Source of the DNA: Pengzhenrongella sicca
GTDB lineage: Bacteria > Actinomycetota > Actinomycetes > Actinomycetales > Cellulomonadaceae
Direction of reading: 5' to 3'
Assembly (NCBI RefSeq): GCF_017569225.1
Contig: NZ_CP071868.1
Location: 1,178,001 to 1,242,000, forward strand
Length of the DNA stretch: 64,000 bases
Below are positions 1 through 64,000 of the stretch, piece by piece. How positions within the stretch are numbered: position 1 is the stretch's first letter; every line of letters begins with the position of its first letter. The notes under the pieces were generated by a model, which was not told where the DNA came from, ran no database searches, and worked only from the letters and a program-made list of their open reading frames with translations. Both the position numbers and the translations under genes were made by a program.

Positions 1-843
1 GCGTGGATGCGCGGCGCGGTGCTCAGCCTGACGGGGGCCGTGGTGACCCGCCGCTCGGTCGCGCTCGAGGGGCGCACCGGCGCCGAGGCGCTCGAGGCGC
101 TCGAGGACCTGTGCCGACTCCTGCTCGCTGCGGCCGACCGCCCGGTGATCGGCGTCGGCATCGGCTCGCCCGGGGTGATCGACTCGCTCGGGACCGTCGT
201 CGAGGCGCCGAACCGGGGCTGGTACGACGTCCCGCTCGCGATGGACCTGACCGAGCGGCTCGGCGTCGCCACGCACGTGGCCAACGACGCGAACACCGCG
301 GCGCTGGGCGAGTTCACCTTCGGCGGCGCGGGCGGATCCGGCCTTTTGGTCCTCACCGTCGGGCAGGGCGTGGGCGCGGGCATCGTCGTCGACGGCGCGC
401 TCGTGCACGGCCACCGGCACGCGGCCGGCGAGATTGGCCACGTCACCGTCGTCGACGACGACGGCGCGGGCGGCCCGGCGCCGACGTGCGCCTGCGGGCG
501 GCGGGGCTGCCTCGAGACGCTGCTGTCCGTCCCGGCGCTGCGCCGCCGGATCGCGGGCCTCGACCGGGACGCAGCCGACGCGGAGCTCGCGGCGGTCGGG
601 CGGGTGCTGGGCATCGCCCTGGCTCCCGTCGTGGGTGCGCTGAACCTCTCCGAGGTGCTGTTCAGCGGCCCGCCGGAGCTGCTCGACGGCCCGCTGCGTG
701 CGGCGGCGCTGCACACCATCCAGCAGCGCACCATGGCGGTCATCGGCGCGGAGCTGCAGATGCGGATGGCCTCGCTCGGCGAGGACGTGGCCCTGTTCGG
801 GGCCGCGGTCCTCGTGCTGTCCGGTCAGCTCGGGGTCACGTGA
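1..843 (+). CDS. ROK-family protein, NagC/XylR-type regulator (5' truncated by window edge)
   Basis: The reading frame is open at base 1, so the N-terminus lies upstream of the window. The visible 280 residues form a ROK (actin-fold sugar kinase/repressor) domain. The ROK zinc signature is present as CACGRRGCLE after a GEIGHVTV segment, and the GxGIGSPG and NDANTAALGE motifs are also seen. ROK proteins are either sugar kinases or repressors with an N-terminal winged helix. That part is missing here, so the repressor call rests on position directly upstream of an ABC sugar operon that already contains a separate ROK kinase. The likely role is sugar-responsive control of the genes starting at 931. 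Family is certain; kinase versus regulator is inference. Confidence 0.8.
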   Translation, partial: AWMRGAVLSLTGAVVTRRSVALEGRTGAEALEALEDLCRLLLAAADRPVIGVGIGSPGVIDSLGTVVEAPNRGWYDVPLAMDLTERLGVATHVANDANTAALGEFTFGGAGGSGLLVLTVGQGVGAGIVVDGALVHGHRHAAGEIGHVTVVDDDGAGGPAPTCACGRRGCLETLLSVPALRRRIAGLDRDAADAELAAVGRVLGIALAPVVGALNLSEVLFSGPPELLDGPLRAAALHTIQQRTMAVIGAELQMRMASLGEDVALFGAAVLVLSGQLGVT

Positions 844-930
844 CGACCCCGAGCCGACCGCCTGCAAGTCGGAGTACCAGCACCGCGGCGACGCCGGCCG
901 GCGTCACCTGAACCTGGGAGGGACCCCAAC

Positions 931-2295
931 GTGAAGATTCTACGTTTCGTGGCCGTCGGAGCAGCGGCGACGCTCGCGCTCACCGCCTGCAGCTCATCGA
1001 CCGACACGCCGGAGGGCGACGGCACCTCGGCCGGCGCCGTCGAGGCGGCGGACATCACCCTCTGGCTCGCGGGCGGTGACACCAACGACGATCTCCGGGC
1101 TTACCTGGTCGACACCTTCGCCGCCGAGAACCCCGGCTCGACGCTCACGATCGAGGAGCAGCCCTGGGGCGACCTCGACGCGAAGCTGACGACCGCCCTG
1201 CCGGACGCCAACAACACCCCGGACGTCGTCGAGGTCGGCAACACGCAGTCGCCCACGTACACCAACGTGGGCGCGTTCCTCGACATCAGCGACATGTACG
1301 ACGAGCTCGGCGGCGACGACCTGCTGCAGTCCTTCGTCGCGGCGGGCGAGGTCGACGGCCTGAACTACACGTTGCCGTACTACTTCGGCTCGCGGTACAT
1401 GTTCGTGCGCAAGGACGTCTGGGCCGAGGCGGGCCTCGAGATGCCGACGACGCTCGACGAGTTCAACTCGTCCGTCAAGGCCATCGCCGCCGCCAACCCG
1501 CGCGGCATCGACAACTTCTCCGGGTTCTTCCTCGGCGGCCAGGACTGGCGCAACGGGATCTCGTGGATCTTCGCCAACGGCGGCGACCTCGCGACGAAGG
1601 ACGGCGACGAGTGGGTCTCGACGCTGTCCGACCCGAACTCGATCACGGGCCTCACGCAGCTCCAGGAGATCTACGAGAGCGCCTCGAACGCGCCGGCCGA
1701 CGCCAAGGACGCGAGCCCCTGGCTCTACCTCAACGACACGGACGAGGCGATGGACGCCGACGGCGCGGTGACGGCGAGCACGTCGCTCGCGGCGGCGACG
1801 ATCATGGCGCCGGGCTGGGCGCACTGGTCCATCGGCGACCTCGTGACCGGCGAGGACGGCAAGCCCGCACGCGAGTGGAACGACGCGACGTTCGGCGTCC
1901 TGGTGCTCCCGGGCGTCGACGGCGAGCCGGCCCCGGTCTTCGCGGGCGGCTCCAACATCGGGATCTCGGCGAAGAGCGAGCACCCCGAGCTGGCCAAGGC
2001 GCTGCTGCGGATCATCTTCTCGGACGAGTACCAGCAGCTGCTTGGCGGCGCGGGCCTCGGCCCGGCCAACCAGACCATGGTGTCGTCGCTCGGCGACGAC
2101 CAGTTCGCGCAGGCGCTCATCGCGTCGGCGTCCAACTCGAAGCTCACCCCCGCGGCGCCCGGGTGGGCATCGGTCGAGAGCTCGAAGGTGCTCGAGGAGT
2201 TCTTCAGCAAGATCTCCACGGGCGGGGACGTGACCGCGCTCGCGCAGGAGTACGACGAGAAGATCACGCCGATGCTCAACGGCAACGCCGGATAG
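931..2295 (+). CDS. Extracellular solute-binding lipoprotein of a carbohydrate ABC importer
   Basis: A 454-residue family 1 solute-binding protein. The N-terminus is a lipoprotein signal (MKILRF, hydrophobic core, LTAC) with the lipidated Cys at residue 20, followed by a Ser/Thr-rich linker. It should be anchored outside the membrane and deliver a sugar or oligosaccharide to the two permeases that follow. The start is GTG at 931, preceded by a GGGAGGG ribosome-binding site at 916-923. The two permeases follow directly, then a ROK kinase and nagB, which suggests an amino sugar such as GlcNAc or chitobiose (compare Streptomyces DasABC and NgcEFG). The substrate itself is inferred. No ATPase gene is present, so a shared MsiK/MsmK-type ATPase encoded elsewhere is expected. 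Confidence 0.88.
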   Translation: MKILRFVAVGAAATLALTACSSSTDTPEGDGTSAGAVEAADITLWLAGGDTNDDLRAYLVDTFAAENPGSTLTIEEQPWGDLDAKLTTALPDANNTPDVVEVGNTQSPTYTNVGAFLDISDMYDELGGDDLLQSFVAAGEVDGLNYTLPYYFGSRYMFVRKDVWAEAGLEMPTTLDEFNSSVKAIAAANPRGIDNFSGFFLGGQDWRNGISWIFANGGDLATKDGDEWVSTLSDPNSITGLTQLQEIYESASNAPADAKDASPWLYLNDTDEAMDADGAVTASTSLAAATIMAPGWAHWSIGDLVTGEDGKPAREWNDATFGVLVLPGVDGEPAPVFAGGSNIGISAKSEHPELAKALLRIIFSDEYQQLLGGAGLGPANQTMVSSLGDDQFAQALIASASNSKLTPAAPGWASVESSKVLEEFFSKISTGGDVTALAQEYDEKITPMLNGNAG

Positions 2296-2300
2296 CCGTC

Positions 2301-3242
2301 GTGCCTGCGCTCACCCGCGCGGCCCCGCCGCCGCCGCCGCAGACGCGGCGGCGGCGGCGGCGGACCGTCGTTCCCTACGCGCTCGTCGCGGGCGCCGTCG
2401 CGATCCTGGTGCTCGCCATGGGCTACCCGCTCGGGTGGCAGGTGGTCACGTCGCTCAAGGAGTTCGGGCTCGAGCAGCAGTTCGGCCAGCCGGCCGAGTT
2501 CGTCGGGCTGCGCAACTACGCCGCGCTCGCGACGGACGGGTACCTGTGGACCGTCGTCGCGCGGTCCGTCGCGTTCTGCCTCGTCAATGCGGGGCTCACG
2601 CTCGCGGTCGGGATCGGGATCGCGCTGCTCATGAACGCCGTGGGCCGGTTCCCGCGACTCGTGCTGCAGATCTCGATGCTGCTCGCGTGGGCGATGCCCG
2701 TCGTCGCGGCCATGACGGTCTGGCGGTGGCTGTTCGACTGGCGCCGCGGCGTCGTGAACTGGCTGCTCGACGCGGCCGGCCTGCACGGCTTCAGCGGGCA
2801 CAACTGGCTCGAGCGGCCGGCGTCGTTCTTCCTGGTCGCGACGATCATCGTCGTGTGGATGTCGGTGCCGTTCGTCGCGTTCTCGGTCTACGCCGGCCTC
2901 ACCCAGGTCTCGGAGGAGGTGCTCGAGGCCGCGCAGCTCGACGGCGCCAGCGCGCGCCAGCAGCTCACCGGCATCATCCTGCCGATGATCCGCCCGGTGC
3001 TGTCGATCGTGCTGCTGCTGCAGCTGATCTGGGACCTGCGGGTGTTCGCGCAGATCAAAATGCTCCAGGACGCGGGCTCGACACCGAGCGAGACGAACCT
3101 GCTCGGCACCTACATCTACCAGCTCGGGACCGGCAGCTCGGACTTCGGCATGTCCTCGGCGGTGTCGATCTTCGTGCTCGTCCTCACGGTGGCGCTGAGC
3201 TCGTTCTACATCGCCGCCCTGCTGCGCGAGGAGGAGACATGA
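2301..3242 (+). CDS. Carbohydrate ABC transporter permease, MalF type
   Basis: A 313-residue inner-membrane permease with about six hydrophobic segments. The start is taken as GTG at 2301, six bases after the stop of the binding protein; an open frame continues upstream but only as a shadow of that gene. The cytoplasmic N-terminus is rich in Pro and Arg. The EAA loop that contacts the ATPase is seen as EAAQLDGASARQQLTGI from about residue 209, followed by a conserved LPMIRP. It overlaps the next permease gene by ATGA, so the two are probably translationally coupled and form a heterodimeric channel. Confidence 0.88.
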   Translation: MPALTRAAPPPPPQTRRRRRRTVVPYALVAGAVAILVLAMGYPLGWQVVTSLKEFGLEQQFGQPAEFVGLRNYAALATDGYLWTVVARSVAFCLVNAGLTLAVGIGIALLMNAVGRFPRLVLQISMLLAWAMPVVAAMTVWRWLFDWRRGVVNWLLDAAGLHGFSGHNWLERPASFFLVATIIVVWMSVPFVAFSVYAGLTQVSEEVLEAAQLDGASARQQLTGIILPMIRPVLSIVLLLQLIWDLRVFAQIKMLQDAGSTPSETNLLGTYIYQLGTGSSDFGMSSAVSIFVLVLTVALSSFYIAALLREEET

Positions 3243-4180
3243 GCACGACCGCCGCCCCGGTGGCGCGCGCCGCAGGCCCCGCGGTCGGCGCGCGCGGCGC
3301 GAGTCCCGCGCGCGGCCGCCGCCGCGGCAGCCGCGGCAACCGACCCCGTGGGCACGGCACCCGGACGCTGCTGGGCGCCGTCGCCGTCGCCGTGGCGCTC
3401 GTGTGGGCGTTCCCGGTCTACTGGATGGTCAACTCCGCGCTGCTGTCGAACGTCCAGCTCCAGTCGCTCACCCCGACCTTCACGCCGTTCGGCGGCTCGC
3501 TCGACAATTTCACGGCCGTGATCAGCGGCTCGAGCTTCCTCACGGCGCTGCGCGTCAGCCTGTTGGTGAGCCTGGTCACCGTCGCGGCGGCGCTCGTCCT
3601 CGCGTTCTTGTCGGCCCTGGCCATCAGCCGGTTCCGGTTCCGCGGCCGGAAGTCGTTCATCGTGGCGGTCCTCGTGGTGCAGATGCTGCCCGCCGAGGGG
3701 CTGTTCATCGCGCAGTACAAGCTCGTGGGCAGCCTGAACCTCCTGAACACGGTGCTCGGCGTCTCGATCATCTACATCGCCGCCGTCGTGCCCTTCACCA
3801 TCTGGATGCTGCGCGGCTTCGTCGCCGGCGTCCCGATCGAGCTCGAGGAGGCCGCGATGGTCGACGGGCTCGGCCGGACGCAGGCGTTCCTGCGGATCAC
3901 GCTGCCGCTGCTCGCCCCCGGCCTCGTCGCGTCGGGCGTGTACGCGTTCCTGCAGGCCTGGAACGAGTTCACGGTCGCGCTCGTGCTCATGCAGACGGCC
4001 GACATGCAGACGCTGCCCATCTGGCTGCGCACCTTCCTGCAGTCCAGCGCGGCCCGGGAGACCGACTGGGGGCAGGTGATGGCGGCCTCGACCCTCATCG
4101 CCGTCCCCGTGATCGTCTTCTTCCTGCTGGTGCAGTCCCGGATGACCTCCGGCCTGGTCGCGGGCGCGGTGAAGGGCTGA
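3239..4180 (+). CDS. Carbohydrate ABC transporter permease, MalG type
   Basis: A 313-residue permease that pairs with the preceding one. A basic, Arg/Gly-rich cytoplasmic leader of about 40 residues precedes the first transmembrane segment. The EAA loop is EEAAMVDGLGRTQAF at about residue 203, followed by ITLPLLAPG. The ATG at 3239 overlaps the upstream TGA (ATGA). Downstream, the ROK kinase begins one base after this stop. Length and motif order match MalG/DasC/NgcG-type CUT1 permeases. Substrate specificity cannot be read from the sequence. Confidence 0.88.
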   Translation: MSTTAAPVARAAGPAVGARGASPARGRRRGSRGNRPRGHGTRTLLGAVAVAVALVWAFPVYWMVNSALLSNVQLQSLTPTFTPFGGSLDNFTAVISGSSFLTALRVSLLVSLVTVAAALVLAFLSALAISRFRFRGRKSFIVAVLVVQMLPAEGLFIAQYKLVGSLNLLNTVLGVSIIYIAAVVPFTIWMLRGFVAGVPIELEEAAMVDGLGRTQAFLRITLPLLAPGLVASGVYAFLQAWNEFTVALVLMQTADMQTLPIWLRTFLQSSAARETDWGQVMAASTLIAVPVIVFFLLVQSRMTSGLVAGAVKG

Positions 4181-4181
4181 C

Positions 4182-5141
4182 GTGGCCGGCTCCGCGCGCC
4201 CCGGCCCGCCGGTCATCGGCCTCGACATCGGGGGCACCAAGGTGCTCGGCGTCCTGCTCGGCGCCGACGACGTCGTCGTCGGCTCGGTCCGGCTGCCGAC
4301 CGTGCGCGGGGTCGACGGCGTGGTCGCGACCGCCTCGGCTGCGGTCCGCGCGCTGCTCGCGGGCGCCGGCATCGCGCCCGGCGCCGCGGGCGAGGCGGTC
4401 GCCGTCGGCGTCGGCGTGCCGGGCGTCGTCGACCCCGCCGCGGGAACCGTCGCGCACGCCGTCAACCTCGGCCTCCCGGGCGAGGCCACGCCGCTCGCCC
4501 GGCTGCTGAGCGGGTCGCTCGGGGGCGCGCCCGTCCGGGTCGAGAACGACCTGAACGCCGCGGTGCTCGGCGTCGCGCGCGCGCTGGCGGCGACCGACCT
4601 CGCGTTCCTCGCGCTCGGCACCGGCATCGCCGCGGGGCTGCTGCTGGACGGCCGGCTCCGCCGCGGCGCGTTCGGCGCGGCGGGGGAGATCGGGCACCTG
4701 CCGTACCGCCTGGACGGCCTCGTGTGCCCGTGCGGGCAGCACGGCTGCCTCGAGCTGTACGCCTCCGGCGCCTCCCTCGACGCCCGCTGGCCCGCCGCCG
4801 TCGGCACGCCGCCGCCCGCGGCGCTGTTCGCCGCGGCCGCCGCGGGCGACCCGGCGGCGACGGTGCTGCGCGACGAGTTCGCCCGCGCCGTCGCGGCCGC
4901 GGTGCGGATCCTGGTGCTGACGACCGACGTCGAGCACGTGGTGCTGGGGGGCGGGGTGAGCGAGGTGGGCGAGCCGCTGCTCGCGGCCGTGGTCCACGCG
5001 CTCACCGTGCAGGCCGGCGAGTCCGCCTTCCTCGGCTCGCTGAACATCGCGGCGCGGGTCCGGCTTCCCCCGGCGGGCAGCCCGGTCGCAGCGATTGGCG
5101 CCGCGCTCGTGGCGCGTGGGACCGTGGCCCCATGGAAGTAA
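4182..5141 (+). CDS. ROK-family sugar kinase, probably N-acetylglucosamine or glucose kinase
   Basis: A 319-residue ROK protein beginning at GTG 4182 right after the MalG-type permease. There is no DNA-binding extension, so it is a kinase rather than a repressor. The N-terminal phosphate-binding loop DIGGTKVLGVL is near residue 16. The NDLNAAVLG segment, GEIGH and the zinc motif CPCGQHGCLE (about residues 182-191) are all present. The likely reaction is ATP-dependent 6-phosphorylation of a hexose imported by the ABC system. With nagB immediately downstream and overlapping by 10 bases, N-acetylglucosamine or glucosamine kinase is the best guess. The exact sugar is inferred from context. Confidence 0.82.
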   Translation: MAGSARPGPPVIGLDIGGTKVLGVLLGADDVVVGSVRLPTVRGVDGVVATASAAVRALLAGAGIAPGAAGEAVAVGVGVPGVVDPAAGTVAHAVNLGLPGEATPLARLLSGSLGGAPVRVENDLNAAVLGVARALAATDLAFLALGTGIAAGLLLDGRLRRGAFGAAGEIGHLPYRLDGLVCPCGQHGCLELYASGASLDARWPAAVGTPPPAALFAAAAAGDPAATVLRDEFARAVAAAVRILVLTTDVEHVVLGGGVSEVGEPLLAAVVHALTVQAGESAFLGSLNIAARVRLPPAGSPVAAIGAALVARGTVAPWK

Positions 5142-5914
5142 TCATCGCCAAGCCCGACGAGCTCGCACGCCTCGCTGCCTGCGCCTACGAGCAGCTCCTG
5201 CGACGTCGTCCCGACGCCGTCCTGGGACTCGCAACCGGATCGAGCCCGCTCGCGGTGTACGACGAGCTGGTGCGGCGGCACACGGACGAGGGGCTGTCCT
5301 TCGCGCAGGCCCGCGCGTTCAACCTCGACGAGTACGTCGGCCTGCCGGCCGAGCATCCCCAGCGGTACCTCAACGTCATCCGCCACGACTTCACCGACCG
5401 GGTGGACTTCGCGCCCGGCGCGGTGCAGGGCCCGGATGGCCTCGCCGACGACCTCGCCGCGGCGTGCACCTCCTACGAGGACGCCATCGCCGCGGCCGGC
5501 GGTGTCGACCTGCAGATCATGGGGATCGGCACCGACGGGCACATCGCGTTCAACGAGCCCGGCTCGTCGCTGGCCTCCAGCACGCGCATCAAGACCCTGA
5601 CGGAGCAGACGCGCGCCGACAACGCCCGGTTCTTCGGCGGGGACGTCGACAAGGTGCCGCAGCACTGCCTCACCCAGGGGCTCGCGACCGTCATGCGGGC
5701 CCGGCACATCGTGCTCGTCGCGACCGGCCGGTCCAAGGCCGACGCGATCCACCAGCTCGTCGAGGGGCCCGTGAGCGCGATGTGGCCGGGCACGATCCTG
5801 CAGCACCACCCGCACGTGAGCGTGCTGGTCGATACCGCGGCCGCGAGCCGGTTGCAGCTCGCGGACTACTTCCGCAGCACCTACGCCGCCAAGCCTGCCT
5901 GGCAGGGCCTGTAG
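5132..5914 (+). CDS. nagB: Glucosamine-6-phosphate deaminase
   Basis: A 260-residue NagB that converts glucosamine-6-phosphate to fructose-6-phosphate and ammonia in the cytoplasm. The LATGSSP phosphate loop (about residues 33-39), FNLDEYVGL with the conserved Asp at 66, and GIGTDGHIAFNEPGSSL with Asp135, His137 and Glu142 match the catalytic residues known for E. coli NagB. ATG 5132 lies inside the 3' end of the ROK kinase gene, so the two are coupled. This is the gene that best identifies the upstream ABC operon as amino-sugar catabolism. A nagA deacetylase is not seen in the window. Confidence 0.95.
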   Translation: MEVIIAKPDELARLAACAYEQLLRRRPDAVLGLATGSSPLAVYDELVRRHTDEGLSFAQARAFNLDEYVGLPAEHPQRYLNVIRHDFTDRVDFAPGAVQGPDGLADDLAAACTSYEDAIAAAGGVDLQIMGIGTDGHIAFNEPGSSLASSTRIKTLTEQTRADNARFFGGDVDKVPQHCLTQGLATVMRARHIVLVATGRSKADAIHQLVEGPVSAMWPGTILQHHPHVSVLVDTAAASRLQLADYFRSTYAAKPAWQGL

Positions 5915-5926
5915 CCCGTGGCCCGC

Positions 5927-5963
5927 GGCGGGCGCGGTCGATCGCCCGTGGCGGGCGCGGTCG
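5927..5963. repeat. Short tandem repeat, two 14-bp copies at 23-bp spacing
   Basis: GGCGGGCGCGGTCG occurs at 5927-5940 and again at 5950-5963, with a decayed third copy near 5971. It lies between nagB and the DUF3039 gene. It could contribute to a GC-rich terminator, but no clean stem followed by a T run is seen. Confidence 0.5.
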
Positions 5964-5995
5964 GTCGCGCTTGGCGGGCCGTCACAGGGGCGTCG

Positions 5996-6001
5996 TAGAC
6001 T
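5996..6001 (+). promoter_or_regulatory. -10 element (TAGACT) for a leaderless DUF3039 transcript
   Basis: TAGACT fits the actinobacterial -10 pattern TANNNT and ends 7 nt before the ATG at 6009. Transcription would start at or next to the start codon, and no Shine-Dalgarno sequence is present. Inferred from spacing only. Confidence 0.55.
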
Positions 6002-6008
6002 CGTCGCC

Positions 6009-6368
6009 ATGAGTGAGCCGCTTCCCCCCGTGCCTGGTCCCGACGATCCTTTCGGTGAGCAGCCGGGGGGTGGCACGGGCACGTCGACGAGCGTGCTCGA
6101 GCGTGAGGAGACGGCGCAGGAGGTCGAGCCCGGCGACCACGAGCGCTTCGCGCACTACGTGCGCAAGAACAAGATCATGGACTCCGCGCTGTCCGGAAAG
6201 CCCGTGATCGCGCTGTGCGGGAAGGTCTGGGTCCCGGGCCGGGACCCGAAGAAGTTCCCGGTCTGCCCCGTCTGCAAGGAGATCTACGACGGGCTGCGCA
6301 GCCCCAAGGACGGCGGCCCCGGCAGTTCCGGCGGTCCCGCCGGCTCCGACTCCTCCGGCGGAAAGTGA
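6009..6368 (+). CDS. DUF3039-type small protein
   Basis: A 119-residue protein of the actinobacterial DUF3039 type. The conserved core includes ERFAHYVRKNKIMDSAL, then ALCGKVWVP, then a CPVC knuckle (FPVCPVCKEIYDGL), so a metal-binding ribbon using CG and CxxC cysteines is plausible. Both ends are low-complexity Gly/Ser/Pro. It overlaps the helicase gene by GTGA, so the two are coupled, and from memory this pairing recurs in Actinobacteria. Its function is unknown; a helicase partner is inferred from the coupling. Confidence 0.82.
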   Translation: MSEPLPPVPGPDDPFGEQPGGGTGTSTSVLEREETAQEVEPGDHERFAHYVRKNKIMDSALSGKPVIALCGKVWVPGRDPKKFPVCPVCKEIYDGLRSPKDGGPGSSGGPAGSDSSGGK

Positions 6369-8194
6369 GCCCCGGGACCCGTCCCCCCGCTCGCCCCGCA
6401 ACGGCTGCCTCGTCGGCAGCGGCGTCTCACCTGTCACCGGCCTTTCCTGGTCGCGCGCCGTGGGGGACCGCCGAGAAGCTGCGCGCCTGGCAGGCCGAGG
6501 CGATCGAGGCGTACCGCGCGCGCGCGCCGCGGGACTTCCTGGCCGTCGCGACGCCGGGCGCGGGCAAGACGACGTTCGCGCTGCGGATCGCGACCGAGCT
6601 GCTCGAGGCGGGGATCGTCCGCCGGGTGACCGTCGTGGCCCCGACCGAGCACCTGAAGAAGCAATGGGCCGACGCCGCGGCACGGGTCGGCGTCCGGCTC
6701 GACCCGAACTTCCGCAACGCCCAGGGCCGGCACGGCGCGCACTTCGACGGCGTGGCCGTGACGTACGCCCAGGTCGCGATGAAGCCCGCGCTGCACGCCG
6801 CGCGGACCTCGGCGGCGCCGACCCTGGTGATCCTCGACGAGGTGCACCACGGCGGCGACGCGCTGTCCTGGGGCGACGGCATCCGGGAGGCGTTCGAGGG
6901 CGCGACCCGGCGGCTGTCCCTGACGGGCACGCCGTTCCGGTCGGACACCGCCGCGATCCCGTTCGTCACCTACGCGCGGGACGAGCACGGGATCCGCCGC
7001 AGCGCGGCCGACTACAGCTACAAGTACGGCGACGCGCTGCGCGACCACGTGGTGCGCCCGGTGATCTTCCTGACGTACTCCGGCCAGATGCGCTGGCGCA
7101 CCAAGGCCGGCGACGAGGTCAGCGCGCGCCTGGGCGGGCCGCTGACCAAGGACATGACCGCGCAGGCGTGGCGGACGGCGCTCGACCCGAACGGCGAATG
7201 GATCCCGTCCGTGCTGGCGGCGGCCGACCGGCGCCTGACGGAGGTGCGCCGCAGCATGCCCGACGCCGGCGCCATGATCATCGCGACGGACCAGACCGAC
7301 GCGCGCGCCTACGCGGGCCACCTGGCCAGGCTGACGGGCGAGTCGCCGACCGTCGTGCTGTCGGACAACTCGGCCGACAACGACGCCTCGGCCGCGATCG
7401 ACGCGTTCTCGGCCGGCACCTCGCGTTGGCTGGTCGCGGTGCGCATGGTGACCGAGGGCGTCGACCTGCCGCGGCTGGCGGTCGGGGTGTACGCGACCTC
7501 GACCTCGACGCCGCTGTTCTTCGCCCAGGCCATCGGCCGGTTCGTCCGGGCCCGCCGGCGCGGCGAGACGGCCTCGCTGTTCCTGCCGAGCGTGCCGCAG
7601 CTGCTCGAGCTCGCCAGCACGATCGAGCTCGAGCGCGACCACGCGCTCGACCGCCCGCTCACGGTCGAGGAGCAGGGGGACCTGTACAACCCGGAGGACG
7701 CGCTGCTGGCGGCCGCGAACCGGGCCGACGCCGGCTCCGACGCCGTCGGCTCCGACGGGCTGCAGGGCGCGTTCCAGCCGCTGGAGGCGCAGGCGTCCTT
7801 CGACCGCGTGCTGTTCGACGGCGGCGAGTTCGGCACGGGCGCCGACGTCGGCTCGGCGGAGGAGCTCGACTTCCTCGGCCTGCCCGGCCTGCTCGACGCC
7901 GATCAGGTCACCACGCTGCTCAAGCAGCGCCAGGCCGCGCAGCTCACGGCCAAGCGCGGCCGGACCCCGGTCGAGCAGGTGCGCTCCGAGGCGGACCACC
8001 GCAAGCTCGCCGAGCTGCGCAAGGAGCTGTCCGCGCTCGTGTCCGCGTGGGCGCGGCGCAGCGGGCAGCCGCACGGCTCGGTGCACACCGAGCTCCGCCG
8101 GCGCGGCGGCGGCCCGGAGGTCCCGCTCGCGACGGTCGCGCAGCTCGAGCAGCGGGTCGCGATCGTGCGGGACTGGTTCGTCGGCAAGCGCTGA
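6365..8194 (+). CDS. DEAD/DEAH-box superfamily 2 helicase
   Basis: A 609-residue SF2 ATPase. The start is taken as GTG 6365, which overlaps the stop of the DUF3039 gene (GTGA); a longer frame upstream is only a shadow. Walker A is ATPGAGKTT at residues 62-70. Motif II is LDEVHHGGD, motif III is SLTGTPFRSD, and motif VI is QAIGRFVRARR, so both RecA lobes are intact. A conserved extension of about 150 residues follows the helicase core and contains Glu/Arg-rich stretches. It resembles the type III restriction/UvrB-like helicase family without a nuclease domain. The substrate is unknown. Confidence 0.85.
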   Translation: MSPGTRPPARPATAASSAAASHLSPAFPGRAPWGTAEKLRAWQAEAIEAYRARAPRDFLAVATPGAGKTTFALRIATELLEAGIVRRVTVVAPTEHLKKQWADAAARVGVRLDPNFRNAQGRHGAHFDGVAVTYAQVAMKPALHAARTSAAPTLVILDEVHHGGDALSWGDGIREAFEGATRRLSLTGTPFRSDTAAIPFVTYARDEHGIRRSAADYSYKYGDALRDHVVRPVIFLTYSGQMRWRTKAGDEVSARLGGPLTKDMTAQAWRTALDPNGEWIPSVLAAADRRLTEVRRSMPDAGAMIIATDQTDARAYAGHLARLTGESPTVVLSDNSADNDASAAIDAFSAGTSRWLVAVRMVTEGVDLPRLAVGVYATSTSTPLFFAQAIGRFVRARRRGETASLFLPSVPQLLELASTIELERDHALDRPLTVEEQGDLYNPEDALLAAANRADAGSDAVGSDGLQGAFQPLEAQASFDRVLFDGGEFGTGADVGSAEELDFLGLPGLLDADQVTTLLKQRQAAQLTAKRGRTPVEQVRSEADHRKLAELRKELSALVSAWARRSGQPHGSVHTELRRRGGGPEVPLATVAQLEQRVAIVRDWFVGKR

Positions 8195-8199
8195 CCCGC

Positions 8200-8222
8200 G
8201 CTCGCCGGAGGCGGAGGCGAGC
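8200..8222. terminator. Weak hairpin between convergent helicase and pncB genes
   Basis: GCTCGCC at 8200-8206 pairs with GGCGAGC at 8216-8222, giving a 7-bp stem without a T run. It sits exactly between two convergent stops, so a bidirectional terminator is plausible but weak. Confidence 0.35.
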
Positions 8223-8225
8223 CCG

Positions 8226-9623
8226 TCAGGTGTCGAGGCGGAGCGTGACGGTAGGGATCGCGGCGTCGTCGGCGGAGAGCCGGCGGGCGCCGCGCGGCAG
8301 CTCCGCGCGCGAGGCCGCGTGCCGCTCGACCGCGAGGTGCACCCCGGCCGCGCCGGTCCACCGCGTGTCCACGGCGCCGCCGACGACGAGCGGCACGTGC
8401 AGCGGGCGCAGCGAGTCGACGTCCTCGGCCCACTCGACGACGGCCGCGTCCGGCCCGACGACCAGGACCTCCTCGACCGCGCGCCCGGTCGGGTCGAGCC
8501 GGCGGGCCGCGCTCTTGCGGCCGCCGACGCCCACCTTCGCGACCGACGCCTTGGCGACCGGCTGCATCGTGCCGTCGGCGCCCTCGCGCGAGACGAGCTT
8601 GTAGACCATGCCGCAGGTCGGCGCCCCGGAGCCGGTGACCAGCGCGGTCCCGACGCCGTAACTGTCGACCGGCGCGGCGGCCAGGGCCGCGATCGCGAAC
8701 TCGTCGAGGTCGGACGTGACCACGATCTGCGTGTCGGTGGCCCCGAGCTCGTCGAGGTGGCGCCGCACGTCCTGCGCCAGCGAGAGCAGGTCGCCCGAGT
8801 CGAGCCGGACCGCGCCGAGCGTCGGGCCCGCGACCGCGATCGCCGCCTCGACCCCGCGGCGCACGTCGAACGTGTCGATCAGCAGCGTCGTGCCGATGCC
8901 CTGCGCGGCGATCTGCGCGACGAACGCGGCGTGCTCGTCGTCGTGCAGCAGCGTGAACGCGTGCGCGGCGGTGCCGATCGTCGGCAGCCCCCAGCGCCGG
9001 CCGGCCTCGAGGTTCGAGGTCCCGACGAATCCGGCGATGACGGCGGCGCGCGCGGCCGCGACCGCCGCGTGCTCGTGCGCGCGTCGCGAGCCCATCTCCA
9101 TCACGGGCCGGTCGACGGCGGCGCTCGTCATCCGGGAGGCGGCCGACGCCACGGCGCTGTCGTAGTTGAGGATCGACAGCACGAGCGTCTCGAGCACGAC
9201 CGACTCGGCGAACGTGCCCTCCACGACGAGCACGGGCGAGCCGGGGAAGAACGTCTCGCCCTCGGCGTAGCCCCAGATGTCGCCGGTGAACCGGTAGTCC
9301 GCGAGGTAGCCGAGCGTGCGGTCGTCCACGACCTCCTGCGCGGCGAGCCAGTCCAGCTCGGCCGCGCCGAACCGGAAGTCGGCGAGCGACTCGAGCATGC
9401 GGCCGGTGCCCGCGAGCACGCCGTAGCGGCGCCCGGGCGGGAGCCGGCGCGTGAAGACCTCGAACACGCAGTGCCGGTGCGCGACCCCGCTCGCGAGCGC
9501 GGCCTGCAGCATCGTGAGCTCGTATCGGTCGGTGAGCAGAGCGGTGCTCGGGCGCGGGGAGAGGAGGGTGGGCAGGGCGCGGGCGACGTCGTCCGGCAGA
9601 GCCGAGGGCTCCGGTGCTCTCAT
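8226..9623 (-). CDS. pncB: Nicotinate phosphoribosyltransferase
   Basis: A 465-residue enzyme of the NAD salvage pathway (nicotinate + PRPP to nicotinate mononucleotide). The N-terminus has the family signature LLTDRYELTMLQAAL. Other conserved segments are FEVFTRRLPPGRRYGV, MGSRRAHEHAAV, FVGTSNLEAG and LDSGDLLSLAQDVRR. The start ATG at 9623 is chosen because a TACGGT -10 hexamer ends 7 nt upstream, as for other leaderless genes here; the frame stays open further but without support. It is divergent from clpS, with separate -10 elements for each. Confidence 0.93.
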   Translation of the reverse strand: MRAPEPSALPDDVARALPTLLSPRPSTALLTDRYELTMLQAALASGVAHRHCVFEVFTRRLPPGRRYGVLAGTGRMLESLADFRFGAAELDWLAAQEVVDDRTLGYLADYRFTGDIWGYAEGETFFPGSPVLVVEGTFAESVVLETLVLSILNYDSAVASAASRMTSAAVDRPVMEMGSRRAHEHAAVAAARAAVIAGFVGTSNLEAGRRWGLPTIGTAAHAFTLLHDDEHAAFVAQIAAQGIGTTLLIDTFDVRRGVEAAIAVAGPTLGAVRLDSGDLLSLAQDVRRHLDELGATDTQIVVTSDLDEFAIAALAAAPVDSYGVGTALVTGSGAPTCGMVYKLVSREGADGTMQPVAKASVAKVGVGGRKSAARRLDPTGRAVEEVLVVGPDAAVVEWAEDVDSLRPLHVPLVVGGAVDTRWTGAAGVHLAVERHAASRAELPRGARRLSADDAAIPTVTLRLDT

Positions 9624-9630
9624 GGGGTTC

Positions 9631-9636
9631 ACCGTA
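9631..9636 (-). promoter_or_regulatory. -10 element (TACGGT) for leaderless pncB
   Basis: On the minus strand TACGGT ends 7 nt before the pncB ATG. There is no Shine-Dalgarno sequence. This fixes the ATG at 9623 as the likely start. Confidence 0.55.
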
Positions 9637-9703
9637 GGCCGTGCCGGGGCGTGCTTCGTCCCGATCGGTGTGGAAGCCGCCACCGGGGGCGGCGCGGTCC
9701 ACC

Positions 9704-9709
9704 TACAGT
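9704..9709 (+). promoter_or_regulatory. -10 element (TACAGT) for leaderless clpS
   Basis: TACAGT lies 6 nt before the GTG at 9716. It drives the clpS to rdgB gene string if the leaderless model is right, and it favours the second of two adjacent GTG codons as the start. Confidence 0.55.
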
Positions 9710-9715
9710 GGGGTG

Positions 9716-10009
9716 GTGCCCGTCCAGACCTCACCCGCCCAGGACGTCTTGCCCGGAGAGGACACGCGGCTCGCCGATGCGTGGATCACGCTCGTGTGGA
9801 ACGACCCTGTGAACCTCATGAGCTACGTGAGTTACGTCTTCCGCTCGTACTTCGGCTACCCCGCCGCGCAGGCGGACACGCTCATGCGGCAGGTGCACGA
9901 GGAGGGCCGGGCGGTCGTCTCGACCGGCAACCGCGAGCAGATGGAGGTCGACGTGCAGGCGATGCACTCCTTCGGCCTCTGGGCCACGCTGAGTCAGGGC
10001 GGCGCCTGA
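9716..10009 (+). CDS. clpS: ATP-dependent Clp protease adaptor ClpS
   Basis: A 97-residue N-recognin adaptor that brings substrates with destabilising N-terminal residues to ClpC/ClpA-ClpP. The signature [20 protein letters not shown] is followed by a conserved VHEEGRAVV turn, and the domain is full length. Two in-frame GTG codons lie next to each other (9713, 9716). The TACAGT -10 box favours 9716. The stop overlaps the ATG of the DUF2017 gene (TGATG), so this is the first gene of a coupled operon with DUF2017, murI and an MBL-fold hydrolase. The clpS-DUF2017 pairing is common in Actinobacteria. Confidence 0.93.
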
Positions 10010-10695
10010 TGCGCGGCTTTCACCGCACGGCCGGGCGTTACGTCGCCGGCCTCGACGGGTCGGAGCGCGAGGTGCTCGCGACCGTCGTCGCCGACGTCGC
10101 GGAGCTGCTCGGCGCTGAGCGGTTCGGCCAGGACCCGGACGCCGCCCGCGCGGCGGGCGCCAGCGAGGCAGCGGCGGCGTCGCAGCCGCTGCTCGGGCTG
10201 CGGATGAGTTCGGTGGCCGTGCCCGCCCCGGTCGACCCGGCGGTGCACCGCCTGCTGCCCGACGCGTCCGACGACGATCCCGCGCTCGCGGCCGAGTTCC
10301 GCCGCCTCACCGAGGGTGACCTGCGCGGGGTCAAGATCGAGCGGCTGCGGGCGTTCTGGCTCGCCCTGACCGCGGCGCCACCCGGAGGTCCGAGCCGGCG
10401 CGGCACGTCGGACCTCGTCGTCGACCCCGCCGAGGCGGCCGAGGTCGCCGCGACGATCACGGACCTGCGCCTCGTGCTCGCGGACCGCCTCGGGATCGAG
10501 ACCGAGGAGGACTCGGACGCGCTCTACGCCGCGCTCGAGCGCACCGAGGCCGCCGACGGCGTCGCGGACGACCCCGACCGACCCGGCCGGGACGTCCTCG
10601 CGGACGAGATCCGCGAGTACCTGGGCTCGGTGTACGCCGCCCTGAGCTGGCTGCAGGAGTCCCTGCTCGCCGTGATGATCGAGGACCTGCCGTGA
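10009..10695 (+). CDS. DUF2017-type protein
   Basis: A 228-residue acidic protein of the actinobacterial DUF2017 family, whose function is not established. The N-terminus [20 protein letters not shown] and the C-terminal [20 protein letters not shown] are the recognisable conserved parts. It is embedded between clpS and murI with overlaps at both ends, which suggests a conserved co-translation unit but does not reveal a role. An Ala/Glu-rich central stretch is likely flexible. Confidence 0.85.
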
Positions 10696-11549
10696 GCCGA
10701 CCCGAACAGTTCCGCCCCACGACGTTCGAGGCGGTCACGGACGCGCCGATCGGGATCTTCGACTCCGGGGTCGGCGGGCTCACGGTCGCGCGCGCCATCC
10801 TCGACCAGCTCCCGCAGGAGGCGACCCTCTACATCGGTGACACGCTCAACTCGCCGTACGGCCCGAAGCCGCTCGCGGCCGTGCGCGCGCACGCGCTCGA
10901 GGTCATGGACGACCTCGTCGACCAGGGCGTGAAGATGCTCGTCATCGCGTGCAACAGCGCGTCCGCGGCCGTCCTGCGCGACGCGCGCGAGCGGTACACC
11001 AAGCGCCGCGGGCTGCCCGTGGTCGAGGTCATCCTGCCCGCCGCGCGGCGCGCGGCCGCCGCGACGAAGTCCGGCCGCATCGGGGTCATCGGCACCCGCG
11101 CGACGATCGAGTCCCGCGCCTACGACGACGCCTTCGCCGTCGCCCCCAACCTGCGCCTGACCGCGCAGGCCTGCCCCCGGTTCGTCGAGCTCGTCGAGGC
11201 CGGCATCACCTCGGGCCCGACGGCGCTCGCGATCGCCCACGAGTACCTGGACCCGGTCCGGGCGGCCGGCGTCGACACGCTGGTGCTCGGGTGCACCCAC
11301 TACCCGCTGCTGACGGGCGTCATCTCGTACGTCATGGGGGACGAGGTCACGCTCGTGTCCAGCGCGGAGGAGACCGCCAAGGACGTCTACCGGACGCTCG
11401 TCGCGCATGAGCTCGAGCGCTCGCCGTCGGCCGAGCCCCCCGAGCACCGCTTCCTCGCCACCGGCGACACCGCGACGTTCCTCAAGCTCGCGCGCCGGTT
11501 CCTCGGGCCCGAGGTCCTCGCCGTCGAGCCGGCCGGGGCGCTGCGGTGA
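10692..11549 (+). CDS. murI: Glutamate racemase
   Basis: A 285-residue cofactor-independent racemase that makes D-glutamate for peptidoglycan. The signature [17 protein letters not shown] is near residue 20. The two catalytic cysteines are visible in IACNSAS (Cys87) and LGCTHYPLL (about Cys201). It starts at GTG 10692, overlapping the DUF2017 stop (GTGA), and its own stop overlaps the next gene in the same way. The family call is unambiguous. Confidence 0.96.
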
Positions 11550-12340
11550 GGCTCACGGTCGTCGGCTGCGCGGGCTCGTTCCCCAGCGCCGAGTCGGCCG
11601 CGTCGAGCTACCTCGTGGAGGCCGACGACGCCGAAGGTCGCACCTGGCGCGTCGTGCTCGACCTGGGCAACGGCGCGCTCGGGCCGCTGCAGCGGTACTG
11701 CGACCCCGCGACGGTCGACGCGTTCGCGATCTCGCACCTGCACGCGGACCACTCCGCCGACCTCGTCGTCCTCGGCGTCTACCGCCGCTACCACCCGGCG
11801 GGCACCGGCGCGGGCACGTCCGTGCCGGTCTTCGGCCCGGTCGGCACCCGGGGCCGGCTCGCGCAGCTGGCCGGGACCGACCCGGCCACCGACGTGAGCG
11901 GCCACCTCGACGTGCGCGAGTGGGTCGAGGGCGCCGGCGTGGACGTCGGCCCGCTGCGGCTCGAGCCGGTCGCGGTGCGGCACCCCGTGCCCGCGTTCGG
12001 GATCCGCGTCATCGGGCCCGCCGAGGGCGACCCGGCGCGCCGCGTGGTCCTCGCCTACAGCGGCGACACCGACTCCTGCCCGGGCCTCGACGCGCTCGCG
12101 GCCGGGGCCGACCTGCTGCTGTGCGAGGCCGGCTTCCTGGACGGCCGCGACGACGCCGTCCGCGGGGTGCACCTGACGGGCCGGCGTGCGGGCGAGGCGG
12201 CGGCCGGCGGCGGCTCGGCGCGGCTCGTCCTGACCCACCTGCCCGCCTGGAACGACTCGAACGTAACGCTCGCGCAGGCGCGCGCCGCCTACGCGGGCCC
12301 GACCGAGCTCGCCCGCCCGGGGGCCGTGTACCCGATCTGA
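11546..12340 (+). CDS. Metallo-beta-lactamase-fold hydrolase (RNase Z-like group)
   Basis: A 264-residue MBL-fold protein. The metal-binding motif is [10 protein letters not shown] (about residues 65-74). Further ligands are in [18 protein letters not shown] and a C-terminal LTHLPAW. The sequence order resembles the RNase Z/cAMP phosphodiesterase branch, and this gene commonly follows murI in Actinobacteria. The GTG start at 11546 overlaps the murI stop. Substrate is unknown: RNA processing, a cyclic nucleotide or a small phosphodiester are possible. Confidence 0.87.
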
Positions 12341-12367
12341 CGGGCCCGGCGCGCGGGTGACGCGCCG

Positions 12368-12373
12368 TACCCT
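12368..12373 (+). promoter_or_regulatory. -10 element (TACCCT) for leaderless rph
   Basis: TACCCT ends 6 nt before the rph ATG at 12380, so rph-rdgB may have its own leaderless promoter in addition to read-through from murI. Confidence 0.55.
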
Positions 12374-12379
12374 GGGGCC

Positions 12380-13147
12380 ATGACCTCAACACTTTCCGGC
12401 GCCTCGCTGCGCTCCGACGGCCGCCGTCCCGACGAGCTGCGCCCGGTGACGATCACCCGCCGCTGGCTCGACGCGGGCGAGGGCAACGTCCTGGTCGAGT
12501 TCGGCAACACCAAGGTCCTGTGCGTCGCGTCGTTCACGGCCGGCGTGCCGCGCTGGCGCAAGGGTTCGGGCGAGGGCTGGGTGACGGCCGAGTACGCGAT
12601 GCTGCCGCGCGCGACCTCGACCCGCTCGGATCGCGAGTCGGTCAAGGGCCGCGTCGGCGGGCGCACGCACGAGATCTCCCGGCTCGTCGGGCGCTCGCTG
12701 CGCGCCGTCGTCGACGTCAAGGCGCTCGGCGAGAACACGATCGTGCTCGACTGCGACGTGCTCCAGGCCGACGGGGGCACGCGCACGGCCGCGATCACCG
12801 GGGCGTGGGTGGCGCTCGCCGACGCGATCGCCTGGGGCCAGCGCCAGGGCGCGATCAAGGGCTCCAAGCCCGTCCTGCTCGACTCCGTCGCGGCGATCAG
12901 CGTCGGCATCGTGGACGGCGTCCCGATGCTCGACCTGCCCTACGTCGAGGACGTGCGCGCCGACACCGACATGAACGTCGTCGTCACCGGCCGGGGGCAG
13001 TTCGTCGAGGTGCAGGGCACCGCCGAGCACGCGCCGTTCGACCGCGACGAGCTGAACACGCTGCTCGACCTCGCGCTGGGCGGCACGGCCGAGCTCACCC
13101 GCACGCAGGAGCTCGCGCTCGCGACGGACCCCGTCCCGCGCGGATGA
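12380..13147 (+). CDS. rph: Ribonuclease PH
   Basis: A 255-residue phosphorolytic 3'-to-5' exoribonuclease that trims tRNA 3' ends. Family motifs are [11 protein letters not shown] near the N-terminus, [35 protein letters not shown] and [20 protein letters not shown]. Length is standard. A TACCCT box 6 nt upstream suggests a leaderless mRNA. Its stop overlaps the ATG of rdgB. The rph-rdgB pair is common across bacteria. Confidence 0.96.
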
Positions 13148-13833
13148 CGCTCACCTCAGGCGGCGCGACGCGCGGGCGCGTCGTGCTCGCGACGCACAAC
13201 GCGCACAAGGTCGGCGAGCTCCGCGCGATCCTCGCCGGCGTCGTGCCGGGGCTCGGGGCCGGCGACGTCGTCGGCGCGGCCGAGCTCGGCGCCCCCGAGC
13301 CGGTCGAGGACGGGGTGACGTTCGCGGCGAACGCCCTGATCAAGGCGCGCGCCCTCGCGGCGTTCACGGGCCTGACGGCCGTCGCGGACGACTCGGGCCT
13401 CGCCGTCGACGTGCTTGGCGGTGCGCCCGGGATCTTCTCGGCGCGCTGGTCCGGGCGCCACGGCGACGACGTCGCGAACCTCGAGCTGCTGCTCGCACAG
13501 CTCGCCGACGTCGGGCCCGAACACCGCGGCGCGCAGTTCGTCTGCGCGGCGGCGCTCGTGACGCCGGAGGGGTACGAGCGGGTCGAGCACGGCTACCTGC
13601 GTGGGACCCTCGCGACCGTGCCGCGCGGCGAGCACGGGTTCGGGTACGACCCGATCCTCGTCGTCGCGGGCGGCACCCGCACCAGCGCGGAGCTGACCCC
13701 GGCCGAGAAGAACGCGATCTCGCACCGCGGCGAGGCGTTCCGTGCGCTCGCGCCCGTCATCGCGGGCGTGCTGGCCGGCCGGCGCCCTACGCCCGGGACG
13801 GCGCCTGCGTCGCCCGCGCCCGGCCCGCGCTGA
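13144..13833 (+). CDS. rdgB: XTP/dITP pyrophosphatase (RdgB/HAM1 family)
   Basis: A 229-residue house-cleaning nucleotide pyrophosphatase that removes dITP and XTP. The signatures [44 protein letters not shown] and [16 protein letters not shown] are complete. It begins at ATG 13144, overlapping the rph stop. The last 47 bases overlap, tail to tail, the 3' end of the DUF3054 gene on the other strand; the extra C-terminal Pro/Ala tail in that overlap is not conserved in the family. Confidence 0.95.
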
Positions 13834-14203
13834 CCAGCACCGCGATGGCCCGCCAGCCGAGCAGCAGCACGCCGAGCGAGGCGGCCGCGACGAGCAGGAA
13901 CGACGGCGCGAGCCCGCCCCCGGTCAGGCCGCGCAACGTCATCCCGCCCGCCCAAGTCACCGCCCACACGGTCACGCCCTGCGGCCAGAGCCGGTGCGGG
14001 GCCCGCCAGGCGCGCCCCATGGCCCAGCCGAGCGCGGCCCCGGCGAGGAACGGCCAGGCGACGGTGACCACGCCGACCACGCCGCCGTCCTCGGCATGGG
14101 ACGCGCGGCCGACGGCCGCGAAGGCGAGGATGCACGCGGTGTCAGCGACTGCGGCGAAGGCGACGGGCACGGTGAGCACGGTGGCGGGGGAGGGCAGGCG
14201 CAT
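13787..14203 (-). CDS. DUF3054-type four-helix membrane protein
   Basis: A 138-residue integral membrane protein with four hydrophobic segments. The motif DTACILAFAAVGRASHAEDG after the first helix and the later WP...GVTVWAVTW...LRGLTGGG pattern fit DUF3054. Function is unknown. The ATG at 14203 is supported by a TAGCGT -10 hexamer ending 7 nt upstream; much longer open frames continue upstream but are shadows of the ABC-F gene. It overlaps the 3' end of rdgB. Confidence 0.82.
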   Translation of the reverse strand: MRLPSPATVLTVPVAFAAVADTACILAFAAVGRASHAEDGGVVGVVTVAWPFLAGAALGWAMGRAWRAPHRLWPQGVTVWAVTWAGGMTLRGLTGGGLAPSFLLVAAASLGVLLLGWRAIAVLVSAGRARATQAPSRA

Positions 14204-14242
14204 GAGCCGCACGCTACCGGCGGCGCCGCCGCGGGGCCGGTC

Positions 14243-15913
14243 GTGAGCGTCGACCCCGCCGAGATCGCGATCGCGCCGGGCGCCGTGCACCTGGTCGCCG
14301 ACGCGGTGAGCTTCGCGTACCCGGGCCGGCCCGTGCTCGACGCCGTGACGGTCGTGGCGAGCGCGGGCCAGCGCCTGGGCGTCGTGGGCGAGAACGGCGC
14401 GGGCAAGTCCACGCTGCTGCACGTGCTGGCCGGCGACCTGGCGCCGCAGGCGGGCGCGGTCCGCCGGGCCGGGACCCTCGCGCTCGTGACGCAGGAGCTC
14501 GTCGCCGCGCCGGGCGCGACCGTCGGGACGCTCGTCGACGAGGCCCTCGGCGCGGTGCGCGCGGCCGCGGCCGAGCTCGACGAGGCGATCGAGAGCTTCG
14601 ACCACGACCGCGGGGACCTCGCGGCGCTGACCGGCGCGCTCGCGCGGGTCGAGCGGCTCGCCGGCTGGGACGCCGACCGCCGCATGGACGAGGCCCTGAC
14701 CCGGTTCGGGGCGCCGCGCGAGACCGCCCGCGAGCTGGCCCAGATGAGCGTGGGGGAGCGGTACCGCGTCCGGCTCGCGTGCCGGGTCGCGCAGCGGGCC
14801 GACGTGCTGCTGCTGGACGAGCCGACGAACCACCTCGACGAGGCCGGGATCGAGTACCTGACGGCGCAGCTGCGCGACTGGCCCGGCGTCGTCGTCATCG
14901 TCACGCACGACCGGCAGCTGCTCGACGACGTGATGACCGCGATCCTGGACCTCGATCCGACGGTCGACGGCCGCCCGGCGCTGTACGGCGCGACGCGGTA
15001 CGCGACGTACCGGTTCACCAAGGACCAGGCGCTGCGCACGTGGCGCCGGCGGTACTCCGCCGAGCAGCAGCGCCGCGCGCAGCTGCTGCGCCGGCTCGAC
15101 GAGTCCTACGAGGGCCTGTCGGACGCGTGGCGGCCGCCGAAGGGCAGCCAGAGCCACGGGCGGGCCACGCACGCGCGAGTGCACGTCAAGGCCGCCGACC
15201 GCCTCGTGCGGCGGCTCGAGGCCGCGGCCGTCGAGGTGCCGGAGCCGCCGCTCGCGCTCGCGTTCCCGGACCTGCCCGCGATCCCCGCGCCCGCGCCCGC
15301 GCCCGCCCAGTTGCTCGAGGTGCGCGCGCCGCTCGTGCCCGGCCGGCTCGACCTCGCCGGCACCCAGATCGGGCTGCCGCCGTGCGGGCGGCTCCTGGTC
15401 ACCGGCCCCAACGGGTCGGGCAAGTCCACGCTGCTCGGCGTCCTCGCCGGCGCGGTGCCGCTCGCGCGCGGCGCGCGGACGATCGCCCCGGGCGTGCGCC
15501 TCGGCGTGCTCGCGCAGGACGATCGGCCCGACCCGGCGGGGCTCGCGGCGTCGGCCTCGGGCTTCGACGTGTTCGCGCGCGCCGCGCTCGACCTGCTCGC
15601 CGCCGGCGCGCTGGACCCCGACCAGCTCGTGCCCGTCGCATTCCTCGGGCTGCTGACCGAGGCCGACCTGGACCGGCCGCTGGTGGAGCTGTCGATCGGG
15701 CAGCGGCGCCGGTTCGAGCTGGCCCAGGCGCTGCTCGCGGCCCCGCACGTGCTGATCCTGGACGAGCCGACGAACCACCTGTCCATCGCGCTCGTCGACG
15801 AGCTGACGGCGGCGCTGCGCGCGACGTCGGCCACCGTCGTGGTCGCGACGCACGACCGCAAGCTCCGCGCCGACCTCGCCGACTGGCCCGAGCTCAGGCT
15901 CGGGCAATCGTAG
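14243..15913 (+). CDS. ABC-F family ATPase (ribosome-associated type)
   Basis: A 556-residue protein with two fused ATP-binding domains and no membrane segments, the ABC-F layout. Walker A motifs are GENGAGKST and GPNGSGKST. ABC signatures are MSVGERYR and LSIGQRRR, each followed by a Walker B ending in DEPTNHL. The inter-domain linker is basic and holds the expected helical arm with an RPPKGSQSHGRATHAR stretch. ABC-F proteins act on the ribosome, and some give antibiotic resistance. This is distinct from the ettA gene at 41.7 kb and resembles resistance-type or uncharacterised actinobacterial members. The start GTG 14243 gives the usual distance to the first Walker A. Confidence 0.86.
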   Translation: MSVDPAEIAIAPGAVHLVADAVSFAYPGRPVLDAVTVVASAGQRLGVVGENGAGKSTLLHVLAGDLAPQAGAVRRAGTLALVTQELVAAPGATVGTLVDEALGAVRAAAAELDEAIESFDHDRGDLAALTGALARVERLAGWDADRRMDEALTRFGAPRETARELAQMSVGERYRVRLACRVAQRADVLLLDEPTNHLDEAGIEYLTAQLRDWPGVVVIVTHDRQLLDDVMTAILDLDPTVDGRPALYGATRYATYRFTKDQALRTWRRRYSAEQQRRAQLLRRLDESYEGLSDAWRPPKGSQSHGRATHARVHVKAADRLVRRLEAAAVEVPEPPLALAFPDLPAIPAPAPAPAQLLEVRAPLVPGRLDLAGTQIGLPPCGRLLVTGPNGSGKSTLLGVLAGAVPLARGARTIAPGVRLGVLAQDDRPDPAGLAASASGFDVFARAALDLLAAGALDPDQLVPVAFLGLLTEADLDRPLVELSIGQRRRFELAQALLAAPHVLILDEPTNHLSIALVDELTAALRATSATVVVATHDRKLRADLADWPELRLGQS

Positions 15914-15974
15914 GTTCTTGCCGTTCTGGCAACAGGGGTGGCGTCAGCGGGGCGCGGCGGGGGACGGTGTGCCC

Positions 15975-16655
15975 ATGACTGAAACCCCCGCAGCTGGATT
16001 GCTCGCTCCCCACGCTCCCGCCCCCGGCGACGCCTACGTCGGGGATCCGGCGGTGCGGGCGGAGTGGGACCGGCGGTACGCCGACCGGCAGCAGCTCTGG
16101 AGCGGTCGGCCCAACGGGGCGCTCGTGGCCGAGGTGGCGGGGCTCACTCCGGGCCGCGCGCTCGACGTCGGCTGCGGCGAGGGCGCGGACGCCGTCTGGC
16201 TCGCGCGCGGCGGCTGGGACGTGACCGCGCTCGAGGTCTCGGGCGTGGCGCTCGAGCGGGCGGCCGGGCACGCGCGCGACGCCGGGGCAGCCGTCCGCTG
16301 GGTGCACGCCGGCCTGGCGGAGGCGGCGCTCCCGCCCGGATCCTTCGACCTGGTCTCCGCCCAGTACCCCGCCCTGCTGCGCACGCCCGACGCGGCGGCC
16401 GAGCGCGCGCTGCTCGCCGCCGTCGCGCCCGGCGGCGTGCTGCTCCTCGTGCACCACGCCGGGATGGAGAACCAGCCGGCGCGCGAGGGCGACGTCGACC
16501 CGGCCGACTACGTCTGGCCGTCGATGGTGGCCGAGCTGCTCGACGGTGCCTGGGACGTGGAGCTGGACGAGCAGCGGCCCCGGATCGCGCCCGACGGCGG
16601 GGCCGGCGCGCACCACACCGCCGACGTGGTGCTGCGCGCGCGCCGACTGAGCTGA
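15975..16655 (+). CDS. Class I SAM-dependent methyltransferase
   Basis: A 226-residue methyltransferase. Motif I is ALDVGCGEGADAVWLA, followed by WDVTALEVSG and a post-I acidic position. A WDRRYADRQQLWSGRPN segment before motif I is typical of the thiopurine/tellurite-type (TehB-like) branch. ATG 15975 is preferred to an upstream TTG at 15918. The target is unknown; small-molecule or metalloid detoxification is typical of this branch. Confidence 0.82.
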   Translation: MTETPAAGLLAPHAPAPGDAYVGDPAVRAEWDRRYADRQQLWSGRPNGALVAEVAGLTPGRALDVGCGEGADAVWLARGGWDVTALEVSGVALERAAGHARDAGAAVRWVHAGLAEAALPPGSFDLVSAQYPALLRTPDAAAERALLAAVAPGGVLLLVHHAGMENQPAREGDVDPADYVWPSMVAELLDGAWDVELDEQRPRIAPDGGAGAHHTADVVLRARRLS

Positions 16656-16674
16656 CGGGCGCCGTCGGCAGGGG

Positions 16675-17226
16675 CTAGTGCAGGCGGCCCACGTGCGCCA
16701 TCGCCTGGCGCAGGAGCGTGCCCGTGCCGCCGGCCATCTCGACCTGAACCTGCTCGCTCGTGACCTCCTCGGGGGTCAGCCATGCGAGGTCCAGCGCATC
16801 CTGCTGCGGGGTGCAGTCGCCCGCGACCGGCACGATGTACGCGAGGGACACGGCGTGCTGGCGCGGGTCGTGGTAGGCGGTGACGCCCGGGGTCGGGAAG
16901 TACTCGGCGACGGTGAACGGCTGCGGCGAGGACGGGATCTGCGGCAGGGCCATCGGGCCGAGGTCCTTCTCGATGTGGCGCACGAGCGCGTCGCGTACGC
17001 GCTCGTGGTACATCACCCGGCCCGACACGAGGGCCCGCGACATGACGCCCTCGGGCGTGACGCGCAGGAGGATGCCGACGGCGATGACGTCACCCGAGTC
17101 GTCGACGCGCACCGGGACGGCGTCGACGTACAGGATCGGCAGCCAGCCGCGGGCGCGCTCGATGTCCGCCTGGCTGAGCCAGCCGGAGGGACGCTCGGGT
17201 CGGGGGAAGTCGACGGTGTCGGTCAC
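16675..17226 (-). CDS. NUDIX-family hydrolase-like protein (DUF4916-like)
   Basis: A 183-residue actinobacterial protein related to NUDIX hydrolases. The N-terminal half has GWLSQADIERARGWLPILYV and a VGILLRVTPEGV strand. The canonical NUDIX box with REUXEE is not visible, so hydrolase activity is doubtful. Its likely position is cytoplasmic, as no signal or membrane helix is seen. The GTG start at 17226 has a TAGAAC hexamer ending 6 nt upstream, fitting the leaderless pattern. It is divergent from the thioredoxin gene. Confidence 0.75.
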   Translation of the reverse strand: MTDTVDFPRPERPSGWLSQADIERARGWLPILYVDAVPVRVDDSGDVIAVGILLRVTPEGVMSRALVSGRVMYHERVRDALVRHIEKDLGPMALPQIPSSPQPFTVAEYFPTPGVTAYHDPRQHAVSLAYIVPVAGDCTPQQDALDLAWLTPEEVTSEQVQVEMAGGTGTLLRQAMAHVGRLH

Positions 17227-17324
17227 CTAGCCGTTCTACCGTGCGGGCGCGCCGGGCGCCGCCCCCGACGCGCCGAACCGCCGACTCGCTCGCCCTCGCC
17301 GTGCTCGCGGCGCGAAGCGTCGGC

Positions 17325-17351
17325 GGGAATAATCAGGGCCCCGTAGACGTC
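17325..17351 (+). promoter_or_regulatory. Candidate SigR/SigH-type oxidative-stress promoter of the thioredoxin gene
   Basis: GGGAAT at 17325-17330 is followed by exactly 18 bases and then GTC at 17349-17351. The actinobacterial SigR/SigH consensus is GGAAT, 16 to 18 bases, GTT. Transcription would start near 17358, giving a short leader that contains the AGGAGGG ribosome-binding site before the ATG at 17389. The -10 half is one base off consensus. Confidence 0.45.
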
Positions 17352-17388
17352 GTACTGACCGGTTGACACGCGATGACAGGAGGGCCAC

Positions 17389-17784
17389 ATGGCCACGCAG
17401 GAACTGACCGAGACCACCATCGAGCAGGCGATCAAGGACAACGACATCGTCCTGGTCGACTTCTGGGCCGAATGGTGCGGGCCGTGCAAGCGGTTCGGCC
17501 CCGTCTTCGAGGCATCTTCGGAGCAGAACCCCGGGGTGCTGCACGCCAAGGTCGACACCGAGGCCGAGCAGGGTCTCGCGGGCGAGCTCGGGATCACCTC
17601 GATCCCGACGCTGATGGCGTTCCGCGAGGGAGTCCTGGTCTACAGCCAGGCGGGCGCGCTGCCCGGACCGGCGCTGGCCCAGGTCCTGACCGCCGTCCAG
17701 GCGCTCGACATGGACGACGTGCGCGCGCAGATCGCCGCGCAGCACGACGGCGCCGCGACCCCCGAGGGCGCGCACCAGTCCTGA
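17389..17784 (+). CDS. trxA: Thioredoxin
   Basis: A 131-residue thioredoxin with active site WAEWCGPCK (Cys30, Cys33) and cis-Pro in SIPTLMAF. It is about 20 residues longer than classical thioredoxin because of an Ala/Asp-rich C-terminal tail. It reduces protein disulfides in the cytoplasm. The start has a strong AGGAGGG site 17381-ish, unlike the leaderless neighbours. A candidate SigR-type promoter lies upstream, which fits known control of trx genes in Actinobacteria. A GC-rich hairpin follows the gene. Confidence 0.92.
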   Translation: MATQELTETTIEQAIKDNDIVLVDFWAEWCGPCKRFGPVFEASSEQNPGVLHAKVDTEAEQGLAGELGITSIPTLMAFREGVLVYSQAGALPGPALAQVLTAVQALDMDDVRAQIAAQHDGAATPEGAHQS

Positions 17785-17822
17785 TCACGGCGGGCCTGGT
17801 CGGCCGACGTACGCACTGACCC

Positions 17823-17852
17823 GCGGGTGCCGCCTCTGCAGGCGGCACCCGC
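17823..17852. terminator. GC-rich hairpin after the thioredoxin gene
   Basis: GCGGGTGCCGCC (17823-17834) pairs perfectly with GGCGGCACCCGC (17841-17852) around a 6-nt loop. There is no T run on either side. It lies between trxA and the convergent tRNA-Leu gene and may terminate both. Confidence 0.6.
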
Positions 17853-17889
17853 TCGGCCGTGGTCGTTCGGGTCGCTGGTCATTCGTCGG

Positions 17890-17970
17890 TGCGGGAGACG
17901 GGATTCGAACCCGCACGCCCGAAGGCACGGCGACCTAAACGCCGCGTGGCTGCCATTTCACCACTCCCGC
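17890..17970 (-). tRNA. tRNA-Leu (anticodon TAG)
   Basis: Read on the minus strand: acceptor GCGGGAG pairs with CTCCCGC; the anticodon stem CGGCG/CGCCG carries loop TTTAGGT with anticodon TAG. A long class II variable arm (GCC-TTCG-GGC) marks it as Leu. The T loop is TTCGAAT and the discriminator is A. CCA is not encoded. Confidence 0.93.
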
Positions 17971-18035
17971 GGGGGCACTGCTCCCCGTCGCGCAAGCCTT
18001 GCACACCCGGGCCGGGCCGTCAGCGTCGTCGGGCG

Positions 18036-18506
18036 TCAGGCGATCCCGAGGTCGCGGCGGAGCTTGGCGACGTGGCCCGTGGCCTTGACGTTGTACTGGG
18101 CGAGCTCCACGGTGCCGCTCGGGTCGAGCACGACGGTGGACCGGATCACTCCCGTGACGACCTTGCCGTAGAGCTTCTTCTCGCCGTAGGCGCCCCACTG
18201 CGTGAGCACGGACCTGTCGAGGTCCGACGCCAGGGGGAACGTGAGCCCGTCGCGCGCGGTGAACTCGGCCAGCGCGCTGACGGGGTCGGGGGAGACGCCG
18301 ACGACCGAGTACCCGCTGCCCTGCAGTGCGCTGAGGGAGTCCCGGAAGTCGCACGCCTGGGTCGAGCAGCCGGGGGTCATCGCGGCGGGGAAGAAGTACA
18401 CGACGACGTGCTGCCCCCGCAGCTCGGACAGCGTGATGGTCCCGCCGTCGGCGGTCGGCAGGGTGAAGTCGGGTGCGCTGTCGCCCACGGCGAGACGGGT
18501 GGTCAT
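18036..18506 (-). CDS. bcp: Thioredoxin-dependent thiol peroxidase (Bcp/PrxQ)
   Basis: A 156-residue peroxiredoxin of the Bcp/PrxQ class. The peroxidatic Cys47 is in TPGCSTQACDF, with the resolving Cys52 five residues later as in atypical 2-Cys PrxQ. It follows VVVYFFPAAM and precedes YSVVGVSPD. It reduces hydroperoxides using thioredoxin, whose gene is only about 250 bp away. ATG 18506 is supported by TAGGCT ending 7 nt upstream; an upstream in-frame ATG at 18566 lacks support. Confidence 0.93.
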   Translation of the reverse strand: MTTRLAVGDSAPDFTLPTADGGTITLSELRGQHVVVYFFPAAMTPGCSTQACDFRDSLSALQGSGYSVVGVSPDPVSALAEFTARDGLTFPLASDLDRSVLTQWGAYGEKKLYGKVVTGVIRSTVVLDPSGTVELAQYNVKATGHVAKLRRDLGIA

Positions 18507-18513
18507 GGCAGCA

Positions 18514-18519
18514 AGCCTA
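18514..18519 (-). promoter_or_regulatory. -10 element (TAGGCT) for leaderless bcp
   Basis: On the minus strand TAGGCT ends 7 nt before the bcp ATG at 18506, with no Shine-Dalgarno sequence. Confidence 0.5.
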
Positions 18520-18635
18520 GCGATGCCCGGATGGCCCCGGTTTCCTGTGAAAGCGGCATGGGCCATTCGGCGTTTGCGTTTGCGGGGTGGGACCGGTGGG
18601 TGGTGCTATAGGGGCGACGAACGGAGGTGGACGGG

Positions 18636-19025
18636 ATGGGCGACGCGAACGACGCCACCGTGCACGGCCCCACCGCACCCGTGACCGCCGAGGCCGGCAA
18701 CGCTGCCGAGGACCGACTTGGGCCGGATCCGAGCGATGACAACGAACCGATCGACCCGGAACAGATCGACGCCGCAGCGACGGCGGCGCAGATCTCGCCG
18801 CTGGGCGACGAGGTCATGAGCCTGCTCGCCGAGCACATCCCGCTCGCGCTGCTCGTGGACCTGGCGGCTGCGCCGTCCGACCGGGCCTCGACCGAGATCC
18901 TGCGGGCCGAGGGGCTGCCCGACGAGGCGTGGTGGGAGCAGCCCGAGGGCGACTCGCACCCGGCGGCCAGCGGGTTGCCCGAGGAGTCCGCGGACGAGGG
19001 CTCCCGCAAGTTCACCTCGGCGTGA
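18636..19025 (+). CDS. Small acidic hypothetical protein
   Basis: A 129-residue, strongly acidic protein that I do not recognise. It has a disordered Thr/Ala/Asp-rich N-terminal third, then a more conserved-looking segment (QISPLGDEVMSLLAEHIPLALLVDLA), and ends with a Trp-Trp-containing stretch (DEAWWEQPEGDSHP). No signal peptide or membrane helix is seen. ATG 18636 is preferred to GTG 18627 because GGAGG at 18623-18627 then has 8-nt spacing. It is divergent from bcp and upstream of tRNA-Lys. Confidence 0.7.
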   Translation: MGDANDATVHGPTAPVTAEAGNAAEDRLGPDPSDDNEPIDPEQIDAAATAAQISPLGDEVMSLLAEHIPLALLVDLAAAPSDRASTEILRAEGLPDEAWWEQPEGDSHPAASGLPEESADEGSRKFTSA

Positions 19026-19091
19026 CGTGCGCCACGTCCGTCCCTCCTGGTTCGTTGGCGGCCGCGGGGCAGTGGTAGCGTCTTGCACTGC

Positions 19092-19164
<73 letters not shown>

Positions 19165-19169
19165 CCAGC

Positions 19170-19216
19170 AAGGGCCTCTCACCTGCAGTTATGCGGGCGA
19201 GAGGCCCTTTTTCTTT
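19170..19216 (+). terminator. Intrinsic terminator of tRNA-Lys
   Basis: AAGGGCCTCTC (19170-19180) pairs with GAGAGGCCCTT (19199-19209), followed by TTTTCTTTT. This is the clearest rho-independent terminator in the window. Confidence 0.9.
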
Positions 19217-19310
19217 TGCGAACTGACCCGGGAGCGTTCGAATTCCGGGGTGCGCCGCCACGAGCCACGCGCCACGATGGGAGCTCAGCCCGCCGCGACC
19301 AGGGAGAGCC

Positions 19311-20795
19311 ATGACTGCCGCCGATGATCTCGACACCCTCCGCTACGACGTCGTCGTGCTCGGCGCGGGGGCGGTCGGCGAGAACGTCGCGGACCGCGCG
19401 AGCCGGACGGGGCTGAGCGTCGTCGTCGTCGAGGCCGAGCTGGTCGGCGGGGAGTGCTCCTACTGGGCGTGCATGCCCTCCAAGGCGCTGCTGCGGCCGG
19501 GGGCGGTGCTGGCGGCCGCGAAGGCCGTGCGCGGCGCCGCAGGGGCCGTTGCCGGCGGCGTGGACGTGGCCGCGACGCTCGCCCGGCGGGACGCGATCGC
19601 GCACGACTGGGACGACGCGAGCCAGGTCGAGTGGCTCGACGGCGCGGGGATCGACCTGGTCCGGGGTCGCGCCCGGTTCACCGGGCCGCGCACCCTCGCG
19701 GTGACCGACGACGACGGCGCGGTCCGCACGATCGTCGCCGCCCGCGCCGTCGTGGTCGCGACCGGCAGCGGACCGATGGTCCCCGGCGTGCCCGGACTGG
19801 CGCAGGCGCAGCCGTGGACGAGCCGCGAGGCCACCGCCGTCCAGGACGTCCCGGAGTCGCTCGCGATCATCGGCGGGGGAGTGGTCGGGGTCGAGATGGC
19901 GACGGCGTTCGCCGACTTCGGTGCCCGCGTCACCCTGCTGGTGCGAGGGGACCGGGTGCTCTCTGGCGCGGAGCCGTTCGCCTCGGCCGCCGTCGCCGAC
20001 GGGCTCACCGAGCTCGGGGTCGAGCTCCGGTTCGGGGTCGAGGTGACGCGCGCGGTCCGCGACGACCACGGGGTGACGCTCACCGTGGACGAGGGCGAGC
20101 CCGTCGTCGCCGCCGAGGTGCTCGTCGCCGCCGGCCGGCGCCCCCGCACGGGCGACCTCGGCCTCGAGGCGATCGGGCTGAACCCGGGCGATGCACTCGC
20201 GGTGGACGACACGCTGCGTGTCACGGCGGTCGACGGCGACTGGCTCTACGCCGCGGGCGACGTGACCGGCCGGGTCGCGACCACGCACCAGGGCAAGTAC
20301 GACGCGCGGGTCGTCGGCGACGTCATCGCCGCGCGGTTCGGGGCCGCCGGGGCGGGCGACGGGCCGACGGGCGCGGCGACCGCGGCCGACGTCGACGCCG
20401 CGCCCGATTGGAGCCGGTTCCGGGCGAGCGCCGACCACGAGGCCGTCCCGCAGGTGGTCTTCAGCCGCCCCGAGGTCGCGTCGGTCGGCCTGACGGAGGC
20501 CGCGGCCCGGGCCGCCGGCTACCCGGTGCGGGTGCTCCACCTGTCGCTCGCGTCCGTCGCGGGCGCGTCGGTCAGCGCCGACGACTACGCCGGCGCGGCC
20601 ACGCTCGTCGTCGACACCGACCGCTCGGTGGCGCTCGGCGCGACGTTCGTCGGGCCGGAGGTCGCGGAGCTGCTGCACGCTGCGACGATCGCCGTCGTCG
20701 GGCAGGTGCCGCTCGACCGGCTCTGGCACGCCGTGCCGGCGTACCCGACCGTGAGCGAGGTCTGGCTCCGCCTGCTCGAGGCGTACGGGCTCTAG
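19311..20795 (+). CDS. FAD-dependent pyridine nucleotide-disulfide oxidoreductase (class I)
   Basis: A 494-residue flavoprotein of the lipoamide dehydrogenase/mercuric reductase family. Dinucleotide motifs are VVVLGAGAVGENVADRA (FAD) and IIGGGVVGVEMATAFADFG (NAD(P)). The redox pair is Cys49 and Cys54 in GGECSYWACMPSKAL, with normal CX4C spacing but an atypical interior compared with CLNVGC. YAAGDVTG and the C-terminal dimerisation domain are present, but the family's usual HxHPT His-Glu pair appears as HAVPAYPTVSE, so only the base near the end is kept. It stands alone, not in a 2-oxoacid dehydrogenase operon, so the substrate is open. The GGGAGAGCC ribosome-binding site supports ATG 19311. 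Confidence 0.83.
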   Translation: MTAADDLDTLRYDVVVLGAGAVGENVADRASRTGLSVVVVEAELVGGECSYWACMPSKALLRPGAVLAAAKAVRGAAGAVAGGVDVAATLARRDAIAHDWDDASQVEWLDGAGIDLVRGRARFTGPRTLAVTDDDGAVRTIVAARAVVVATGSGPMVPGVPGLAQAQPWTSREATAVQDVPESLAIIGGGVVGVEMATAFADFGARVTLLVRGDRVLSGAEPFASAAVADGLTELGVELRFGVEVTRAVRDDHGVTLTVDEGEPVVAAEVLVAAGRRPRTGDLGLEAIGLNPGDALAVDDTLRVTAVDGDWLYAAGDVTGRVATTHQGKYDARVVGDVIAARFGAAGAGDGPTGAATAADVDAAPDWSRFRASADHEAVPQVVFSRPEVASVGLTEAAARAAGYPVRVLHLSLASVAGASVSADDYAGAATLVVDTDRSVALGATFVGPEVAELLHAATIAVVGQVPLDRLWHAVPAYPTVSEVWLRLLEAYGL

Positions 20796-20796
20796 C

Positions 20797-21300
20797 ATGA
20801 CCAGGACCGACCGCCCGCCGAGCTGGGACGAGCGCGCCACGCTGCTCGCGATGCTGCAGTACACGCGGGACACCGCCCGGGCTAAGTGCGAGGGGGCGAC
20901 CCCGGCCGCCGTCGCCGCGACGCCGCTCGTCACGTCGCCGCTGATGTCGCTCGGCGGCGTCCTGAACCACCTGCGTTGGGTCGAGCACTCCTGGATCGAG
21001 AACCGCTTCGTCGGCGGACCCGACCTCGGGCCGTGGACCGACGACGAGCCCGACAAGGAGTTCTCGATCGGCGCGCAGACGCCGCTGAGCCAGCTGCTCG
21101 CGGAGTACGCCGATCAGGCCCGGCGCACCGACGCCCTCGTCGCCGGGCTCGATCTCGACGCCCGGTCGGTGACGCCGCTGAGCTCGGGCGAGCTCCCGAC
21201 GCTGCGCTGGGTCGTGCTGCACCTGATCGAGGAGAATGCCCGCCACAACGGGCATCTCGACGTGCTGCGGGAGCTAGCGGACGGCGTGACCGGGGACTGA
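20797..21300 (+). CDS. DinB-family (DUF664) protein
   Basis: A 167-residue four-helix DinB/DUF664 protein. Putative metal ligands are His in LNHLRWVEHSW and the C-terminal HLIEENARHNGHLDVLREL. Family members include thiol (mycothiol or bacillithiol) S-transferases and maleylpyruvate isomerases. It begins one base after the oxidoreductase stop, so the two form an operon. The reaction is not determined; a mycothiol transferase role would fit an actinobacterium. Confidence 0.83.
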   Translation: MTRTDRPPSWDERATLLAMLQYTRDTARAKCEGATPAAVAATPLVTSPLMSLGGVLNHLRWVEHSWIENRFVGGPDLGPWTDDEPDKEFSIGAQTPLSQLLAEYADQARRTDALVAGLDLDARSVTPLSSGELPTLRWVVLHLIEENARHNGHLDVLRELADGVTGD

Positions 21301-21318
21301 CGACTCGCGGTTCGACAG

Positions 21319-22326
21319 CTAGCCGGCCAGCGCGGCGTCGGAGGAGAAGACCAGGCCGAGCGCGATCGTGCCCTGCTGCAGCGCCGTCTTGGTCAGCGGG
21401 CCGCCCGCGTCGAGCGACGTGAACTCGGCGATCTGCAGGCCGTAGGTCTCCTCGAGGCCGGGCTGGCAGAACGGGCGCTCCGGGCACTCCGGCGGCCCGC
21501 CGAGCACGAGGCCGCCGCAGGTCTCGGCCAGCTCGGAGAGCGTCGTGACCTGGTGCTCGTCCGCGAAGGCGGTCGTGACGGCGAAGGTGTTCTGGTCCTG
21601 CGCCGCCGCGGGCGTGCCGAACGTCAGCCCGACGGCCGTGCCGAGGGTGACGAGCTCGGCGAGCGTCGCGTCGACGTCGGAGCTCGCGAGCGCGGGCGCG
21701 TCGGCGCCGTTGGCCTGCTTGTTGAGGTACTCGGTGAGCGTGCCGACGTACTCCGGGACCATCGTCAGGGTGCCGTCCTGCAGCGCCGGGGCGTATGTGT
21801 CCCGGTTCCCGATCGTCTGGGTCGTCGCGTCGTAGCCGGCGGAGCGCAGCGCGCCCGCGTAGATCTCGGCGAGCGTCGCGCTCTCGGAGAAGTTGGCGGC
21901 TCCGACGACGACCGTCTTGCCGCCGCCGACCATGTCCGCCGCCGCGAGCCCCTTCGTCTCGAGGTAGTCAGCGGCGACCTGCGTCGAGGTCTGCCGGTCC
22001 ACGTCGACCGCCTTGTTCAGGCCGATGAGCGTCTCGGTGTCCAGGGTCGCGGACACGGCGTCGAGCAGCGGGATGAAGTTCGCGTCGCCCTCGATCGCGG
22101 CGGCGTTGATCGCCGGGACGATGTTGTCGGCCGTCTGCAGGCCCAGGTCGTCCTCGAGCGCGACGAGCGAGTCGCCCGCGACGGGCTCGCACGTGGCGAG
22201 CGCGGCCGCCGTCGAGCCCGAGCTCGAGGTGTCCGTCCCTCCGGACGACCCGGCGTCGCCGCAGGCCGCCGTGAGCAGCAGCACTCCCGTCGTCAGGGCG
22301 GCCAGGGTCATAGTGCGTGCTCGCAT
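21319..22326 (-). CDS. Osmoprotectant ABC transporter substrate-binding lipoprotein (OpuCC/ProX type)
   Basis: A 335-residue lipoprotein. The signal peptide ends in the lipobox LLTAAC, followed by a Gly/Ser/Thr-rich linker. The mature domain is an OpuAC/OsmF-type fold: VVVGAANFSESATLAEIYAG, then a GTLTMVPEYVGT segment typical of quaternary-amine binders. It is the last gene of a minus-strand set after two permeases. ATG 22326 has a GGAG site; a 23-residue upstream extension is unsupported. Probable ligands are glycine betaine, choline or carnitine. The C-terminal region has an unusual Cys pair (GGPPECPERPFCQPG). Confidence 0.88.
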   Translation of the reverse strand: MRARTMTLAALTTGVLLLTAACGDAGSSGGTDTSSSGSTAAALATCEPVAGDSLVALEDDLGLQTADNIVPAINAAAIEGDANFIPLLDAVSATLDTETLIGLNKAVDVDRQTSTQVAADYLETKGLAAADMVGGGKTVVVGAANFSESATLAEIYAGALRSAGYDATTQTIGNRDTYAPALQDGTLTMVPEYVGTLTEYLNKQANGADAPALASSDVDATLAELVTLGTAVGLTFGTPAAAQDQNTFAVTTAFADEHQVTTLSELAETCGGLVLGGPPECPERPFCQPGLEETYGLQIAEFTSLDAGGPLTKTALQQGTIALGLVFSSDAALAG

Positions 22327-22433
22327 GGAGGACTCCCAGGTGTCAGGCCGCGACGTGCGGCACCGACGATCATTCGATCTCGGATATTCGGACACGGCAA
22401 CCGCTCTCGCGGGTCGTCGCGGTCACGGTCAGG

Positions 22434-23162
22434 TCACGATCCGGTGGCGCCCGCGGCTCGCGTCGCGCGACGGCCGGCGCGGCGCGGCGTGCGCATCGGC
22501 CGGGGGGTGAGCAGGCGCTGGCCGCCGGCGAGCAGCGCCTCGACCGCCAGGCACAGCACGATGACGAGGAAGCCGCCCGCGAGCACCTCCCCGAACCGCC
22601 GGGTGGCGAGCCCGGAGATGATGATCGGCCCGAGCCCGCCGCCCCCGACCAGCCCGGCCAGGGGGACCGTCGCGATCACCTGGACCGCCGCCGTCCGCAG
22701 CCCGGCCCCGATGAGCGGGAGGGCGAGCGGGATCTCGACGAGTGCGAGCGACCGGCGCCCCGACATGCCCATGCCGCGGGCCGCCTCGCGGATGTCGCGG
22801 TCCACCTCGCGCAGGCCCGTGAAGGCGTTCGTGAGGATCGGGGGGATCGCGAAGATCGCGGCGGCGAGCACGACCGGCCGGTTGCCGAACCCGATCGACG
22901 TCGAGGCGAAGATGAGCAGCAGCGCGAACGTGGGCAGCGCTCGCGAGGTGTTCGCCATGACGACGACGAACGATCCGCCGCGGCCGCGGTGGCCGAGCCA
23001 GACGCCGAGCGGGAGCGCGATCAGCGCGGCGAGCAGGACGGCGAGCACCGACATCGTCAGGTGCTCGGCGACGCGCGCCGGGATGCCGTCCGGGCCGGTC
23101 CAGTTCAGGGGGTCGTTGAGCCAGACCAGGGCGTCCGCGACGGCGTTCTCGTTCCCGGTCAC
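22434..23162 (-). CDS. Osmoprotectant ABC permease (OpuCD type)
   Basis: A 242-residue permease with about five to six transmembrane helices. The EAA-like loop is DIREAARGMGMSGRRSLALV, followed by EIPLALPLIGAGLRTA. The LVGGGGLGPIIISGL motif is characteristic of OpuC/ProW permeases. The start is GTG 23162, overlapping the stop of the preceding permease (GTGA). A basic C-terminal tail follows the last helix. Confidence 0.87.
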   Translation of the reverse strand: MTGNENAVADALVWLNDPLNWTGPDGIPARVAEHLTMSVLAVLLAALIALPLGVWLGHRGRGGSFVVVMANTSRALPTFALLLIFASTSIGFGNRPVVLAAAIFAIPPILTNAFTGLREVDRDIREAARGMGMSGRRSLALVEIPLALPLIGAGLRTAAVQVIATVPLAGLVGGGGLGPIIISGLATRRFGEVLAGGFLVIVLCLAVEALLAGGQRLLTPRPMRTPRRAGRRATRAAGATGS

Positions 23163-23830
23163 GACTGCGTCCGCGTCCGGGCCCAGGGCGTCGCGAGCCG
23201 CCCGGCGGCGGCGAGCAGCAGGTCGGCGACGAAGGCGATCGCGAGGCACAGGATCGTCGCCGTCATGATCTCGGCGCGGTAGTTGCTGTTGAAGCCGCGG
23301 AACATCAGCTGCCCGAGGCCGCCGTAGCCGACGATGACGCCGATGGTCACCAGCGCGACGGTGGTCACTGTAGCGAGGCGCAGGCCGACGACGATGGACG
23401 GCAGCGCGTTGGGTAGCTCGACCGTCAGGAGCAGGCGGATGCGTCCGTAGCCGAGGCCGCGGGCCGCGTCACGGATCTCCGGGTCGATGCCCTCGAGCCC
23501 GACCAGGATGTTGCGCACCAGCACGAGCATCGCGTACGCGACCAGCCCGATGAGCACGGTCGTGCGGCCGATGCCCGTGAACGGGGAGAGGATCGCGAAC
23601 ATCGCCAGCGAGGGGATCGTGTACAGGATCCCGGCCAGGCCCAGCACCGGGCCGGCGAGCCGCGGACGGCCGAAGGCCAGCGCGGCGAGCGGCAGCGCGA
23701 TGACGAAGGCGATGAGCACCGCCTCGACCGTCAAGGTCACGTGCTGCACGAGCGCCTCGGAGATGTCCGCCCAGTTGGTCTGCACGTAGTCCCACGAGAG
23801 CCACGGGTTGGCTGGTGCGGACGTCGTCAC
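23159..23830 (-). CDS. Osmoprotectant ABC permease (OpuCB type)
   Basis: A 223-residue permease, partner of the next gene. Conserved segments are LYTIPSLAMFAILSPFTGIG, the EAA loop IRDAARGLGYGRIRLLLTVE and IGVIVGYGGLGQLMF. The start is assigned to GTG 23830 because a TAGCGT hexamer on the same strand ends 7 nt upstream; the longer open frame overlaps the divergent ATPase gene and is rejected. It overlaps the next permease by four bases. Confidence 0.86.
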   Translation of the reverse strand: MTTSAPANPWLSWDYVQTNWADISEALVQHVTLTVEAVLIAFVIALPLAALAFGRPRLAGPVLGLAGILYTIPSLAMFAILSPFTGIGRTTVLIGLVAYAMLVLVRNILVGLEGIDPEIRDAARGLGYGRIRLLLTVELPNALPSIVVGLRLATVTTVALVTIGVIVGYGGLGQLMFRGFNSNYRAEIMTATILCLAIAFVADLLLAAAGRLATPWARTRTQS

Positions 23831-23837
23831 CGCCAGG

Positions 23838-23886
23838 ACGCTACCCGCGCCGACCTCGCGCCGCGAGCGTCCGGCACGGGTAGCGT
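23838..23886. promoter_or_regulatory. Divergent leaderless promoter pair of the osmoprotectant transporter
   Basis: A minus-strand TAGCGT (complement of 23838-23843) lies 7 nt before the permease GTG 23830. A plus-strand TAGCGT at 23881-23886 lies 8 nt before the ATPase ATG 23895. Both halves of the transporter are therefore read from one 64-bp interval with the same -10 hexamer, which would give balanced expression. Confidence 0.55.
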
Positions 23887-23894
23887 CCCTGTGC

Positions 23895-24944
23895 ATGAGT
23901 CCAGCAGCGCCCGTGATCCGCTTCGAGCGGGCCCGCAAGGAGTACCCCGACGGCACCGTCGCGGTCGACGGCCTGGACCTCGAGGTGTTCGAGCACGAGA
24001 TGCTCGTGCTCGTCGGGCCGTCCGGCTGCGGCAAGTCCACGACGCTGCGGATGGCGAACAGGCTCGTCGAGCTCACGTCGGGCCGCGTGCTCGTCAAGGG
24101 CGAGGACATCGCCACGAGCGACCCGGTCGCGCTGCGCCGCCGGATCGGCTATGTCATCCAGAATGTGGGGCTCTTCCCGCACCGCACCGTCGGGCAGAAC
24201 GTCGCGACCGTGCCCGCGCTGCTCGGGTGGGACAGCCGGCGCACGCGCGACCGGACGGCCGAGCTGCTCGAGCTCGTCGGTCTCGAGCCCGCGATCTACA
24301 CGCGGCGGTACCCGCACCAGCTCTCGGGCGGCGAGCGGCAGCGGGTCGGGGTCGCGCGGGCGCTCGCCGCCGACCCGCCCGTGCTGCTCATGGACGAGCC
24401 GTTCGGCGCGGTCGACCCCGCCGGGCGGCGCCGGCTCCAGCAGGAGTTCTGGCGCATCCAGCGCGAGCTCGGCACGACCGTGATGCTCGTCACGCACGAC
24501 ATCGACGAGGCGGTCCGGCTCGGCGACCGGATCGCCGTCTTCAGCAAGGGCGGCCGCCTCGAGCAGCTCGCCGACGCCGTGAACCTGCTCGCCCGGCCCG
24601 CGACCGCGATGGTCGCCGACTTCGTCGGGGCCGGCCGCGCCGTCCGGCTGCTGGGGATCGGCGAGCTGACGGCCCCCGACCTCGAGCCCGTCCCGGGTGC
24701 CGCCGCGACCGACGTCGCGCTGTCCGCCCCGCTACTGTCGCCGGCGGCTGCCCTGCGGGTGGGCAGCCGCCTCGACGACGCGTTCGCGGCGCTCGCGGCC
24801 TCGGGCGGGCGCGCGGTGCCGGTCTTGGGCGACGACGGCGCCGTCGTCGGCCAGGTCACTCCCGACGGGCTGCTCGGCGCCCTGCGGCGCATGACCGCCG
24901 ACGTCGACGAGGGCGACGCGGCCGACCGCGTGGTGGCCGGCTGA
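23895..24944 (+). CDS. Osmoprotectant ABC transporter ATP-binding protein (OpuCA/ProV type)
   Basis: A 349-residue ATPase. Walker A is GPSGCGKST, the Q loop is VIQNVGLFPHRTV, the ABC signature is LSGGERQRVGVARAL and Walker B is LLMDEPFGAVDP. IDEAVRLGDRIAVFSKGG is the switch and post-switch region. The last ~60 residues resemble one CBS repeat (DDAFAALAASGGRAVPVLG...VVGQVTPDGLL); OpuCA proteins usually have two, which sense ionic strength, so the sensor may be reduced. It is divergent from the permease-permease-binding protein genes. Confidence 0.9.
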   Translation: MSPAAPVIRFERARKEYPDGTVAVDGLDLEVFEHEMLVLVGPSGCGKSTTLRMANRLVELTSGRVLVKGEDIATSDPVALRRRIGYVIQNVGLFPHRTVGQNVATVPALLGWDSRRTRDRTAELLELVGLEPAIYTRRYPHQLSGGERQRVGVARALAADPPVLLMDEPFGAVDPAGRRRLQQEFWRIQRELGTTVMLVTHDIDEAVRLGDRIAVFSKGGRLEQLADAVNLLARPATAMVADFVGAGRAVRLLGIGELTAPDLEPVPGAAATDVALSAPLLSPAAALRVGSRLDDAFAALAASGGRAVPVLGDDGAVVGQVTPDGLLGALRRMTADVDEGDAADRVVAG

Positions 24945-25000
24945 CGCGCCTCGCGGCGATCCCGGCCCGCCCGGCGCAGCCGTTGGCGCGCGCGGCTCGG

Positions 25001-25006
25001 TAGCCT
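25001..25006 (+). promoter_or_regulatory. -10 element (TAGCCT) for the leaderless ATP-grasp gene
   Basis: TAGCCT ends 6 nt before ATG 25013, with no Shine-Dalgarno sequence. Confidence 0.5.
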
Positions 25007-25012
25007 GCAGGC

Positions 25013-25918
25013 ATGAGTGCACCGCGCGTCGCCCTGGCCACCTCCGCCGACTTCCCGAACCTGGACGCGGACGACGCGCCCCTGCTGCCCGCCCTCGCGG
25101 CTCGCGGCGTCGACGCCGTGCCGGCCATCTGGGACGACGCCGAGGTCGACTGGGACGCGTTCGACCTCGTCGTGGTCCGCAGCACGTGGGACTACGCGCC
25201 GCGCCACGACGAGTACCTCGCGTGGGCCGCACGGGTTCCCCGGCTCGCGAACCCGGCCGAGGTCATGACCTGGAACACCGACAAGTCCTACCTGCGCGAG
25301 GTCGAGGCGCTGGGCCTGCCCGTCGTCCCGACGATCTGGCTCGACCCGGCCCGCAACCTGACCTCGCGCGCGGTGCACACCCGGTTCCCCGCGAGCGGCG
25401 AGTTCGTGATCAAGCCGACTATCAGCTCGGGTGCGCGGGACACGGGCCGGTACCAGTCCAACTACGCCGACCAGCGCGGGCTGGCGATCGTGCACGCGCG
25501 CGACCTCCTGCGGGCCGGCCGGCACGTCATGGTCCAGCAGTACCTCGGCCAGGTGGACACGGTCGGGGAGACGGCGCTCGTGTACATCGAGGGCCAGTTC
25601 AGCCACGCCGTGCGCAAGTCGGCCCTGCTCGAGGGCCCGTACCGGGCCGATGGCGTGCACAAGGAGGAGATGACCGCGCGGGCGGCGGCGGACGACGAGC
25701 GCGAGCTCGCCGATCGCGTCATCGCGGCCATCCCTGAGCTCGTGCCGGCCGCCGGCCCCGGGCCGCTGCTGTACGCGCGGGTCGACCTGCTCCGCAACAC
25801 CGAGGGGGCGCCCGTGCTGCTCGAGCTCGAGGTCACGGAGCCGTCGCTGTTCCTCGGCCTCTCGGACACGGCCGTCGACCTCGTCGCCGACGCGATCACG
25901 GCGCGCGCGACGCGCTGA
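25013..25918 (+). CDS. ATP-grasp domain protein (glutathione-synthetase-like fold)
   Basis: A 301-residue stand-alone ATP-grasp protein. The N-terminal part has RVALATSADFPNLDADD and VVVRSTWDYAPRHDEYLAW. The ATP-grasp half shows MTWNTDKSYLREVEALGLP, EFVIKPTISSGARDTGRY and a C-terminal VDLLRN...LLELEVTEPSLFL that carries the metal-binding Asp and Glu. It resembles the group that contains DcsG of cycloserine synthesis, but no other biosynthetic gene is nearby. TAGCCT ends 6 nt before ATG 25013 (leaderless). Substrates are unknown. Confidence 0.78.
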   Translation: MSAPRVALATSADFPNLDADDAPLLPALAARGVDAVPAIWDDAEVDWDAFDLVVVRSTWDYAPRHDEYLAWAARVPRLANPAEVMTWNTDKSYLREVEALGLPVVPTIWLDPARNLTSRAVHTRFPASGEFVIKPTISSGARDTGRYQSNYADQRGLAIVHARDLLRAGRHVMVQQYLGQVDTVGETALVYIEGQFSHAVRKSALLEGPYRADGVHKEEMTARAAADDERELADRVIAAIPELVPAAGPGPLLYARVDLLRNTEGAPVLLELEVTEPSLFLGLSDTAVDLVADAITARATR

Positions 25919-25955
25919 TCGGCAGTGCGCGACGCGCTGACGCGCGCAGAACGAG

Positions 25956-25990
25956 GAATGGCGCCCGGCTCGAGGAGCCGGGCGCCATTC
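25956..25990. terminator. Strong hairpin between the ATP-grasp gene and tRNA-His
   Basis: A 16-bp perfect stem, GAATGGCGCCCGGCTC (25956-25971) with its complement at 25975-25990, and a 3-nt loop. It separates two convergent genes. There is no T run, but the stem is the longest perfect one in the window. Confidence 0.75.
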
Positions 25991-25996
25991 ACTGTG

Positions 25997-26069
25997 GGTG
26001 GCTAACGGGACTTGAACCCGCGACCCCCTGGACCACAACCAGGTGCTCTACCACCTGAGCTATAGCCAC
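25997..26069 (-). tRNA. tRNA-His (anticodon GTG)
   Basis: Read on the minus strand: acceptor GTGGCTA pairs with TAGCCAC, anticodon stem CCTGG/CCAGG with loop TTGTGGT, T loop TTCAAGT. The base before the 5' end (26070) is G and the discriminator is C, which gives the extra G-1:C73 pair specific to histidine tRNA. CCA is not encoded. Confidence 0.95.
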
Positions 26070-26103
26070 CATGTCCCCGGCATCACTACCAGGGCCGACC
26101 AGA

Positions 26104-26109
26104 ACTATA
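26104..26109 (-). promoter_or_regulatory. -10 element (TATAGT) of tRNA-His
   Basis: On the minus strand TATAGT lies 34 nt upstream of the tRNA 5' end, in an otherwise GC-rich gap between orn and the tRNA. The -35 is not clear. Confidence 0.5.
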
Positions 26110-26151
26110 CCGGCTGCGCGGGGATGCTCGGGCGGATTCGCTGCGAGGTCG

Positions 26152-26799
26152 CTACGCCGTCGGGACCGAGCGCGCCACGGACGTCGCCACGACCTTCGCC
26201 GCGATCGCCTTGGCGGTCTTGGAGTCCGGTCCGGGCTGCGCGACGAGCAGGGCCGCGCGGTAGTAGCGCAGCTCGTCGATGCTCTCGAGGATGTCCGCGA
26301 GGGCGCGGTGCCCGCCGTTCTTCGCGGGGGAGGAGTAGTACACCCGCGGGTACCAGCGGCGGGCGAGCTCCTTGATCGAGGAGACGTCGATGACCCGGTA
26401 GTGCAGGTAGCCGACGAGGTCCGGCATGTCGCGCTCGAGGAACGCCTTGTCGGTCCCGATCGAGTTGCCCGCGAGCGGCGCCTTGCCGGACTCGTCCACC
26501 CACGTGCGGATGTACGCGAGCACGGCGGCCTCGGCCTCGGCCAGCGTCGAGCCGGCGTCGAGGGTCTCGAGCAGGCGGGACGACGTGTGCATGTCGCGCA
26601 CGAAGTCCCCCATCTGCTCGAGGGCGGCCGGTGGCGGCGAGATCACGATGTCAACGCCCTCGCCGAGGACGTTGAGCTCGGAGTCGGTGACGACGGCGGC
26701 CACCTCGACCAGGGCGTCTGCGGCCTGGTCGAGCCCGGTCATCTCGCAGTCGATCCAGACAATTCGGTCCGCGCTGGTGCTGGTGCTGTTTACGCTCAC
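26152..26799 (-). CDS. orn: Oligoribonuclease
   Basis: A 215-residue DEDDh exonuclease that degrades 2- to 5-mer RNA, including pGpG. Motif ExoI is [12 protein letters not shown]. The middle motif is [15 protein letters not shown], and the C-terminal [18 protein letters not shown] holds the catalytic His-Asp pair. The GTG start at 26799 has TAGGCT ending 6 nt upstream (leaderless). That hexamer also contains the stop codon of the preceding gene on the same strand. A Val/Ala-rich C-terminal tail extends beyond the core. Confidence 0.95.
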
Positions 26800-26805
26800 C
26801 GCACC

Positions 26806-26811
26806 AGCCTA
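26806..26811 (-). promoter_or_regulatory. -10 element (TAGGCT) for leaderless orn
   Basis: TAGGCT on the minus strand ends 6 nt before the orn GTG, and its first three bases are the TAG stop of the upstream gene. Confidence 0.5.
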
Positions 26812-27183
26812 CGGTTCCCCACCCGCGGCCCCGTCGACGCTCGTCGCGCCGGACCCGCGCGGACTCGCCGCCACCGAGGCGGCAGAGGCGGCCGAGGCGG
26901 GGGGCATGGCGCCGGCGAGCTGCGCCGCGGCGACGACGACGAGCGCGGTGCCGCCCGCGGCGAGACCGGTCGCCAGGGGTGCGGCGCCCGACCACGCCAT
27001 GACCGCTCCGGTGCCGCCGGCGGCGGCGAGCGCCAGCACAGCGCGGTCGAGCAGGCGACGACGGCGCGCGCGGTTGGCGGCGGGCCCCGCCGCAGCGGGG
27101 TCGGGGACGGGCCCGGAGGCGGGCTCGGGCGCGGGCTTGGGGGCGGGCTTGGGGGCGGCCGTGCCGCCCGAATGGCGGCCCAT
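26809..27183 (-). CDS. Small Ala/Pro-rich membrane protein, unknown
   Basis: A 124-residue hypothetical protein. The N-terminal 35 residues are Pro/Ala repeats of the KPAPKPAPEPA type, then a basic patch RARRRRLLDR, then two hydrophobic segments (AVLALAAAGGTGAVMAW and a second of about 20 residues), and an Ala/Ser/Gly tail. This suggests a two-helix membrane protein with both ends in the cytoplasm. I do not recognise a family. It directly precedes orn. Low complexity makes the call moderate. Confidence 0.55.
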   Translation of the reverse strand: MGRHSGGTAAPKPAPKPAPEPASGPVPDPAAAGPAANRARRRRLLDRAVLALAAAGGTGAVMAWSGAAPLATGLAAGGTALVVVAAAQLAGAMPPASAASAASVAASPRGSGATSVDGAAGGEP

Positions 27184-27336
27184 CAGGGCAGCGCGCCGTG
27201 GTGGCGGACGGTTTCAGGCACGTCCACATGGTGGCAGATGCCAGCGGGCGCGCCGGGCCGGTCGGCCCAGCGCGCCCGTGGCGTCCGGTCTTTCTGCGGT
27301 GGTGGCGTGCGCGTCATTCGGGTGCCGGGCCGCGGG

Positions 27337-27462
27337 TCAGCGGATCAGCATGAATGGCGGCGTGAATGCGGCCGGAACGCGGTCGCGGTGCTTCGTGGCC
27401 ACGAACTCGAGGCGTTCCTCATAGTCCCGCAGCCACAGGAATTCGGGAATGGGGGCGTTCAT
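27337..27462 (-). CDS. Possible 41-residue protein, unknown
   Basis: A short frame, MNAPIPEFLWLRDYEERLEF and 21 more residues. Its composition (Trp, Tyr, Phe, Glu, Arg) is unlike the Ala/Arg/Gly shadows of this GC-rich sequence, and an AAGGA site precedes it at 11-nt spacing. No family is recognised. It lies alone between two intergenic gaps (27184-27336 holds nothing evident). Confidence 0.4.
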   Translation of the reverse strand: MNAPIPEFLWLRDYEERLEFVATKHRDRVPAAFTPPFMLIR

Positions 27463-27592
27463 CGCGTGCACTGTCCTTCGGGTTGAGGGGGGTCGTAGTG
27501 TCGGGCCGGCCAGGCCCGCCGAGCTCACCGCGGTCCCGCCAGACAACCACCCCACCCCCGCCCGGCGCACGTCTTTATTTGCCGGCGCCTCG

Positions 27593-27691
27593 AAACTTCC
27601 GAGTGCCCGGCAAACTTCCGAGTGCCCGGCAAACGTCCGGCCGTTCTGCAAACCCGGAAGTTTGCAGAACAGCCAGCCGTTTGCAGAACGG
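27593..27691. repeat. Intergenic repeat island A (tandem and inverted short repeats)
   Basis: AAACTTCCGAGTGCCCGGC is present twice in tandem (27593-27611, 27612-27630). A related third unit begins at 27631. GCAAACTTCCG (27610-27620) has a perfect inverted partner at 27655-27665. CCGTTCTGCAAAC (27641-27653) has a perfect inverted partner at 27679-27691, and GTTTGCAGAAC also occurs at 27660-27670. It sits just past the stop of the FAD oxidoreductase gene. The nature is unknown: a REP-like element, operator cluster or terminator. Confidence 0.8.
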
Positions 27692-27718
27692 GAAATGGCG
27701 GCCCGGGCGGAATGGGGC

Positions 27719-29140
27719 TCAGACTGCGTGGTTGGGGCGGAGCAGGGTGGTGGGGTCCGCCGCCGCGCGAGCGCGGGTCAGGCGGGCGAAGGCCTCGGGG
27801 GCGAACCCCGACGCAGCGTCGACCGGGGTCTCGGCGAAGTTGAGGTACTGGCGGCCGTTGAGCCACGGGGCCAGCCCCGCCACGAGCTCGTGGGCCTCGC
27901 GCTGGCCCGCCGCGCTGATCTCCGGGGTCATGGCGACCGTGCCGGCGAACAGCACGAACGCGCCGTCGAGACGGTCGAGCGCTCCGCCGCCGGCCGCGGG
28001 CCGGGCGAGGGCGCCGCCGAGCTGGCGCAGCTCGACCATGAACAGCCCGGACCCGGAGCCGGGGCCGGCCGCCGCGAGCAGCGCGCGCTGCCCGGCCGCC
28101 GGCAGGTCCCGGAGCACCGCCGAGCTCGAGACGCTCGGGGTCGGTCCCTCCGGGTCCATGTGCAGGCGCACCAGGGACGCGGCGGGAACGCGCGCGAACG
28201 TGTCGATCTCCGGCGCCAGGTCGCGCAGCCCGGCGATCATGGCGGCGCTCGTGGCGTCGTCGGCGCCCACGACCGCGCCGTCGATCACGACGATCTGGCG
28301 GCCGCGCAGCGCCGGAGGCAGTTCGGGCAGCGGCGGCAGCTGCAGCAGGCGCAGCGACGTCGTGACGGCGTCGGGCGCGTCGGCCGTCCAGTCGACCCAC
28401 CGCTCGAGCACCTCGGCCGCACGCGAGAGGTCCCAGACCAGCATGCCGGCATATGCGTCGCGGATCCGGAACAGGTCGAACTCCAGGGTGACGACGACGC
28501 CGACGTTGCCGCCGCCGCCGCGCAGCGCCCAGAAGAGCTCGGGCTCGTGCGTCGCGTCCACGTGGACGGTCGAGCCGTCGGCGAGCACGAGGTCGGCGGA
28601 GATGAGGTGGTGGGCGGCGAGCCCGTGCGCCCGCGCGAGCCAGCCCATCCCGCCGCCGAGCGAGTAGCCGACGACGCCGACGTCCGGCGCCGAGCCGTGC
28701 AGCGCGGCGAGGCCGTAGTGCGCCGCGGCGTCGACGACGTCGAGCCACAGCGCGCCCGCCTCCACCCGGGCGCGGGGCGCCACCGGGTCGATCCAGACGC
28801 GACGCATCGCCGACGTGCGCAGCAGCACGACGTCGTCGAGCGCGCCGAGCGGGCCGGCGTTGTGCCCGGTGCCCTGCGGGGCGACCCGCAGGCCGACGGC
28901 CGCCGCCGCGCGCACGATCTCGGCGACCTGGGCGGCGTCGGTGGGAACGGCCACGGCCGCCGGGCGCTGGTCGACAGCGGCGTTCCAAGCCGCGCGCGCC
29001 GCGTCGTACTCGGCGTCGCCGGGCAGGTAGACGGGGCCGCCGCACAGGTCGCGCAGCGCCCGGGCCCGCTCCGGGGCGGGGACGGCGGCGGTCAGATCGA
29101 GACCGGTCAGGTTGGTCCGGTCGGTCAGGTCCGTGCTCAT
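27719..29140 (-). CDS. FAD-linked oxidoreductase, berberine-bridge (BBE) type
   Basis: A 473-residue flavoprotein of the PCMH/VAO type. The FAD domain shows AVAVPTDAAQVAEIVRAA, VAPQGTGHNAGPLG, with the His that can be attached to FAD, and GSAPDVGVVGYSLGGGMGWL. The WALRGGGGNVGVV motif and the C-terminal YLNFAETPVD...LTRARAAADPTTLLRPNHAV are the usual BBE ends. BBE enzymes normally also use a Cys for bicovalent FAD; no suitable Cys follows, so FAD is probably attached by His only. Substrate is unknown. ATG 29140 has a GGAG site. Confidence 0.87.
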   Translation of the reverse strand: MSTDLTDRTNLTGLDLTAAVPAPERARALRDLCGGPVYLPGDAEYDAARAAWNAAVDQRPAAVAVPTDAAQVAEIVRAAAAVGLRVAPQGTGHNAGPLGALDDVVLLRTSAMRRVWIDPVAPRARVEAGALWLDVVDAAAHYGLAALHGSAPDVGVVGYSLGGGMGWLARAHGLAAHHLISADLVLADGSTVHVDATHEPELFWALRGGGGNVGVVVTLEFDLFRIRDAYAGMLVWDLSRAAEVLERWVDWTADAPDAVTTSLRLLQLPPLPELPPALRGRQIVVIDGAVVGADDATSAAMIAGLRDLAPEIDTFARVPAASLVRLHMDPEGPTPSVSSSAVLRDLPAAGQRALLAAAGPGSGSGLFMVELRQLGGALARPAAGGGALDRLDGAFVLFAGTVAMTPEISAAGQREAHELVAGLAPWLNGRQYLNFAETPVDAASGFAPEAFARLTRARAAADPTTLLRPNHAV

Positions 29141-29385
29141 GAGGGTGCTCCACAAGGTTCTCGCTGGTGCGCGGCCGGCCGGCTCGCTGTCGCGGGGCCG
29201 AACCACGGGGTCGAGGCGGAGGAGTCCTGCGGGCCGATCCAGATACGCCGCGCGTGCGGGCCCGCGACGAGATCGGTTGATCAACTGCGCCTCGACTGCC
29301 GAGAACGCTGGTCTGCGCCCCCAATATCGACGAGATCGTTCGGAGTGAGCGTCGGCGCTCGGGTCGCGGTCTGCGCGCGCCCGCG

Positions 29386-29391
29386 TACCGT
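29386..29391 (+). promoter_or_regulatory. -10 element (TACCGT) for the leaderless DUF998 gene
   Basis: TACCGT ends 7 nt before the ATG at 29399. The gap 29141-29385 between the two divergent genes holds no other feature that I can see. Confidence 0.5.
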
Positions 29392-29398
29392 TGCCCAG

Positions 29399-30052
29399 AT
29401 GCCTCGACCCGCACCGCAGGACCCGCACCGGCCCACCCCCGCGCCAGCGGTTCGCCGCTGGGCGCTCGCCGCCGCGACGCTGGCGCCGATCGGGATGATC
29501 GGCGGCTGGACGCTCGCCGCCGCGCGCCAGGAGTCGGACTTCGACGCCGTCCGCGAGACCATCAGCGCGCTCGCGGCCCAGACCGCGACCCTCCCGGTGA
29601 TCATGACCGCCGGGCTCGCGCTGACCGGCGTCGGGCACGTCGCGACCGCGCTCGCGCTGCGCCCGGCCGCGCGGCCCGGTCGGCTGCTGCTCGCGGCCGG
29701 GGGAGTGGCGACCGCGCTCGTCGCCGCCCTGCCCGTCGATGCCAGCCCGCGCGCGCACGGGCTCGCGGCGGCCGTCGCGTTCGGGGCGCTGTCGGTGTGG
29801 CCCGTCGCCGCCGCGCGGTCGGGGACCACCGGCGTGCTCGGGCGGCGCACCGGGGCGGTCGCGACCGGCGTGCTGCTCGCCCTGCTCGCCTGGTTCGTGG
29901 TCGAGCTCCAGGGCCTCGGACCCGACGACGGCGCCGCGACCGGTCTCGCCGAGCGCGCCGTCGCGGCTGCCCAGTCCCTGTGGCCGCTCGTCGTCGTCCT
30001 CGCGCTGCGGTCCGCGCGGGGCGGTCGCCGGTCGACAGCATCGGCCCGATGA
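29399..30052 (+). CDS. DUF998-type integral membrane protein
   Basis: A 217-residue protein with about six hydrophobic helices and short loops. The segment SDFDAVRETISALAAQ after the first helix and GLALTGVGHVATALALRPA fit the DUF998 family. Function is unknown. It overlaps the PAP2 gene by ATGA, so they are co-translated; a shared role in lipid or cell-envelope metabolism is possible. The start is set by TACCGT 7 nt upstream. Confidence 0.8.
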   Translation: MPRPAPQDPHRPTPAPAVRRWALAAATLAPIGMIGGWTLAAARQESDFDAVRETISALAAQTATLPVIMTAGLALTGVGHVATALALRPAARPGRLLLAAGGVATALVAALPVDASPRAHGLAAAVAFGALSVWPVAAARSGTTGVLGRRTGAVATGVLLALLAWFVVELQGLGPDDGAATGLAERAVAAAQSLWPLVVVLALRSARGGRRSTASAR

Positions 30053-30825
30053 CGCCCGACCCGCCGTCCCGCTCGACCACTCCCGGCAGCATCGGCGCGA
30101 TCCGGCGCCGGGCCGTGCAGGGGTACGCCGCGCGACCCCTGGCGTGGGCGGTCGTGATCGGCGCGCTGCTGTTCGTGGCCGGCCTCGCGGTGTTCGCGGG
30201 CCTGCTCGACGCGGTCCAGGAGCAGGACGACATCTCGCTCGCCGACCGCCCGGTGCTCAGCTGGATGCTCGCGAACCGCGGTCCGACCGCGACCACGGTG
30301 TTCAGCGCCATCACGCTCGTGTCGGGGCCGGTCGTCCTGCCGGTGATCGTCGCCGTCGCCTGCCTCGTCTGGGCGCGGGTGGGGCGCGAGCGCTGGCGGC
30401 CGCTCGTGCTCGCGGGCGCGATGCTGGCCTCGACCGCCGTCTCGCTCGTGATCAAGGACCTCGTCGCGCGCCCGCGGCCGCCGATCGACGCCCGGGCGTT
30501 CGCGCGGGCCGAGCTGACGGCGTCGTTCCCGTCGGGCCACACGATCGGCGCGGCGACGCTGCTCCTCGTGGCCGGCTACCTGGTGGTGAGCCGCGGCCCG
30601 AGCGTCGCGCGGGTCATCGGCTGGGCCGCGGGAGCCGTGGTCGGGATCCTCGCGGTCGCGCTCAGCCGGCTCTACCTCGGCTACCACTTCCTCACCGACG
30701 TCCTGGCGGCGGTCGCGCTCGCGGTCGCGATCGGCGCGGTCGCGATGGTCGTCGACCGGCGACACGCGCTGCGTCGCCGCCCAGAGTGCCCCCGGCTGGA
30801 CTCGAACCAGCAACCTACGGAGTAG
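30049..30825 (+). CDS. PAP2-family membrane phosphatase
   Basis: A 258-residue type 2 phosphatidic acid phosphatase-like protein. The three catalytic motifs are KDLVARPRPP, FPSGHTIGA and SRLYLGYHFLTDVLA, between about six transmembrane helices. It acts on lipid phosphates such as PA or undecaprenyl diphosphate. The last 15 codons (DSNQQPTE end) are not family sequence: they are the antisense of a tRNA-Arg 3' end, which here is the left attachment site of the integrative element. The uninterrupted tRNA sequence would also stop this frame at the same place. Confidence 0.85.
   Translation: MTPDPPSRSTTPGSIGAIRRRAVQGYAARPLAWAVVIGALLFVAGLAVFAGLLDAVQEQDDISLADRPVLSWMLANRGPTATTVFSAITLVSGPVVLPVIVAVACLVWARVGRERWRPLVLAGAMLASTAVSLVIKDLVARPRPPIDARAFARAELTASFPSGHTIGAATLLLVAGYLVVSRGPSVARVIGWAAGAVVGILAVALSRLYLGYHFLTDVLAAVALAVAIGAVAMVVDRRHALRRRPECPRLDSNQQPTE
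30782..30821. mobile_element. Left attachment site: displaced 3' end of tRNA-Arg
   Basis: These 40 bases are identical to 37575-37614. They match the last 35 nt of the tRNA-Arg gene plus 5 flanking bases. This copy has no 5' tRNA half, so it is a remnant left by site-specific integration. Confidence 0.92.
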
Positions 30826-30937
30826 GTAGTTGGTGCTCATCGCGCCTAATCGAGAGCCATGCCAGCAAGTCTCCCAGGTGCACACCCGCGCTCAAACTCT
30901 CACGCTAGACCACATCAGCTCGTCTCCAATCCGGGGA

Positions 30938-30970
30938 GTAAGTGGGGGACGTCAGAGGTAAGTGGGGGAC
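30938..30970 (+). repeat. Left-arm direct repeats (possible integrase or Xis arm sites)
   Basis: GTAAGTGGGGGAC occurs at 30938-30950 and 30958-30970, 20 bp apart. The core GTAAGTGGGG is repeated twice near the other end of the element (37510-37531), in the same orientation. Confidence 0.75.
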
Positions 30971-31070
30971 ACACGGGTGATGCTCCCGAATCGCCGGAGG
31001 CGACGTACCGACGTGCCACCGATGCATGAGGTCCGCTACGCCCCTCCGTGCGACTCGGTACGGTGCGCAT

Positions 31071-31673
31071 GTGGATACAGGAAACTGGGTTGCGCTCGTC
31101 GTGGGGCTTGTCGGTGTCGTGGGTGGCTTTGCCACGGCGCTGATTTCGCAGAGGCAACAGGCGAGTGACGAGCGGAAGCGGATCGAAGCATCCCGCAGAG
31201 ATCGAGAGTCGGAGCGATGGCTTGGCGATAGGCGACAGGCATACGCGGATTACCTCTACGGGATCGGCGCTCTGACGGACCCAATTCACACTCAGGAGTT
31301 TGACCTGCACCATGGGCTCGCGGAACCTGAGTCGGAGCCGACAGTTGACGGAGCGGCTGAAGGCCCAGAAGCGTCCGAACAAATTGACCCGCGACACGAA
31401 GTGCTCATGCGGGCACTTGGAGAGATCCGCCTGATCGCACCGAGCGCGGTGAGTGAAGCTGCGAGCGAGCACGTAGCTGTGCTCCGCTCGCTGTCTTGGA
31501 CGGCCACGCTCTGTTCCGCCTATCGAGTCCCCGAGAGCACCGAGCACTTCGAGCGACTACTTCAACAGGTTGACCAAGAGAGCGAGGACGCGCATCGCGC
31601 CGGGGAGGCAGTTCTCGCTGTCATGCGGGCCGATCTGGGTGACGGCATCGGCGTGCTTCCTGCTCGTGTCTAG
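31071..31673 (+). CDS. Membrane-anchored protein of unknown function (element cargo)
   Basis: A 200-residue protein. A single N-terminal transmembrane helix (WVALVVGLVGVVGGFATALI) is followed by a charged helix rich in Arg, Lys and Glu (QRQQASDERKRIEASRRDRE), then a mainly helical, acidic soluble domain. The start is taken as GTG 31071 rather than the upstream ATG 31026, because it places the helix at the very N-terminus. It is the only plus-strand gene at the left end of the element. I do not recognise a family. Its codon use is more relaxed than that of the host genes. Confidence 0.7.
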   Translation: MDTGNWVALVVGLVGVVGGFATALISQRQQASDERKRIEASRRDRESERWLGDRRQAYADYLYGIGALTDPIHTQEFDLHHGLAEPESEPTVDGAAEGPEASEQIDPRHEVLMRALGEIRLIAPSAVSEAASEHVAVLRSLSWTATLCSAYRVPESTEHFERLLQQVDQESEDAHRAGEAVLAVMRADLGDGIGVLPARV

Positions 31674-31730
31674 CACCCGTGGTGCTCTCACGCCCCATTG
31701 ACCTAGAACGCTGGCAAGGCCACGGATGCG

Positions 31731-31766
31731 GGCAAAGCGGTGGGCTCGGGGACCGCTTTGCCTTCC
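31731..31766 (+). terminator. Hairpin after the cargo gene
   Basis: GGCAAAGCGGT (31731-31741) pairs perfectly with ACCGCTTTGCC (31752-31762), followed by TTCC. It is 57 bp past the cargo gene stop. Confidence 0.65.
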
Positions 31767-32123
31767 CCCTGCCTGGCCTATCGCAACGACGATGACGAAC
31801 ACGTTGACGACGACGAACGCGAGCGCTCTAGCGTTGCTCCTCCTTGGTCGTGGTGGGAGCCCCGCCTGCTTGCCCGGTCCGTACGGTGGGGTATGACCCC
31901 CTGAGCGCGAAGTTCCCTACCGCATCGTCTTAGCACGGCAGGCTCGGCGGAAAATGGGAAGGTCGCGAAGCGACAGGCTCACGAGCCGCACTACCGACTG
32001 CGGCTGTGCCCTGGCAAGGGGCCTGAGCTGCTGACACACGAGCATTGCGTCCTCCCCAAAGCGCCATTGCGCGGTTGGAGCAGATGCCCTAAACGGGGCC
32101 TTCCCTCTGGTCCATGAGCGCAC
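31767..32123. other. Gap without a recognisable gene
   Basis: No convincing coding region on either strand: the short frames present lack ribosome-binding sites and have shadow-like composition. Part of it (31960-32030) is rich in small GC hairpins. Confidence 0.5.
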
Positions 32124-32166
32124 AAAAATGCCCCCGTCCGCGTTGGTTAGTCGCGGACAGGGGCAT
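32124..32166 (-). terminator. Intrinsic terminator of the element's minus-strand gene block
   Basis: On the minus strand, ATGCCCCTGTCCGCG pairs with CGCGGACGGGGGCAT across a 9-nt loop and is followed by TTTTTG. It is directly after the HNH-like gene stop. Confidence 0.85.
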
Positions 32167-32168
32167 CC

Positions 32169-32693
32169 TTACGCCGTGGTGTCGATCTGGTCGAGCGGAA
32201 CGTCCGGGTTGCGAAGAATCCAGAACAGGCGTTGAAGCGGTGAGAGCACCCTCGGAAGTCGAGCCCTCAAGCTGTCGTAATGCTTGTGATCGACGCGGCA
32301 CATTGGCAAATATCGGGCGGGACTTCCCGAGTAGACTGAGCCGGCCTCCCTACCTTTAATCTCGCACATCTCTAGGATGTCGCTATGATCGTAAGCAAAT
32401 TCCTCGGCAGGTTTTCCACAGCGGATACATGTCAAGAGATTTGCACTGCCCTTCACCCGTGCTACGCGATGATGCGCCGAGCTATACGCGATCGGTCCAG
32501 TCTTGAATCTAGGGTCGATGTGGTAGCGCCGATCGGCACAGTTGACAGTGACCCCAGAAGTGAGATTCCCCAATTGGATGCGCTTGGGTTCACTGCCACA
32601 TTTGCACTCGCACAGCACAAATGCTGATCCTCGACACCTCTCGGTAATCGTGAGCTCACCGAAAACCTTTCCAACGTGGTGCTTGACCGTCAC
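32169..32693 (-). CDS. HNH-like/zinc-finger phage-type protein
   Basis: A 174-residue protein. The N-terminal part has the VGKVFGELTITERC...CECKCGS...LGNLTSGVTVNC pattern found in many phage HNH and AP2 proteins, where it forms a small beta domain. The second half has CIRCGKPAEEFAYDHSD and MCRVDHKHYD, giving paired zinc cysteines and His/Asp residues that resemble an HNH nuclease core. A classic HNH triad cannot be assigned with confidence. It overlaps the preceding gene by ATGA and is followed by a strong terminator. Confidence 0.62.
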   Translation of the reverse strand: MTVKHHVGKVFGELTITERCRGSAFVLCECKCGSEPKRIQLGNLTSGVTVNCADRRYHIDPRFKTGPIAYSSAHHRVARVKGSANLLTCIRCGKPAEEFAYDHSDILEMCEIKGREAGSVYSGSPARYLPMCRVDHKHYDSLRARLPRVLSPLQRLFWILRNPDVPLDQIDTTA

Positions 32694-32980
32694 AGTGCCG
32701 CCAACTCGGCCATCACGTCGCCGGGGTGGAACTGCGCTCGCAGGGCCTCTGCTGCGCGCTCTAGCTTGTCAGCGCGGGCAAGGGAACGGGCGGCGCGCTC
32801 ACGCTGTGCCTGGGCGTCACGCACGTTGCGCTTTGCTTTCTTGTCGCGCCATTCCCACCAATCCTCCATGAGCATCCGACACCGATGCCCGCAGAAGCGG
32901 TATACCAATCCGTCTTCCCCCATCGTAGGGATGGGCAACGCGCACCGTAGACAAATGCCAATTGCGGCGTTCTCGTTCAT
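32690..32980 (-). CDS. Small zinc-ribbon-like protein with helical tail
   Basis: A 96-residue protein. The N-terminal third has ICLRCALPI and RFCGHRCRM, that is CxxC and CxxxC, suggesting one zinc site. The rest is a long, charged alpha helix (QAQRERAARSLARADKLERA), probably a coiled coil. No family is recognised. It is coupled to the HNH-like gene downstream by a four-base overlap. Confidence 0.65.
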   Translation of the reverse strand: MNENAAIGICLRCALPIPTMGEDGLVYRFCGHRCRMLMEDWWEWRDKKAKRNVRDAQAQRERAARSLARADKLERAAEALRAQFHPGDVMAELAAL

Positions 32981-33035
32981 TCTGTTCTGACCTCATTGTT
33001 TGTCGGGCGGTCGCCCGTGTCATTGCTGGGGTAAA

Positions 33036-33071
33036 GATTGGGGGCGCAGTCATGGTGGCTGCGCCCCAATC
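33036..33071 (-). terminator. Hairpin after the 230-residue element gene
   Basis: GATTGGGGGCGCAG (33036-33049) pairs with CTGCGCCCCAATC (33059-33071) with one bulged G. On the minus strand it is followed by TTTACC and lies 31 bp past the stop at 33102. Confidence 0.65.
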
Positions 33072-33101
33072 TCCCTACTCGGCCGGTTGTGGCCTATTGC
33101 C

Positions 33102-33794
33102 TCACCAGCTTGCGGACTCCACGGTCCGAACGCGAGCGCGCCCGTATTCGCCATCGACAGCGAATCCTGCACCCTCGGCCCCATTGACGAGAGCTTCGCG
33201 GACAAACTCCACGACATCGGCCGTCTCGATGGGGTCGCCGTCGAAAAGGATCACGTCAACCATTGTGGAGCCAGAGCCGAGAGTGACCTTGCCCAATCCG
33301 AATCCGCTGGTAATACCGATGAAGTTCTTGACACCGGCTGCCTTCGCATCTGCGATTGCTGCCTTGATCGTTCGTTCCTGGGACGCGGAGACTTCCGCCA
33401 GTTCGGCAAGTGCGGCCGCAATCGCCTTGGCTGCCTTTTCGTTCGCCTTGATCTGTGTCTCGGGATCGACAATCACCGCGACAGCAGACGCCCACCGTTC
33501 GGCAACCAGTGGCGCAAGTGCCGCGTCTGCGGCGCTAACGACTGCCTCGGCCGCGAGCGCGAGCATTCCCATGCGCGAGACATCCCCGGTTGCGGCCATG
33601 AGATCGAGGCCGGTCACTGTCGAGTCACCGGACAAGAGCCGGTCGTTGAGGGCAGCCTCGTGCTCGGTCGCGGTCGTGACAGCGGCCAGAGCGTCGGCGT
33701 GACGCTGTACGGCGACGGTCTGCGCGGCCTTCGCAGCGAGGTACTGAGCGTCGGCGGACGGGCTGACGGTTGTGGTGCTGGTCCTGGTTGCCAC
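33102..33794 (-). CDS. Element protein of unknown function, Ala-rich helical
   Basis: A 230-residue protein starting at GTG 33794. The frame continues upstream through repetitive Pro/Gly-rich sequence that looks non-coding, so the longer version is rejected. The first 150 residues are mostly Ala-rich amphipathic helices. The C-terminal 80 residues look globular (KNFIGITSGFGLGKVTLGSG, DVILFDGDPIETADVVEFVR). No known domain is recognised. It begins about 310 bp downstream of the palindrome array, with a run of hairpins in its leader. Confidence 0.65.
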   Translation of the reverse strand: MATRTSTTTVSPSADAQYLAAKAAQTVAVQRHADALAAVTTATEHEAALNDRLLSGDSTVTGLDLMAATGDVSRMGMLALAAEAVVSAADAALAPLVAERWASAVAVIVDPETQIKANEKAAKAIAAALAELAEVSASQERTIKAAIADAKAAGVKNFIGITSGFGLGKVTLGSGSTMVDVILFDGDPIETADVVEFVREALVNGAEGAGFAVDGEYGRARVRTVESASW

Positions 33795-33816
33795 TGTGTG
33801 TTGTTCCCTTGCTTGT

Positions 33817-33993
33817 GGGGCCTTCGGCCCCGTGGTGCCCAACGGCGAGATTGCTGCTGGGTCGGTCTGGGTATTGCGTCTGGGTCCTGCGGGTGGTGGG
33901 CCTTCGGCCCGACAGTTCGTTGTTCCTGGCCCTGTCGAGGTAGGTCCTGCGGTGGTGGGCCTTCGGCCCAACAGCGGGTTGTTCCTGGCCCTG
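33817..33993. repeat. Tandem leader repeats carrying GGGCC-TTC-GGCCC hairpins
   Basis: Three hairpins with 5- to 6-bp stems and a TTC loop lie at 33817-33831, 33898-33910 and 33957-33969. The last two are inside near-identical units of about 51 bp (33883-33934 and 33943-33993) with a period of 60 bp. The first is a decayed unit. They lie upstream of the minus-strand gene that starts at 33794. Confidence 0.75.
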
Positions 33994-34101
33994 GTCTGTC
34001 CCCGCCGATGCCCCGCACCTGGGCTGGGCGCTTGCCCCTTAAGAACATCAAAGAGAGCGACCGGTATCGGTGCAGGTCAGGGCCTCGCGAGAACGCGATT
34101 G

Positions 34102-34172
34102 TTGACCGTAACGATCAAGTCGTTTGACCGTTACGGTCAACTTTTGGCTGTTTCCTTGACCCTTAAGGTCAA
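34102..34172. promoter_or_regulatory. Array of three 17-bp palindromes (operator or iteron-like)
   Basis: TTGACCGTAACGATCAA (34102-34118), TTGACCGTTACGGTCAA (34124-34140) and TTGACCCTTAAGGTCAA (34156-34172) share the form TTGACC-N5-GGTCAA, with one mismatch in the first. Starts are 22 and 32 bp apart, close to whole helical turns, so bound proteins would lie on one face. The last copy includes the stop codon of the winged-helix gene. Confidence 0.82.
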
Positions 34173-34564
34173 TCGGAAACGGCTTGCTTCCGGCTCGTGG
34201 CTCGTGTCCTGTCGTGGACCTTGCAGGCGGCGAGCCCGATGCCGCCCGAGATGGCGTGACCAGGCACCACGAGGCAGGACGACTGCGAGGCCGCGCCGAG
34301 CAACCCGCGCTCGATGCAGACCTTGATCGCACGGGAGACTGTCGCAGGAGCGGGTTCGCTGATCTCCCCTGTGCTGCGGTCTGCCGTGAGCAGCATCGCG
34401 CGGAGCTGTCCAGGCCCGAACGTTGCGTGTCCGCGTCCGTTGTGGAATCCGTTGGCGGCGGCCATGACCTGAAACCACATCGGGAACATGGGGTTCCCGA
34501 TCCGCTCCTGCCAGGCGTCCTGGTAGTGCTGGGACCACGGTCGGACTCCCCGAGGTCCACTCAC
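34169..34564 (-). CDS. Winged-helix-type DNA-binding protein of the element
   Basis: A 131-residue protein. The central part (GHATFGPGQLRAMLL, then PAPATVSRAIKVCIERGLL) has the spacing of a helix-turn-helix and wing, and the N-terminus is rich in aromatic residues (HYQDAW, MFPMWFQVM). Similar small proteins occur in actinobacterial integrative elements, where they are candidate replication initiators or regulators. The GTG start at 34564 overlaps the preceding stop by four bases. Its 3' end runs into the palindrome array, a natural target for it. Role is inferred. Confidence 0.65.
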   Translation of the reverse strand: MSGPRGVRPWSQHYQDAWQERIGNPMFPMWFQVMAAANGFHNGRGHATFGPGQLRAMLLTADRSTGEISEPAPATVSRAIKVCIERGLLGAASQSSCLVVPGHAISGGIGLAACKVHDRTRATSRKQAVSD

Positions 34565-35001
34565 GTCGTCACGATGCCCGCGAAGCTCGCCGCGAGGTCA
34601 TCGTCCGACAGTTCGGCCGCGCTCCCCGAGGGCACAACGTCAGCGCGGACATCGAGCGTGAGGCCTTGGCCGGTCAAGCCGAGCGCATCGAGCACGGCGG
34701 GCGCGAGCACGCCGATCCTGCCCGTCCGCGACGAGCCCGGCTCAATGCGTCCCTCGCCCTCCAAGTCAGCGATGGCATCCGCGACGAGCTGCGGCGAGAG
34801 CCCCGTAGCGCGCTCGATGTCGCCCACGCGAAAGCTCGCGGGTGGCGTCGAAGCCAGTGCGTAGAGCAGGACCGCTGTCGTCGCGAGCTGGTCGCTGCGC
34901 GCTCGCTCGGATTTGGTCATCGAGGCTGCCAGGCGCAGGGCCTTGCGGTGAAGACCCGCCCACGCGCTCAAGGTGGGAGTGGTACGGTAGTCCGTGGTCA
35001 T
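34561..35001 (-). CDS. HTH-type protein of the element
   Basis: A 146-residue protein from ATG 35001, with GGAGCG upstream at 8-nt spacing. A helical N-terminal half (SAWAGLHRKALRLAASM) leads into a MarR/GntR-like winged-helix segment (FRVGDIERATGLSPQLVADA, then LEGEGRIEPG). The C-terminal quarter is acidic. The next gene overlaps by GTGA. It is a likely regulator or replication accessory. The upstream 46 in-frame residues are judged non-coding. Confidence 0.65.
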   Translation of the reverse strand: MTTDYRTTPTLSAWAGLHRKALRLAASMTKSERARSDQLATTAVLLYALASTPPASFRVGDIERATGLSPQLVADAIADLEGEGRIEPGSSRTGRIGVLAPAVLDALGLTGQGLTLDVRADVVPSGSAAELSDDDLAASFAGIVTT

Positions 35002-35120
35002 CGGTGTGCGCTCCAAGGGGTCAAGAAGGGGCCCACAAGGGCAATGGCGCGCCTTGGGGGTCGTTCTGGAGTGACTGGGCGGGGTCGCCTGTCGCGAACC
35101 TCTACGGGCCTGTTGCGGGC

Positions 35121-35573
35121 TCAGCCGGGCGCGAGCCAACCCCCGCGAGCGGGAACGCGCAGGCCGTTGCCGAGCAGAACAACACGCCGCTCGCGGCAGA
35201 GCGTGAGGTCGTCAGCGAGACGAGCGGCCACCGTGGCCCGCTGCCCCAGACTCAGCCCGTCAATAGCCGCGAGCGCCGCAACCTCGGCGTCGGCGTAGAC
35301 CGCGAGCGCGGTGCCACGCGGTGAGGTTGGGGCGAGCACTAGCCCGGCCTCGACTGGTCCCACTTGCACACCCAGACGAGCGGCAGGCTCGCGCAGATGG
35401 TCGAGAGCACCGACCCCGGCGAGGTAGCGAAGCTCGCGCGCTGCGATGTAGGCAACGGCGCGGCCACGTCTCGCGGCGTCGGCAAGGTCACGCCCGAACG
35501 GAGCGCGGCCACGCCTGAGGGCAGAGGTTGGGCTCGCGGCGGCTCGGATTGCGAGCAGCTCGACGGCGCTCAC
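35121..35573 (-). CDS. Element protein, unknown
   Basis: A 150-residue Ala/Arg/Leu-rich protein from GTG 35573, overlapping the excisionase-like gene stop by four bases. No motif is recognised; AALAAIDGLSLGQRATVAAR could be a helix-turn-helix, but weakly. The tight coupling with the excisionase gene is the main evidence that it is real. Composition is close to that of host shadows, so confidence is modest. Confidence 0.5.
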   Translation of the reverse strand: MSAVELLAIRAAASPTSALRRGRAPFGRDLADAARRGRAVAYIAARELRYLAGVGALDHLREPAARLGVQVGPVEAGLVLAPTSPRGTALAVYADAEVAALAAIDGLSLGQRATVAARLADDLTLCRERRVVLLGNGLRVPARGGWLAPG

Positions 35574-35836
35574 GCTGTGGTCATCACGAGCGAGGCCAGC
35601 TCGAAGGCTTCTATCTCCTCAATTCTGTATCGGACGCGGGATGCGAGCTTGACGAAAGCGATGCCGCGTCCGGCCGATCGGTCGTTTGCGAGGGAACCGG
35701 GAGACACCTGCCAGCGCGCGGCGAGGTCTTCGGTGGTGAGAAGGGCAAGTGGATTAGGCACTGGGGGAACTCCAAGCGGAGGTGCTGCGGCTGCGCCTGT
35801 CGGCACCTCCGGTGCGCCCGTGGACCGGGCGCTCAT
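35570..35836 (-). CDS. Excisionase-like HTH protein (Xis/MerR-type)
   Basis: An 88-residue protein. After a Pro/Ala-rich N-terminal third, the segment LLTTEDLAARWQVSPGSLAN, then RVRYRIEEIEAFE, matches the HTH_17/excisionase family winged helix. ATG 35836 is chosen; a longer start at 35914 adds a non-conserved region. It is the first gene of a minus-strand block and divergent from the integrase, the usual int/xis arrangement. It probably directs excision and may also act as a repressor. Confidence 0.78.
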   Translation of the reverse strand: MSARSTGAPEVPTGAAAAPPLGVPPVPNPLALLTTEDLAARWQVSPGSLANDRSAGRGIAFVKLASRVRYRIEEIEAFELASLVMTTA

Positions 35837-36256
35837 GGTTCCCTCGTGTCCTTCTGCTAGGCGGCTCGCATCCGAGCCACAGGCACTCCGAACGGGTGCG
35901 CCTGGCGTCAACATTAGGCCCTACACCCGGCGGGTCGACGACACGAACCATCGCTCGCTTCTAGTTCATATGGATGCAAGATGTATGCCCAGGTCAGAGA
36001 TACATTCACCTCTGAAAATGTCATGCTCAACCGCAAAATTCTTCATCCGAAAGAGTGAACGCCAAGCCTGGCTTATCATCCGCGAACCTTGCCGGGAGCG
36101 CTATCAGCGCATGGGAGATGCGCGCACGCGGCCGTCGAGCTGACCAATGGAAAAATCGGGGCCGCGCCCACGACTGAAGCCCTAGAACCTGACTATCTGT
36201 ACCCCGGAAACGTGCTAGGTTCCTCCTAGGTTGTTCAACGAAGGGGGCACGGACCG
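35837..36256. promoter_or_regulatory. Divergent int/xis control region
   Basis: A 420-bp gap, the most A+T-rich part of the window (about 35950-36060). It holds a small palindrome CTAGG-TTCCT-CCTAG at 36215-36229, 28 bp before the integrase start. A 58-residue plus-strand frame ending at 36143 is present but has no ribosome-binding site and no recognisable product. Promoters for int and xis are expected here; I cannot assign exact -35/-10 pairs. Confidence 0.55.
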
Positions 36257-37483
36257 ATGGCAAGACCTCGCACAGCACTTGGTACGGCAGGCGCAATGAC
36301 GACGGTCGGACAGGTGCGGGTCGATGGGCGATGGATCGAGCCGCCAGAGGGCACCAAGCCGACGCGCTGGCGCGCCCGCACCAAGTTCCGTGACCTTGAC
36401 GGCAAGCTCCGCGATGTCGAGCGGTTCGACAAGACGAAGGCCAAAGCCGAGGCCGAACTTAAGTCGGCACTCGCCGTCCGCGTCACGCCTCGCGCGTCCA
36501 ACGTGCTCCGCGCAGATATGTCTGTGCGGGATGCGGGCGGGATTTGGCTGAGGAGCACCGCGCGGCCCGAGGCGAAGCTTGCCCCCCGAACCGTGATGCT
36601 TTACCGGGAGACGTGGGCGAGGTACGTAGAGCACGGCGCAATCGCAGACCTGACGCTGCGCGAGGCAAACAAGGTGTCCATCCTTCGCGGCTTCCTTGAG
36701 GGCATCGCAGACGAGCACGGTTCCGGCTCGGCCAAGAGCACTCGCTCCGTCGTCTCGCTTGTGCTGAGCATGGCTGTGCAGGACGGTGTATTTGACGCGA
36801 ACGCGATGCGCGAGATCAAGACGCCGAAGGCGAACGCGCCGATAGCCCGTGACGGTGTGCGTTCTGCCGCTCGCGCCAAGCGTCTCGCAGAGCAAGGTTT
36901 CAACGCTGAGGACATTCGACGTGACACGACGCGGGCGCTCACTCGCGACGAGCGAGACCAGTTCCTCGCGTTCGCTGCCACGGACAAGGCTGCCAAGCGT
37001 GCGGACGTTGCCGACCTGGCGCAGTTCATGGCTGGCACCGGCGTACGCATAGCCGAGGCGCTAGGGCAGGCATGGGCCGACATCGACCTTGAGGCGGGCA
37101 CCGTGCGTGTGCGGGGGACCAAGACGGACGCCTCGCGGCGCACGCTGGCCCTGCCGCCGTGGCTGGTCGATGTCCTCACGGCTCGCCGGGCGCTCGGCAT
37201 CGAGTCCTCGGGCCTGGTCTTCCCCTCTACTGCCGTCAAGCGGGCCGGGCTGCCGCGTGACGCGAGCGCGGCCAACCGCGCGCTTCGCTCCCTGTTCGAT
37301 CGCGCAGGTTTCCCCTGGGCCACCCCTCACAGCTTGCGGCGTACTGTGGCGAGCCTGATTGACGACGCGGGCCTGTCCATCGCGCTCGCGGCCAACCAGC
37401 TCGGGCACGCTGACCCGTCGATGACGGCCCGGATCTACCTGGGCCGCAAGAGCGATATGAGTCGCGCGGCAGCCGTCCTGTAG
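36257..37483 (+). CDS. int: Tyrosine site-specific recombinase (integrase)
   Basis: A 408-residue integrase. The catalytic domain has Arg264 in GTGVRIAEAL, then His358 and Arg361 in PHSLRRTVASL, His384 in QLGHADPSMTARIYLG and the nucleophile Tyr394. An N-terminal arm-binding-type region (RWRARTKFRDLDGKLRDVER) and a SAM-like core-binding domain precede it. It lies about 90 bp from the right attachment site and reads toward it. ATG 36257 has AAGGGGG upstream. It should cut within the tRNA-Arg sequence duplicated at both ends. All catalytic residues are present, so it is probably active. Confidence 0.95.
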   Translation: MARPRTALGTAGAMTTVGQVRVDGRWIEPPEGTKPTRWRARTKFRDLDGKLRDVERFDKTKAKAEAELKSALAVRVTPRASNVLRADMSVRDAGGIWLRSTARPEAKLAPRTVMLYRETWARYVEHGAIADLTLREANKVSILRGFLEGIADEHGSGSAKSTRSVVSLVLSMAVQDGVFDANAMREIKTPKANAPIARDGVRSAARAKRLAEQGFNAEDIRRDTTRALTRDERDQFLAFAATDKAAKRADVADLAQFMAGTGVRIAEALGQAWADIDLEAGTVRVRGTKTDASRRTLALPPWLVDVLTARRALGIESSGLVFPSTAVKRAGLPRDASAANRALRSLFDRAGFPWATPHSLRRTVASLIDDAGLSIALAANQLGHADPSMTARIYLGRKSDMSRAAAVL

Positions 37484-37509
37484 AGCCCTCCCCAGAGGCC
37501 AGGTCCCCC

Positions 37510-37531
37510 GTAAGTGGGGGGTAAGTGGGGA
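37510..37531 (+). repeat. Right-arm direct repeats (possible integrase or Xis arm sites)
   Basis: GTAAGTGGGGG at 37510-37520 and GTAAGTGGGGA at 37521-37531, directly adjacent (11-bp period). They are 44 bp from the right core repeat and match the left-arm pair at 30938-30970. Confidence 0.75.
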
Positions 37532-37574
37532 AAGAGGCCATCATGGCTCGGCCTGATCGTGCATACCACCAGGT

Positions 37575-37614
37575 CAGAGTGCCCCCGGCTGGACTCGAAC
37601 CAGCAACCTACGGA
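37575..37614. mobile_element. Right attachment site within intact tRNA-Arg
   Basis: Identical over 40 bp to 30782-30821. It supplies the 3' half of the functional tRNA gene, so integration restored the tRNA. Confidence 0.92.
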
Positions 37615-37652
37615 TTAGAAGGCCGTTGCTCTATCCATTGAGCTACGGGGGC
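37580..37652 (-). tRNA. tRNA-Arg (anticodon TCT)
   Basis: Read on the minus strand: acceptor GCCCCCG pairs with CGGGGGC, D arm GCTC/GAGC, anticodon loop CTTCTAA with anticodon TCT, T stem GCTGG/CCAGC with loop TTCGAGT, discriminator A. CCA is not encoded. It is the integration target of the adjacent element. Confidence 0.95.
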
Positions 37653-37717
37653 GCATCTCCCAGCCTAGACGGCGCGGGCGTTTGGCCTGATCACGTCGCC
37701 GGGGGAGGATAGGCGCC

Positions 37718-39382
37718 GTGAGCTACTCTCCGGAGCACGACGTCACGGACGTGGCCGCCCCCCCGGCACCCGTGGCGCCCTCGTTGTTGGACGCGGTCCG
37801 TGACCTGCGCCGCGACGTCGAGGCCACGTCGTTCCCGCTCGACATCGACGGCGTCGACGCCGCTCGGGCGTCGCGCACGCGGCTGCTCGACCAGCTCTCC
37901 GACCACCTGCTGCCGCGGCTCGCCGAGCTGTCGGCGCCGGCGATCGTCGTGCTGGCCGGGTCGACCGGCGCGGGCAAGTCGACGCTCGTCAACTCGCTCC
38001 TGGGCACCGAGGTGTCCGAGGCGGGCGTGCTCCGCCCGACCACGCGGCAGGCGGTCATCGCGCACCACCCCGACGACGGCGAGCTGCTCGCCGGCCATCC
38101 CGTGCTCGAGGACGTCAAGGTCGTCTCGCACGAGTCCGTCCCCCGCGGCGTCGCCCTCCTCGACGCGCCCGACCTCGACTCCGTGCTCGAGTCGAACCGG
38201 GCGACGGCGCACCGGCTGCTCGAGGCCGCCGACCTCTGGCTCTTCGTGACCACCGCCGCCCGGTACGGCGACGCGCTGCCGTGGCAGGTGCTCGCGGGGG
38301 CGATGGAGCGCGGCGCGTCGGTCGCGATGGTGCTCAACCGGGTTCCGGTCGAGTCGCTGCCCGCGGTGCGCGGAGACCTGCTGGTGCGGCTGCGCGAACG
38401 CGGCATGCAGGGCGTGCCCCTGTTCGTCGTGCCCGACGCCGGCCCGCAGCAGGGCCCGCTGAGCACCGCCTCGGTCGCGCCGATCAAGCGCTGGCTCACG
38501 ATGCTCGCCGGCCCTGACCGCGCCCGGGCCGTGATCGCCCGGACCCTGCGCGGCTCGCTCGGCGCGCTGCGGCCCTGGGTCGATACGCAGGCGGACGCCG
38601 TCCAGGACCAGGTCGACGCGGCCGACGCGCTGCGCGCAGCGATCGGCGCCGCCCTGAGCGGCCCGACCGATGCGGCGCGGGCGGCCGTGCACCGCGGCGT
38701 CGTGGCCGACGGCGCGGTGACCGCCCGCTGGACCGAGCTCGTGGCGGGGGCCGGCCGGTTCGCGCACGTCGTGCGCCCGTCCGGGCGCATCCGCGCGGCG
38801 CGGCGCCGCACGACGCGGCTGCGCGAGGCGTCGGTGGGGCCGCTCCTCGCGGACCTTCAGCAGGCCGCCGTCGCCAACCTCGAACGCGCCGGCGCCGCCG
38901 CCGAGCGCGAGCTGCGCGAGCGACTCTCCGCCCGCGGCGCGCCGGACGGCGCGGCCGGCTTCGTCGCATCCTGGCCGTCGGACGACCGCCGCTCGGCGCG
39001 AGCCACCCGTGCCGACTCGATCGCCACGGCGTGGATCGACGGCGCGCGGCTGGCGGTGCTCGCCGCGCTGGCCGAAGGTGACCCGCGGGCACTCAAGCGG
39101 TCCGCCCGCGCCGCGAAGGCCCTGGGCGACCGCGCCCTCGCGGCGCTCGTGCTCGCCGCCGCGGCCGGCCTCGCCCCCGCGGCGGAGCTGCTCACCGAGC
39201 TGCTCGGCGACGCGGGCGACGCGCTGCGCGATCAGCTGCGCGCCGAGCTCGAGGCTCACGCGGCCGCCCAGGTCGAGGCCGAGGGCGCCGCGCTCGCCGC
39301 GCTGCTCGACGTGCCCGACCTCGCCGCGGACGCGGCCTCGCGGCTGCGGCTGCGGTTCGCCGTCCTGCGGGGCCTGACGTGA
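37718..39382 (+). CDS. Dynamin-like GTPase A1 (first cassette)
   Basis: A 554-residue dynamin-superfamily GTPase. G1 is GSTGAGKS at residues 81-88, followed by VNSLLGTEVSEAGVLRPTTR (switch I). G3 is LLDAPDLDSV and G4 is VLNRVP. A hallmark DLWLFVTTAARYGDALPW lies between G3 and G4. The C-terminal half is helical and ends with a hydrophobic Ala/Leu paddle-like stretch. GTG 37718 is the start. It overlaps the next GTPase gene by GTGA, and the pair is repeated at 43.4-47.0 kb. Bacterial dynamins remodel membranes, for example Streptomyces DynA/DynB in cell division; a similar role is inferred. Confidence 0.85.
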   Translation: MSYSPEHDVTDVAAPPAPVAPSLLDAVRDLRRDVEATSFPLDIDGVDAARASRTRLLDQLSDHLLPRLAELSAPAIVVLAGSTGAGKSTLVNSLLGTEVSEAGVLRPTTRQAVIAHHPDDGELLAGHPVLEDVKVVSHESVPRGVALLDAPDLDSVLESNRATAHRLLEAADLWLFVTTAARYGDALPWQVLAGAMERGASVAMVLNRVPVESLPAVRGDLLVRLRERGMQGVPLFVVPDAGPQQGPLSTASVAPIKRWLTMLAGPDRARAVIARTLRGSLGALRPWVDTQADAVQDQVDAADALRAAIGAALSGPTDAARAAVHRGVVADGAVTARWTELVAGAGRFAHVVRPSGRIRAARRRTTRLREASVGPLLADLQQAAVANLERAGAAAERELRERLSARGAPDGAAGFVASWPSDDRRSARATRADSIATAWIDGARLAVLAALAEGDPRALKRSARAAKALGDRALAALVLAAAAGLAPAAELLTELLGDAGDALRDQLRAELEAHAAAQVEAEGAALAALLDVPDLAADAASRLRLRFAVLRGLT

Positions 39383-40923
39383 CCGCGACCCCGGCGGCGT
39401 CGGGCGCCGCGTCCGGCGAGACGACCGCGCTGACCGCGCGCGTCGACGACGTCGTGCGCGCGCTCGCGCTCGCGGACGGACGCCTCGACCCGGACGTCGC
39501 CGACCGCATCGCGGCGGCGATGGCCGGGGTGCGCGAGCGGCTCGCCCTCGGGGTCGACCACACGGTGGTCGCGCTGGTCGGCGGCACGGGCTCGGGCAAG
39601 TCGAGCCTGTTCAACGCCGTCAGCGGCCTCGACTTCGCCGACGTCGGGGTGCGCCGCCCGACGACGTCGGAGGTCACGGCGTGCGTGTGGGGGACGACCG
39701 CCTCGGCGCTGCTCGACTGGCTCGGCGTGGCGGCCGACCGGCGGATCGAGCGGGAGAGCGCGCTCGACGCCGACTCCGAGGCCGCGCTGCGCGGACTCGT
39801 GCTGCTCGACCTGCCCGACCACGACTCGATCGAGGACGCGCACCGCGAGGTGGTCGACCGGCTGCTGCCGATGGCCGACCTGCTCGTGTGGGTCGTCGAC
39901 CCGCAGAAGTACGCCGACGACGCGCTGCACTCCGGGTACCTGCGTCGCCTCGTCGGCCACGAGGACGCCATGGTCGTCGTGCTCAACCAGATCGACACCG
40001 TGCCGGTCGACCTGCGCGGCCGGCTCGAGGCCGACGTCGCGCGGCTCCTGCGCGAGGACGGCCTCGTCGGCGTCCCGGTGCGGACCGCGTCCGCGCGCAC
40101 CGGCGACGGCGTCCGCGACCTCCGCCACCTGCTCGCCGACGTCGCGGCCCGCCGCAGCACGGCGGCGGTGCGGGTCGGGGCCGAGATCGCCGACGCCGCC
40201 GCGCTCCTGGGCCACCAGGTCGCGCCCGGCGAGGCGACCCGTGCCGAGCTGCCGGCGTCGGCGGCGGTCGACGCGTTCGCGCGGGCCGCGGGCCTGCCGG
40301 CGGTGGCCGCGGCGCTCGAGGCCGTCGTCCGGGGCGGCGGCCGCGCCGTCCCGTCGTTCGGCGCCGTGCAGCCCGACACCGTCGAGATCGCCCGCTCGAG
40401 CTGGCTCGGGGCGGCCGGGGCCGGCCTGCCCCCGCGCTGGCAGGCGGCGCTCGCGGAGCGGCTCGCGTCGGCCGACGACCTGCGCCGCGGCGTCGACGCG
40501 CGGCTCGCCGACGTCGGCATCGCTGCCCGGCGCTCGCGCGGGGCGCTCGTGCTCACCCTCGCCGCCGCGGTGGCCGCGGTCGGGGCCGTCGCCGCGGGCC
40601 TCGTGGCTGCCTGGCCGCTGCTGAGCGGGGGAGCGGGGTCGGTGACCGACGGCGTCGCGCTGCCGCTCACCCTCGCACTCGTCCTGCTCGCCCTCGTGCT
40701 CGGCGCGACCGCGCTGCTCGTGCGCCGACGGGACGCGCGCCGGCGGGCCGCGATCGTGCAGCGCGACGGCCGCGCGGGCCTCGACGAGATAGTCGAGCGG
40801 CTGCTGGTGGTGCCCACGCTCGACCTGCTCAGCGAGCACCGCGAGGTCCGCGAGCTCGCGGTCGCCGCGGGCCGCCGCGAGCCACCCCCGGCCGGTCTCG
40901 GCACGGGTTCGTCCCCAGCCTGA
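39379..40923 (+). CDS. Dynamin-like/YfjP-type GTPase B1 with C-terminal membrane anchor
   Basis: A 514-residue GTPase. G1 is GGTGSGKS (residues 68-75), then GVRRPTTSEVTACVWG (switch I), G3 LLDLPDHDSI, and G4 VVLNQID. A family segment DLLVWVVDPQKYADDAL precedes G4, and SARTGDGV gives G5. Two transmembrane helices lie near residues 395-455, with a basic loop and a soluble tail. It is annotated elsewhere as a YfjP-like or 50S ribosome-binding GTPase. It is translationally coupled to A1 and probably forms a hetero-oligomer with it at the membrane. Confidence 0.85.
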   Translation: MTATPAASGAASGETTALTARVDDVVRALALADGRLDPDVADRIAAAMAGVRERLALGVDHTVVALVGGTGSGKSSLFNAVSGLDFADVGVRRPTTSEVTACVWGTTASALLDWLGVAADRRIERESALDADSEAALRGLVLLDLPDHDSIEDAHREVVDRLLPMADLLVWVVDPQKYADDALHSGYLRRLVGHEDAMVVVLNQIDTVPVDLRGRLEADVARLLREDGLVGVPVRTASARTGDGVRDLRHLLADVAARRSTAAVRVGAEIADAAALLGHQVAPGEATRAELPASAAVDAFARAAGLPAVAAALEAVVRGGGRAVPSFGAVQPDTVEIARSSWLGAAGAGLPPRWQAALAERLASADDLRRGVDARLADVGIAARRSRGALVLTLAAAVAAVGAVAAGLVAAWPLLSGGAGSVTDGVALPLTLALVLLALVLGATALLVRRRDARRRAAIVQRDGRAGLDEIVERLLVVPTLDLLSEHREVRELAVAAGRREPPPAGLGTGSSPA

Positions 40924-41011
40924 CCGCACGCCCGCGCGCGCCCGGCGGGGCGGGGCGCACCCTCGCACGGACGGGCCGGCACCGGTCGGCCGCGGGCGAG
41001 GAGGAACGACG

Positions 41012-41617
41012 ATGAGCACGAGCGACCTGAACCTGACCCTCGTGGGCTGGGTGGCCACCGGGCCGAAGCTGTACAGCGGCCCGGGCACCACCCCGTTCAC
41101 CAGCTTTCGGATGGCCAGCACCCGCCGCCACTTCGACCGGGTGCGCGGCTCCTGGGTCGACGGGCGGACGGAGTGGTTCACCGTCAAGTGCTGGCGGCAG
41201 CAGGCGCGCAACGTCGCCGAGACGCTGCGCAAGTCGGACCCGGTCATCGTGACCGGGCGGCTCGCGACGCAGGAGTGGACCGGCCCCGACGGAACGGCCC
41301 GCACGACCCTGGTCCTCGACGCGCTGGCGATCGGCCCCGACCTGACGTTCGGCAGCGCGAAGTTCGCGCGCACGATGCACGTGGCCGACGCCGCCACGGA
41401 GGTGGCCGACCAGCCCGAGCCGCCCGCGAACGGCCAGGACGGCCAGGACGGTTCGGCCCACGGCGACGGCGTTGACGGCGACGACGGCAGCGACGACGGT
41501 GGCGTCGGATTCCCGGCGCTGGACGACCCGTGGGCCGGCGGCTCCGGCGACGGCGACCTGCCGGACCCGGCGGAGGACGAGCTCGGCTCGCTGAGCGCCG
41601 CGCGCTCGATCACCTAG
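41012..41617 (+). CDS. ssb: Single-stranded DNA-binding protein paralogue
   Basis: A 201-residue OB-fold SSB. The DNA-binding domain is seen in LNLTLVGWVATGPKLYSGPG, FTSFRMASTRRHFD, EWFTVKCWRQQARNVAETLRKSDPVIVTGRLATQEW. The C-terminal 80 residues are Asp/Gly-rich. The acidic tip DDDIPF that recruits partner proteins is absent; the protein ends in LSAARSIT. This suggests a second, SsbB-like paralogue rather than the replicative SSB. GAGGAGG gives a strong ribosome-binding site. It sits between the two dynamin cassettes, upstream of ettA. Confidence 0.88.
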   Translation: MSTSDLNLTLVGWVATGPKLYSGPGTTPFTSFRMASTRRHFDRVRGSWVDGRTEWFTVKCWRQQARNVAETLRKSDPVIVTGRLATQEWTGPDGTARTTLVLDALAIGPDLTFGSAKFARTMHVADAATEVADQPEPPANGQDGQDGSAHGDGVDGDDGSDDGGVGFPALDDPWAGGSGDGDLPDPAEDELGSLSAARSIT

Positions 41618-41699
41618 GCTGGGGCACCGACCCCTACCCGCCGCAGTGCCGGGCGGGCGGGCGGACCCCATCTTCGAGCACAGGGCGGACGATTAGCCA

Positions 41700-43382
41700 G
41701 TGGCTGAGTTCATCTACACCATGTACAAGACGCGCAAGGCGCACGGCGACAAGGTCATCCTTGATGACGTCACGCTGAACTTCCTGCCCGGCGCCAAGAT
41801 CGGCGTCGTCGGCCCGAACGGCGCCGGTAAGTCGACGATCCTGCACATCATGGCGGGGCTGGACCAGCCGTCCAACGGCGAGGCGCGGCTCTCGCCGGGC
41901 TACACCGTCGGCATCCTGCTGCAGGAGCCGCCGCTGAACGAGGCCAAGACGGTGCTCGGCAACGTCGAGGAGGGCGTTGCCGAGATCAAGGGCAAGATCG
42001 ACCGCTTCAACGAGATCTCCGCGCTGATGGCCGAGCCCGACGCCGACTTCGACACGCTGCTCGCCGAGATGGGCGAGCTGCAGGAGGCGATCGACGCCGC
42101 CGACGCGTGGGACCTCGACGCCCAGCTCGAGCAGGCCATGGACGCGCTGCGCTGCCCGCCGCCCGACGCCGACGTGTCGGTCCTGTCCGGTGGCGAGCGG
42201 CGCCGCGTCGCGCTGTGCAAGCTGCTGCTCGAGAAGCCCGACCTGCTCCTGCTCGACGAGCCCACGAACCACCTCGACGCCGAGAGCGTGCTGTGGCTCG
42301 AGGCGCACCTCGCGCAGTACACGGGCGCCGTCCTCGCCGTGACCCACGACCGGTACTTCCTCGACCACGTGGCCGAGTGGATCGCCGAGGTCGACCGCGG
42401 CCGCGTGTACCCGTACGAAGGCAACTACTCGACCTACCTCGAGAAGAAGGAAGCCCGCCTCGAGGTCCAGGGCAAGAAGGACGCGAAGCTCGCCCGCCGC
42501 CTGCGCGAGGAGCTCGAGTGGGTGCGCTCGAGCGCGAAGGGCCGGCAGACGAAGTCCAAGTCGCGCCTGGCGCGGTACGAGGAGATGGCGTCCGAGGCCG
42601 ACCGTCTGCGCAAGCTCGACTTCGAAGAGATCCAGATCCCGCCGGGCCCGCGCCTGGGCTCGATCGTGATCGAGGCGAAGGACCTGAACAAGGGCTTCGA
42701 CGGGCGCACGCTCATCGACGGCCTCTCGTTCACGCTGCCGCGCAACGGCATCGTCGGCGTCATCGGCCCGAACGGCGTCGGCAAGACGACGCTCTTCAAG
42801 ACCATCGTCGGGCTCGAGCCGCTGGATGCCGGCCAGCTCAAGATCGGCGAGACGATCCAGATCTCGTACGTCGACCAGGACCGTGGCGGGATCGACCCCG
42901 ATAAGACCCTGTTCGAGGTCGTCTCCGACGGGCTCGACTACATCAAGGTCGGCAACGTCGAGATGCCGTCGCGCGCGTACGTCGCCGCGTTCGGGTTCAA
43001 GGGGCCCGACCAGCAGAAGCGGGCCGGCGTGCTCTCGGGCGGTGAGCGCAACCGCCTCAACCTCGCGCTGACCCTCAAGCAGGGCGGAAACCTCCTGCTG
43101 CTCGACGAGCCCACGAACGACCTCGACGTCGAGACGCTGGGCTCGCTCGAGAACGCGCTGCTCGAGTTCCCCGGCTGCGCCGTGGTCACCTCGCACGACC
43201 GGTGGTTCCTCGACCGGGTCGTGACGCACATCCTCGCGTACGAGGGCACCGAGGAGAACCCGGGCAACTGGTACTGGTTCGAGGGCAACTTCGCCTCCTA
43301 CGAGGAGAACAAGATCGAGCGGCTCGGGCCCGACGCGGCGCGGCCGCACCGCGTCACCTACCGCAAGCTCACGCGCGACTGA
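41700..43382 (+). CDS. ettA: Energy-dependent translational throttle protein EttA
   Basis: A 560-residue ABC-F protein of standard EttA length. N-terminus EFIYTMYKTRKAHGDKVIL is the EttA signature. Walker A motifs are GPNGAGKST and GPNGVGKTT; signatures LSGGERRRVALCKLLL and LSGGERNRLNLALTL; Walker B motifs end in DEPTNHLDAES and DEPTNDLDVET. The arm and linker follow (REELEWVRSSAKGRQTKSKS). It gates ribosomal E-site entry to elongation by ATP/ADP ratio. The start is GTG 41700. Flanked by the two dynamin cassettes. Confidence 0.96.
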   Translation: MAEFIYTMYKTRKAHGDKVILDDVTLNFLPGAKIGVVGPNGAGKSTILHIMAGLDQPSNGEARLSPGYTVGILLQEPPLNEAKTVLGNVEEGVAEIKGKIDRFNEISALMAEPDADFDTLLAEMGELQEAIDAADAWDLDAQLEQAMDALRCPPPDADVSVLSGGERRRVALCKLLLEKPDLLLLDEPTNHLDAESVLWLEAHLAQYTGAVLAVTHDRYFLDHVAEWIAEVDRGRVYPYEGNYSTYLEKKEARLEVQGKKDAKLARRLREELEWVRSSAKGRQTKSKSRLARYEEMASEADRLRKLDFEEIQIPPGPRLGSIVIEAKDLNKGFDGRTLIDGLSFTLPRNGIVGVIGPNGVGKTTLFKTIVGLEPLDAGQLKIGETIQISYVDQDRGGIDPDKTLFEVVSDGLDYIKVGNVEMPSRAYVAAFGFKGPDQQKRAGVLSGGERNRLNLALTLKQGGNLLLLDEPTNDLDVETLGSLENALLEFPGCAVVTSHDRWFLDRVVTHILAYEGTEENPGNWYWFEGNFASYEENKIERLGPDAARPHRVTYRKLTRD

Positions 43383-43397
43383 CGGCCGGCGCTCGAC

Positions 43398-45434
43398 GTG
43401 ACACGCGCGCACGAGCCGGAGCCGGCCCGACCCGACGCCGAGCTGCTCGCGGCGCTGGTCAGCCTGCGCGGCGCCGTGGCGGAGGTCCGGCTCGCGCTCG
43501 AGCAGGCGGACGTCGCCCGGGCGCGCGCGGACCGCGTGCTCATGCTCGACCAGCTCGACGACTACCTGCTGCCGCGGGTGCGGGCGGTCGGCGCACCGCT
43601 GCTCGTCGTCATCGGTGGGTCGACGGGCGCGGGCAAGTCGACGCTCGTCAACTCCCTCCTCGGGGCGGTGGTGAGCGACGCGGGCGTGCTCCGGCCGACG
43701 ACGCGCGCGCCCGTCCTGGTGCATCACCCGCTCGACGCCGGCTGGTTCCGGGGCGACCGCGTGCTGCCCGGGCTCGCCCGGATCACCACCCCCGGGGCGG
43801 GTGCGGCCGCGGCCGGAGCAGGTGTGACCGCCTCCGCGGCGAGCGTGGCCACCCCCGCGGCGCCCGGCGACTCGCCTGGCCGTGAGCTGCGGCTCGTGGG
43901 GTCGGTGGCCGTGCCGCCCGGCCTGGCGCTCCTCGACGCGCCCGACATCGACTCCGTCGTCGAGGAGAACCGCCGCCTCGCGACCCAGTTGCTCGGCGCC
44001 GCCGACCTGTGGCTGTTCGTCACGACGGCCGCCCGGTACGCCGACGCCGTCCCGTGGGACCTGCTCGAGACCGCGGCCCGGCGCCGCACCGAGGTCGCGA
44101 TCGTGCTCGACCGCGTCGACCACGGGGCCGGCGAGGCCATCGGCACGCACCTGCGGCAGATGCTCGTCGAGCACGGGCTCGCGGCCGCGCCGGTCCTGAT
44201 GATCGGCGAGACGCCGCTCGAGGACGGGCTGCTGCCGGCCGACGTCGTCGCGCCGGTCGCCGACTGGCTGACGGCGCTCGGCGTCGACGCGGGCGCCCGC
44301 GCGGCTGCGATCGCCCGCACGCGCGACGGCGCGACCGCCGACGTGCTCGTCCGGGCCGCCGGCCTGGCCGACGCCGCCGACCTGCAGCGCGACGCGGACG
44401 CCCGGCTGCGCACGATGGTCACCACCCCGTACGGTGACGCGCTCGACGCCGTGCTCCGCGCCACCTCGGACGGCACGATGCTGCGCGGCGAGGTGCTCGC
44501 GCGCTGGCAGGACGTCGTCGGCACGGGCGAGATGCTCCGCGGGATCCAGACCCGGGTCAGCCGGGCCCGGGACCGGCTCGTCGCGGCCGTCCAGGGCAAG
44601 CCCGCGGCCGCCCCCGAGCTCGCCAACGCCATCGGGCACGGGCTCGAGGCCGTGGTGCTCGACGCCGCCGAGGACGCCGCCGACCGCGCGCACGCCGCGT
44701 GGCGCGCCGATCCGGCGGGCGCCGCGCTGCTGGCCGGGATCGGGCTCGCGCGGAGCTCGGCAGAGCTGCGGTCCCAGGTGGCGGCGGAGATCCGCGGCTG
44801 GCAGTCGGACGTGCTGGAGCTGGTGAGCGAGGAGGGCGCGAGCAAGCGAGCGACCGCCCGGGCGCTGTCGTTCGGGGTCAACGGCCTCGGCGCCGCGCTC
44901 ATGGTGATGATCTTTGCCGCGACCGGCGGCCTGACGGGCGCCGAGGTCGGGGTCGCCGGCGGGTCCGCGCTGCTCGCCCAGCGCGTCCTCGAGGCGGTCT
45001 TCGGCGACGACGCCGTGCGCCAGCTCGCCCGGGCCGCGTCCGTGCGGCTCGCCGAGCGCGTGCGCGGGGTGCTCGACGGGCAGGCCGCGCGCTTCCTGGT
45101 CGAGCTCGACACGTTGGGCACCGCGCAGGCGAGCGGGGCGGCGCTGCGGCTGGCCGCCGGGCAGCTCGCCGGGGCGCTGCGCCGTGCGGAGCAGGAGCAG
45201 GCCGGCGCCACGGCCCGGCCGGCGGGCGGCACCCCCGGCTCGGCGGCCGGCAGCGGCCTGCGCGGCGCGGGCCTGCGGCGCGCGGGTGCGACCGGCGCCC
45301 GGGCGGACCGGGACCGCACGGGCACCGACCGCACGGGCGCCGACAGAACGGGCGCCGACAGAACGGACGCCGTCCACGGCGGTGGCCTGCGCGGCTGGTG
45401 GCGCCGCCGGCGCAGCGGTCCGGGGCAGCGATGA
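43398..45434 (+). CDS. Dynamin-like GTPase A2 (second cassette)
   Basis: A 678-residue paralogue of A1. G1 is GGSTGAGKS at about residues 73-81, switch I VSDAGVLRPTTRAPVLV, G3 LLDAPDIDSV, and the shared DLWLFVTTAARYADAVPW. G4 is VLDRVDH. Compared with A1 it has an insert (GAGAAAAGAGVTASAASVA region) after switch I, a clearer hydrophobic paddle (GLGAALMVMIFAATGGLTGA) and a long basic Arg/Gly/Ala tail of about 80 residues. Inside the tail, TDRTGADRTGADRT is a short repeat. Starts at GTG 43398, 15 bp after ettA, and overlaps B2 by ATGA. Confidence 0.85.
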   Translation: MTRAHEPEPARPDAELLAALVSLRGAVAEVRLALEQADVARARADRVLMLDQLDDYLLPRVRAVGAPLLVVIGGSTGAGKSTLVNSLLGAVVSDAGVLRPTTRAPVLVHHPLDAGWFRGDRVLPGLARITTPGAGAAAAGAGVTASAASVATPAAPGDSPGRELRLVGSVAVPPGLALLDAPDIDSVVEENRRLATQLLGAADLWLFVTTAARYADAVPWDLLETAARRRTEVAIVLDRVDHGAGEAIGTHLRQMLVEHGLAAAPVLMIGETPLEDGLLPADVVAPVADWLTALGVDAGARAAAIARTRDGATADVLVRAAGLADAADLQRDADARLRTMVTTPYGDALDAVLRATSDGTMLRGEVLARWQDVVGTGEMLRGIQTRVSRARDRLVAAVQGKPAAAPELANAIGHGLEAVVLDAAEDAADRAHAAWRADPAGAALLAGIGLARSSAELRSQVAAEIRGWQSDVLELVSEEGASKRATARALSFGVNGLGAALMVMIFAATGGLTGAEVGVAGGSALLAQRVLEAVFGDDAVRQLARAASVRLAERVRGVLDGQAARFLVELDTLGTAQASGAALRLAAGQLAGALRRAEQEQAGATARPAGGTPGSAAGSGLRGAGLRRAGATGARADRDRTGTDRTGADRTGADRTDAVHGGGLRGWWRRRRSGPGQR

Positions 45435-47017
45435 GCCCGCGCGGTCCGGACCTCGCCGTCCGCGTCACGGCGCTGGAAGAGGCCATCGCCGCAGGCACCG
45501 GTCGCCTCGACGCGGCGGACCTGGACCGGGCGCGCGACGCCGTCGGCCACATCCGCGAGCGGCTCGACCTCTCGCCCGAGCACACGGTCGCCGCGCTCGC
45601 CGGCTCGACCGGATCGGGCAAGTCCTCGCTCCTGAACGCCCTCGCGGGCGAGGAGCTCGCCGAGGTCGGCGTGCGCCGGCCCACGACCGGCCACCCCGTC
45701 GCGGCCGTCTGGGGCTCGGCCGGCGCCGCGCCCCTGCTCGACTGGCTCGGCGTGGACGAGCGCCGATACCTCGAGACCGCGGGACCGGTGCCGCCCGGCC
45801 TGGTCCTGATCGACCTGCCTGATCACGACTCCGTGGTCGTGGAGCACCGGCTGCGCGCGGAGCGGCTGCTCGACCGCGTCGACCTGTACGTGTGGGTGGC
45901 CGATCCGCAGAAGTACGCCGACGCGGCGCTGCACGAGCAGTACCTGCGACCGCTGGCCGGGCACGGCGCGGTCGTGGTGCTCGTGCTCAACCAGGTCGAC
46001 CGGCTGACCCCGGCGGAGCGGGATCGCTGCGTCGCGGACCTGCGGCGCCTGGCGGTGCAGGACGGGCTCCGGCGCGTGCGCGTCCTGCCGGTCTCCGCCC
46101 GCACGGGGGAGGGGATCGACGCGCTGCGTGCGCTGCTCGTCGACGCGGCGCAGCGCCGGGCCGCCGCGACCGCGCGGCTCACGGCCGACCTGCGGGTCGA
46201 GGCCACCCGGCTCGCGGACGCGTGCGGCGACGGCATGCCCACCCGGGCGCGCCGCGCGGCCCGCGACGAGCTCGTCGGGGCGCTCGAGGAGGCGGCCGGC
46301 GTCGGCGTCGTCGTCGACGCCGTGCGGGTCTCGGCGGCGCGGCGGGCGCGGGCCGCGACCGGCTGGCCGCCCACCCGCTGGCTCACGCGGCTGCGGTCCG
46401 ACCCGCTGCGGCGCCTGCACCTGGACCGCCCGGCCGCGCGACCCGAGCTCGCCCGGACGTCGCTGGTCACGCCCGGACCGGCCGCCCGCGCCCGCGCCGC
46501 GATCGCCGTCCGCGCGTACACGGATGCGGCGACCGCCGGCGCCCCCGACGCGTGGGTGCTCGCGGCCCGCGAGCGCGCCGCGGCGGCGGACCTGCCCGAC
46601 GCGCTCGACCAGGCCGTCGCCGGCACGCCGCTGGACGCCGAACGGCACCCGCGCTGGTGGCGCGCCGTCGGCGCGGTCCAGTGGGTGCTGCTCGCGACCC
46701 TCGCGGCCGGGCTGGTCTGGTTGACGGCCCTCGCGGCGGCGGCATACCTCGGCCTGCCCGACGCGACGACGCCGACCTGGTCCGGGCTGCCGGTCCCGAC
46801 CGTCCTCGCCGTCGGCGGCGCGCTCGCGGGCATCCTCCTCGCGCTCGGCGCGCGCCTGGTCGGGGGAGTCGTCGCGCGGCGCCGCGCCGCGCGCGCCCGC
46901 GTCAGGCTGCGGGCCGCGGTGGCGCGGGTCGCGGACGAGTTCCTGGTCGGGCCGGTCGACGCGGAGATGGGCGCGCTGGACCGGTGCCGCGCGGGCGCGC
47001 GGATGGCGGCGGCATGA
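45431..47017 (+). CDS. Dynamin-like/YfjP-type GTPase B2 with C-terminal membrane anchor
   Basis: A 528-residue paralogue of B1. G1 is GSTGSGKSSLLNALAG (residues 58-73), GVRRPTTGHPVAAVWG follows, G3 is LIDLPDHDSV, the shared DLYVWVADPQKYADAALHEQ precedes G4 VLNQVD, and SARTGEGI is G5. Two transmembrane helices lie near residues 415-485. The order of motifs and hydrophobic segments is the same as in B1, showing descent from a common two-gene unit. ATG 45431 overlaps the A2 stop. Confidence 0.85.
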   Translation: MSPRGPDLAVRVTALEEAIAAGTGRLDAADLDRARDAVGHIRERLDLSPEHTVAALAGSTGSGKSSLLNALAGEELAEVGVRRPTTGHPVAAVWGSAGAAPLLDWLGVDERRYLETAGPVPPGLVLIDLPDHDSVVVEHRLRAERLLDRVDLYVWVADPQKYADAALHEQYLRPLAGHGAVVVLVLNQVDRLTPAERDRCVADLRRLAVQDGLRRVRVLPVSARTGEGIDALRALLVDAAQRRAAATARLTADLRVEATRLADACGDGMPTRARRAARDELVGALEEAAGVGVVVDAVRVSAARRARAATGWPPTRWLTRLRSDPLRRLHLDRPAARPELARTSLVTPGPAARARAAIAVRAYTDAATAGAPDAWVLAARERAAAADLPDALDQAVAGTPLDAERHPRWWRAVGAVQWVLLATLAAGLVWLTALAAAAYLGLPDATTPTWSGLPVPTVLAVGGALAGILLALGARLVGGVVARRRAARARVRLRAAVARVADEFLVGPVDAEMGALDRCRAGARMAAA

Positions 47018-47048
47018 CCAAGCACGACGACGAGAGGACACGCCCGAG

Positions 47049-47597
47049 ATGACTCGGCTCAGGATCCCGGTGCAGCTGCGCTGGTCCGACATGGACGCGT
47101 ACGGCCACATCAACAACGTGCAGATGTTCCGGATCCTCGAGGAGGCCCGGATCGCGGCGTTCTGGTCGCACCCGAACCCGGCCGACGGCGGCTGGCCGAC
47201 CGCGGTCATCGACGCCGGGGTGGGCGCCGCGACGACGACCCTGGTCGCGAGCCAGGAGATCGAGTACCTGCGGCCCCTCGAGTACCGCCGCGAGCCCGTG
47301 ACCGTCGAGCTCTGGATCGGCCACCTCGGCGGGGCGAGCATCGACGTCTGCTACCAGGTCGTCGACGGCGGCGGCGACGGCACGGTCGACGGCGTCGCCG
47401 CGGGCACCGGGGCCCCGGTGGCCGAGGCGCCCTACGCGCGGGCGTGCACGACGCTCGTGCTGGCTGACGAGGCGACCGGGTCGCCCCGGCGACTCACCCC
47501 AGCGGAGCGGGCGTCGTGGACCCCGTTCCTGGGGCCGATGGTGCAGCTGCGCCGCCGGCGCCCGGCCGCCCCGAGCCCGCAGGCCGTGGGCCGCTAG
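47049..47597 (+). CDS. Acyl-CoA thioesterase, 4HBT hotdog fold
   Basis: A 182-residue single-hotdog protein. The signature LRWSDMDAYGHINNVQMFRI carries the 4HBT-type catalytic Asp region, followed by EYLRPLEYRREPVTVELWIG. It hydrolyses acyl-CoA thioesters; the acyl group is unknown. It follows B2 by 32 bp. Its last 104 bases overlap, tail to tail, the SDR-type gene on the other strand; the overlap covers a low-conservation C-terminus. Confidence 0.88.
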   Translation: MTRLRIPVQLRWSDMDAYGHINNVQMFRILEEARIAAFWSHPNPADGGWPTAVIDAGVGAATTTLVASQEIEYLRPLEYRREPVTVELWIGHLGGASIDVCYQVVDGGGDGTVDGVAAGTGAPVAEAPYARACTTLVLADEATGSPRRLTPAERASWTPFLGPMVQLRRRRPAAPSPQAVGR

Positions 47598-49158
47598 CGA
47601 GCTGCTCGGCGGCGAGCGCGATCCCGCGCTGCATGCCGCCGAAGACCGCGCCGTGGAACGGCACGATCGACCGCCAGTAGAGCTGGCCCGCGAGGCCGTG
47701 CGGGTGGAAGAGCGCGCGCTGGGCGAATACGGTGGCGCCCGCGCCGTCGTCCTCGACCCGGAGCTCGAGCCAGGCGAGGCCGGGCAGCCGCATCTCGGCG
47801 CGCAGGCGCAGCAGCGTGCCCCGGTCGACCTCCTCGACGCGCCAGAAGTCCACCGCGTCGTCGACCTGGAGCTCGCGCGGGTCGCGGCGGCCCCGGCGCA
47901 GCCCCGGGCCGCCCGAGAGCTTGTCCAGCACCCCACGCACGCGCCAGGCCAGGGCCCACGAGTACCAGCCGCGCTCGCCCCCGACGGATTCGAGGACCTC
48001 CCACAGGGCCTCGGGCGTCGCGTGCACGACGGTGCGGCGCTCGTCGACGAACAACGAGCCGCCCGCCCAGTCCGGGTCGCTCGGCAGCGGGTCGCTCGGG
48101 GCGCCCGCGAACGACGCCGACGTCCAGCGCGTCGTGACGTCCGCGTCCTGGATGCGCTCGAGCGCGAGCCGCAGGGCCCGCTCGAAGGTGACGAGCCCGT
48201 CCGGCGGGTCGGGCACGTACGCCTCGATGTCGTGCTCGTCGCAGACGACCTCGTGGATCAGCGACTCGACCAGAGGCCGCGCGAGCCCGGACGGGACCGG
48301 GGTCACCAGCCCGACCCACAGGCTCGACAGGCGCGGCGTCAGCACCGGGACCTTGACGATGAGCCGCCGGGGGAGCCCGGCCGCCGCCGCGTAGCCCTGC
48401 ATCATCTGGCGGTACGTCAGCACGTCCGGCCCGCCGATGTCGAACCCCCGGCTCACCTCCGGCGGCATCGCGGCCGAGCCGACGAGGTAGCGCAGCACGT
48501 CACGGATCGCGATCGGCTGGATGCGGTTGTCCACCCACTTCGGCACGGTCATCGCGGGCAAGCGTTCGGTGAGGTAGCGCATCATCTCGAACGAGGCCGA
48601 GCCGGAGCCGAGGATGATCGCGGCCCGCAGCACCGTCGTCGGAACCCCGGAGGCCAGCAGGATCTCCCCGACCTCGCGGCGGGACTCCAGGTGCGGCGAG
48701 AGCACCTCGCCCTCCGGGAACAGCCCGCCGAGGTAGATGATCCGGCCCACGCCGGCCTCGCGGGCGGCGCGGCCGAAGGTCAGGGCGGTCGCGCGGTCGC
48801 GCGCCTCGAACTGGGAGCCGGAGCCGAGCGAGTGGATCAGGTAGTACGCGACGTCGACGCCCTCGAGCGCGCCGCGGATGGTGTCGAGCTCGCTCGCGTC
48901 GGCCTGGACGACGTCGACGTCGCCAAACCACGGGCGTCCGCGCAGGCGGCCGGGATTGCGGGCGATCGCGCGGACGCGGTGCCCGGCGGCGATCAGCTCG
49001 GGCACCAGGCGACCGCCGACGTAGCCGGTCACGCCGGTCACGGCGACGGTCAGCGGCACCGCCGACGCGGCCAGGTCGGGCGTGACCACCTGCGGGTGCG
49101 CGCCGCGGTCGGCGTCGCCGCTCGAGGGCAGCTCGGAGGGGACGGGTTCGATGGGCAT
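47494..49158 (-). CDS. NAD(P)-binding SDR-type protein with C-terminal DUF2867 domain
   Basis: A 554-residue two-domain protein. The N-terminal 300 residues form an atypical short-chain dehydrogenase: VTGVTGYVGGRLVPELIAAG, VDVAYYLIHSLG, GRIIYLGGLFPEGE. The C-terminal 180 residues match a DUF2867/SRPBCC-like domain (ERTVVHATPEALWEVLE-like start, GERGWYSWALAWRVRGVLDK). The motif set fits a known actinobacterial fusion whose substrate is not known. The ATG at 49158 is used. The 3' end overlaps the thioesterase gene by 104 bases. Confidence 0.86.
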   Translation of the reverse strand: MPIEPVPSELPSSGDADRGAHPQVVTPDLAASAVPLTVAVTGVTGYVGGRLVPELIAAGHRVRAIARNPGRLRGRPWFGDVDVVQADASELDTIRGALEGVDVAYYLIHSLGSGSQFEARDRATALTFGRAAREAGVGRIIYLGGLFPEGEVLSPHLESRREVGEILLASGVPTTVLRAAIILGSGSASFEMMRYLTERLPAMTVPKWVDNRIQPIAIRDVLRYLVGSAAMPPEVSRGFDIGGPDVLTYRQMMQGYAAAAGLPRRLIVKVPVLTPRLSSLWVGLVTPVPSGLARPLVESLIHEVVCDEHDIEAYVPDPPDGLVTFERALRLALERIQDADVTTRWTSASFAGAPSDPLPSDPDWAGGSLFVDERRTVVHATPEALWEVLESVGGERGWYSWALAWRVRGVLDKLSGGPGLRRGRRDPRELQVDDAVDFWRVEEVDRGTLLRLRAEMRLPGLAWLELRVEDDGAGATVFAQRALFHPHGLAGQLYWRSIVPFHGAVFGGMQRGIALAAEQLASGPRPAGSGRPGAGGAAAPSAPGTGSTTPAPLG

Positions 49159-49209
49159 GCCCTCAGTCTCCGACCTATCGGCGCAACCCGCACCCGGGCA
49201 TCGCGCAGG

Positions 49210-50079
49210 TCACGGGACGCGGAACATGCCCTCCTGGGCGATGCTCGCGACCAGCGCGCCCGACTCGGAGTACACCTTGGCCGTCGACAGGCCGCGGCCC
49301 CCCTGCGCGCTCGGGGAGCTCTGGACGTAGAGCAGCCACTCGTCGACGCGAACCGGGCGGTGCCACCACATCGCGTGGTCGAGGCTCGCGACCGACAGTC
49401 CGGGGCTCACGAAGCTGAGGCCGTGCTTGCGGAGCACGGGCTCGAGCACGACCTCGTCGCACGCGTACGCGAGGAGCGCGCGGTGCAGCAGCTGGTCGTC
49501 GGGGACGACGCCGCGCGCCCGCATCCAGATCATCTGGCGGTCGGTCGGGTCCTCGGCCGGGCCGAGGTAGAGCGAGGCGTCCACGTGGCGCAGGTCGAAG
49601 GCGCTCTGGGCGACCCAGAACCGGGCCAGCGGGTGGTCGATCGGCCCGAGCACGTCGTGGGTCGAGTCGAGGTCCTCGGGCCGCGGCGCGGCCGGCATCG
49701 GGTCCTGGTGCTCGATGCCCTCCTGCTCGTGCTGGAACGACGTGATCATCGACAGGATCGGCTCGCCGCCCTGGATCGCGTGGGTGCGCCGCGCGCTGAA
49801 CGAGCGCCCGTCCCGCAGCCGCTCGACCGCGAAGGTGATCGGGTGCTCGACGTCGCCGGGCCGCAGGAAGTAGCCGTGCAGCGAGTGCGGCAGCCGCCCG
49901 TCGGGCACCGTCCGCCCGGCCGCGAGCAGCGCCTGCGCGAGCACCTGTCCGCCGAAGACCCGCCCGCCGGGGCGGTGCAGGCTCGGCCCGCTGAAGGTGT
50001 TCTCGCCGTCGCTGCTCAGCTCGAGCGCGGCCAGCAGCCGGACCATCGGGTCCGTGGGGAGGGGTTCGGTCATGCGCAC
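49210..50079 (-). CDS. tesB: Acyl-CoA thioesterase II
   Basis: A 289-residue double-hotdog thioesterase. The first hotdog has GGRVFGGQVLAQALLAAGRTV and HSLHGYFLRPGD. The second has SLDHAMWWHRPVRVDEWLLY, then QGGRGLSTAKVYSESGALVASIAQEG, with the family's Asp-Thr/Gln catalytic arrangement. It releases free fatty acids from medium- and long-chain acyl-CoA. It is 51 bp upstream-separated from the SDR gene and on the same strand. Confidence 0.93.
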   Translation of the reverse strand: MRMTEPLPTDPMVRLLAALELSSDGENTFSGPSLHRPGGRVFGGQVLAQALLAAGRTVPDGRLPHSLHGYFLRPGDVEHPITFAVERLRDGRSFSARRTHAIQGGEPILSMITSFQHEQEGIEHQDPMPAAPRPEDLDSTHDVLGPIDHPLARFWVAQSAFDLRHVDASLYLGPAEDPTDRQMIWMRARGVVPDDQLLHRALLAYACDEVVLEPVLRKHGLSFVSPGLSVASLDHAMWWHRPVRVDEWLLYVQSSPSAQGGRGLSTAKVYSESGALVASIAQEGMFRVP

Positions 50080-50169
50080 AGACTCACGCGCGCGGGGCCC
50101 GAACGCCAGCCCGACACGGCCGCAGTGGCGTCCCTCACGTCGCGCCCACCCGGCGCCGGGCTCGCGGGG

Positions 50170-50601
50170 TCACTCGTCGAACGTGTTGATCATCGAGTGG
50201 GCGGCGCGCTCGAGATAGTCCCACAGCTGCGCCTGGTGCAGCGGCGCGAGCCCGAGCGAGCCGACGGCCACGCGCATGTGCGCGAGCCAGTGGTCGCGCG
50301 CGAGCGGGTTGACCTTGAAGGGCGCGTGCCGCAGGCGCAGGCGCGGGTGGCCCCGCTCGGCCGAGTACGTCGTCGGGCCGCCCCAGTACTGCTCGAGGAA
50401 GAGCGTGAGCCGGACCTTCGCGGGGCCGAGGTCGGCGTCGGGGTACATCGGGCGCAGCAGCTCGTCGGTCGCGACCCCCGCGTAGAACGCGTCCACGAGC
50501 CGCACGAACGTCTCGTGCCCGCCGACGGCCGCGTAGAACGACGCGGGATCAGGCAGGGCGTCGTTGGAGGGCAGGGCGTCGGCACGTGCGATGCGGTCCA
50601 C
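50170..50601 (-). CDS. Group II truncated haemoglobin (trHbO-like)
   Basis: A 143-residue globin. Features of group II are FYAAVGGHETFVRLVDAFYAG at the N-terminus, MYPDADLGPAKVRLTLFLEQYWGGP in the middle, and RHAPFKVNPLARDHWLAHM with the proximal His. Trp in WLAHM is the G8 Trp typical of groups II and III. It binds oxygen or nitric oxide. Start GTG 50601 is preceded by GAGGAT at 6-nt spacing, a possible variant leaderless promoter. Confidence 0.92.
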   Translation of the reverse strand: MDRIARADALPSNDALPDPASFYAAVGGHETFVRLVDAFYAGVATDELLRPMYPDADLGPAKVRLTLFLEQYWGGPTTYSAERGHPRLRLRHAPFKVNPLARDHWLAHMRVAVGSLGLAPLHQAQLWDYLERAAHSMINTFDE

Positions 50602-50648
50602 CGCGCCATCCTCGCACCCGTTCGGGTGGGCGCAGCAGAACGCCCGAA

Positions 50649-50674
50649 CGGGCCCGTCCGTGGGGACGGGCCCG
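50649..50674 (-). terminator. Hairpin after the PTS EIIC gene
   Basis: CGGGCCCGTCC (50649-50659) pairs perfectly with GGACGGGCCCG (50664-50674), a 4-nt loop, 26 bp past the EIIC stop. Confidence 0.65.
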
Positions 50675-50699
50675 CCCGAGCGTCGGACGGACGGTGCGG

Positions 50700-52043
<1,344 letters not shown>

Positions 52044-52102
52044 GGGCGAGTGCACTCCTCGAGGTGTGTGCGGGGCAGGGTCGCCGATGAGCACCGGCGC
52101 TC

Positions 52103-52172
52103 GCTGGTCCAGTGAGACGAACGATGAGACGAACAACTCATTCGACTCGGTGCACTAGATGTCTGGACCAGT
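52103..52172. promoter_or_regulatory. Two DasR/GntR-type operator-like sites between EIIC and the regulator
   Basis: CTGGTCCAG at 52104-52112 and CTGGACCAG at 52163-52171 are reverse complements of one another. The second, in TGTCTGGACCAGT, matches 9 of 12 bases of the core TGGTCTAGACCA bound by DasR. Between them TGAGACGAAC is repeated at 52113 and 52125. They lie in the divergent promoter region of EIIC and the GntR gene. Confidence 0.55.
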
Positions 52173-52235
52173 TGGTGCCAACCATGATGGAATGAGGCTT
52201 CCGGTGTCAAGACCGGCCCGGGAACCCGATGGCGG

Positions 52236-53003
52236 GTGAGAGGCAGGGGTGGGGCAACGGTGCGTCCCTCGGTGCTGAAGTACGTCCGCGTCCGCGACTA
52301 CCTGCGCTCGCTCGTCACGCACGAGCTGGCGGTCGGCGACGCCATCCCGTCCGAGCGGCTGCTGTGCGAGCGCTTCGGCGTGTCCCGGATGACGGTGCGC
52401 CAGGCGGTCGACGCGCTCGTCGTCGAGGGCCTGCTCGCGCGCGAGCAGGGCCGCGGCACGTTCGTCGCGCCGACGAAGCTCGATCTCGAGGTCCGGCTGG
52501 CGTCCTTCGGCGAGGAGATGCGCCGGCGCGGGATGGAGCCGTCGTCGAAGGTGCTCGCGGCCGAGCAGGTCGCCGCGTCCTCCGACATCGCCGACGCGCT
52601 CGACCTGCTGCCGGGTGAGCAGGTGTTCTACCTGCACCGGGTGCGCTACGCCGACGGCGAGCCGATGGCGATCGAGCAGACCTGGGTGCCGTGCGGCCTC
52701 GCCCCGGGGCTGTTCGACGACGGCGCGCCGCCGAGCGTCTACGGGGAGCTGCGGCGCCGGGGCCTCGAGCCGGACTGGGGCGAGGACACGGTCGCGGCGA
52801 CCGAGGTCGACGCGCAGGACGCGGAGCTGCTCGGCCTGCGGGCCGGCAAGGCCGTGCTGCGCCTGTCGCGGCGAACCTTCGCGGGCGAGGTCGCCTGCGT
52901 GTACTCGCGCTCGTCCTACCGGGCCGACCGGTACGTTCTGTGGGTGCCCTTGCGGGCACCGAGACCCGCGCTCACACCACGCTCGACGGAGGCCACGGGA
53001 TGA
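52236..53003 (+). CDS. GntR/HutC-family transcriptional regulator, DasR/NagR-like
   Basis: A 255-residue regulator. The N-terminal winged helix has AVGDAIPSERLLCERFGVSR, then MTVRQAVDALVVEGLLAREQGRGTF, and the C-terminal UTRA domain has VRYADGEPMAIEQTWVP, YRADRYVLWVPL. The N-terminal GGATVR matches that of Streptomyces DasR from memory, supporting GTG 52236; GTG 52260 is the alternative. DasR-type repressors respond to glucosamine-6-phosphate. It is the first gene of the PTS operon and divergent from EIIC, so self-regulation and control of both directions is likely. It may also control the nagB operon at 0.9-5.9 kb. Confidence 0.87.
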   Translation: MRGRGGATVRPSVLKYVRVRDYLRSLVTHELAVGDAIPSERLLCERFGVSRMTVRQAVDALVVEGLLAREQGRGTFVAPTKLDLEVRLASFGEEMRRRGMEPSSKVLAAEQVAASSDIADALDLLPGEQVFYLHRVRYADGEPMAIEQTWVPCGLAPGLFDDGAPPSVYGELRRRGLEPDWGEDTVAATEVDAQDAELLGLRAGKAVLRLSRRTFAGEVACVYSRSSYRADRYVLWVPLRAPRPALTPRSTEATG

Positions 53004-53251
53004 ACGGCAGCGGACGCGTGATCAGCCAGGCCGCGAACATCCTCGCGGCGCTCGGCGGCGTGCGGAACATCGTCGACATCGAGCCGTGCACCACCCGGCT
53101 CCGGTCGGAGGTGCGCGACCCGTCGCTCGTCGACGTGGCGCAGCTGCGGGCGGCGGGCGCGCACGGGGTGATGATCTCGGGGCGGGTCGTCCAGGTCGTG
53201 GTGGGTCCGAGCGTGGACACCCTCGCGACCGATCTCGAGGAACTGATGTGA
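53000..53251 (+). CDS. PTS EIIB, glucose/GlcNAc type (first copy)
   Basis: An 83-residue EIIB. The phosphorylated Cys30 lies in IVDIEPCTTRLRSEVRDP, and HGVMISGRVVQVVVG is the family's second half. It transfers phosphate from EIIA to the sugar bound by EIIC. ATG 53000 overlaps the regulator stop (ATGA). Confidence 0.9.
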   Translation: MNGSGRVISQAANILAALGGVRNIVDIEPCTTRLRSEVRDPSLVDVAQLRAAGAHGVMISGRVVQVVVGPSVDTLATDLEELM

Positions 53252-53305
53252 CTAGTCTTGACGCGCGGCACACCGGCCGGCGTCGGTCCTGAAGGAGCAC
53301 ACGCG

Positions 53306-53536
53306 ATGAGCAAGGCAGAGCAGATCCTCGCCGCACTAGGCGGAGACAAGAACATCCTTGACCTGGAGCCGTGCATCACGCGGCTGCGCGTCGAGGTGCA
53401 CGACCCGTCGCTCGTCGACGAGCCCGCCCTCAAGGCGACCGGCGCGTTCGGCGTCGTCCGCTCGGGCAAGGTCGTCCAGGTCGTCGTCGGCCCCGAGGCT
53501 GACACCCTCGCGTCGGACATCGAAGACCTGCGCTGA
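53306..53536 (+). CDS. PTS EIIB, glucose/GlcNAc type (second copy)
   Basis: A 76-residue EIIB with Cys23 in ILDLEPCITRLRVEVHDPSL. It is clearly related to the copy just upstream. A good GAAGGAG site lies 10 nt before ATG 53306, so it is translated independently. It overlaps EIIA by one base. Two EIIB genes with one EIIC suggest either a duplication under differentiation or a partner EIIC elsewhere. Confidence 0.9.
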   Translation: MSKAEQILAALGGDKNILDLEPCITRLRVEVHDPSLVDEPALKATGAFGVVRSGKVVQVVVGPEADTLASDIEDLR

Positions 53537-54000
53537 TGGCGTCGCCGCTCACCGTGCTGGCCCCCGTCGCCGGCACGGTGCGGGCGATGGCCGAGGTTCC
53601 TGACCCGGTGTTCGCCGGCGAGATCGTCGGCCCGGGCCTCGCGATCGACCCGAGCCGCGACGGCGTCGTCGACGTCGTCGCGCCCGTCGCTGGGAAGATC
53701 GTCAAGCTGCACCCGCACGCGTTCGTCATCCTCGCCGACGGCGGGCGCGGGGCGCTCGTGCACCTCGGGCTCGACACCGTCCAGCTCGGGGGCGTCGGCT
53801 TCACGCTGCACGCCGCCGAGGGCGACACGGTCGCGGCCGGCGACGTCGTCGTGAGCTGGACGCCAGCCGACATCGAGGCGGGCGGCCGCTCGCCGATCTG
53901 CCCCGTGGTCGCCCTGCAGGGCAAGCCGGAGGCGGTCTCCGGGCTCGTCGCGCCGGGCGCCGCCGTGCGCGCGGGCGAGCCCCTGTTCGTGTGGTCCTGA
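53536..54000 (+). CDS. PTS EIIA, glucose type (Crr-like)
   Basis: A 154-residue EIIA-Glc. The phosphorylated His76 is in GALVHLGLDTVQL and the helper His61 in KLHPHAFVI. N-terminal VLAPVAGTV and GVVDVVAPVAGKIV are also typical. It passes phosphate from HPr to the EIIB proteins. HPr and EI are not in the window. The HAD gene begins nine bases before its stop. Confidence 0.93.
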   Translation: MASPLTVLAPVAGTVRAMAEVPDPVFAGEIVGPGLAIDPSRDGVVDVVAPVAGKIVKLHPHAFVILADGGRGALVHLGLDTVQLGGVGFTLHAAEGDTVAAGDVVVSWTPADIEAGGRSPICPVVALQGKPEAVSGLVAPGAAVRAGEPLFVWS

Positions 54001-54710
54001 CCCCCGACGACGTCGCGGGCCTCGCCGCGCGGCTCACGCCGCGCGGCGCCGGGCTCCTGCTCGACCTCGACGGCACGCTGCTCGACAGCGAGCCGGTGCA
54101 CCGGGAGGCCTACCGGACGTTCTTCGCCGGCCGGGGCTGGCGCGTCGGCGACGACGTCATCCGCCAGTTCTCGGGCCGGCGCGCGGCCGAGGTGTTCGCG
54201 GCGCTGCCGGGCCCGTGGACCGGCCTGGACCCGGCCGAGCTGACCGACGAGGTGCTCAAGGTGCTCGGGCGGTCACGCCTGCGGCCCGCGCCCGTTCCCG
54301 GCGCGGCGCGCCTGCTGGCGGCGTGCACGCGCACGGGGCTGCCGGTCGTGGTCGTGACCTCGGCGACGCTCGCGTGGGCCGCCGGCGCGCTCGAGCTGCT
54401 CGGGGTCGCACCGGGGTCGGTGCCGCTCGTCACGGCGGAGGACTGCGCCGCGGGCAAGCCCGACCCCGAGCCGTTCCGCCGCGGCGCCGAGCGCCTGGCG
54501 CTCGCGCCCGCGGGCCTCGTGGCGGTCGAGGACTCCCCGGCGGGCATCGCCTCGGCGCGCGCGGCCGGCGTCGGGCACGCGATCGGGATCACCACGAGCC
54601 AGCTGGCGGCCGTCCTGGTCGCGGCGGGCGCGGCGCAGACGATGCCGGACCTGACGACGCTAGTTGCGGCGGTCGAGCTGCCGCAGCCGCGTCCGAGTCC
54701 CAGGAGCTAG
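53991..54710 (+). CDS. HAD-family phosphatase (beta-phosphoglucomutase-like)
   Basis: A 239-residue HAD subfamily IA phosphatase. Motif I is LLLDLDGTLLDSEPVH, motif II VVVVTSATLAWAAGAL, motif III KPDPEPF, motif IV AVEDSPAGIASARAAG. A helical cap lies between motifs I and II. It overlaps EIIA by 10 bases, so it is part of the PTS operon; a sugar phosphate such as an excess hexosamine phosphate is a plausible substrate, but this is inference. Confidence 0.88.
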   Translation: MVLTPDDVAGLAARLTPRGAGLLLDLDGTLLDSEPVHREAYRTFFAGRGWRVGDDVIRQFSGRRAAEVFAALPGPWTGLDPAELTDEVLKVLGRSRLRPAPVPGAARLLAACTRTGLPVVVVTSATLAWAAGALELLGVAPGSVPLVTAEDCAAGKPDPEPFRRGAERLALAPAGLVAVEDSPAGIASARAAGVGHAIGITTSQLAAVLVAAGAAQTMPDLTTLVAAVELPQPRPSPRS

Positions 54711-54762
54711 GTCTCGCCGGAGGCGGCAGTCGCCCCGCCCGACCCACCTCCCATCGGCCGCA

Positions 54763-54930
54763 AGTCCAGCACGACCAGAGTCCGCCCGACCGGAGTCCAG
54801 CACGACCAGAGTCCCGCCCGACTGTGGGCAATCGGCTCCATTGCCGGCGAGTGTGGTCCAACTGCGGGTTGGCGGCGCTCCCGGGGGACCGATTGCCCAC
54901 ACCCGCGGCCGTGGGGACCGATCGCCCACA
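54763..54930. repeat. Intergenic repeat island B (direct 28-bp and inverted 13-bp repeats)
   Basis: A 28-bp unit starting AGTCCAGCACGACCAGAGTC lies at 54763-54790 and again, with one extra C, at 54794-54822. TGTGGGCAATCGG at 54823-54835 has a perfect inverted partner at 54889-54901 and a second with one mismatch at 54918-54930. The island fills the 255-bp gap between the convergent HAD and MscS genes. Nature unknown. Confidence 0.82.
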
Positions 54931-54965
54931 TTGGCTGGCTGGCCGCAGGCGGCGCGCGTCAGCCG

Positions 54966-56105
54966 TCAGCCGTCGGAGCCGCTCGGCGTCGGGGTCGTCA
55001 GCGCCGTCGTCGGTGGCTCGGGCGGCTCGGGCGGCTCGGTGCTCGCGGAGCTCGCGGTGGTCGGCGCCTCGAGGACGTGCGGCGGCCGGTCGCGCTCGAC
55101 TACGACCTCCCGCCGCGCGAGCGCGAGGTCGATGCCCTCGGCCGCCAGGAGCAGCCGGATCCGCGCGCGCAGCGCACGCGCGACGTCCCACTGCAGCGAC
55201 GGCGCCGTCTTCACCAGCAGCCGGAGCATCGCGCCCTCGGCGGTGAGGTCCTCGATGCCCGCGACCTCGGCGTCGTCCAGGAGCGCCGGGCCCAGGTCGG
55301 CGTCGGCGGCGACCTCGGCCGCGGCCTGCAGCAGCAGCTCCTGCACGCGGGGCACGTCCTGGTCGGCGAGCACGCGGACCTCGACGACGGCGCGGGACCA
55401 GCCCTGCGTCATGTTGCCGACCCGCAGGATCTCGCCGTTGCGCACGTACCAGAGCGTCCCGTTGAGCGACCGGATCTGCGTCACGCGCAGCCCGACCTGC
55501 TCGACGACGCCGCTGGCCTCGCCCACGTCGACGACGTCGCCAACGCCGTACTGGTCCTCGGCGAGCATCGAGATGCCCGCGAGGAAGTCCTTGACCAGCG
55601 TCTGCGCGCCGAAGCCGAGGGCCACGCCGACGACGCCGGCGGAGGCGAGCAGCGGGCCGACGTCGACGTTCAGGATCCCGAGGATGAGGACGATGACCAG
55701 CGCCCCGACGAGGAAGGTCGCGGCCGAGCTGAGCGCCGAGCCCATCGTCTGCGCCCGCTGCGCGCGGCGGGCGGCCGCGAGCGGGCTGGCGTCGGGCTGG
55801 GCGCCGTCCTGCCGCAGCCCCCGGCTGATCACGTTCCCGGCGCGGCGGCTCATCGCGGGGCCGCCCTCGACGAGGTGCCGCACGGTGCGCGAGATGAACC
55901 GCCGCAGCAGCGCGAGCGCGATCGCGCCGATCACGAGGATCAGCGCGATCTGCCACGCGGGCTGGATGAGAGCGTCGAACCAGCGGGCCGTCGAGTCGAG
56001 GTTCTCCTGCAGGCTCGTCGCGGGCGTGGTCGGGCCGGAGCTCGGGTCGGTCGCGCTGAGCGCGCGCGAGCGCAGGACGGACAGGGCGTGCGTGGGGACG
56101 AACAT
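54966..56105 (-). CDS. MscS-family mechanosensitive channel
   Basis: A 379-residue channel. Two N-terminal helices (residues 40-60 and around 120) precede the pore helix and beta domain signature: GVVGVALGFGAQTLVKDFLAGI, VGDVVDVGEASGVVEQVGLR and IRSLNGTLWYVRNGEI. It releases solutes under hypo-osmotic shock. The C-terminal 45 residues are a Pro/Thr/Ser-rich tail (TEPPEPPEPPTTALTT). ATG 56105 has TACCCT ending 7 nt upstream (leaderless); the longer frame is unsupported. Confidence 0.9.
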   Translation of the reverse strand: MFVPTHALSVLRSRALSATDPSSGPTTPATSLQENLDSTARWFDALIQPAWQIALILVIGAIALALLRRFISRTVRHLVEGGPAMSRRAGNVISRGLRQDGAQPDASPLAAARRAQRAQTMGSALSSAATFLVGALVIVLILGILNVDVGPLLASAGVVGVALGFGAQTLVKDFLAGISMLAEDQYGVGDVVDVGEASGVVEQVGLRVTQIRSLNGTLWYVRNGEILRVGNMTQGWSRAVVEVRVLADQDVPRVQELLLQAAAEVAADADLGPALLDDAEVAGIEDLTAEGAMLRLLVKTAPSLQWDVARALRARIRLLLAAEGIDLALARREVVVERDRPPHVLEAPTTASSASTEPPEPPEPPTTALTTPTPSGSDG

Positions 56106-56112
56106 GGCCAGC

Positions 56113-56118
56113 AGGGTA
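56113..56118 (-). promoter_or_regulatory. -10 element (TACCCT) for leaderless mscS
   Basis: On the minus strand TACCCT ends 7 nt before the ATG at 56105. The divergent malQ start 56192 has CAGGAT at 6-nt spacing, a weaker version. Confidence 0.5.
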
Positions 56119-56191
56119 GCCGGGACTCCTGGGCGGTCCCCGTCCCGCGCGGTGCGCGCTGGCCGCGGGGAGCCTCTGGCAGGATTCAGGG

Positions 56192-58330
56192 GTGCCAGCA
56201 CCGACCGAGGACGTACCGGAGCAGCTGTTGCTGCTCGCCCAGGCCTATGGGGTCGTACCTGACTTCTGGGGCTTCGACGGCTCGCACAAGCTGGTGGCGC
56301 CCGGGACCTTGATCGCGGTGCTCGCGGCGCTCGGCGTCGATGCGTCCTCGCCCGAGCGGGTCGAGGTCAGCCTGCGCCACCACGACGACGCGCCGTGGCG
56401 GCAGCCGGTTCCGCCGGTCGTGGTGCTCCGGCTCGGCGAGTCGCCGCGGGTGCCCGTGCACGTGCACGACGGCGACTCGGTCGAGGTCTGGCTCGAGCTC
56501 GACCCCGAGGCGGGCGGCGGGCGCCGCGACGTCGCACAGGTCGACGTCTACACCGAGCCGCGCGTCGTCGACGGCCGGCGCGTTGGGCGAGCGACGTTCG
56601 AGCTCCCCGCGGACCTTCCCCTCGGCTGGCACACGCTGCGCGCCGCCGGGCCGAGCGGGCCCGCCCGCTGCCACGTCGTCGTCGTCCCCGACAAGCTCGA
56701 GCTGCCGCCGTCGCTGCGCGAGGGCCGCGCCTGGGGCTTCATGGCGCAGATGTACTCGGTGCGGTCGAAGCAGTCGTGGGGCGTCGGCGACCTCGCCGAC
56801 ATCGCCGACGTCGCGTGGCTGTCCGCGCGCCGCTGCGGCGCGGACTTCCTGCTGATCAACCCGCTGCACGCGGCCGAGCCCGTCGCGCCGATGACGCCCT
56901 CGCCGTACCTGCCGACGACGCGGCGGTTCGTCAACCCGCTCTACCTGCGCGTCGAGGACATCCGGGAGACGGGCTACCTCTCGTCCGCGGACCGCGCGCT
57001 CATCGAGTGGGCCGCCGAGTCGGTGGGCGCGCTGGACGCCGACGGGGGCCCGATCGACCGCGACGCCGCGTGGACCGCGAAGCGCAGCGCGCTCGAGGTC
57101 GTGTTCCAGGCCCCGCGCTCGGCCGTGCGCCAGGCGGCGTTCGAGGAGTTCCGCGCCGATCAGGGCGAGGGCCTCGAGGCGTTCGCCCTCTGGTCGGCGC
57201 TGACCGAGAAGTACGGCCCGGCGCAGGACTGGCCGGCCGCGGCCCGCGAGCCGGCGTCGGAGTTCGTGCGCCAGGCGCGCGTGGACCTCGCGGACCGCAT
57301 CGAGATGCACTGCTGGCTGCAGTGGGCGTGCGACGACCAGCTCGCCGCCGCGCAGCGCGCGGCCCGCGACGCGGGGATGTCGATCGGGATCGTGCACGAC
57401 CTCGCGGTCGGCGTGCACCCGCAGGGCGCCGACGCGTGGGCGCTCGGCGACGTGCTCGCGACCGACGTCGGCGTCGGCGCGCCCCCCGACATGTACAACC
57501 AGCAGGGTCAGAACTGGTCCCAGCCGCCGTGGCGGCCCGACGCGCTCGCGCGCGCCGGGTACGTGCCCTACCGCGACATGCTCCGGACGGTGCTGCGGCA
57601 CGCGGGCGCGCTGCGGATCGACCACATCCTCGGGCTGTTCCGGCTGTGGTGGGTGCCCGCGGGCGCCGAGGCCGACCGGGGCGCCTACGTGCGCTACGAC
57701 CACGAGGCGCTCATCGGCATCCTGTGCCTCGAGGCCCACCGCGCGGGCGCGCTCGTGATCGGTGAGGACCTCGGCACGGTCGAGCCGTGGGTGCGCGACT
57801 ACCTCAGCGGCCGCGGCATCCTGGGCACCTCGGTGCTCTGGTTCGAGAAGGACGGCGCGGGCGCCCCGCTGCCGCCCGAGTCGTACCGCCGGCTCGCGCT
57901 CGCGACGGTGACGACGCACGACCTGCCGCCGACGGCGGGCTACCTCGCCGAGGAGCACGTCGCGCTGCGCGAGCGGCTCGGGCTGCTCACCGAGCCGGTG
58001 CACGTCGTGCGGCGCGCCGCCCGGCAGGAGCGGGCGGCGATGCTGGACGCGCTCGACCGCCGCGGCCTCGTCGGGCCGGACCCGTCGGAGCGCGAGGTCG
58101 TCGAGGCGCTGCACCGGTTCGTGCTCGCGACGCCCGCGGTGCTCGTCGGGGTCTCGCTCGCCGACGCCGTCGGCGAGCGGCGCGCGCAGAACCAGCCCGG
58201 CACGGACACGGAGTACCCGAACTGGAAGGTCCCGCTGGCCGACGGCTCGGGCCGCCTCATGGGCGTCGAGGACGTCTTCGAGAGCGCCCGCCTGAACTCG
58301 CTGGTCGCGGCGCTCCACCGCGGCGCGTAG
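56192..58330 (+). CDS. malQ: 4-alpha-glucanotransferase
   Basis: A 712-residue GH77 amylomaltase. Catalytic segments are RIDHILGLFRLWW (nucleophile Asp), VIGEDLGTVEPWV (acid/base Glu) and TTHDLPPTAGY (third Asp). DFLLINPLHAAEPVAPMTPS and SPYLPTTRRFVNPLYL are family substrate-site motifs. The actinobacterial form has an N-terminal beta-sandwich extension of about 180 residues, which explains the length. It disproportionates maltodextrins in the cytoplasm. Starts at GTG 56192. A terminator separates it from the convergent pepN. Confidence 0.95.
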   Translation: MPAPTEDVPEQLLLLAQAYGVVPDFWGFDGSHKLVAPGTLIAVLAALGVDASSPERVEVSLRHHDDAPWRQPVPPVVVLRLGESPRVPVHVHDGDSVEVWLELDPEAGGGRRDVAQVDVYTEPRVVDGRRVGRATFELPADLPLGWHTLRAAGPSGPARCHVVVVPDKLELPPSLREGRAWGFMAQMYSVRSKQSWGVGDLADIADVAWLSARRCGADFLLINPLHAAEPVAPMTPSPYLPTTRRFVNPLYLRVEDIRETGYLSSADRALIEWAAESVGALDADGGPIDRDAAWTAKRSALEVVFQAPRSAVRQAAFEEFRADQGEGLEAFALWSALTEKYGPAQDWPAAAREPASEFVRQARVDLADRIEMHCWLQWACDDQLAAAQRAARDAGMSIGIVHDLAVGVHPQGADAWALGDVLATDVGVGAPPDMYNQQGQNWSQPPWRPDALARAGYVPYRDMLRTVLRHAGALRIDHILGLFRLWWVPAGAEADRGAYVRYDHEALIGILCLEAHRAGALVIGEDLGTVEPWVRDYLSGRGILGTSVLWFEKDGAGAPLPPESYRRLALATVTTHDLPPTAGYLAEEHVALRERLGLLTEPVHVVRRAARQERAAMLDALDRRGLVGPDPSEREVVEALHRFVLATPAVLVGVSLADAVGERRAQNQPGTDTEYPNWKVPLADGSGRLMGVEDVFESARLNSLVAALHRGA

Positions 58331-58357
58331 GCGTCCGGGCAAGCGACGCCGCACTCA

Positions 58358-58386
58358 CGGCCCGGGCGGACTCACCGCCCGGGCCG
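58358..58386. terminator. Hairpin between convergent malQ and pepN
   Basis: CGGCCCGGGCGG (58358-58369) pairs perfectly with CCGCCCGGGCCG (58375-58386) across a 5-nt loop. No T run; bidirectional terminator likely. Confidence 0.65.
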
Positions 58387-58401
58387 CTCCGCCGCCAGAA
58401 G

Positions 58402-60984
58402 TCAGTCGCGGGCGCGGTCGGCGGCCTGGGCCGCGAGGGCGCGGCGGACCGAGTCGCGGTTCTCGACGACCATGCGCCGCAGGCCCGGGTGCCGGTCGCC
58501 GAGCTGCTCGAGCCACGCGTCGGTGACGGCGAGCAGGTCGACGCCCGGGTGGGCCGCGAGCTCGGCCGGGTACAGGCCCGTCGCGACGTCCTGCGCCATG
58601 TCGCTGCCGCGCGTGGCCCACACGTGCTCGAGCGCGTCGAAGTACTTCTCGACGTAGGGCACGAGCAGGGACCGGTCGAGCACGTCGGCAAACCCGCCGA
58701 TCGACGTCTCGAGCAGCGCGTTGGGCAGCGTGTCCAGCTCGACCATCGCGTGCCACGCGGCGGCCTTCGCCTCGGGCGTCCCGATCGCGGCCCGCGCCCC
58801 GGCGGCCTCCCGCTCGCCCGACGCAGTCGCGTCGTCGGCCAGCGCGGCGTCGATCTCAGCCGAACCCGCGCGCCCGCCGACGACGAGCGACGTGAGCAGC
58901 TCCCAGCGCAGGTCGGTGTCGATGGTCAGCCCCTCGAGCGTGCGGGAGCCGTCGAGCAGCGCGGCGACGACGTCGAGCTGGCCGGGCGTCATCGCGCGCG
59001 CCGCGAAGGCCTTGGCGAGCTGGAGCTGCGCGTCGCTGCCGGCCGCGGCGCCCTGCGCGAGCTCCCACAGCCGGTCGCCGGCGGCCTGCGAGGCGGCCAC
59101 GCGGTGCTCCTCGGCCACGTAGACCTCGAGCGTCGTGGACAGCTGGCGCAGCAGCACGAGCAGCACCGACGAGTCCGTCTCGTGCGCGAGGTTGCCGAGC
59201 ACGAGCTCGACGAAGTCGCGGCCCGCCCACTCGCCGTCGCGCGTCATGTCCCACGCCGCCGCCCACACGAGCGTGCGGGGCAGCGACTCGGTGAACGAAC
59301 CGAGGTGCGCCGTCGCCGTGGCCAGCGAGGTGGGGTCGAGCCGGACCTTCGCGTACGCGAGGTCGTCGTCGTTGATGAGCAGGAGGTCGGGCCGGCGGCG
59401 CCCCACGAGCTCGGGCACCTCGGTGCGCGCGCCGTCGACGTCGAGCTCGATCCGCACGGTCCGCGCGAGGCGCGTCGCGCCGTCGTCGGCGTCCACGAGG
59501 TCGTAGCCGCCGACGGCGAGGCGGTGCGGGCGCTGCACGGGGTGCTCGGCCGGGACCTCCTGCAGCACCGCGAACGAGGTGATGACGCCGTCCGCGTCGG
59601 TCGTGATCTCGGGGCGCAGCAGCGTGACGCCCGCGCGCTCGAGCCAGCGGCTGGACCACTGCGACAGGTCGCGCCCGCTCGCGGTCTCGAGCTCGACGAG
59701 CAGGTCCCGCAGGGTCGTGTTGCCGAACGCGTGCTTGGCGAAGTAGGCCTGCACGCCCGCGAAGAAGTGCTCCTGGCCGACCCAGGCCACGAGCTGGCGG
59801 AGCACGCTCGCGCCCTTGGCGTAGGTGATGCCGTCGAAGTTGACCTCGACGTCGGCCAGGTCCCGGATCTCGGCGACGATCGGGTGCGTCGAGGGCAGCT
59901 GGTCCTGCCGGTACGCCCACGACTTCTCGAGCGAGGAGAACGTGGTCCACGCGCCGGTCCAGCGCGTCGCCTCCGCCGCGGCCAGCGTCGACGCGTACTC
60001 GGCGAACGACTCGTTCAGCCACAGGTCGTTCCACCACCGCATCGTGACGAGGTCGCCGAACCACATGTGGGCCAGCTCGTGCAGGATCGTGATCGCGCGG
60101 CGCTCGACGGTGGCCTCGGTGACCTTGGACCGGAAGACGTAGGACTCCCGGAAGGTCACGGCGCCCGCGTTCTCCATCGCGCCGGCGTTGAACTCGGGCA
60201 CGAAGATCTGGTCGTACTTGTCGAACGGGTAGGCCCGGCCGAACGACTTCTCGTAGAACGCGAAGCCGATGCGCGTGATGTCGAGGATGTTGTCGGTGTC
60301 GAGGTGGCTCGCGAGCGAGGCGCGGCAGAGCACCCCGAGCGGGATCGTCCGCCCGTCCGAGCTGGTGAGCTCGCCGGTCTCGCGCGCGTACGGGCCCGCG
60401 ACGATCGCCGTGATGTAGCTCGAGATGGTCGCGGTCGGCGCGAACGTCCAGCGCGCGGCGGCGGGGGAGGCCGGGACGGCGACGGGCTCGGGCGTGGCCT
60501 GGTTCGACACCACGGTCCAGTGCGCGGGCGCCGTGACGTCGAACGTGAACACCGACTTGAGGTCGGGCTGCTCGAAGACGGCGAACACCCGGCGCGAGTC
60601 GGCGACCTCGAACTGCGTGTAGAGGTAGACCTCGTCGTCGACCGGGTCGACGAAGCGGTGCAGCCCCTCGCCGGTGTGCGTGTACGCGCAGTCCGCCACG
60701 ACACGCAGCACGTTCTCGGCCGCGAGGTGCTCCAGCTGGATCCGCGAGTCCGCGAAGGCGACGGCCGGGTCGAGCGCGACGCCGTTGAGCTCGATCTCGC
60801 GCACCGTCGGCGCGATCAGGTCGATGAACGTGCTCGCGCCGGCCGCGGCGCTGAAGCGGACGACCGTGGCCGAGGTGAACGTCGTCGGCCCCGCGGTCAG
60901 GTCCAGCGTGACCTGGTAGGACGCGACCGAGAGCAGCGCGGCACGCTCGGTGGCCTCATCGCGGGTCAGGTTCTCAGCGGGCAC
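58402..60984 (-). CDS. pepN: Aminopeptidase N (M1 family)
   Basis: An 860-residue M1 metallopeptidase. The exopeptidase motif FNAGAMENAGAV lies near residue 265 and the zinc motif HELAHMWFGDLV near 302, followed by LNESFAEY, which supplies the third ligand. The ERAP-like C-terminal helical domain is complete. It removes N-terminal residues from peptides in the cytoplasm. GTG 60984 has AGGAG at 8-nt spacing. The size matches actinobacterial PepN. Confidence 0.96.
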   Translation of the reverse strand: MPAENLTRDEATERAALLSVASYQVTLDLTAGPTTFTSATVVRFSAAAGASTFIDLIAPTVREIELNGVALDPAVAFADSRIQLEHLAAENVLRVVADCAYTHTGEGLHRFVDPVDDEVYLYTQFEVADSRRVFAVFEQPDLKSVFTFDVTAPAHWTVVSNQATPEPVAVPASPAAARWTFAPTATISSYITAIVAGPYARETGELTSSDGRTIPLGVLCRASLASHLDTDNILDITRIGFAFYEKSFGRAYPFDKYDQIFVPEFNAGAMENAGAVTFRESYVFRSKVTEATVERRAITILHELAHMWFGDLVTMRWWNDLWLNESFAEYASTLAAAEATRWTGAWTTFSSLEKSWAYRQDQLPSTHPIVAEIRDLADVEVNFDGITYAKGASVLRQLVAWVGQEHFFAGVQAYFAKHAFGNTTLRDLLVELETASGRDLSQWSSRWLERAGVTLLRPEITTDADGVITSFAVLQEVPAEHPVQRPHRLAVGGYDLVDADDGATRLARTVRIELDVDGARTEVPELVGRRRPDLLLINDDDLAYAKVRLDPTSLATATAHLGSFTESLPRTLVWAAAWDMTRDGEWAGRDFVELVLGNLAHETDSSVLLVLLRQLSTTLEVYVAEEHRVAASQAAGDRLWELAQGAAAGSDAQLQLAKAFAARAMTPGQLDVVAALLDGSRTLEGLTIDTDLRWELLTSLVVGGRAGSAEIDAALADDATASGEREAAGARAAIGTPEAKAAAWHAMVELDTLPNALLETSIGGFADVLDRSLLVPYVEKYFDALEHVWATRGSDMAQDVATGLYPAELAAHPGVDLLAVTDAWLEQLGDRHPGLRRMVVENRDSVRRALAAQAADRARD

Positions 60985-61096
60985 GGCGGGGACTCCTCAG
61001 GCGAGCGGACGGGACCGCGGAATCATCCCACGGCGGCCCGCGTTGGCCCATCGGAGCCGTGCCACGCCCCGCCCGTCGACGTCAGGACCCACCGCC

Positions 61097-61762
61097 GTGC
61101 CGATCACCCTCGCCGTTCCGGACACCTCTGCCGTACCCTCCGACGCCGTCGCCCGCGACGCCGTCCCCGTCGTCGACCTGTGGTTCGACCCACTGTGCCC
61201 GTGGGCGTGGATGACGTCGCGCTGGCTGGACGAGGTCGCCGGGCTGCGCGAGATCGACCTGCGCTGGCACGTCATGAGCCTCGCCGTGCTCAACGAGGGC
61301 CGCGACCTGCCCGAGACCTACCGGCGCATGATGGACGGCGCCTGGGGCGGCGTGCGCGTGATCGTGGCGGCGGCCGAGCTGCACGGCGAGAAGTACATCA
61401 AGCCGCTCTACGACGCGATCGGGACGCGCCGCCACCCCGGCGGGCGCACCGACGACGCCGCGATCCTCGCCGAGTCGCTCGCGGAGGTCGGCCTGCCGGC
61501 CGAGCTGGCCGCCTACGCGACGTCGGACGAGTACGACGACCAGCTGCGCGCGTCGCACGCGGCCGGGATCTCGTTGGTCGGCGAGGACGTCGGGACGCCC
61601 GTGGTCGCGATCAACGGGGTCGGGTTCTTCGGGCCGGTCATGACGCCCGCCCCGCGTGGCGAGGACGCCGCGCGGCTGTGGGACGGCCTCGTCCTCATGA
61701 CCGGGGTGCCCGGCTTCTACGAGCTCAAGCGCACCCGCACGGCGGGGCCCGACTTCACCTGA
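61097..61762 (+). CDS. DsbA-fold, mycothiol-dependent nitroreductase-like protein
   Basis: A 221-residue protein closely resembling M. tuberculosis Rv2466c along its length: DLWFDPLCPWAWMTSRWL, LRWHVMSLAVLNEGRDLP, AAELHGEKYIKPLYDAIG, GEDVGTPVVAINGVGFFGPV and ELKRTRT at the end. Rv2466c has a CPWC active site. Here it is CPWA (Cys34, Ala37), so only the nucleophilic cysteine is kept, implying a monothiol mechanism with mycothiol. GTG 61097 is used; a longer frame upstream is poorly supported. It acts in the cytoplasm; no signal peptide is seen. Confidence 0.84.
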   Translation: MPITLAVPDTSAVPSDAVARDAVPVVDLWFDPLCPWAWMTSRWLDEVAGLREIDLRWHVMSLAVLNEGRDLPETYRRMMDGAWGGVRVIVAAAELHGEKYIKPLYDAIGTRRHPGGRTDDAAILAESLAEVGLPAELAAYATSDEYDDQLRASHAAGISLVGEDVGTPVVAINGVGFFGPVMTPAPRGEDAARLWDGLVLMTGVPGFYELKRTRTAGPDFT

Positions 61763-61872
61763 GCCGGCGACGCGGGCCGCGGGGCCGAGGTGACGGCGCG
61801 CGGCGCAGCGTGTGATGCTGTCACCTCCGCAGACGCGCGCCCCGAAGCGCGTCGCGAGCACAGGAGAGCTAC

Positions 61873-62460
61873 GTGATGGAGCAGTTGCCGGCCGAACCGA
61901 GTACGCCTAGCCGCGGGCTCAGCCCGCGGATGAAGGCGTTCATCGCGTTCGACGCGGTGCTCCTGCTCGCGTTCGTCGTGGTCCTCGGACTCTTCCTGTC
62001 CGGCGCGATCGGGGGCTCGGGCGAGCCCGATGCCGACGCCACCGAGGACCCCCGACCCCTGGCGGGCGCGACGGCCGCGCCCGAGAGCCCGGCCGCCGCC
62101 GAGCCGTCGACCGACGCGGGCTCGACGTTCGCGCTGCCGAGCGGCAACATCGCGTGCGAGATCACGGCGGACGCCGCGACCTGCACCATCGCGAACACGA
62201 CCGCGCCCGCGGCCGAGGCGCCCGACTGCGCCGGGTCGGTCGGCCCCGTGCTCACCGTCACCGCCGAGGGCGCGGACACCCCGTGCGTGGAGGGCGCGCT
62301 GCCGGGGGCAGCCGCGCCGGGCACGCCCGTGCTCGAGTACGGCCAGTCGATGACCGTCGGCGAGTTCACGTGCACGAGCTCGTCGACCGGAGTGACGTGC
62401 AAGCACGACCCGACCGGCAAGGGCTTCAAGCTCGCGAAGGCCGGCTCCGAGCTGTTCTAG
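61873..62460 (+). CDS. Membrane-anchored protein with DUF6636-like C-terminal domain
   Basis: A 195-residue protein. One transmembrane helix (AFIAFDAVLLLAFVVVLGLF, residues about 22-45) is followed by a Pro/Ala/Glu-rich linker and an extracytoplasmic Cys-containing domain: FALPSGNIACEITADAATC, ending GVTCKHDPTGKGFKLAKAG. That beginning and end match the DUF6636 pattern, with Cys pairs that probably form disulfides. GTG 61873 or ATG 61876 is the start, both served by AGGAG at 61862. Function unknown. Confidence 0.78.
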   Translation: MMEQLPAEPSTPSRGLSPRMKAFIAFDAVLLLAFVVVLGLFLSGAIGGSGEPDADATEDPRPLAGATAAPESPAAAEPSTDAGSTFALPSGNIACEITADAATCTIANTTAPAAEAPDCAGSVGPVLTVTAEGADTPCVEGALPGAAAPGTPVLEYGQSMTVGEFTCTSSSTGVTCKHDPTGKGFKLAKAGSELF

Positions 62461-62464
62461 CGGC

Positions 62465-64000
62465 TCACCAGATCCGGACGCGCTGCTCCGGGGCGAGGTA
62501 GAGCGCGTCGCCGGGCACGACGTCGTAGGCCGCGTAGAACTCGTCGATGTTGCTGAGCACGCCGTTGCAGCGGAACTCGTTCGGGGAGTGCGGGTCTGTC
62601 GCCAGGCGCCGGATGACCTCTTCGTCGCGGCCCTTCGACTGCCACGCCTGGGCCCACCCGAGCAGCACGCGCTGCAGCCCGGTGAGCCCGTCGATGACGG
62701 GCGCGGACTCGAGCGGCCCGCCGAGGGCGAGCCGGTACGCGGTGATCGCGATCGAGAGCCCGCCGAGGTCGCCGATGTTCTCGCCGATCGTCAGCGCCCC
62801 GTTGACGTGGTGCGATCCGCCGAGCTGGACGGGGGAGAACGCGCTGTACTGCGCGATGAGCGCCTTGGTCCGGGTCTCGAACTCGGCCCGGTCCTGGGCC
62901 GTCCACCAGTCCTCGAGCCGGCCCGCGCCGTCGTACTTCGACCCCTGGTCGTCGAAGCCGTGGCCGATCTCGTGGCCGATGACGGCGCCGATCCCGCCGT
63001 AGTTCACCGCATCGTCGGCCTCGGAGTCGAAGAACGGCGGCTGCAGGATCGCCGCGGGGAAGACGATCTCGTTCATGCCCGGGTTGTAGTACGCGTTGAC
63101 CGTCTGCGGGGTCATGAACCACTCGTCGCGGTCGAGCGGGGTGCCGATCTTCGCGAGCTCGCGGTCCTGCTCAAACGCGCAGGCGCGGCGCACGTTGCCG
63201 ACGAGGTCGTCCGGGGCGACGACCAGGCCCGAGTAGTCGCGCCACTTCACCGGGTAGCCGATCTTCGGGGTGAAGGAGTCGAGCTTGGCGAGCGCCTTGA
63301 TCTTGGTGCCCTCGCCCATCCAGTCGATCGCGGTGATCGACTCGCGGTACGCCTCGATGAGGGTGTCGACCAGGCGGGCCATCCGGTCCTTGTGCGCCGG
63401 GGGGAAGTGCCGCTCGACGTAGACCTTGCCGACCGCCTCGCCGAGCACGCCCTGGACCAGGCCGACGCCGCGCTTCCAGCGGTCGCGCACCTCCTGCGCG
63501 CCGCTGAGGGTGCGGCCGTAGAAGTCGAAGTTGGCCTCGACGAGCGCGGTCGTCAGGTACGGGGCGCGCGCGCTGATCGCGTGGTAGGCGAGCCAGGCCT
63601 TCCAGTCGTCCAGCGACTCGCTCTGCCACAGCGCGGCGAAGCCGCGGGCGTACGACGGCTCCCGCACGACGACGTCGTCCAGGGCGCCGGCGGGTGCCCC
63701 GAGCGCGAGCACCCACGCGTGCCAGTCGAAGCCGGGCGCGTCCGCCGCGAGCGCCGCGAGGGTCGTGGGGTTGTACGTCAGGTCGGCGTCGCGGTCCTGC
63801 ACGACGTCCCAGTGGGCCGCCGCGAGCTTGGTCTCGAGCGCGACCACGCGGGCGGCGCACGCGTCCGCGGCGCTGCCTGCGGCGTAGCCCCCGAGGGTCA
63901 GCATCCGCGCGACGTGCGGCTGGTAGGCCGCGAGGATCGAGGCGTACCGCTCCTCGCGGTAGTACGACTCGTCGGGCAGGCCGAGGCCCGACTGGGCGAG
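62465..64000 (-). CDS. M13-family metallopeptidase (PepO/neprilysin type), 5' truncated by window edge
   Basis: The frame is open to the end of the window, so the N-terminus lies beyond 64000; an internal ATG at 63904 is not the true start. About 511 residues are visible. The zinc motif is VIGHEIGHGFDDQGSKYDG (HEIGH), and the family signatures VNAYYNPGMNEIVFPAAILQPPFF and GENIGDLGGLSIA, which holds the third ligand Glu, are present. The ending EQRVRIW is the usual M13 end. It is a zinc endopeptidase acting on oligopeptides. Actinobacterial versions often lack a membrane anchor, which cannot be judged here. Confidence 0.94.
   Translation of the reverse strand, partial: LAQSGLGLPDESYYREERYASILAAYQPHVARMLTLGGYAAGSAADACAARVVALETKLAAAHWDVVQDRDADLTYNPTTLAALAADAPGFDWHAWVLALGAPAGALDDVVVREPSYARGFAALWQSESLDDWKAWLAYHAISARAPYLTTALVEANFDFYGRTLSGAQEVRDRWKRGVGLVQGVLGEAVGKVYVERHFPPAHKDRMARLVDTLIEAYRESITAIDWMGEGTKIKALAKLDSFTPKIGYPVKWRDYSGLVVAPDDLVGNVRRACAFEQDRELAKIGTPLDRDEWFMTPQTVNAYYNPGMNEIVFPAAILQPPFFDSEADDAVNYGGIGAVIGHEIGHGFDDQGSKYDGAGRLEDWWTAQDRAEFETRTKALIAQYSAFSPVQLGGSHHVNGALTIGENIGDLGGLSIAITAYRLALGGPLESAPVIDGLTGLQRVLLGWAQAWQSKGRDEEVIRRLATDPHSPNEFRCNGVLSNIDEFYAAYDVVPGDALYLAPEQRVRIW

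Follow-up and report, generated by a model that had tools for sequence, protein, structure and literature searches.

The two pairs of dynamin-like GTPase genes that flank ssb and ettA in the window (the whole 64,000-nucleotide stretch of Pengzhenrongella sicca DNA analysed here) are two ancient, separate paralogous pairs, A1-B1 and A2-B2, and not one cassette duplicated locally. Taken as a whole, the locus is in our judgement fairly likely to be best explained as two heterotypic dynamin-like pairs, of which pair 1 (A1-B1) is the septal ortholog of DynA-DynB and pair 2 (A2-B2) has been placed in an old neighbourhood.

Organisation of the locus

The six genes at 37718-47017 run A1-B1-ssb-ettA-A2-B2 in one orientation (forward strand), each where a preliminary description of this DNA had located it, and are followed by an acyl-CoA thioesterase gene, TE (47049..47597, forward strand, Pfam 4HBT_2), which that description did not list. 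A divergent tRNA-Arg(UCU) gene (37579..37652, reverse strand, ARAGORN) lies 65 bp before A1 and serves as a landmark of the pair-1 locus. Beside A1 there is also an integrative element, seen as an integrase and two sub-threshold DNA-binding matches. A1 (37718..39382, 554 residues) overlaps B1 (39379..40923, 514 residues) by four bases, as A2 (43398..45434, 678 residues) does B2 (45431..47017, 528 residues). These overlaps, offered earlier as a common mark of the two pairs, are real but not distinctive, being found in 59/75 upstream pairs linked to ssb/ettA, 20/23 pairs downstream of ettA and 35/40 other pairs.

The ssb gene (41012..41617, Pfam SSB) encodes a 201-residue paralogue whose C-terminus reads SLSAARSIT, whereas the other SSB of the genome has the canonical DEPPF; the absence of the usual acidic tip had been correctly noticed, and the PF tip is missing in 69 of the 72 SSBs at the loci read. 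The product of ettA (41700..43382), an ABC-F protein, matches the NCBIfam equivalog NF008775 with 907.1 bits against a cut-off of 599, which confirms the identity first assigned to it.

Sequence and predicted structure of the A and B proteins

Pfam Dynamin_N scores above its cut-off in A1, B1, A2 and B2, and B2 also matches MMR_HSR1. A1 and A2 share 39% identity over 397 aligned positions (E 8e-57) and B1 and B2 51% over 238 positions (E 2e-60); the paralogous A and B signatures reported previously were both found. The GTPase domain has a G1 P-loop, a switch-I threonine and G3: in the alignments the G1 motif GxTGxGKS and an RPTT motif are near-invariant, G3 is mostly DxPD and not DxPG, and G4 of the A proteins is degenerate (NRVP/DRVD). 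A dynamin-type helical neck is present, in which helices from both ends of the chain are arranged around this domain. Hydropathy places a pair of hydrophobic helices towards the C-terminal end of each B protein (residues 391-409 and 430-448 in B1, 419-437 and 455-473 in B2), in agreement with the two membrane helices proposed for them. These helix pairs and a hydrophobic segment of A2 are candidate membrane-binding elements, chosen from sequence alone.

The AlphaFold2 model of A1 (pLDDT 91.4) finds IniA, BDLP and Fzo1/mitofusin as its best folds, and the best Foldseek matches of the B1 model (pLDDT 86.8) are the Campylobacter DLP pair and IniA. VIA is not discriminating for B1: the proteins it lists, aligned over residues 50-271, are unrelated GTPases, and across the G domain B1 is not set apart from those of the Era kind. 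In a sequence profile search of the PDB with the A alignment, no chain reached E 0.001; phmmer gave weak matches only, to four EttA chains and one nucleoporin with A1 and to Der, Era and TrmE with B2.

A1 has lost sequence in two places: the loop between RPTT and G3 is shortened, and the C-terminal hydrophobic segment, at 33 residues, is short by 16, the equivalent in A2 having 49 (residues 489-537, ALSFGVNGLG...AVFGD, 44862..45008, forward strand). Because all 63 downstream or unlinked A proteins that were measured keep both the loop and the full segment, the longer form is the older state. The preliminary description was right that A2 has a repeat-bearing tail (residues 637-659, with DRTGADRTGADRT repeats), but where it saw an insert in A2, it is A1 that has a deletion. 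The short segment of A1 is still hydrophobic (KD 1.98). Across upstream rows the segment is absent from 24/24 with two pairs as against 10/25 with one, and in families f15 and f35 it is degenerate in sequence yet 44-77 residues long. A tie between possession of two pairs and loss of the A1 segment was considered but finds no support: once relatedness is counted, independent contrasts agree in 1-2 of 6 pairs (p 0.5-1), in a set whose states are mostly assigned per family.

Conservation of the neighbourhood

The arrangement tRNA-Arg(UCU)-A-B-ssb-ettA, often with TE, is shared by many of the order's families and by other orders, and it is present in 62 of the 80 named Streptomyces loci. The tRNA-Arg(tct) gene lies less than 1 kb upstream of A in 38/72 upstream pairs linked to ssb/ettA and in none of 41 unlinked or 23 downstream pairs. 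Linkage to ssb-ettA is kept far beyond this strain, so the refutation that the preliminary description would have seen in its absence does not arise, but it is kept with pair 1. Within the window's family, 25 of 30 genomes have pair 2 after ettA, where it breaks up an ettA-TE junction that several relatives show. Beyond the family a second pair, where there is one, sits elsewhere, the single exception being the genome G099 of family f13, which has the 2+2 layout (locus L065). Since the best 7-11 candidates per genome were scored in the searches for A/B pairs, weak second pairs may escape notice.

Origin of the arrangement

The preliminary description was right to see paralogous two-gene dynamin-like pairs that flank an SSB paralogue and EttA and are akin to DynA/DynB of Streptomyces; its reading of them as one cassette duplicated in place to give a 2+2 module is one that we now find scarcely credible. 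The common order, overlaps and signatures and the adjacency of the pairs would suit a duplication, but the overlaps are family-wide, and pairs of the second kind have no ssb/ettA beside them in f6 and f11 and sit at other places in f3 and f13. Pair 1 and pair 2 fall in separate clades whether the tree is built from A, from B or from both, with the same two clades in the A tree as in the B tree. Six cut or short rows of the 139 for A were removed before the first tree, and the concatenated tree holds 91 of 138 pairs, with the window's family thinned and f20 left out. Forcing the family's upstream and downstream pairs into one clade costs 497 log-likelihood units (p-AU 1e-80); A1/B1 and A2/B2 are not each other's closest relatives, which, under the models used, refutes the duplicated cassette. 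A single clade uniting the upstream pairs of the whole class is not rejected (p-AU 0.38) and is absent from the free tree, and none of the free trees recovers the order's pair 2 as an exact clade.

We suggest instead that pair 2 is an ancient second pair that was put into the old pair-1 neighbourhood in the window's family. The reverse, a 2+2 layout ancestral in the order from which pair 2 moved away in other families, appears improbable to us. G099 could be a relic of such a layout, and grouping its downstream pair with the other f13 pair 2 is borderline in the AU test (p 0.07); TE, moreover, stands apart from ettA in loci of f2, f7, f8, f17, f18, f24 and f45 and in one f13 locus (by 0.7-5 kb or more). 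However, ettA adjoins TE with no pair 2 between them in Streptomyces, f38 and f27, which belong to other orders, and also in f3 and f13, and the free tree nests the G099 downstream pair within the clade of the window's family, which points to transfer. A more serious competitor, though still on the unlikely side, is that the neighbourhood has no function, the slow pace of rearrangement having kept pair 1, ssb and ettA together and chance having brought pair 2 there. Consistent with it, one locus (L036) has ssb-ettA with no A/B in the part that was read, an unlinked pair persists in f6 and f11, and 4 of the 22 loci of the window's family have ettA-A2 gaps of 1.0-6.7 kb; yet in the other 18 the gap is below 260 bp on the same strand, and the A-B-ssb-ettA array, in many cases with tRNA-Arg, has been kept in different orders. 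That the GTPases are anti-phage or toxin-export dynamins of the LeoABC kind is very improbable: PADLOC matches B1 to LeoA (E 7e-9) and LeoBC (E 3e-7), but within the GTPase part (20-181 of 559 and 75-286 of 601), A1, A2 and B2 match the Leo models at E 5e-4 or weaker, and, where defence genes are patchy, these pairs lie on the chromosome, are old and keep their synteny from one family to another. We have accordingly rejected a defence-system reading of these partial matches.

Proposed function

In the reading that we favour, each A-B pair would form a heterotypic bacterial dynamin-like complex, in which A is a GTPase lacking the anchor helices of B and B a GTPase held in the cytoplasmic membrane by its two helices; A and B would be translated together and assemble, dependent on GTP, on the inner membrane face. 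A1-B1 most likely supports the division septum. A2-B2, the ancient paralogue, likely tethers or remodels the membrane itself, and the conserved hydrophobic segment of A2 probably dips into it. Insertion of pair 2 between ettA and TE in an ancestor of the window's family would mean that all seven genes can be co-expressed. The four GTPases may even act jointly with ssb and ettA. A fuller version, which we think rather unlikely, is that an ancestral job was split, A1-B1 having lost the membrane-inserting segment to become a septum scaffold and A2-B2 having kept it and doing the membrane work, with all four GTPases acting together in a seven-gene unit and sharing their expression with an SSB of the segregation type and a throttle of the ribosome. 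Within the collection of papers searched, none joins dynamin, ssb, EttA and Actinobacteria, nor dynamin, SsbB and Streptomyces.

Comparison with known systems

Pairing is given as usual for bacterial DLPs in an excerpt of one study (PMC6104087). The Campylobacter jejuni DLP1-DLP2 genes (5owv, 5oxf) are likewise heterotypic and side by side and are the top Foldseek matches of B1, but identity is 11% or less in the two top alignments, and that pair is described as a cytosolic tetramer whereas B in the window has two membrane helices. IniA of mycobacteria (6j72, 6j73), an actinobacterial dynamin-like protein, is ranked first by Foldseek for A1 (E 1.4e-10), at only 16% identity in that alignment; its genes and neighbourhood are different.

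Pair 1 is probably the counterpart of the cell-division proteins DynA-DynB, judging by synteny, gene order, number of membrane helices and exclusion. As in Streptomyces, an A gene is followed directly by a B gene whose product has two membrane helices; excerpts of two reports give DynB two TM segments (PMC8748795) and place DynA and DynB in an operon (PMC6428758). The Streptomyces loci and the window have ssb, ettA, TE and tRNA-Arg as common neighbours, and in both the SSB lacking the tip comes directly after the dynamin pair; we take those Streptomyces proteins to be SsbB (SCO2683). A is the sole long Dynamin_N match in 2 of the 3 Streptomyces genomes scanned; as Dynamin_N did not list B in these genomes, other Streptomyces pairs could be missed.

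SsgB is a partner of DynAB in Streptomyces and SepF another. The window's own genome has three SsgA-family matches and one SepF match, but with the SsgA model such proteins are found in only 2 of 9 genomes of its family, and this survey of nine genomes lends no help to a joint function of the four GTPases, ssb and ettA. Among the best 7-11 candidates per genome, SsgA did not co-occur with A/B, four f14 genomes having SsgA and no A match.

The probable Streptomyces division dynamins are thus placed in an old and widespread neighbourhood common to other actinobacterial orders. The window differs in having a second, equally old pair, of which the Streptomyces genomes scanned appear to have none among the best 7-11 candidates per genome, and in the deletions of A1, whose loop has 39 residues against at least 64 in Streptomyces A and whose segment has 33 against 36-38. 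These differences offer a direct comparison for any septal role of bacterial dynamin pairs, DynA with or without the hydrophobic segment and one pair against two, for which the window's family, with both pairs genetically linked, is a convenient test case.

Results

The six genes share one orientation: A1 (37718-39382), B1 (39379-40923), ssb (41012-41617), ettA (41700-43382), A2 (43398-45434) and B2 (45431-47017). Re-reading the gene coordinates gave a 4-base overlap in each A-B pair, and the thioesterase gene TE (47049-47597) lies 31 bp 3′ of B2. A1, B1, A2 and B2 all pass the Dynamin_N cut-off and are dynamin-like GTPases as originally proposed, and the structure models of A1 and B1 have folds of this kind; the B proteins carry predicted membrane helices, and profile matches confirm ssb and ettA. 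Identity is 39% between A1 and A2 (397 positions), 51% between B1 and B2 (238 positions) and 34% between A1 and B1 (172 positions, within the GTPase domain). The search turned up two SSB genes in this genome; the product of the other gene ends in DEPPF and the one encoded here does not, in agreement with the absence of the usual acidic tip noted in the preliminary description. Our literature search, mostly without subscription papers, found no description of the A-B-ssb-ettA-A-B arrangement.

A 6.8-kb integrative element (30782-37631), with GC down to 0.62, adjoins A1. It carries 57-nt direct repeats of part of tRNA-Arg(UCU) (30782-30838 and 37575-37631; 88% identical, the first 40 nt identical) and a tyrosine integrase (36257-37483); its ten ORFs gave only two Pfam matches, both sub-threshold.

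A1 is matched in 93 of the 119 genomes of the order and EttA in 115; at stricter E-values, the A profile matched in 86/197 genomes of the class and 28/149 of the phylum. Gene order was read in 120 fetched loci (at most 20 kb each) and the window by searching for A, B, SSB, EttA and TE. The linkage extends well beyond this strain: A-B pairs precede ssb and/or ettA within the order in the coded families f1-f3, f5, f7-f9, f13, f15, f17, f18 and f20, and outside it in f24, f26, f27, f35, f37, f38 and f45. Pairs with neither gene in the stretch read (unlinked pairs) occur in f3, f6, f11, f13, f15 and several further families, some on short contigs. At two f38 loci (L076, L077), the A beside B-ssb-ettA has only ~308 codons, roughly the GTPase domain alone.

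The layout was initially read as one cassette duplicated locally. In a tree of A and B joined end to end (998 columns from 91 pairs), A1-B1 falls within a clade of the order's 36 sampled upstream pairs (support 100) and A2-B2 within a clade of the 13 sampled downstream pairs (support 99); a mixture model places both clades at 100, and the B-only tree gives 96 and 98, respectively. The A-only tree supports the downstream clade at 99, and its upstream clade is joined by two Streptomyces rows (support 55). A topology that unites pairs 1 and 2 of the family, together with both pairs of G099 (an f13 genome), was rejected (p-AU 1e-80), and local duplication with it. Uniting the order's downstream and unlinked pairs in one group (27 rows, without f15) fitted the data (p-AU 0.81), and its likelihood exceeded that of the free tree; no free tree recovers exactly this group, because upstream rows of f38/f45 or the outgroup join it. 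A class-wide single clade of upstream pairs is absent from the free tree but was not rejected (p-AU 0.38). Both kinds of pair are present in f1, f3, f13, f15 and a single f35 genome, which suggests that the duplication predates these families.

The neighbourhood of pair 1 is widely shared. Among the best 80 of 560 relatives from an alignment led by the B protein of g92 (Streptomyces), all 80 from Streptomyces, 61 loci have A-B-SSB-EttA-TE on a single strand, 1 more has this order with an additional SSB match upstream, and 18 have a partial or different arrangement; tRNA-Arg(tct) is present somewhere in 77 of these 80. Of 72 linked upstream pairs, 38 have a tRNA-Arg(UCU) no more than 1 kb before A, but none of 41 unlinked and none of 23 downstream pairs does; in the window this tRNA is divergent, 65 bp before A1. 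Given the shared gene order and this tRNA, the linked pairs of the different orders seem to occupy a single positional locus. In L027, a locus of the window's family (genome G023, which lacks pair 2), ssb and ettA lie 2.6 kb apart.

Among the family's 30 genomes, 25 have both pairs, pair 2 following ettA on one contig (gene order read directly for 22, in fetched loci or the window, and taken from coordinates for 3); 4 have pair 1 only and 1 has neither. The ettA-A2 distance is below 260 bp in 18 of 22 family loci and 1.0-6.7 kb in 4. Outside the family, pair 2 was seen after ettA in 1 of 37 order genomes with fetched loci, G099 (ettA positions included). Without pair 2, ettA and TE are separated by 2-8 bp in four of the six loci with pair 1 in f13, 7 bp in one f3 locus, 26-28 bp in three Streptomyces loci, 29-99 bp in four f38 loci, 17-27 bp in f27 and 4-183 bp in the family's four pair-1-only genomes; TE is 0.7-5 kb or more from ettA in f2, f7, f8, f17, f18, f24, f45 and one f13 locus. 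The simplest history is that pair 2 entered the ettA-TE junction in an ancestor of the family and was subsequently lost in some members. G099 (locus L065) has the 2+2 layout outside the family. Its upstream pair groups with f13/f3, and its downstream pair lies inside the clade of the window's family, not with f13, which suggests that pair 2 reached the same position by horizontal transfer; placing it with f13 pair 2 was borderline in the AU test (p 0.07).

A2 was described as carrying an insert relative to A1. The length difference stands, but its direction is reversed. The C-terminal hydrophobic segment has 49 residues in A2 (489-537) and 33 in A1; it has at least 44 in all 63 downstream or unlinked A proteins and at most 40 in 46 of 71 upstream ones. 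The RPTT-to-G3 stretch spans 37-40 residues in 39/39 measured upstream A proteins of f1, f3, f9 and f13 and at least 45 in all others measured (the pattern did not fit f20 and a few rows). A2 therefore retains the older form, and A1 is the shortened one. Where f1, f3 and f13 genomes have two pairs, the A of pair 1 is the shortened one and pair 2 keeps its full length; the upstream A of f15 and of one f35 genome is altered in sequence only. The association of two pairs with a shortened A1 is not significant, with few independent events behind it.

Discussion

We suggest that A and B of each pair would form a heterocomplex, by analogy with DynA-DynB and with the Campylobacter dynamin-like pair (PMC6104087). 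Pair 1 would act at the septum, A2 would insert into the membrane, and the genes would be co-expressed.

We take sco2685/sven2472 to be dynA, and ssbB to be SCO2683. In published work, vnz_12110 (DynA) and vnz_12105 (DynB) are listed as an operon (PMC6428758), DynB has two transmembrane segments (PMC8748795), and sco2685/sven2472 is given as a putative ATP-binding protein (PMC3765725). In two of three Streptomyces genomes, Dynamin_N has a single long match, the A gene, and otherwise a short P-loop hit; the scan did not list the Streptomyces B, and further pairs could therefore escape this model. The third genome has a three-gene dynamin cluster (G193:C1:6512468-6516813; Dynamin_N E 2e-30 to 2e-24) far from the A-B pair. 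Together these data lead us to infer strongly, rather than read from a direct sequence match, that pair 1 is DynA-DynB.

The window's genome encodes three SsgA-family proteins and SepF. However, a profile search found no SsgA in 7 of 9 family genomes, and in four f14 genomes SsgA is present although A has no match; both findings argue against a simple transfer of the Streptomyces model. The proteins themselves differ, the C-terminal segment of A having 36-38 residues in three Streptomyces proteins compared with 33 in A1.
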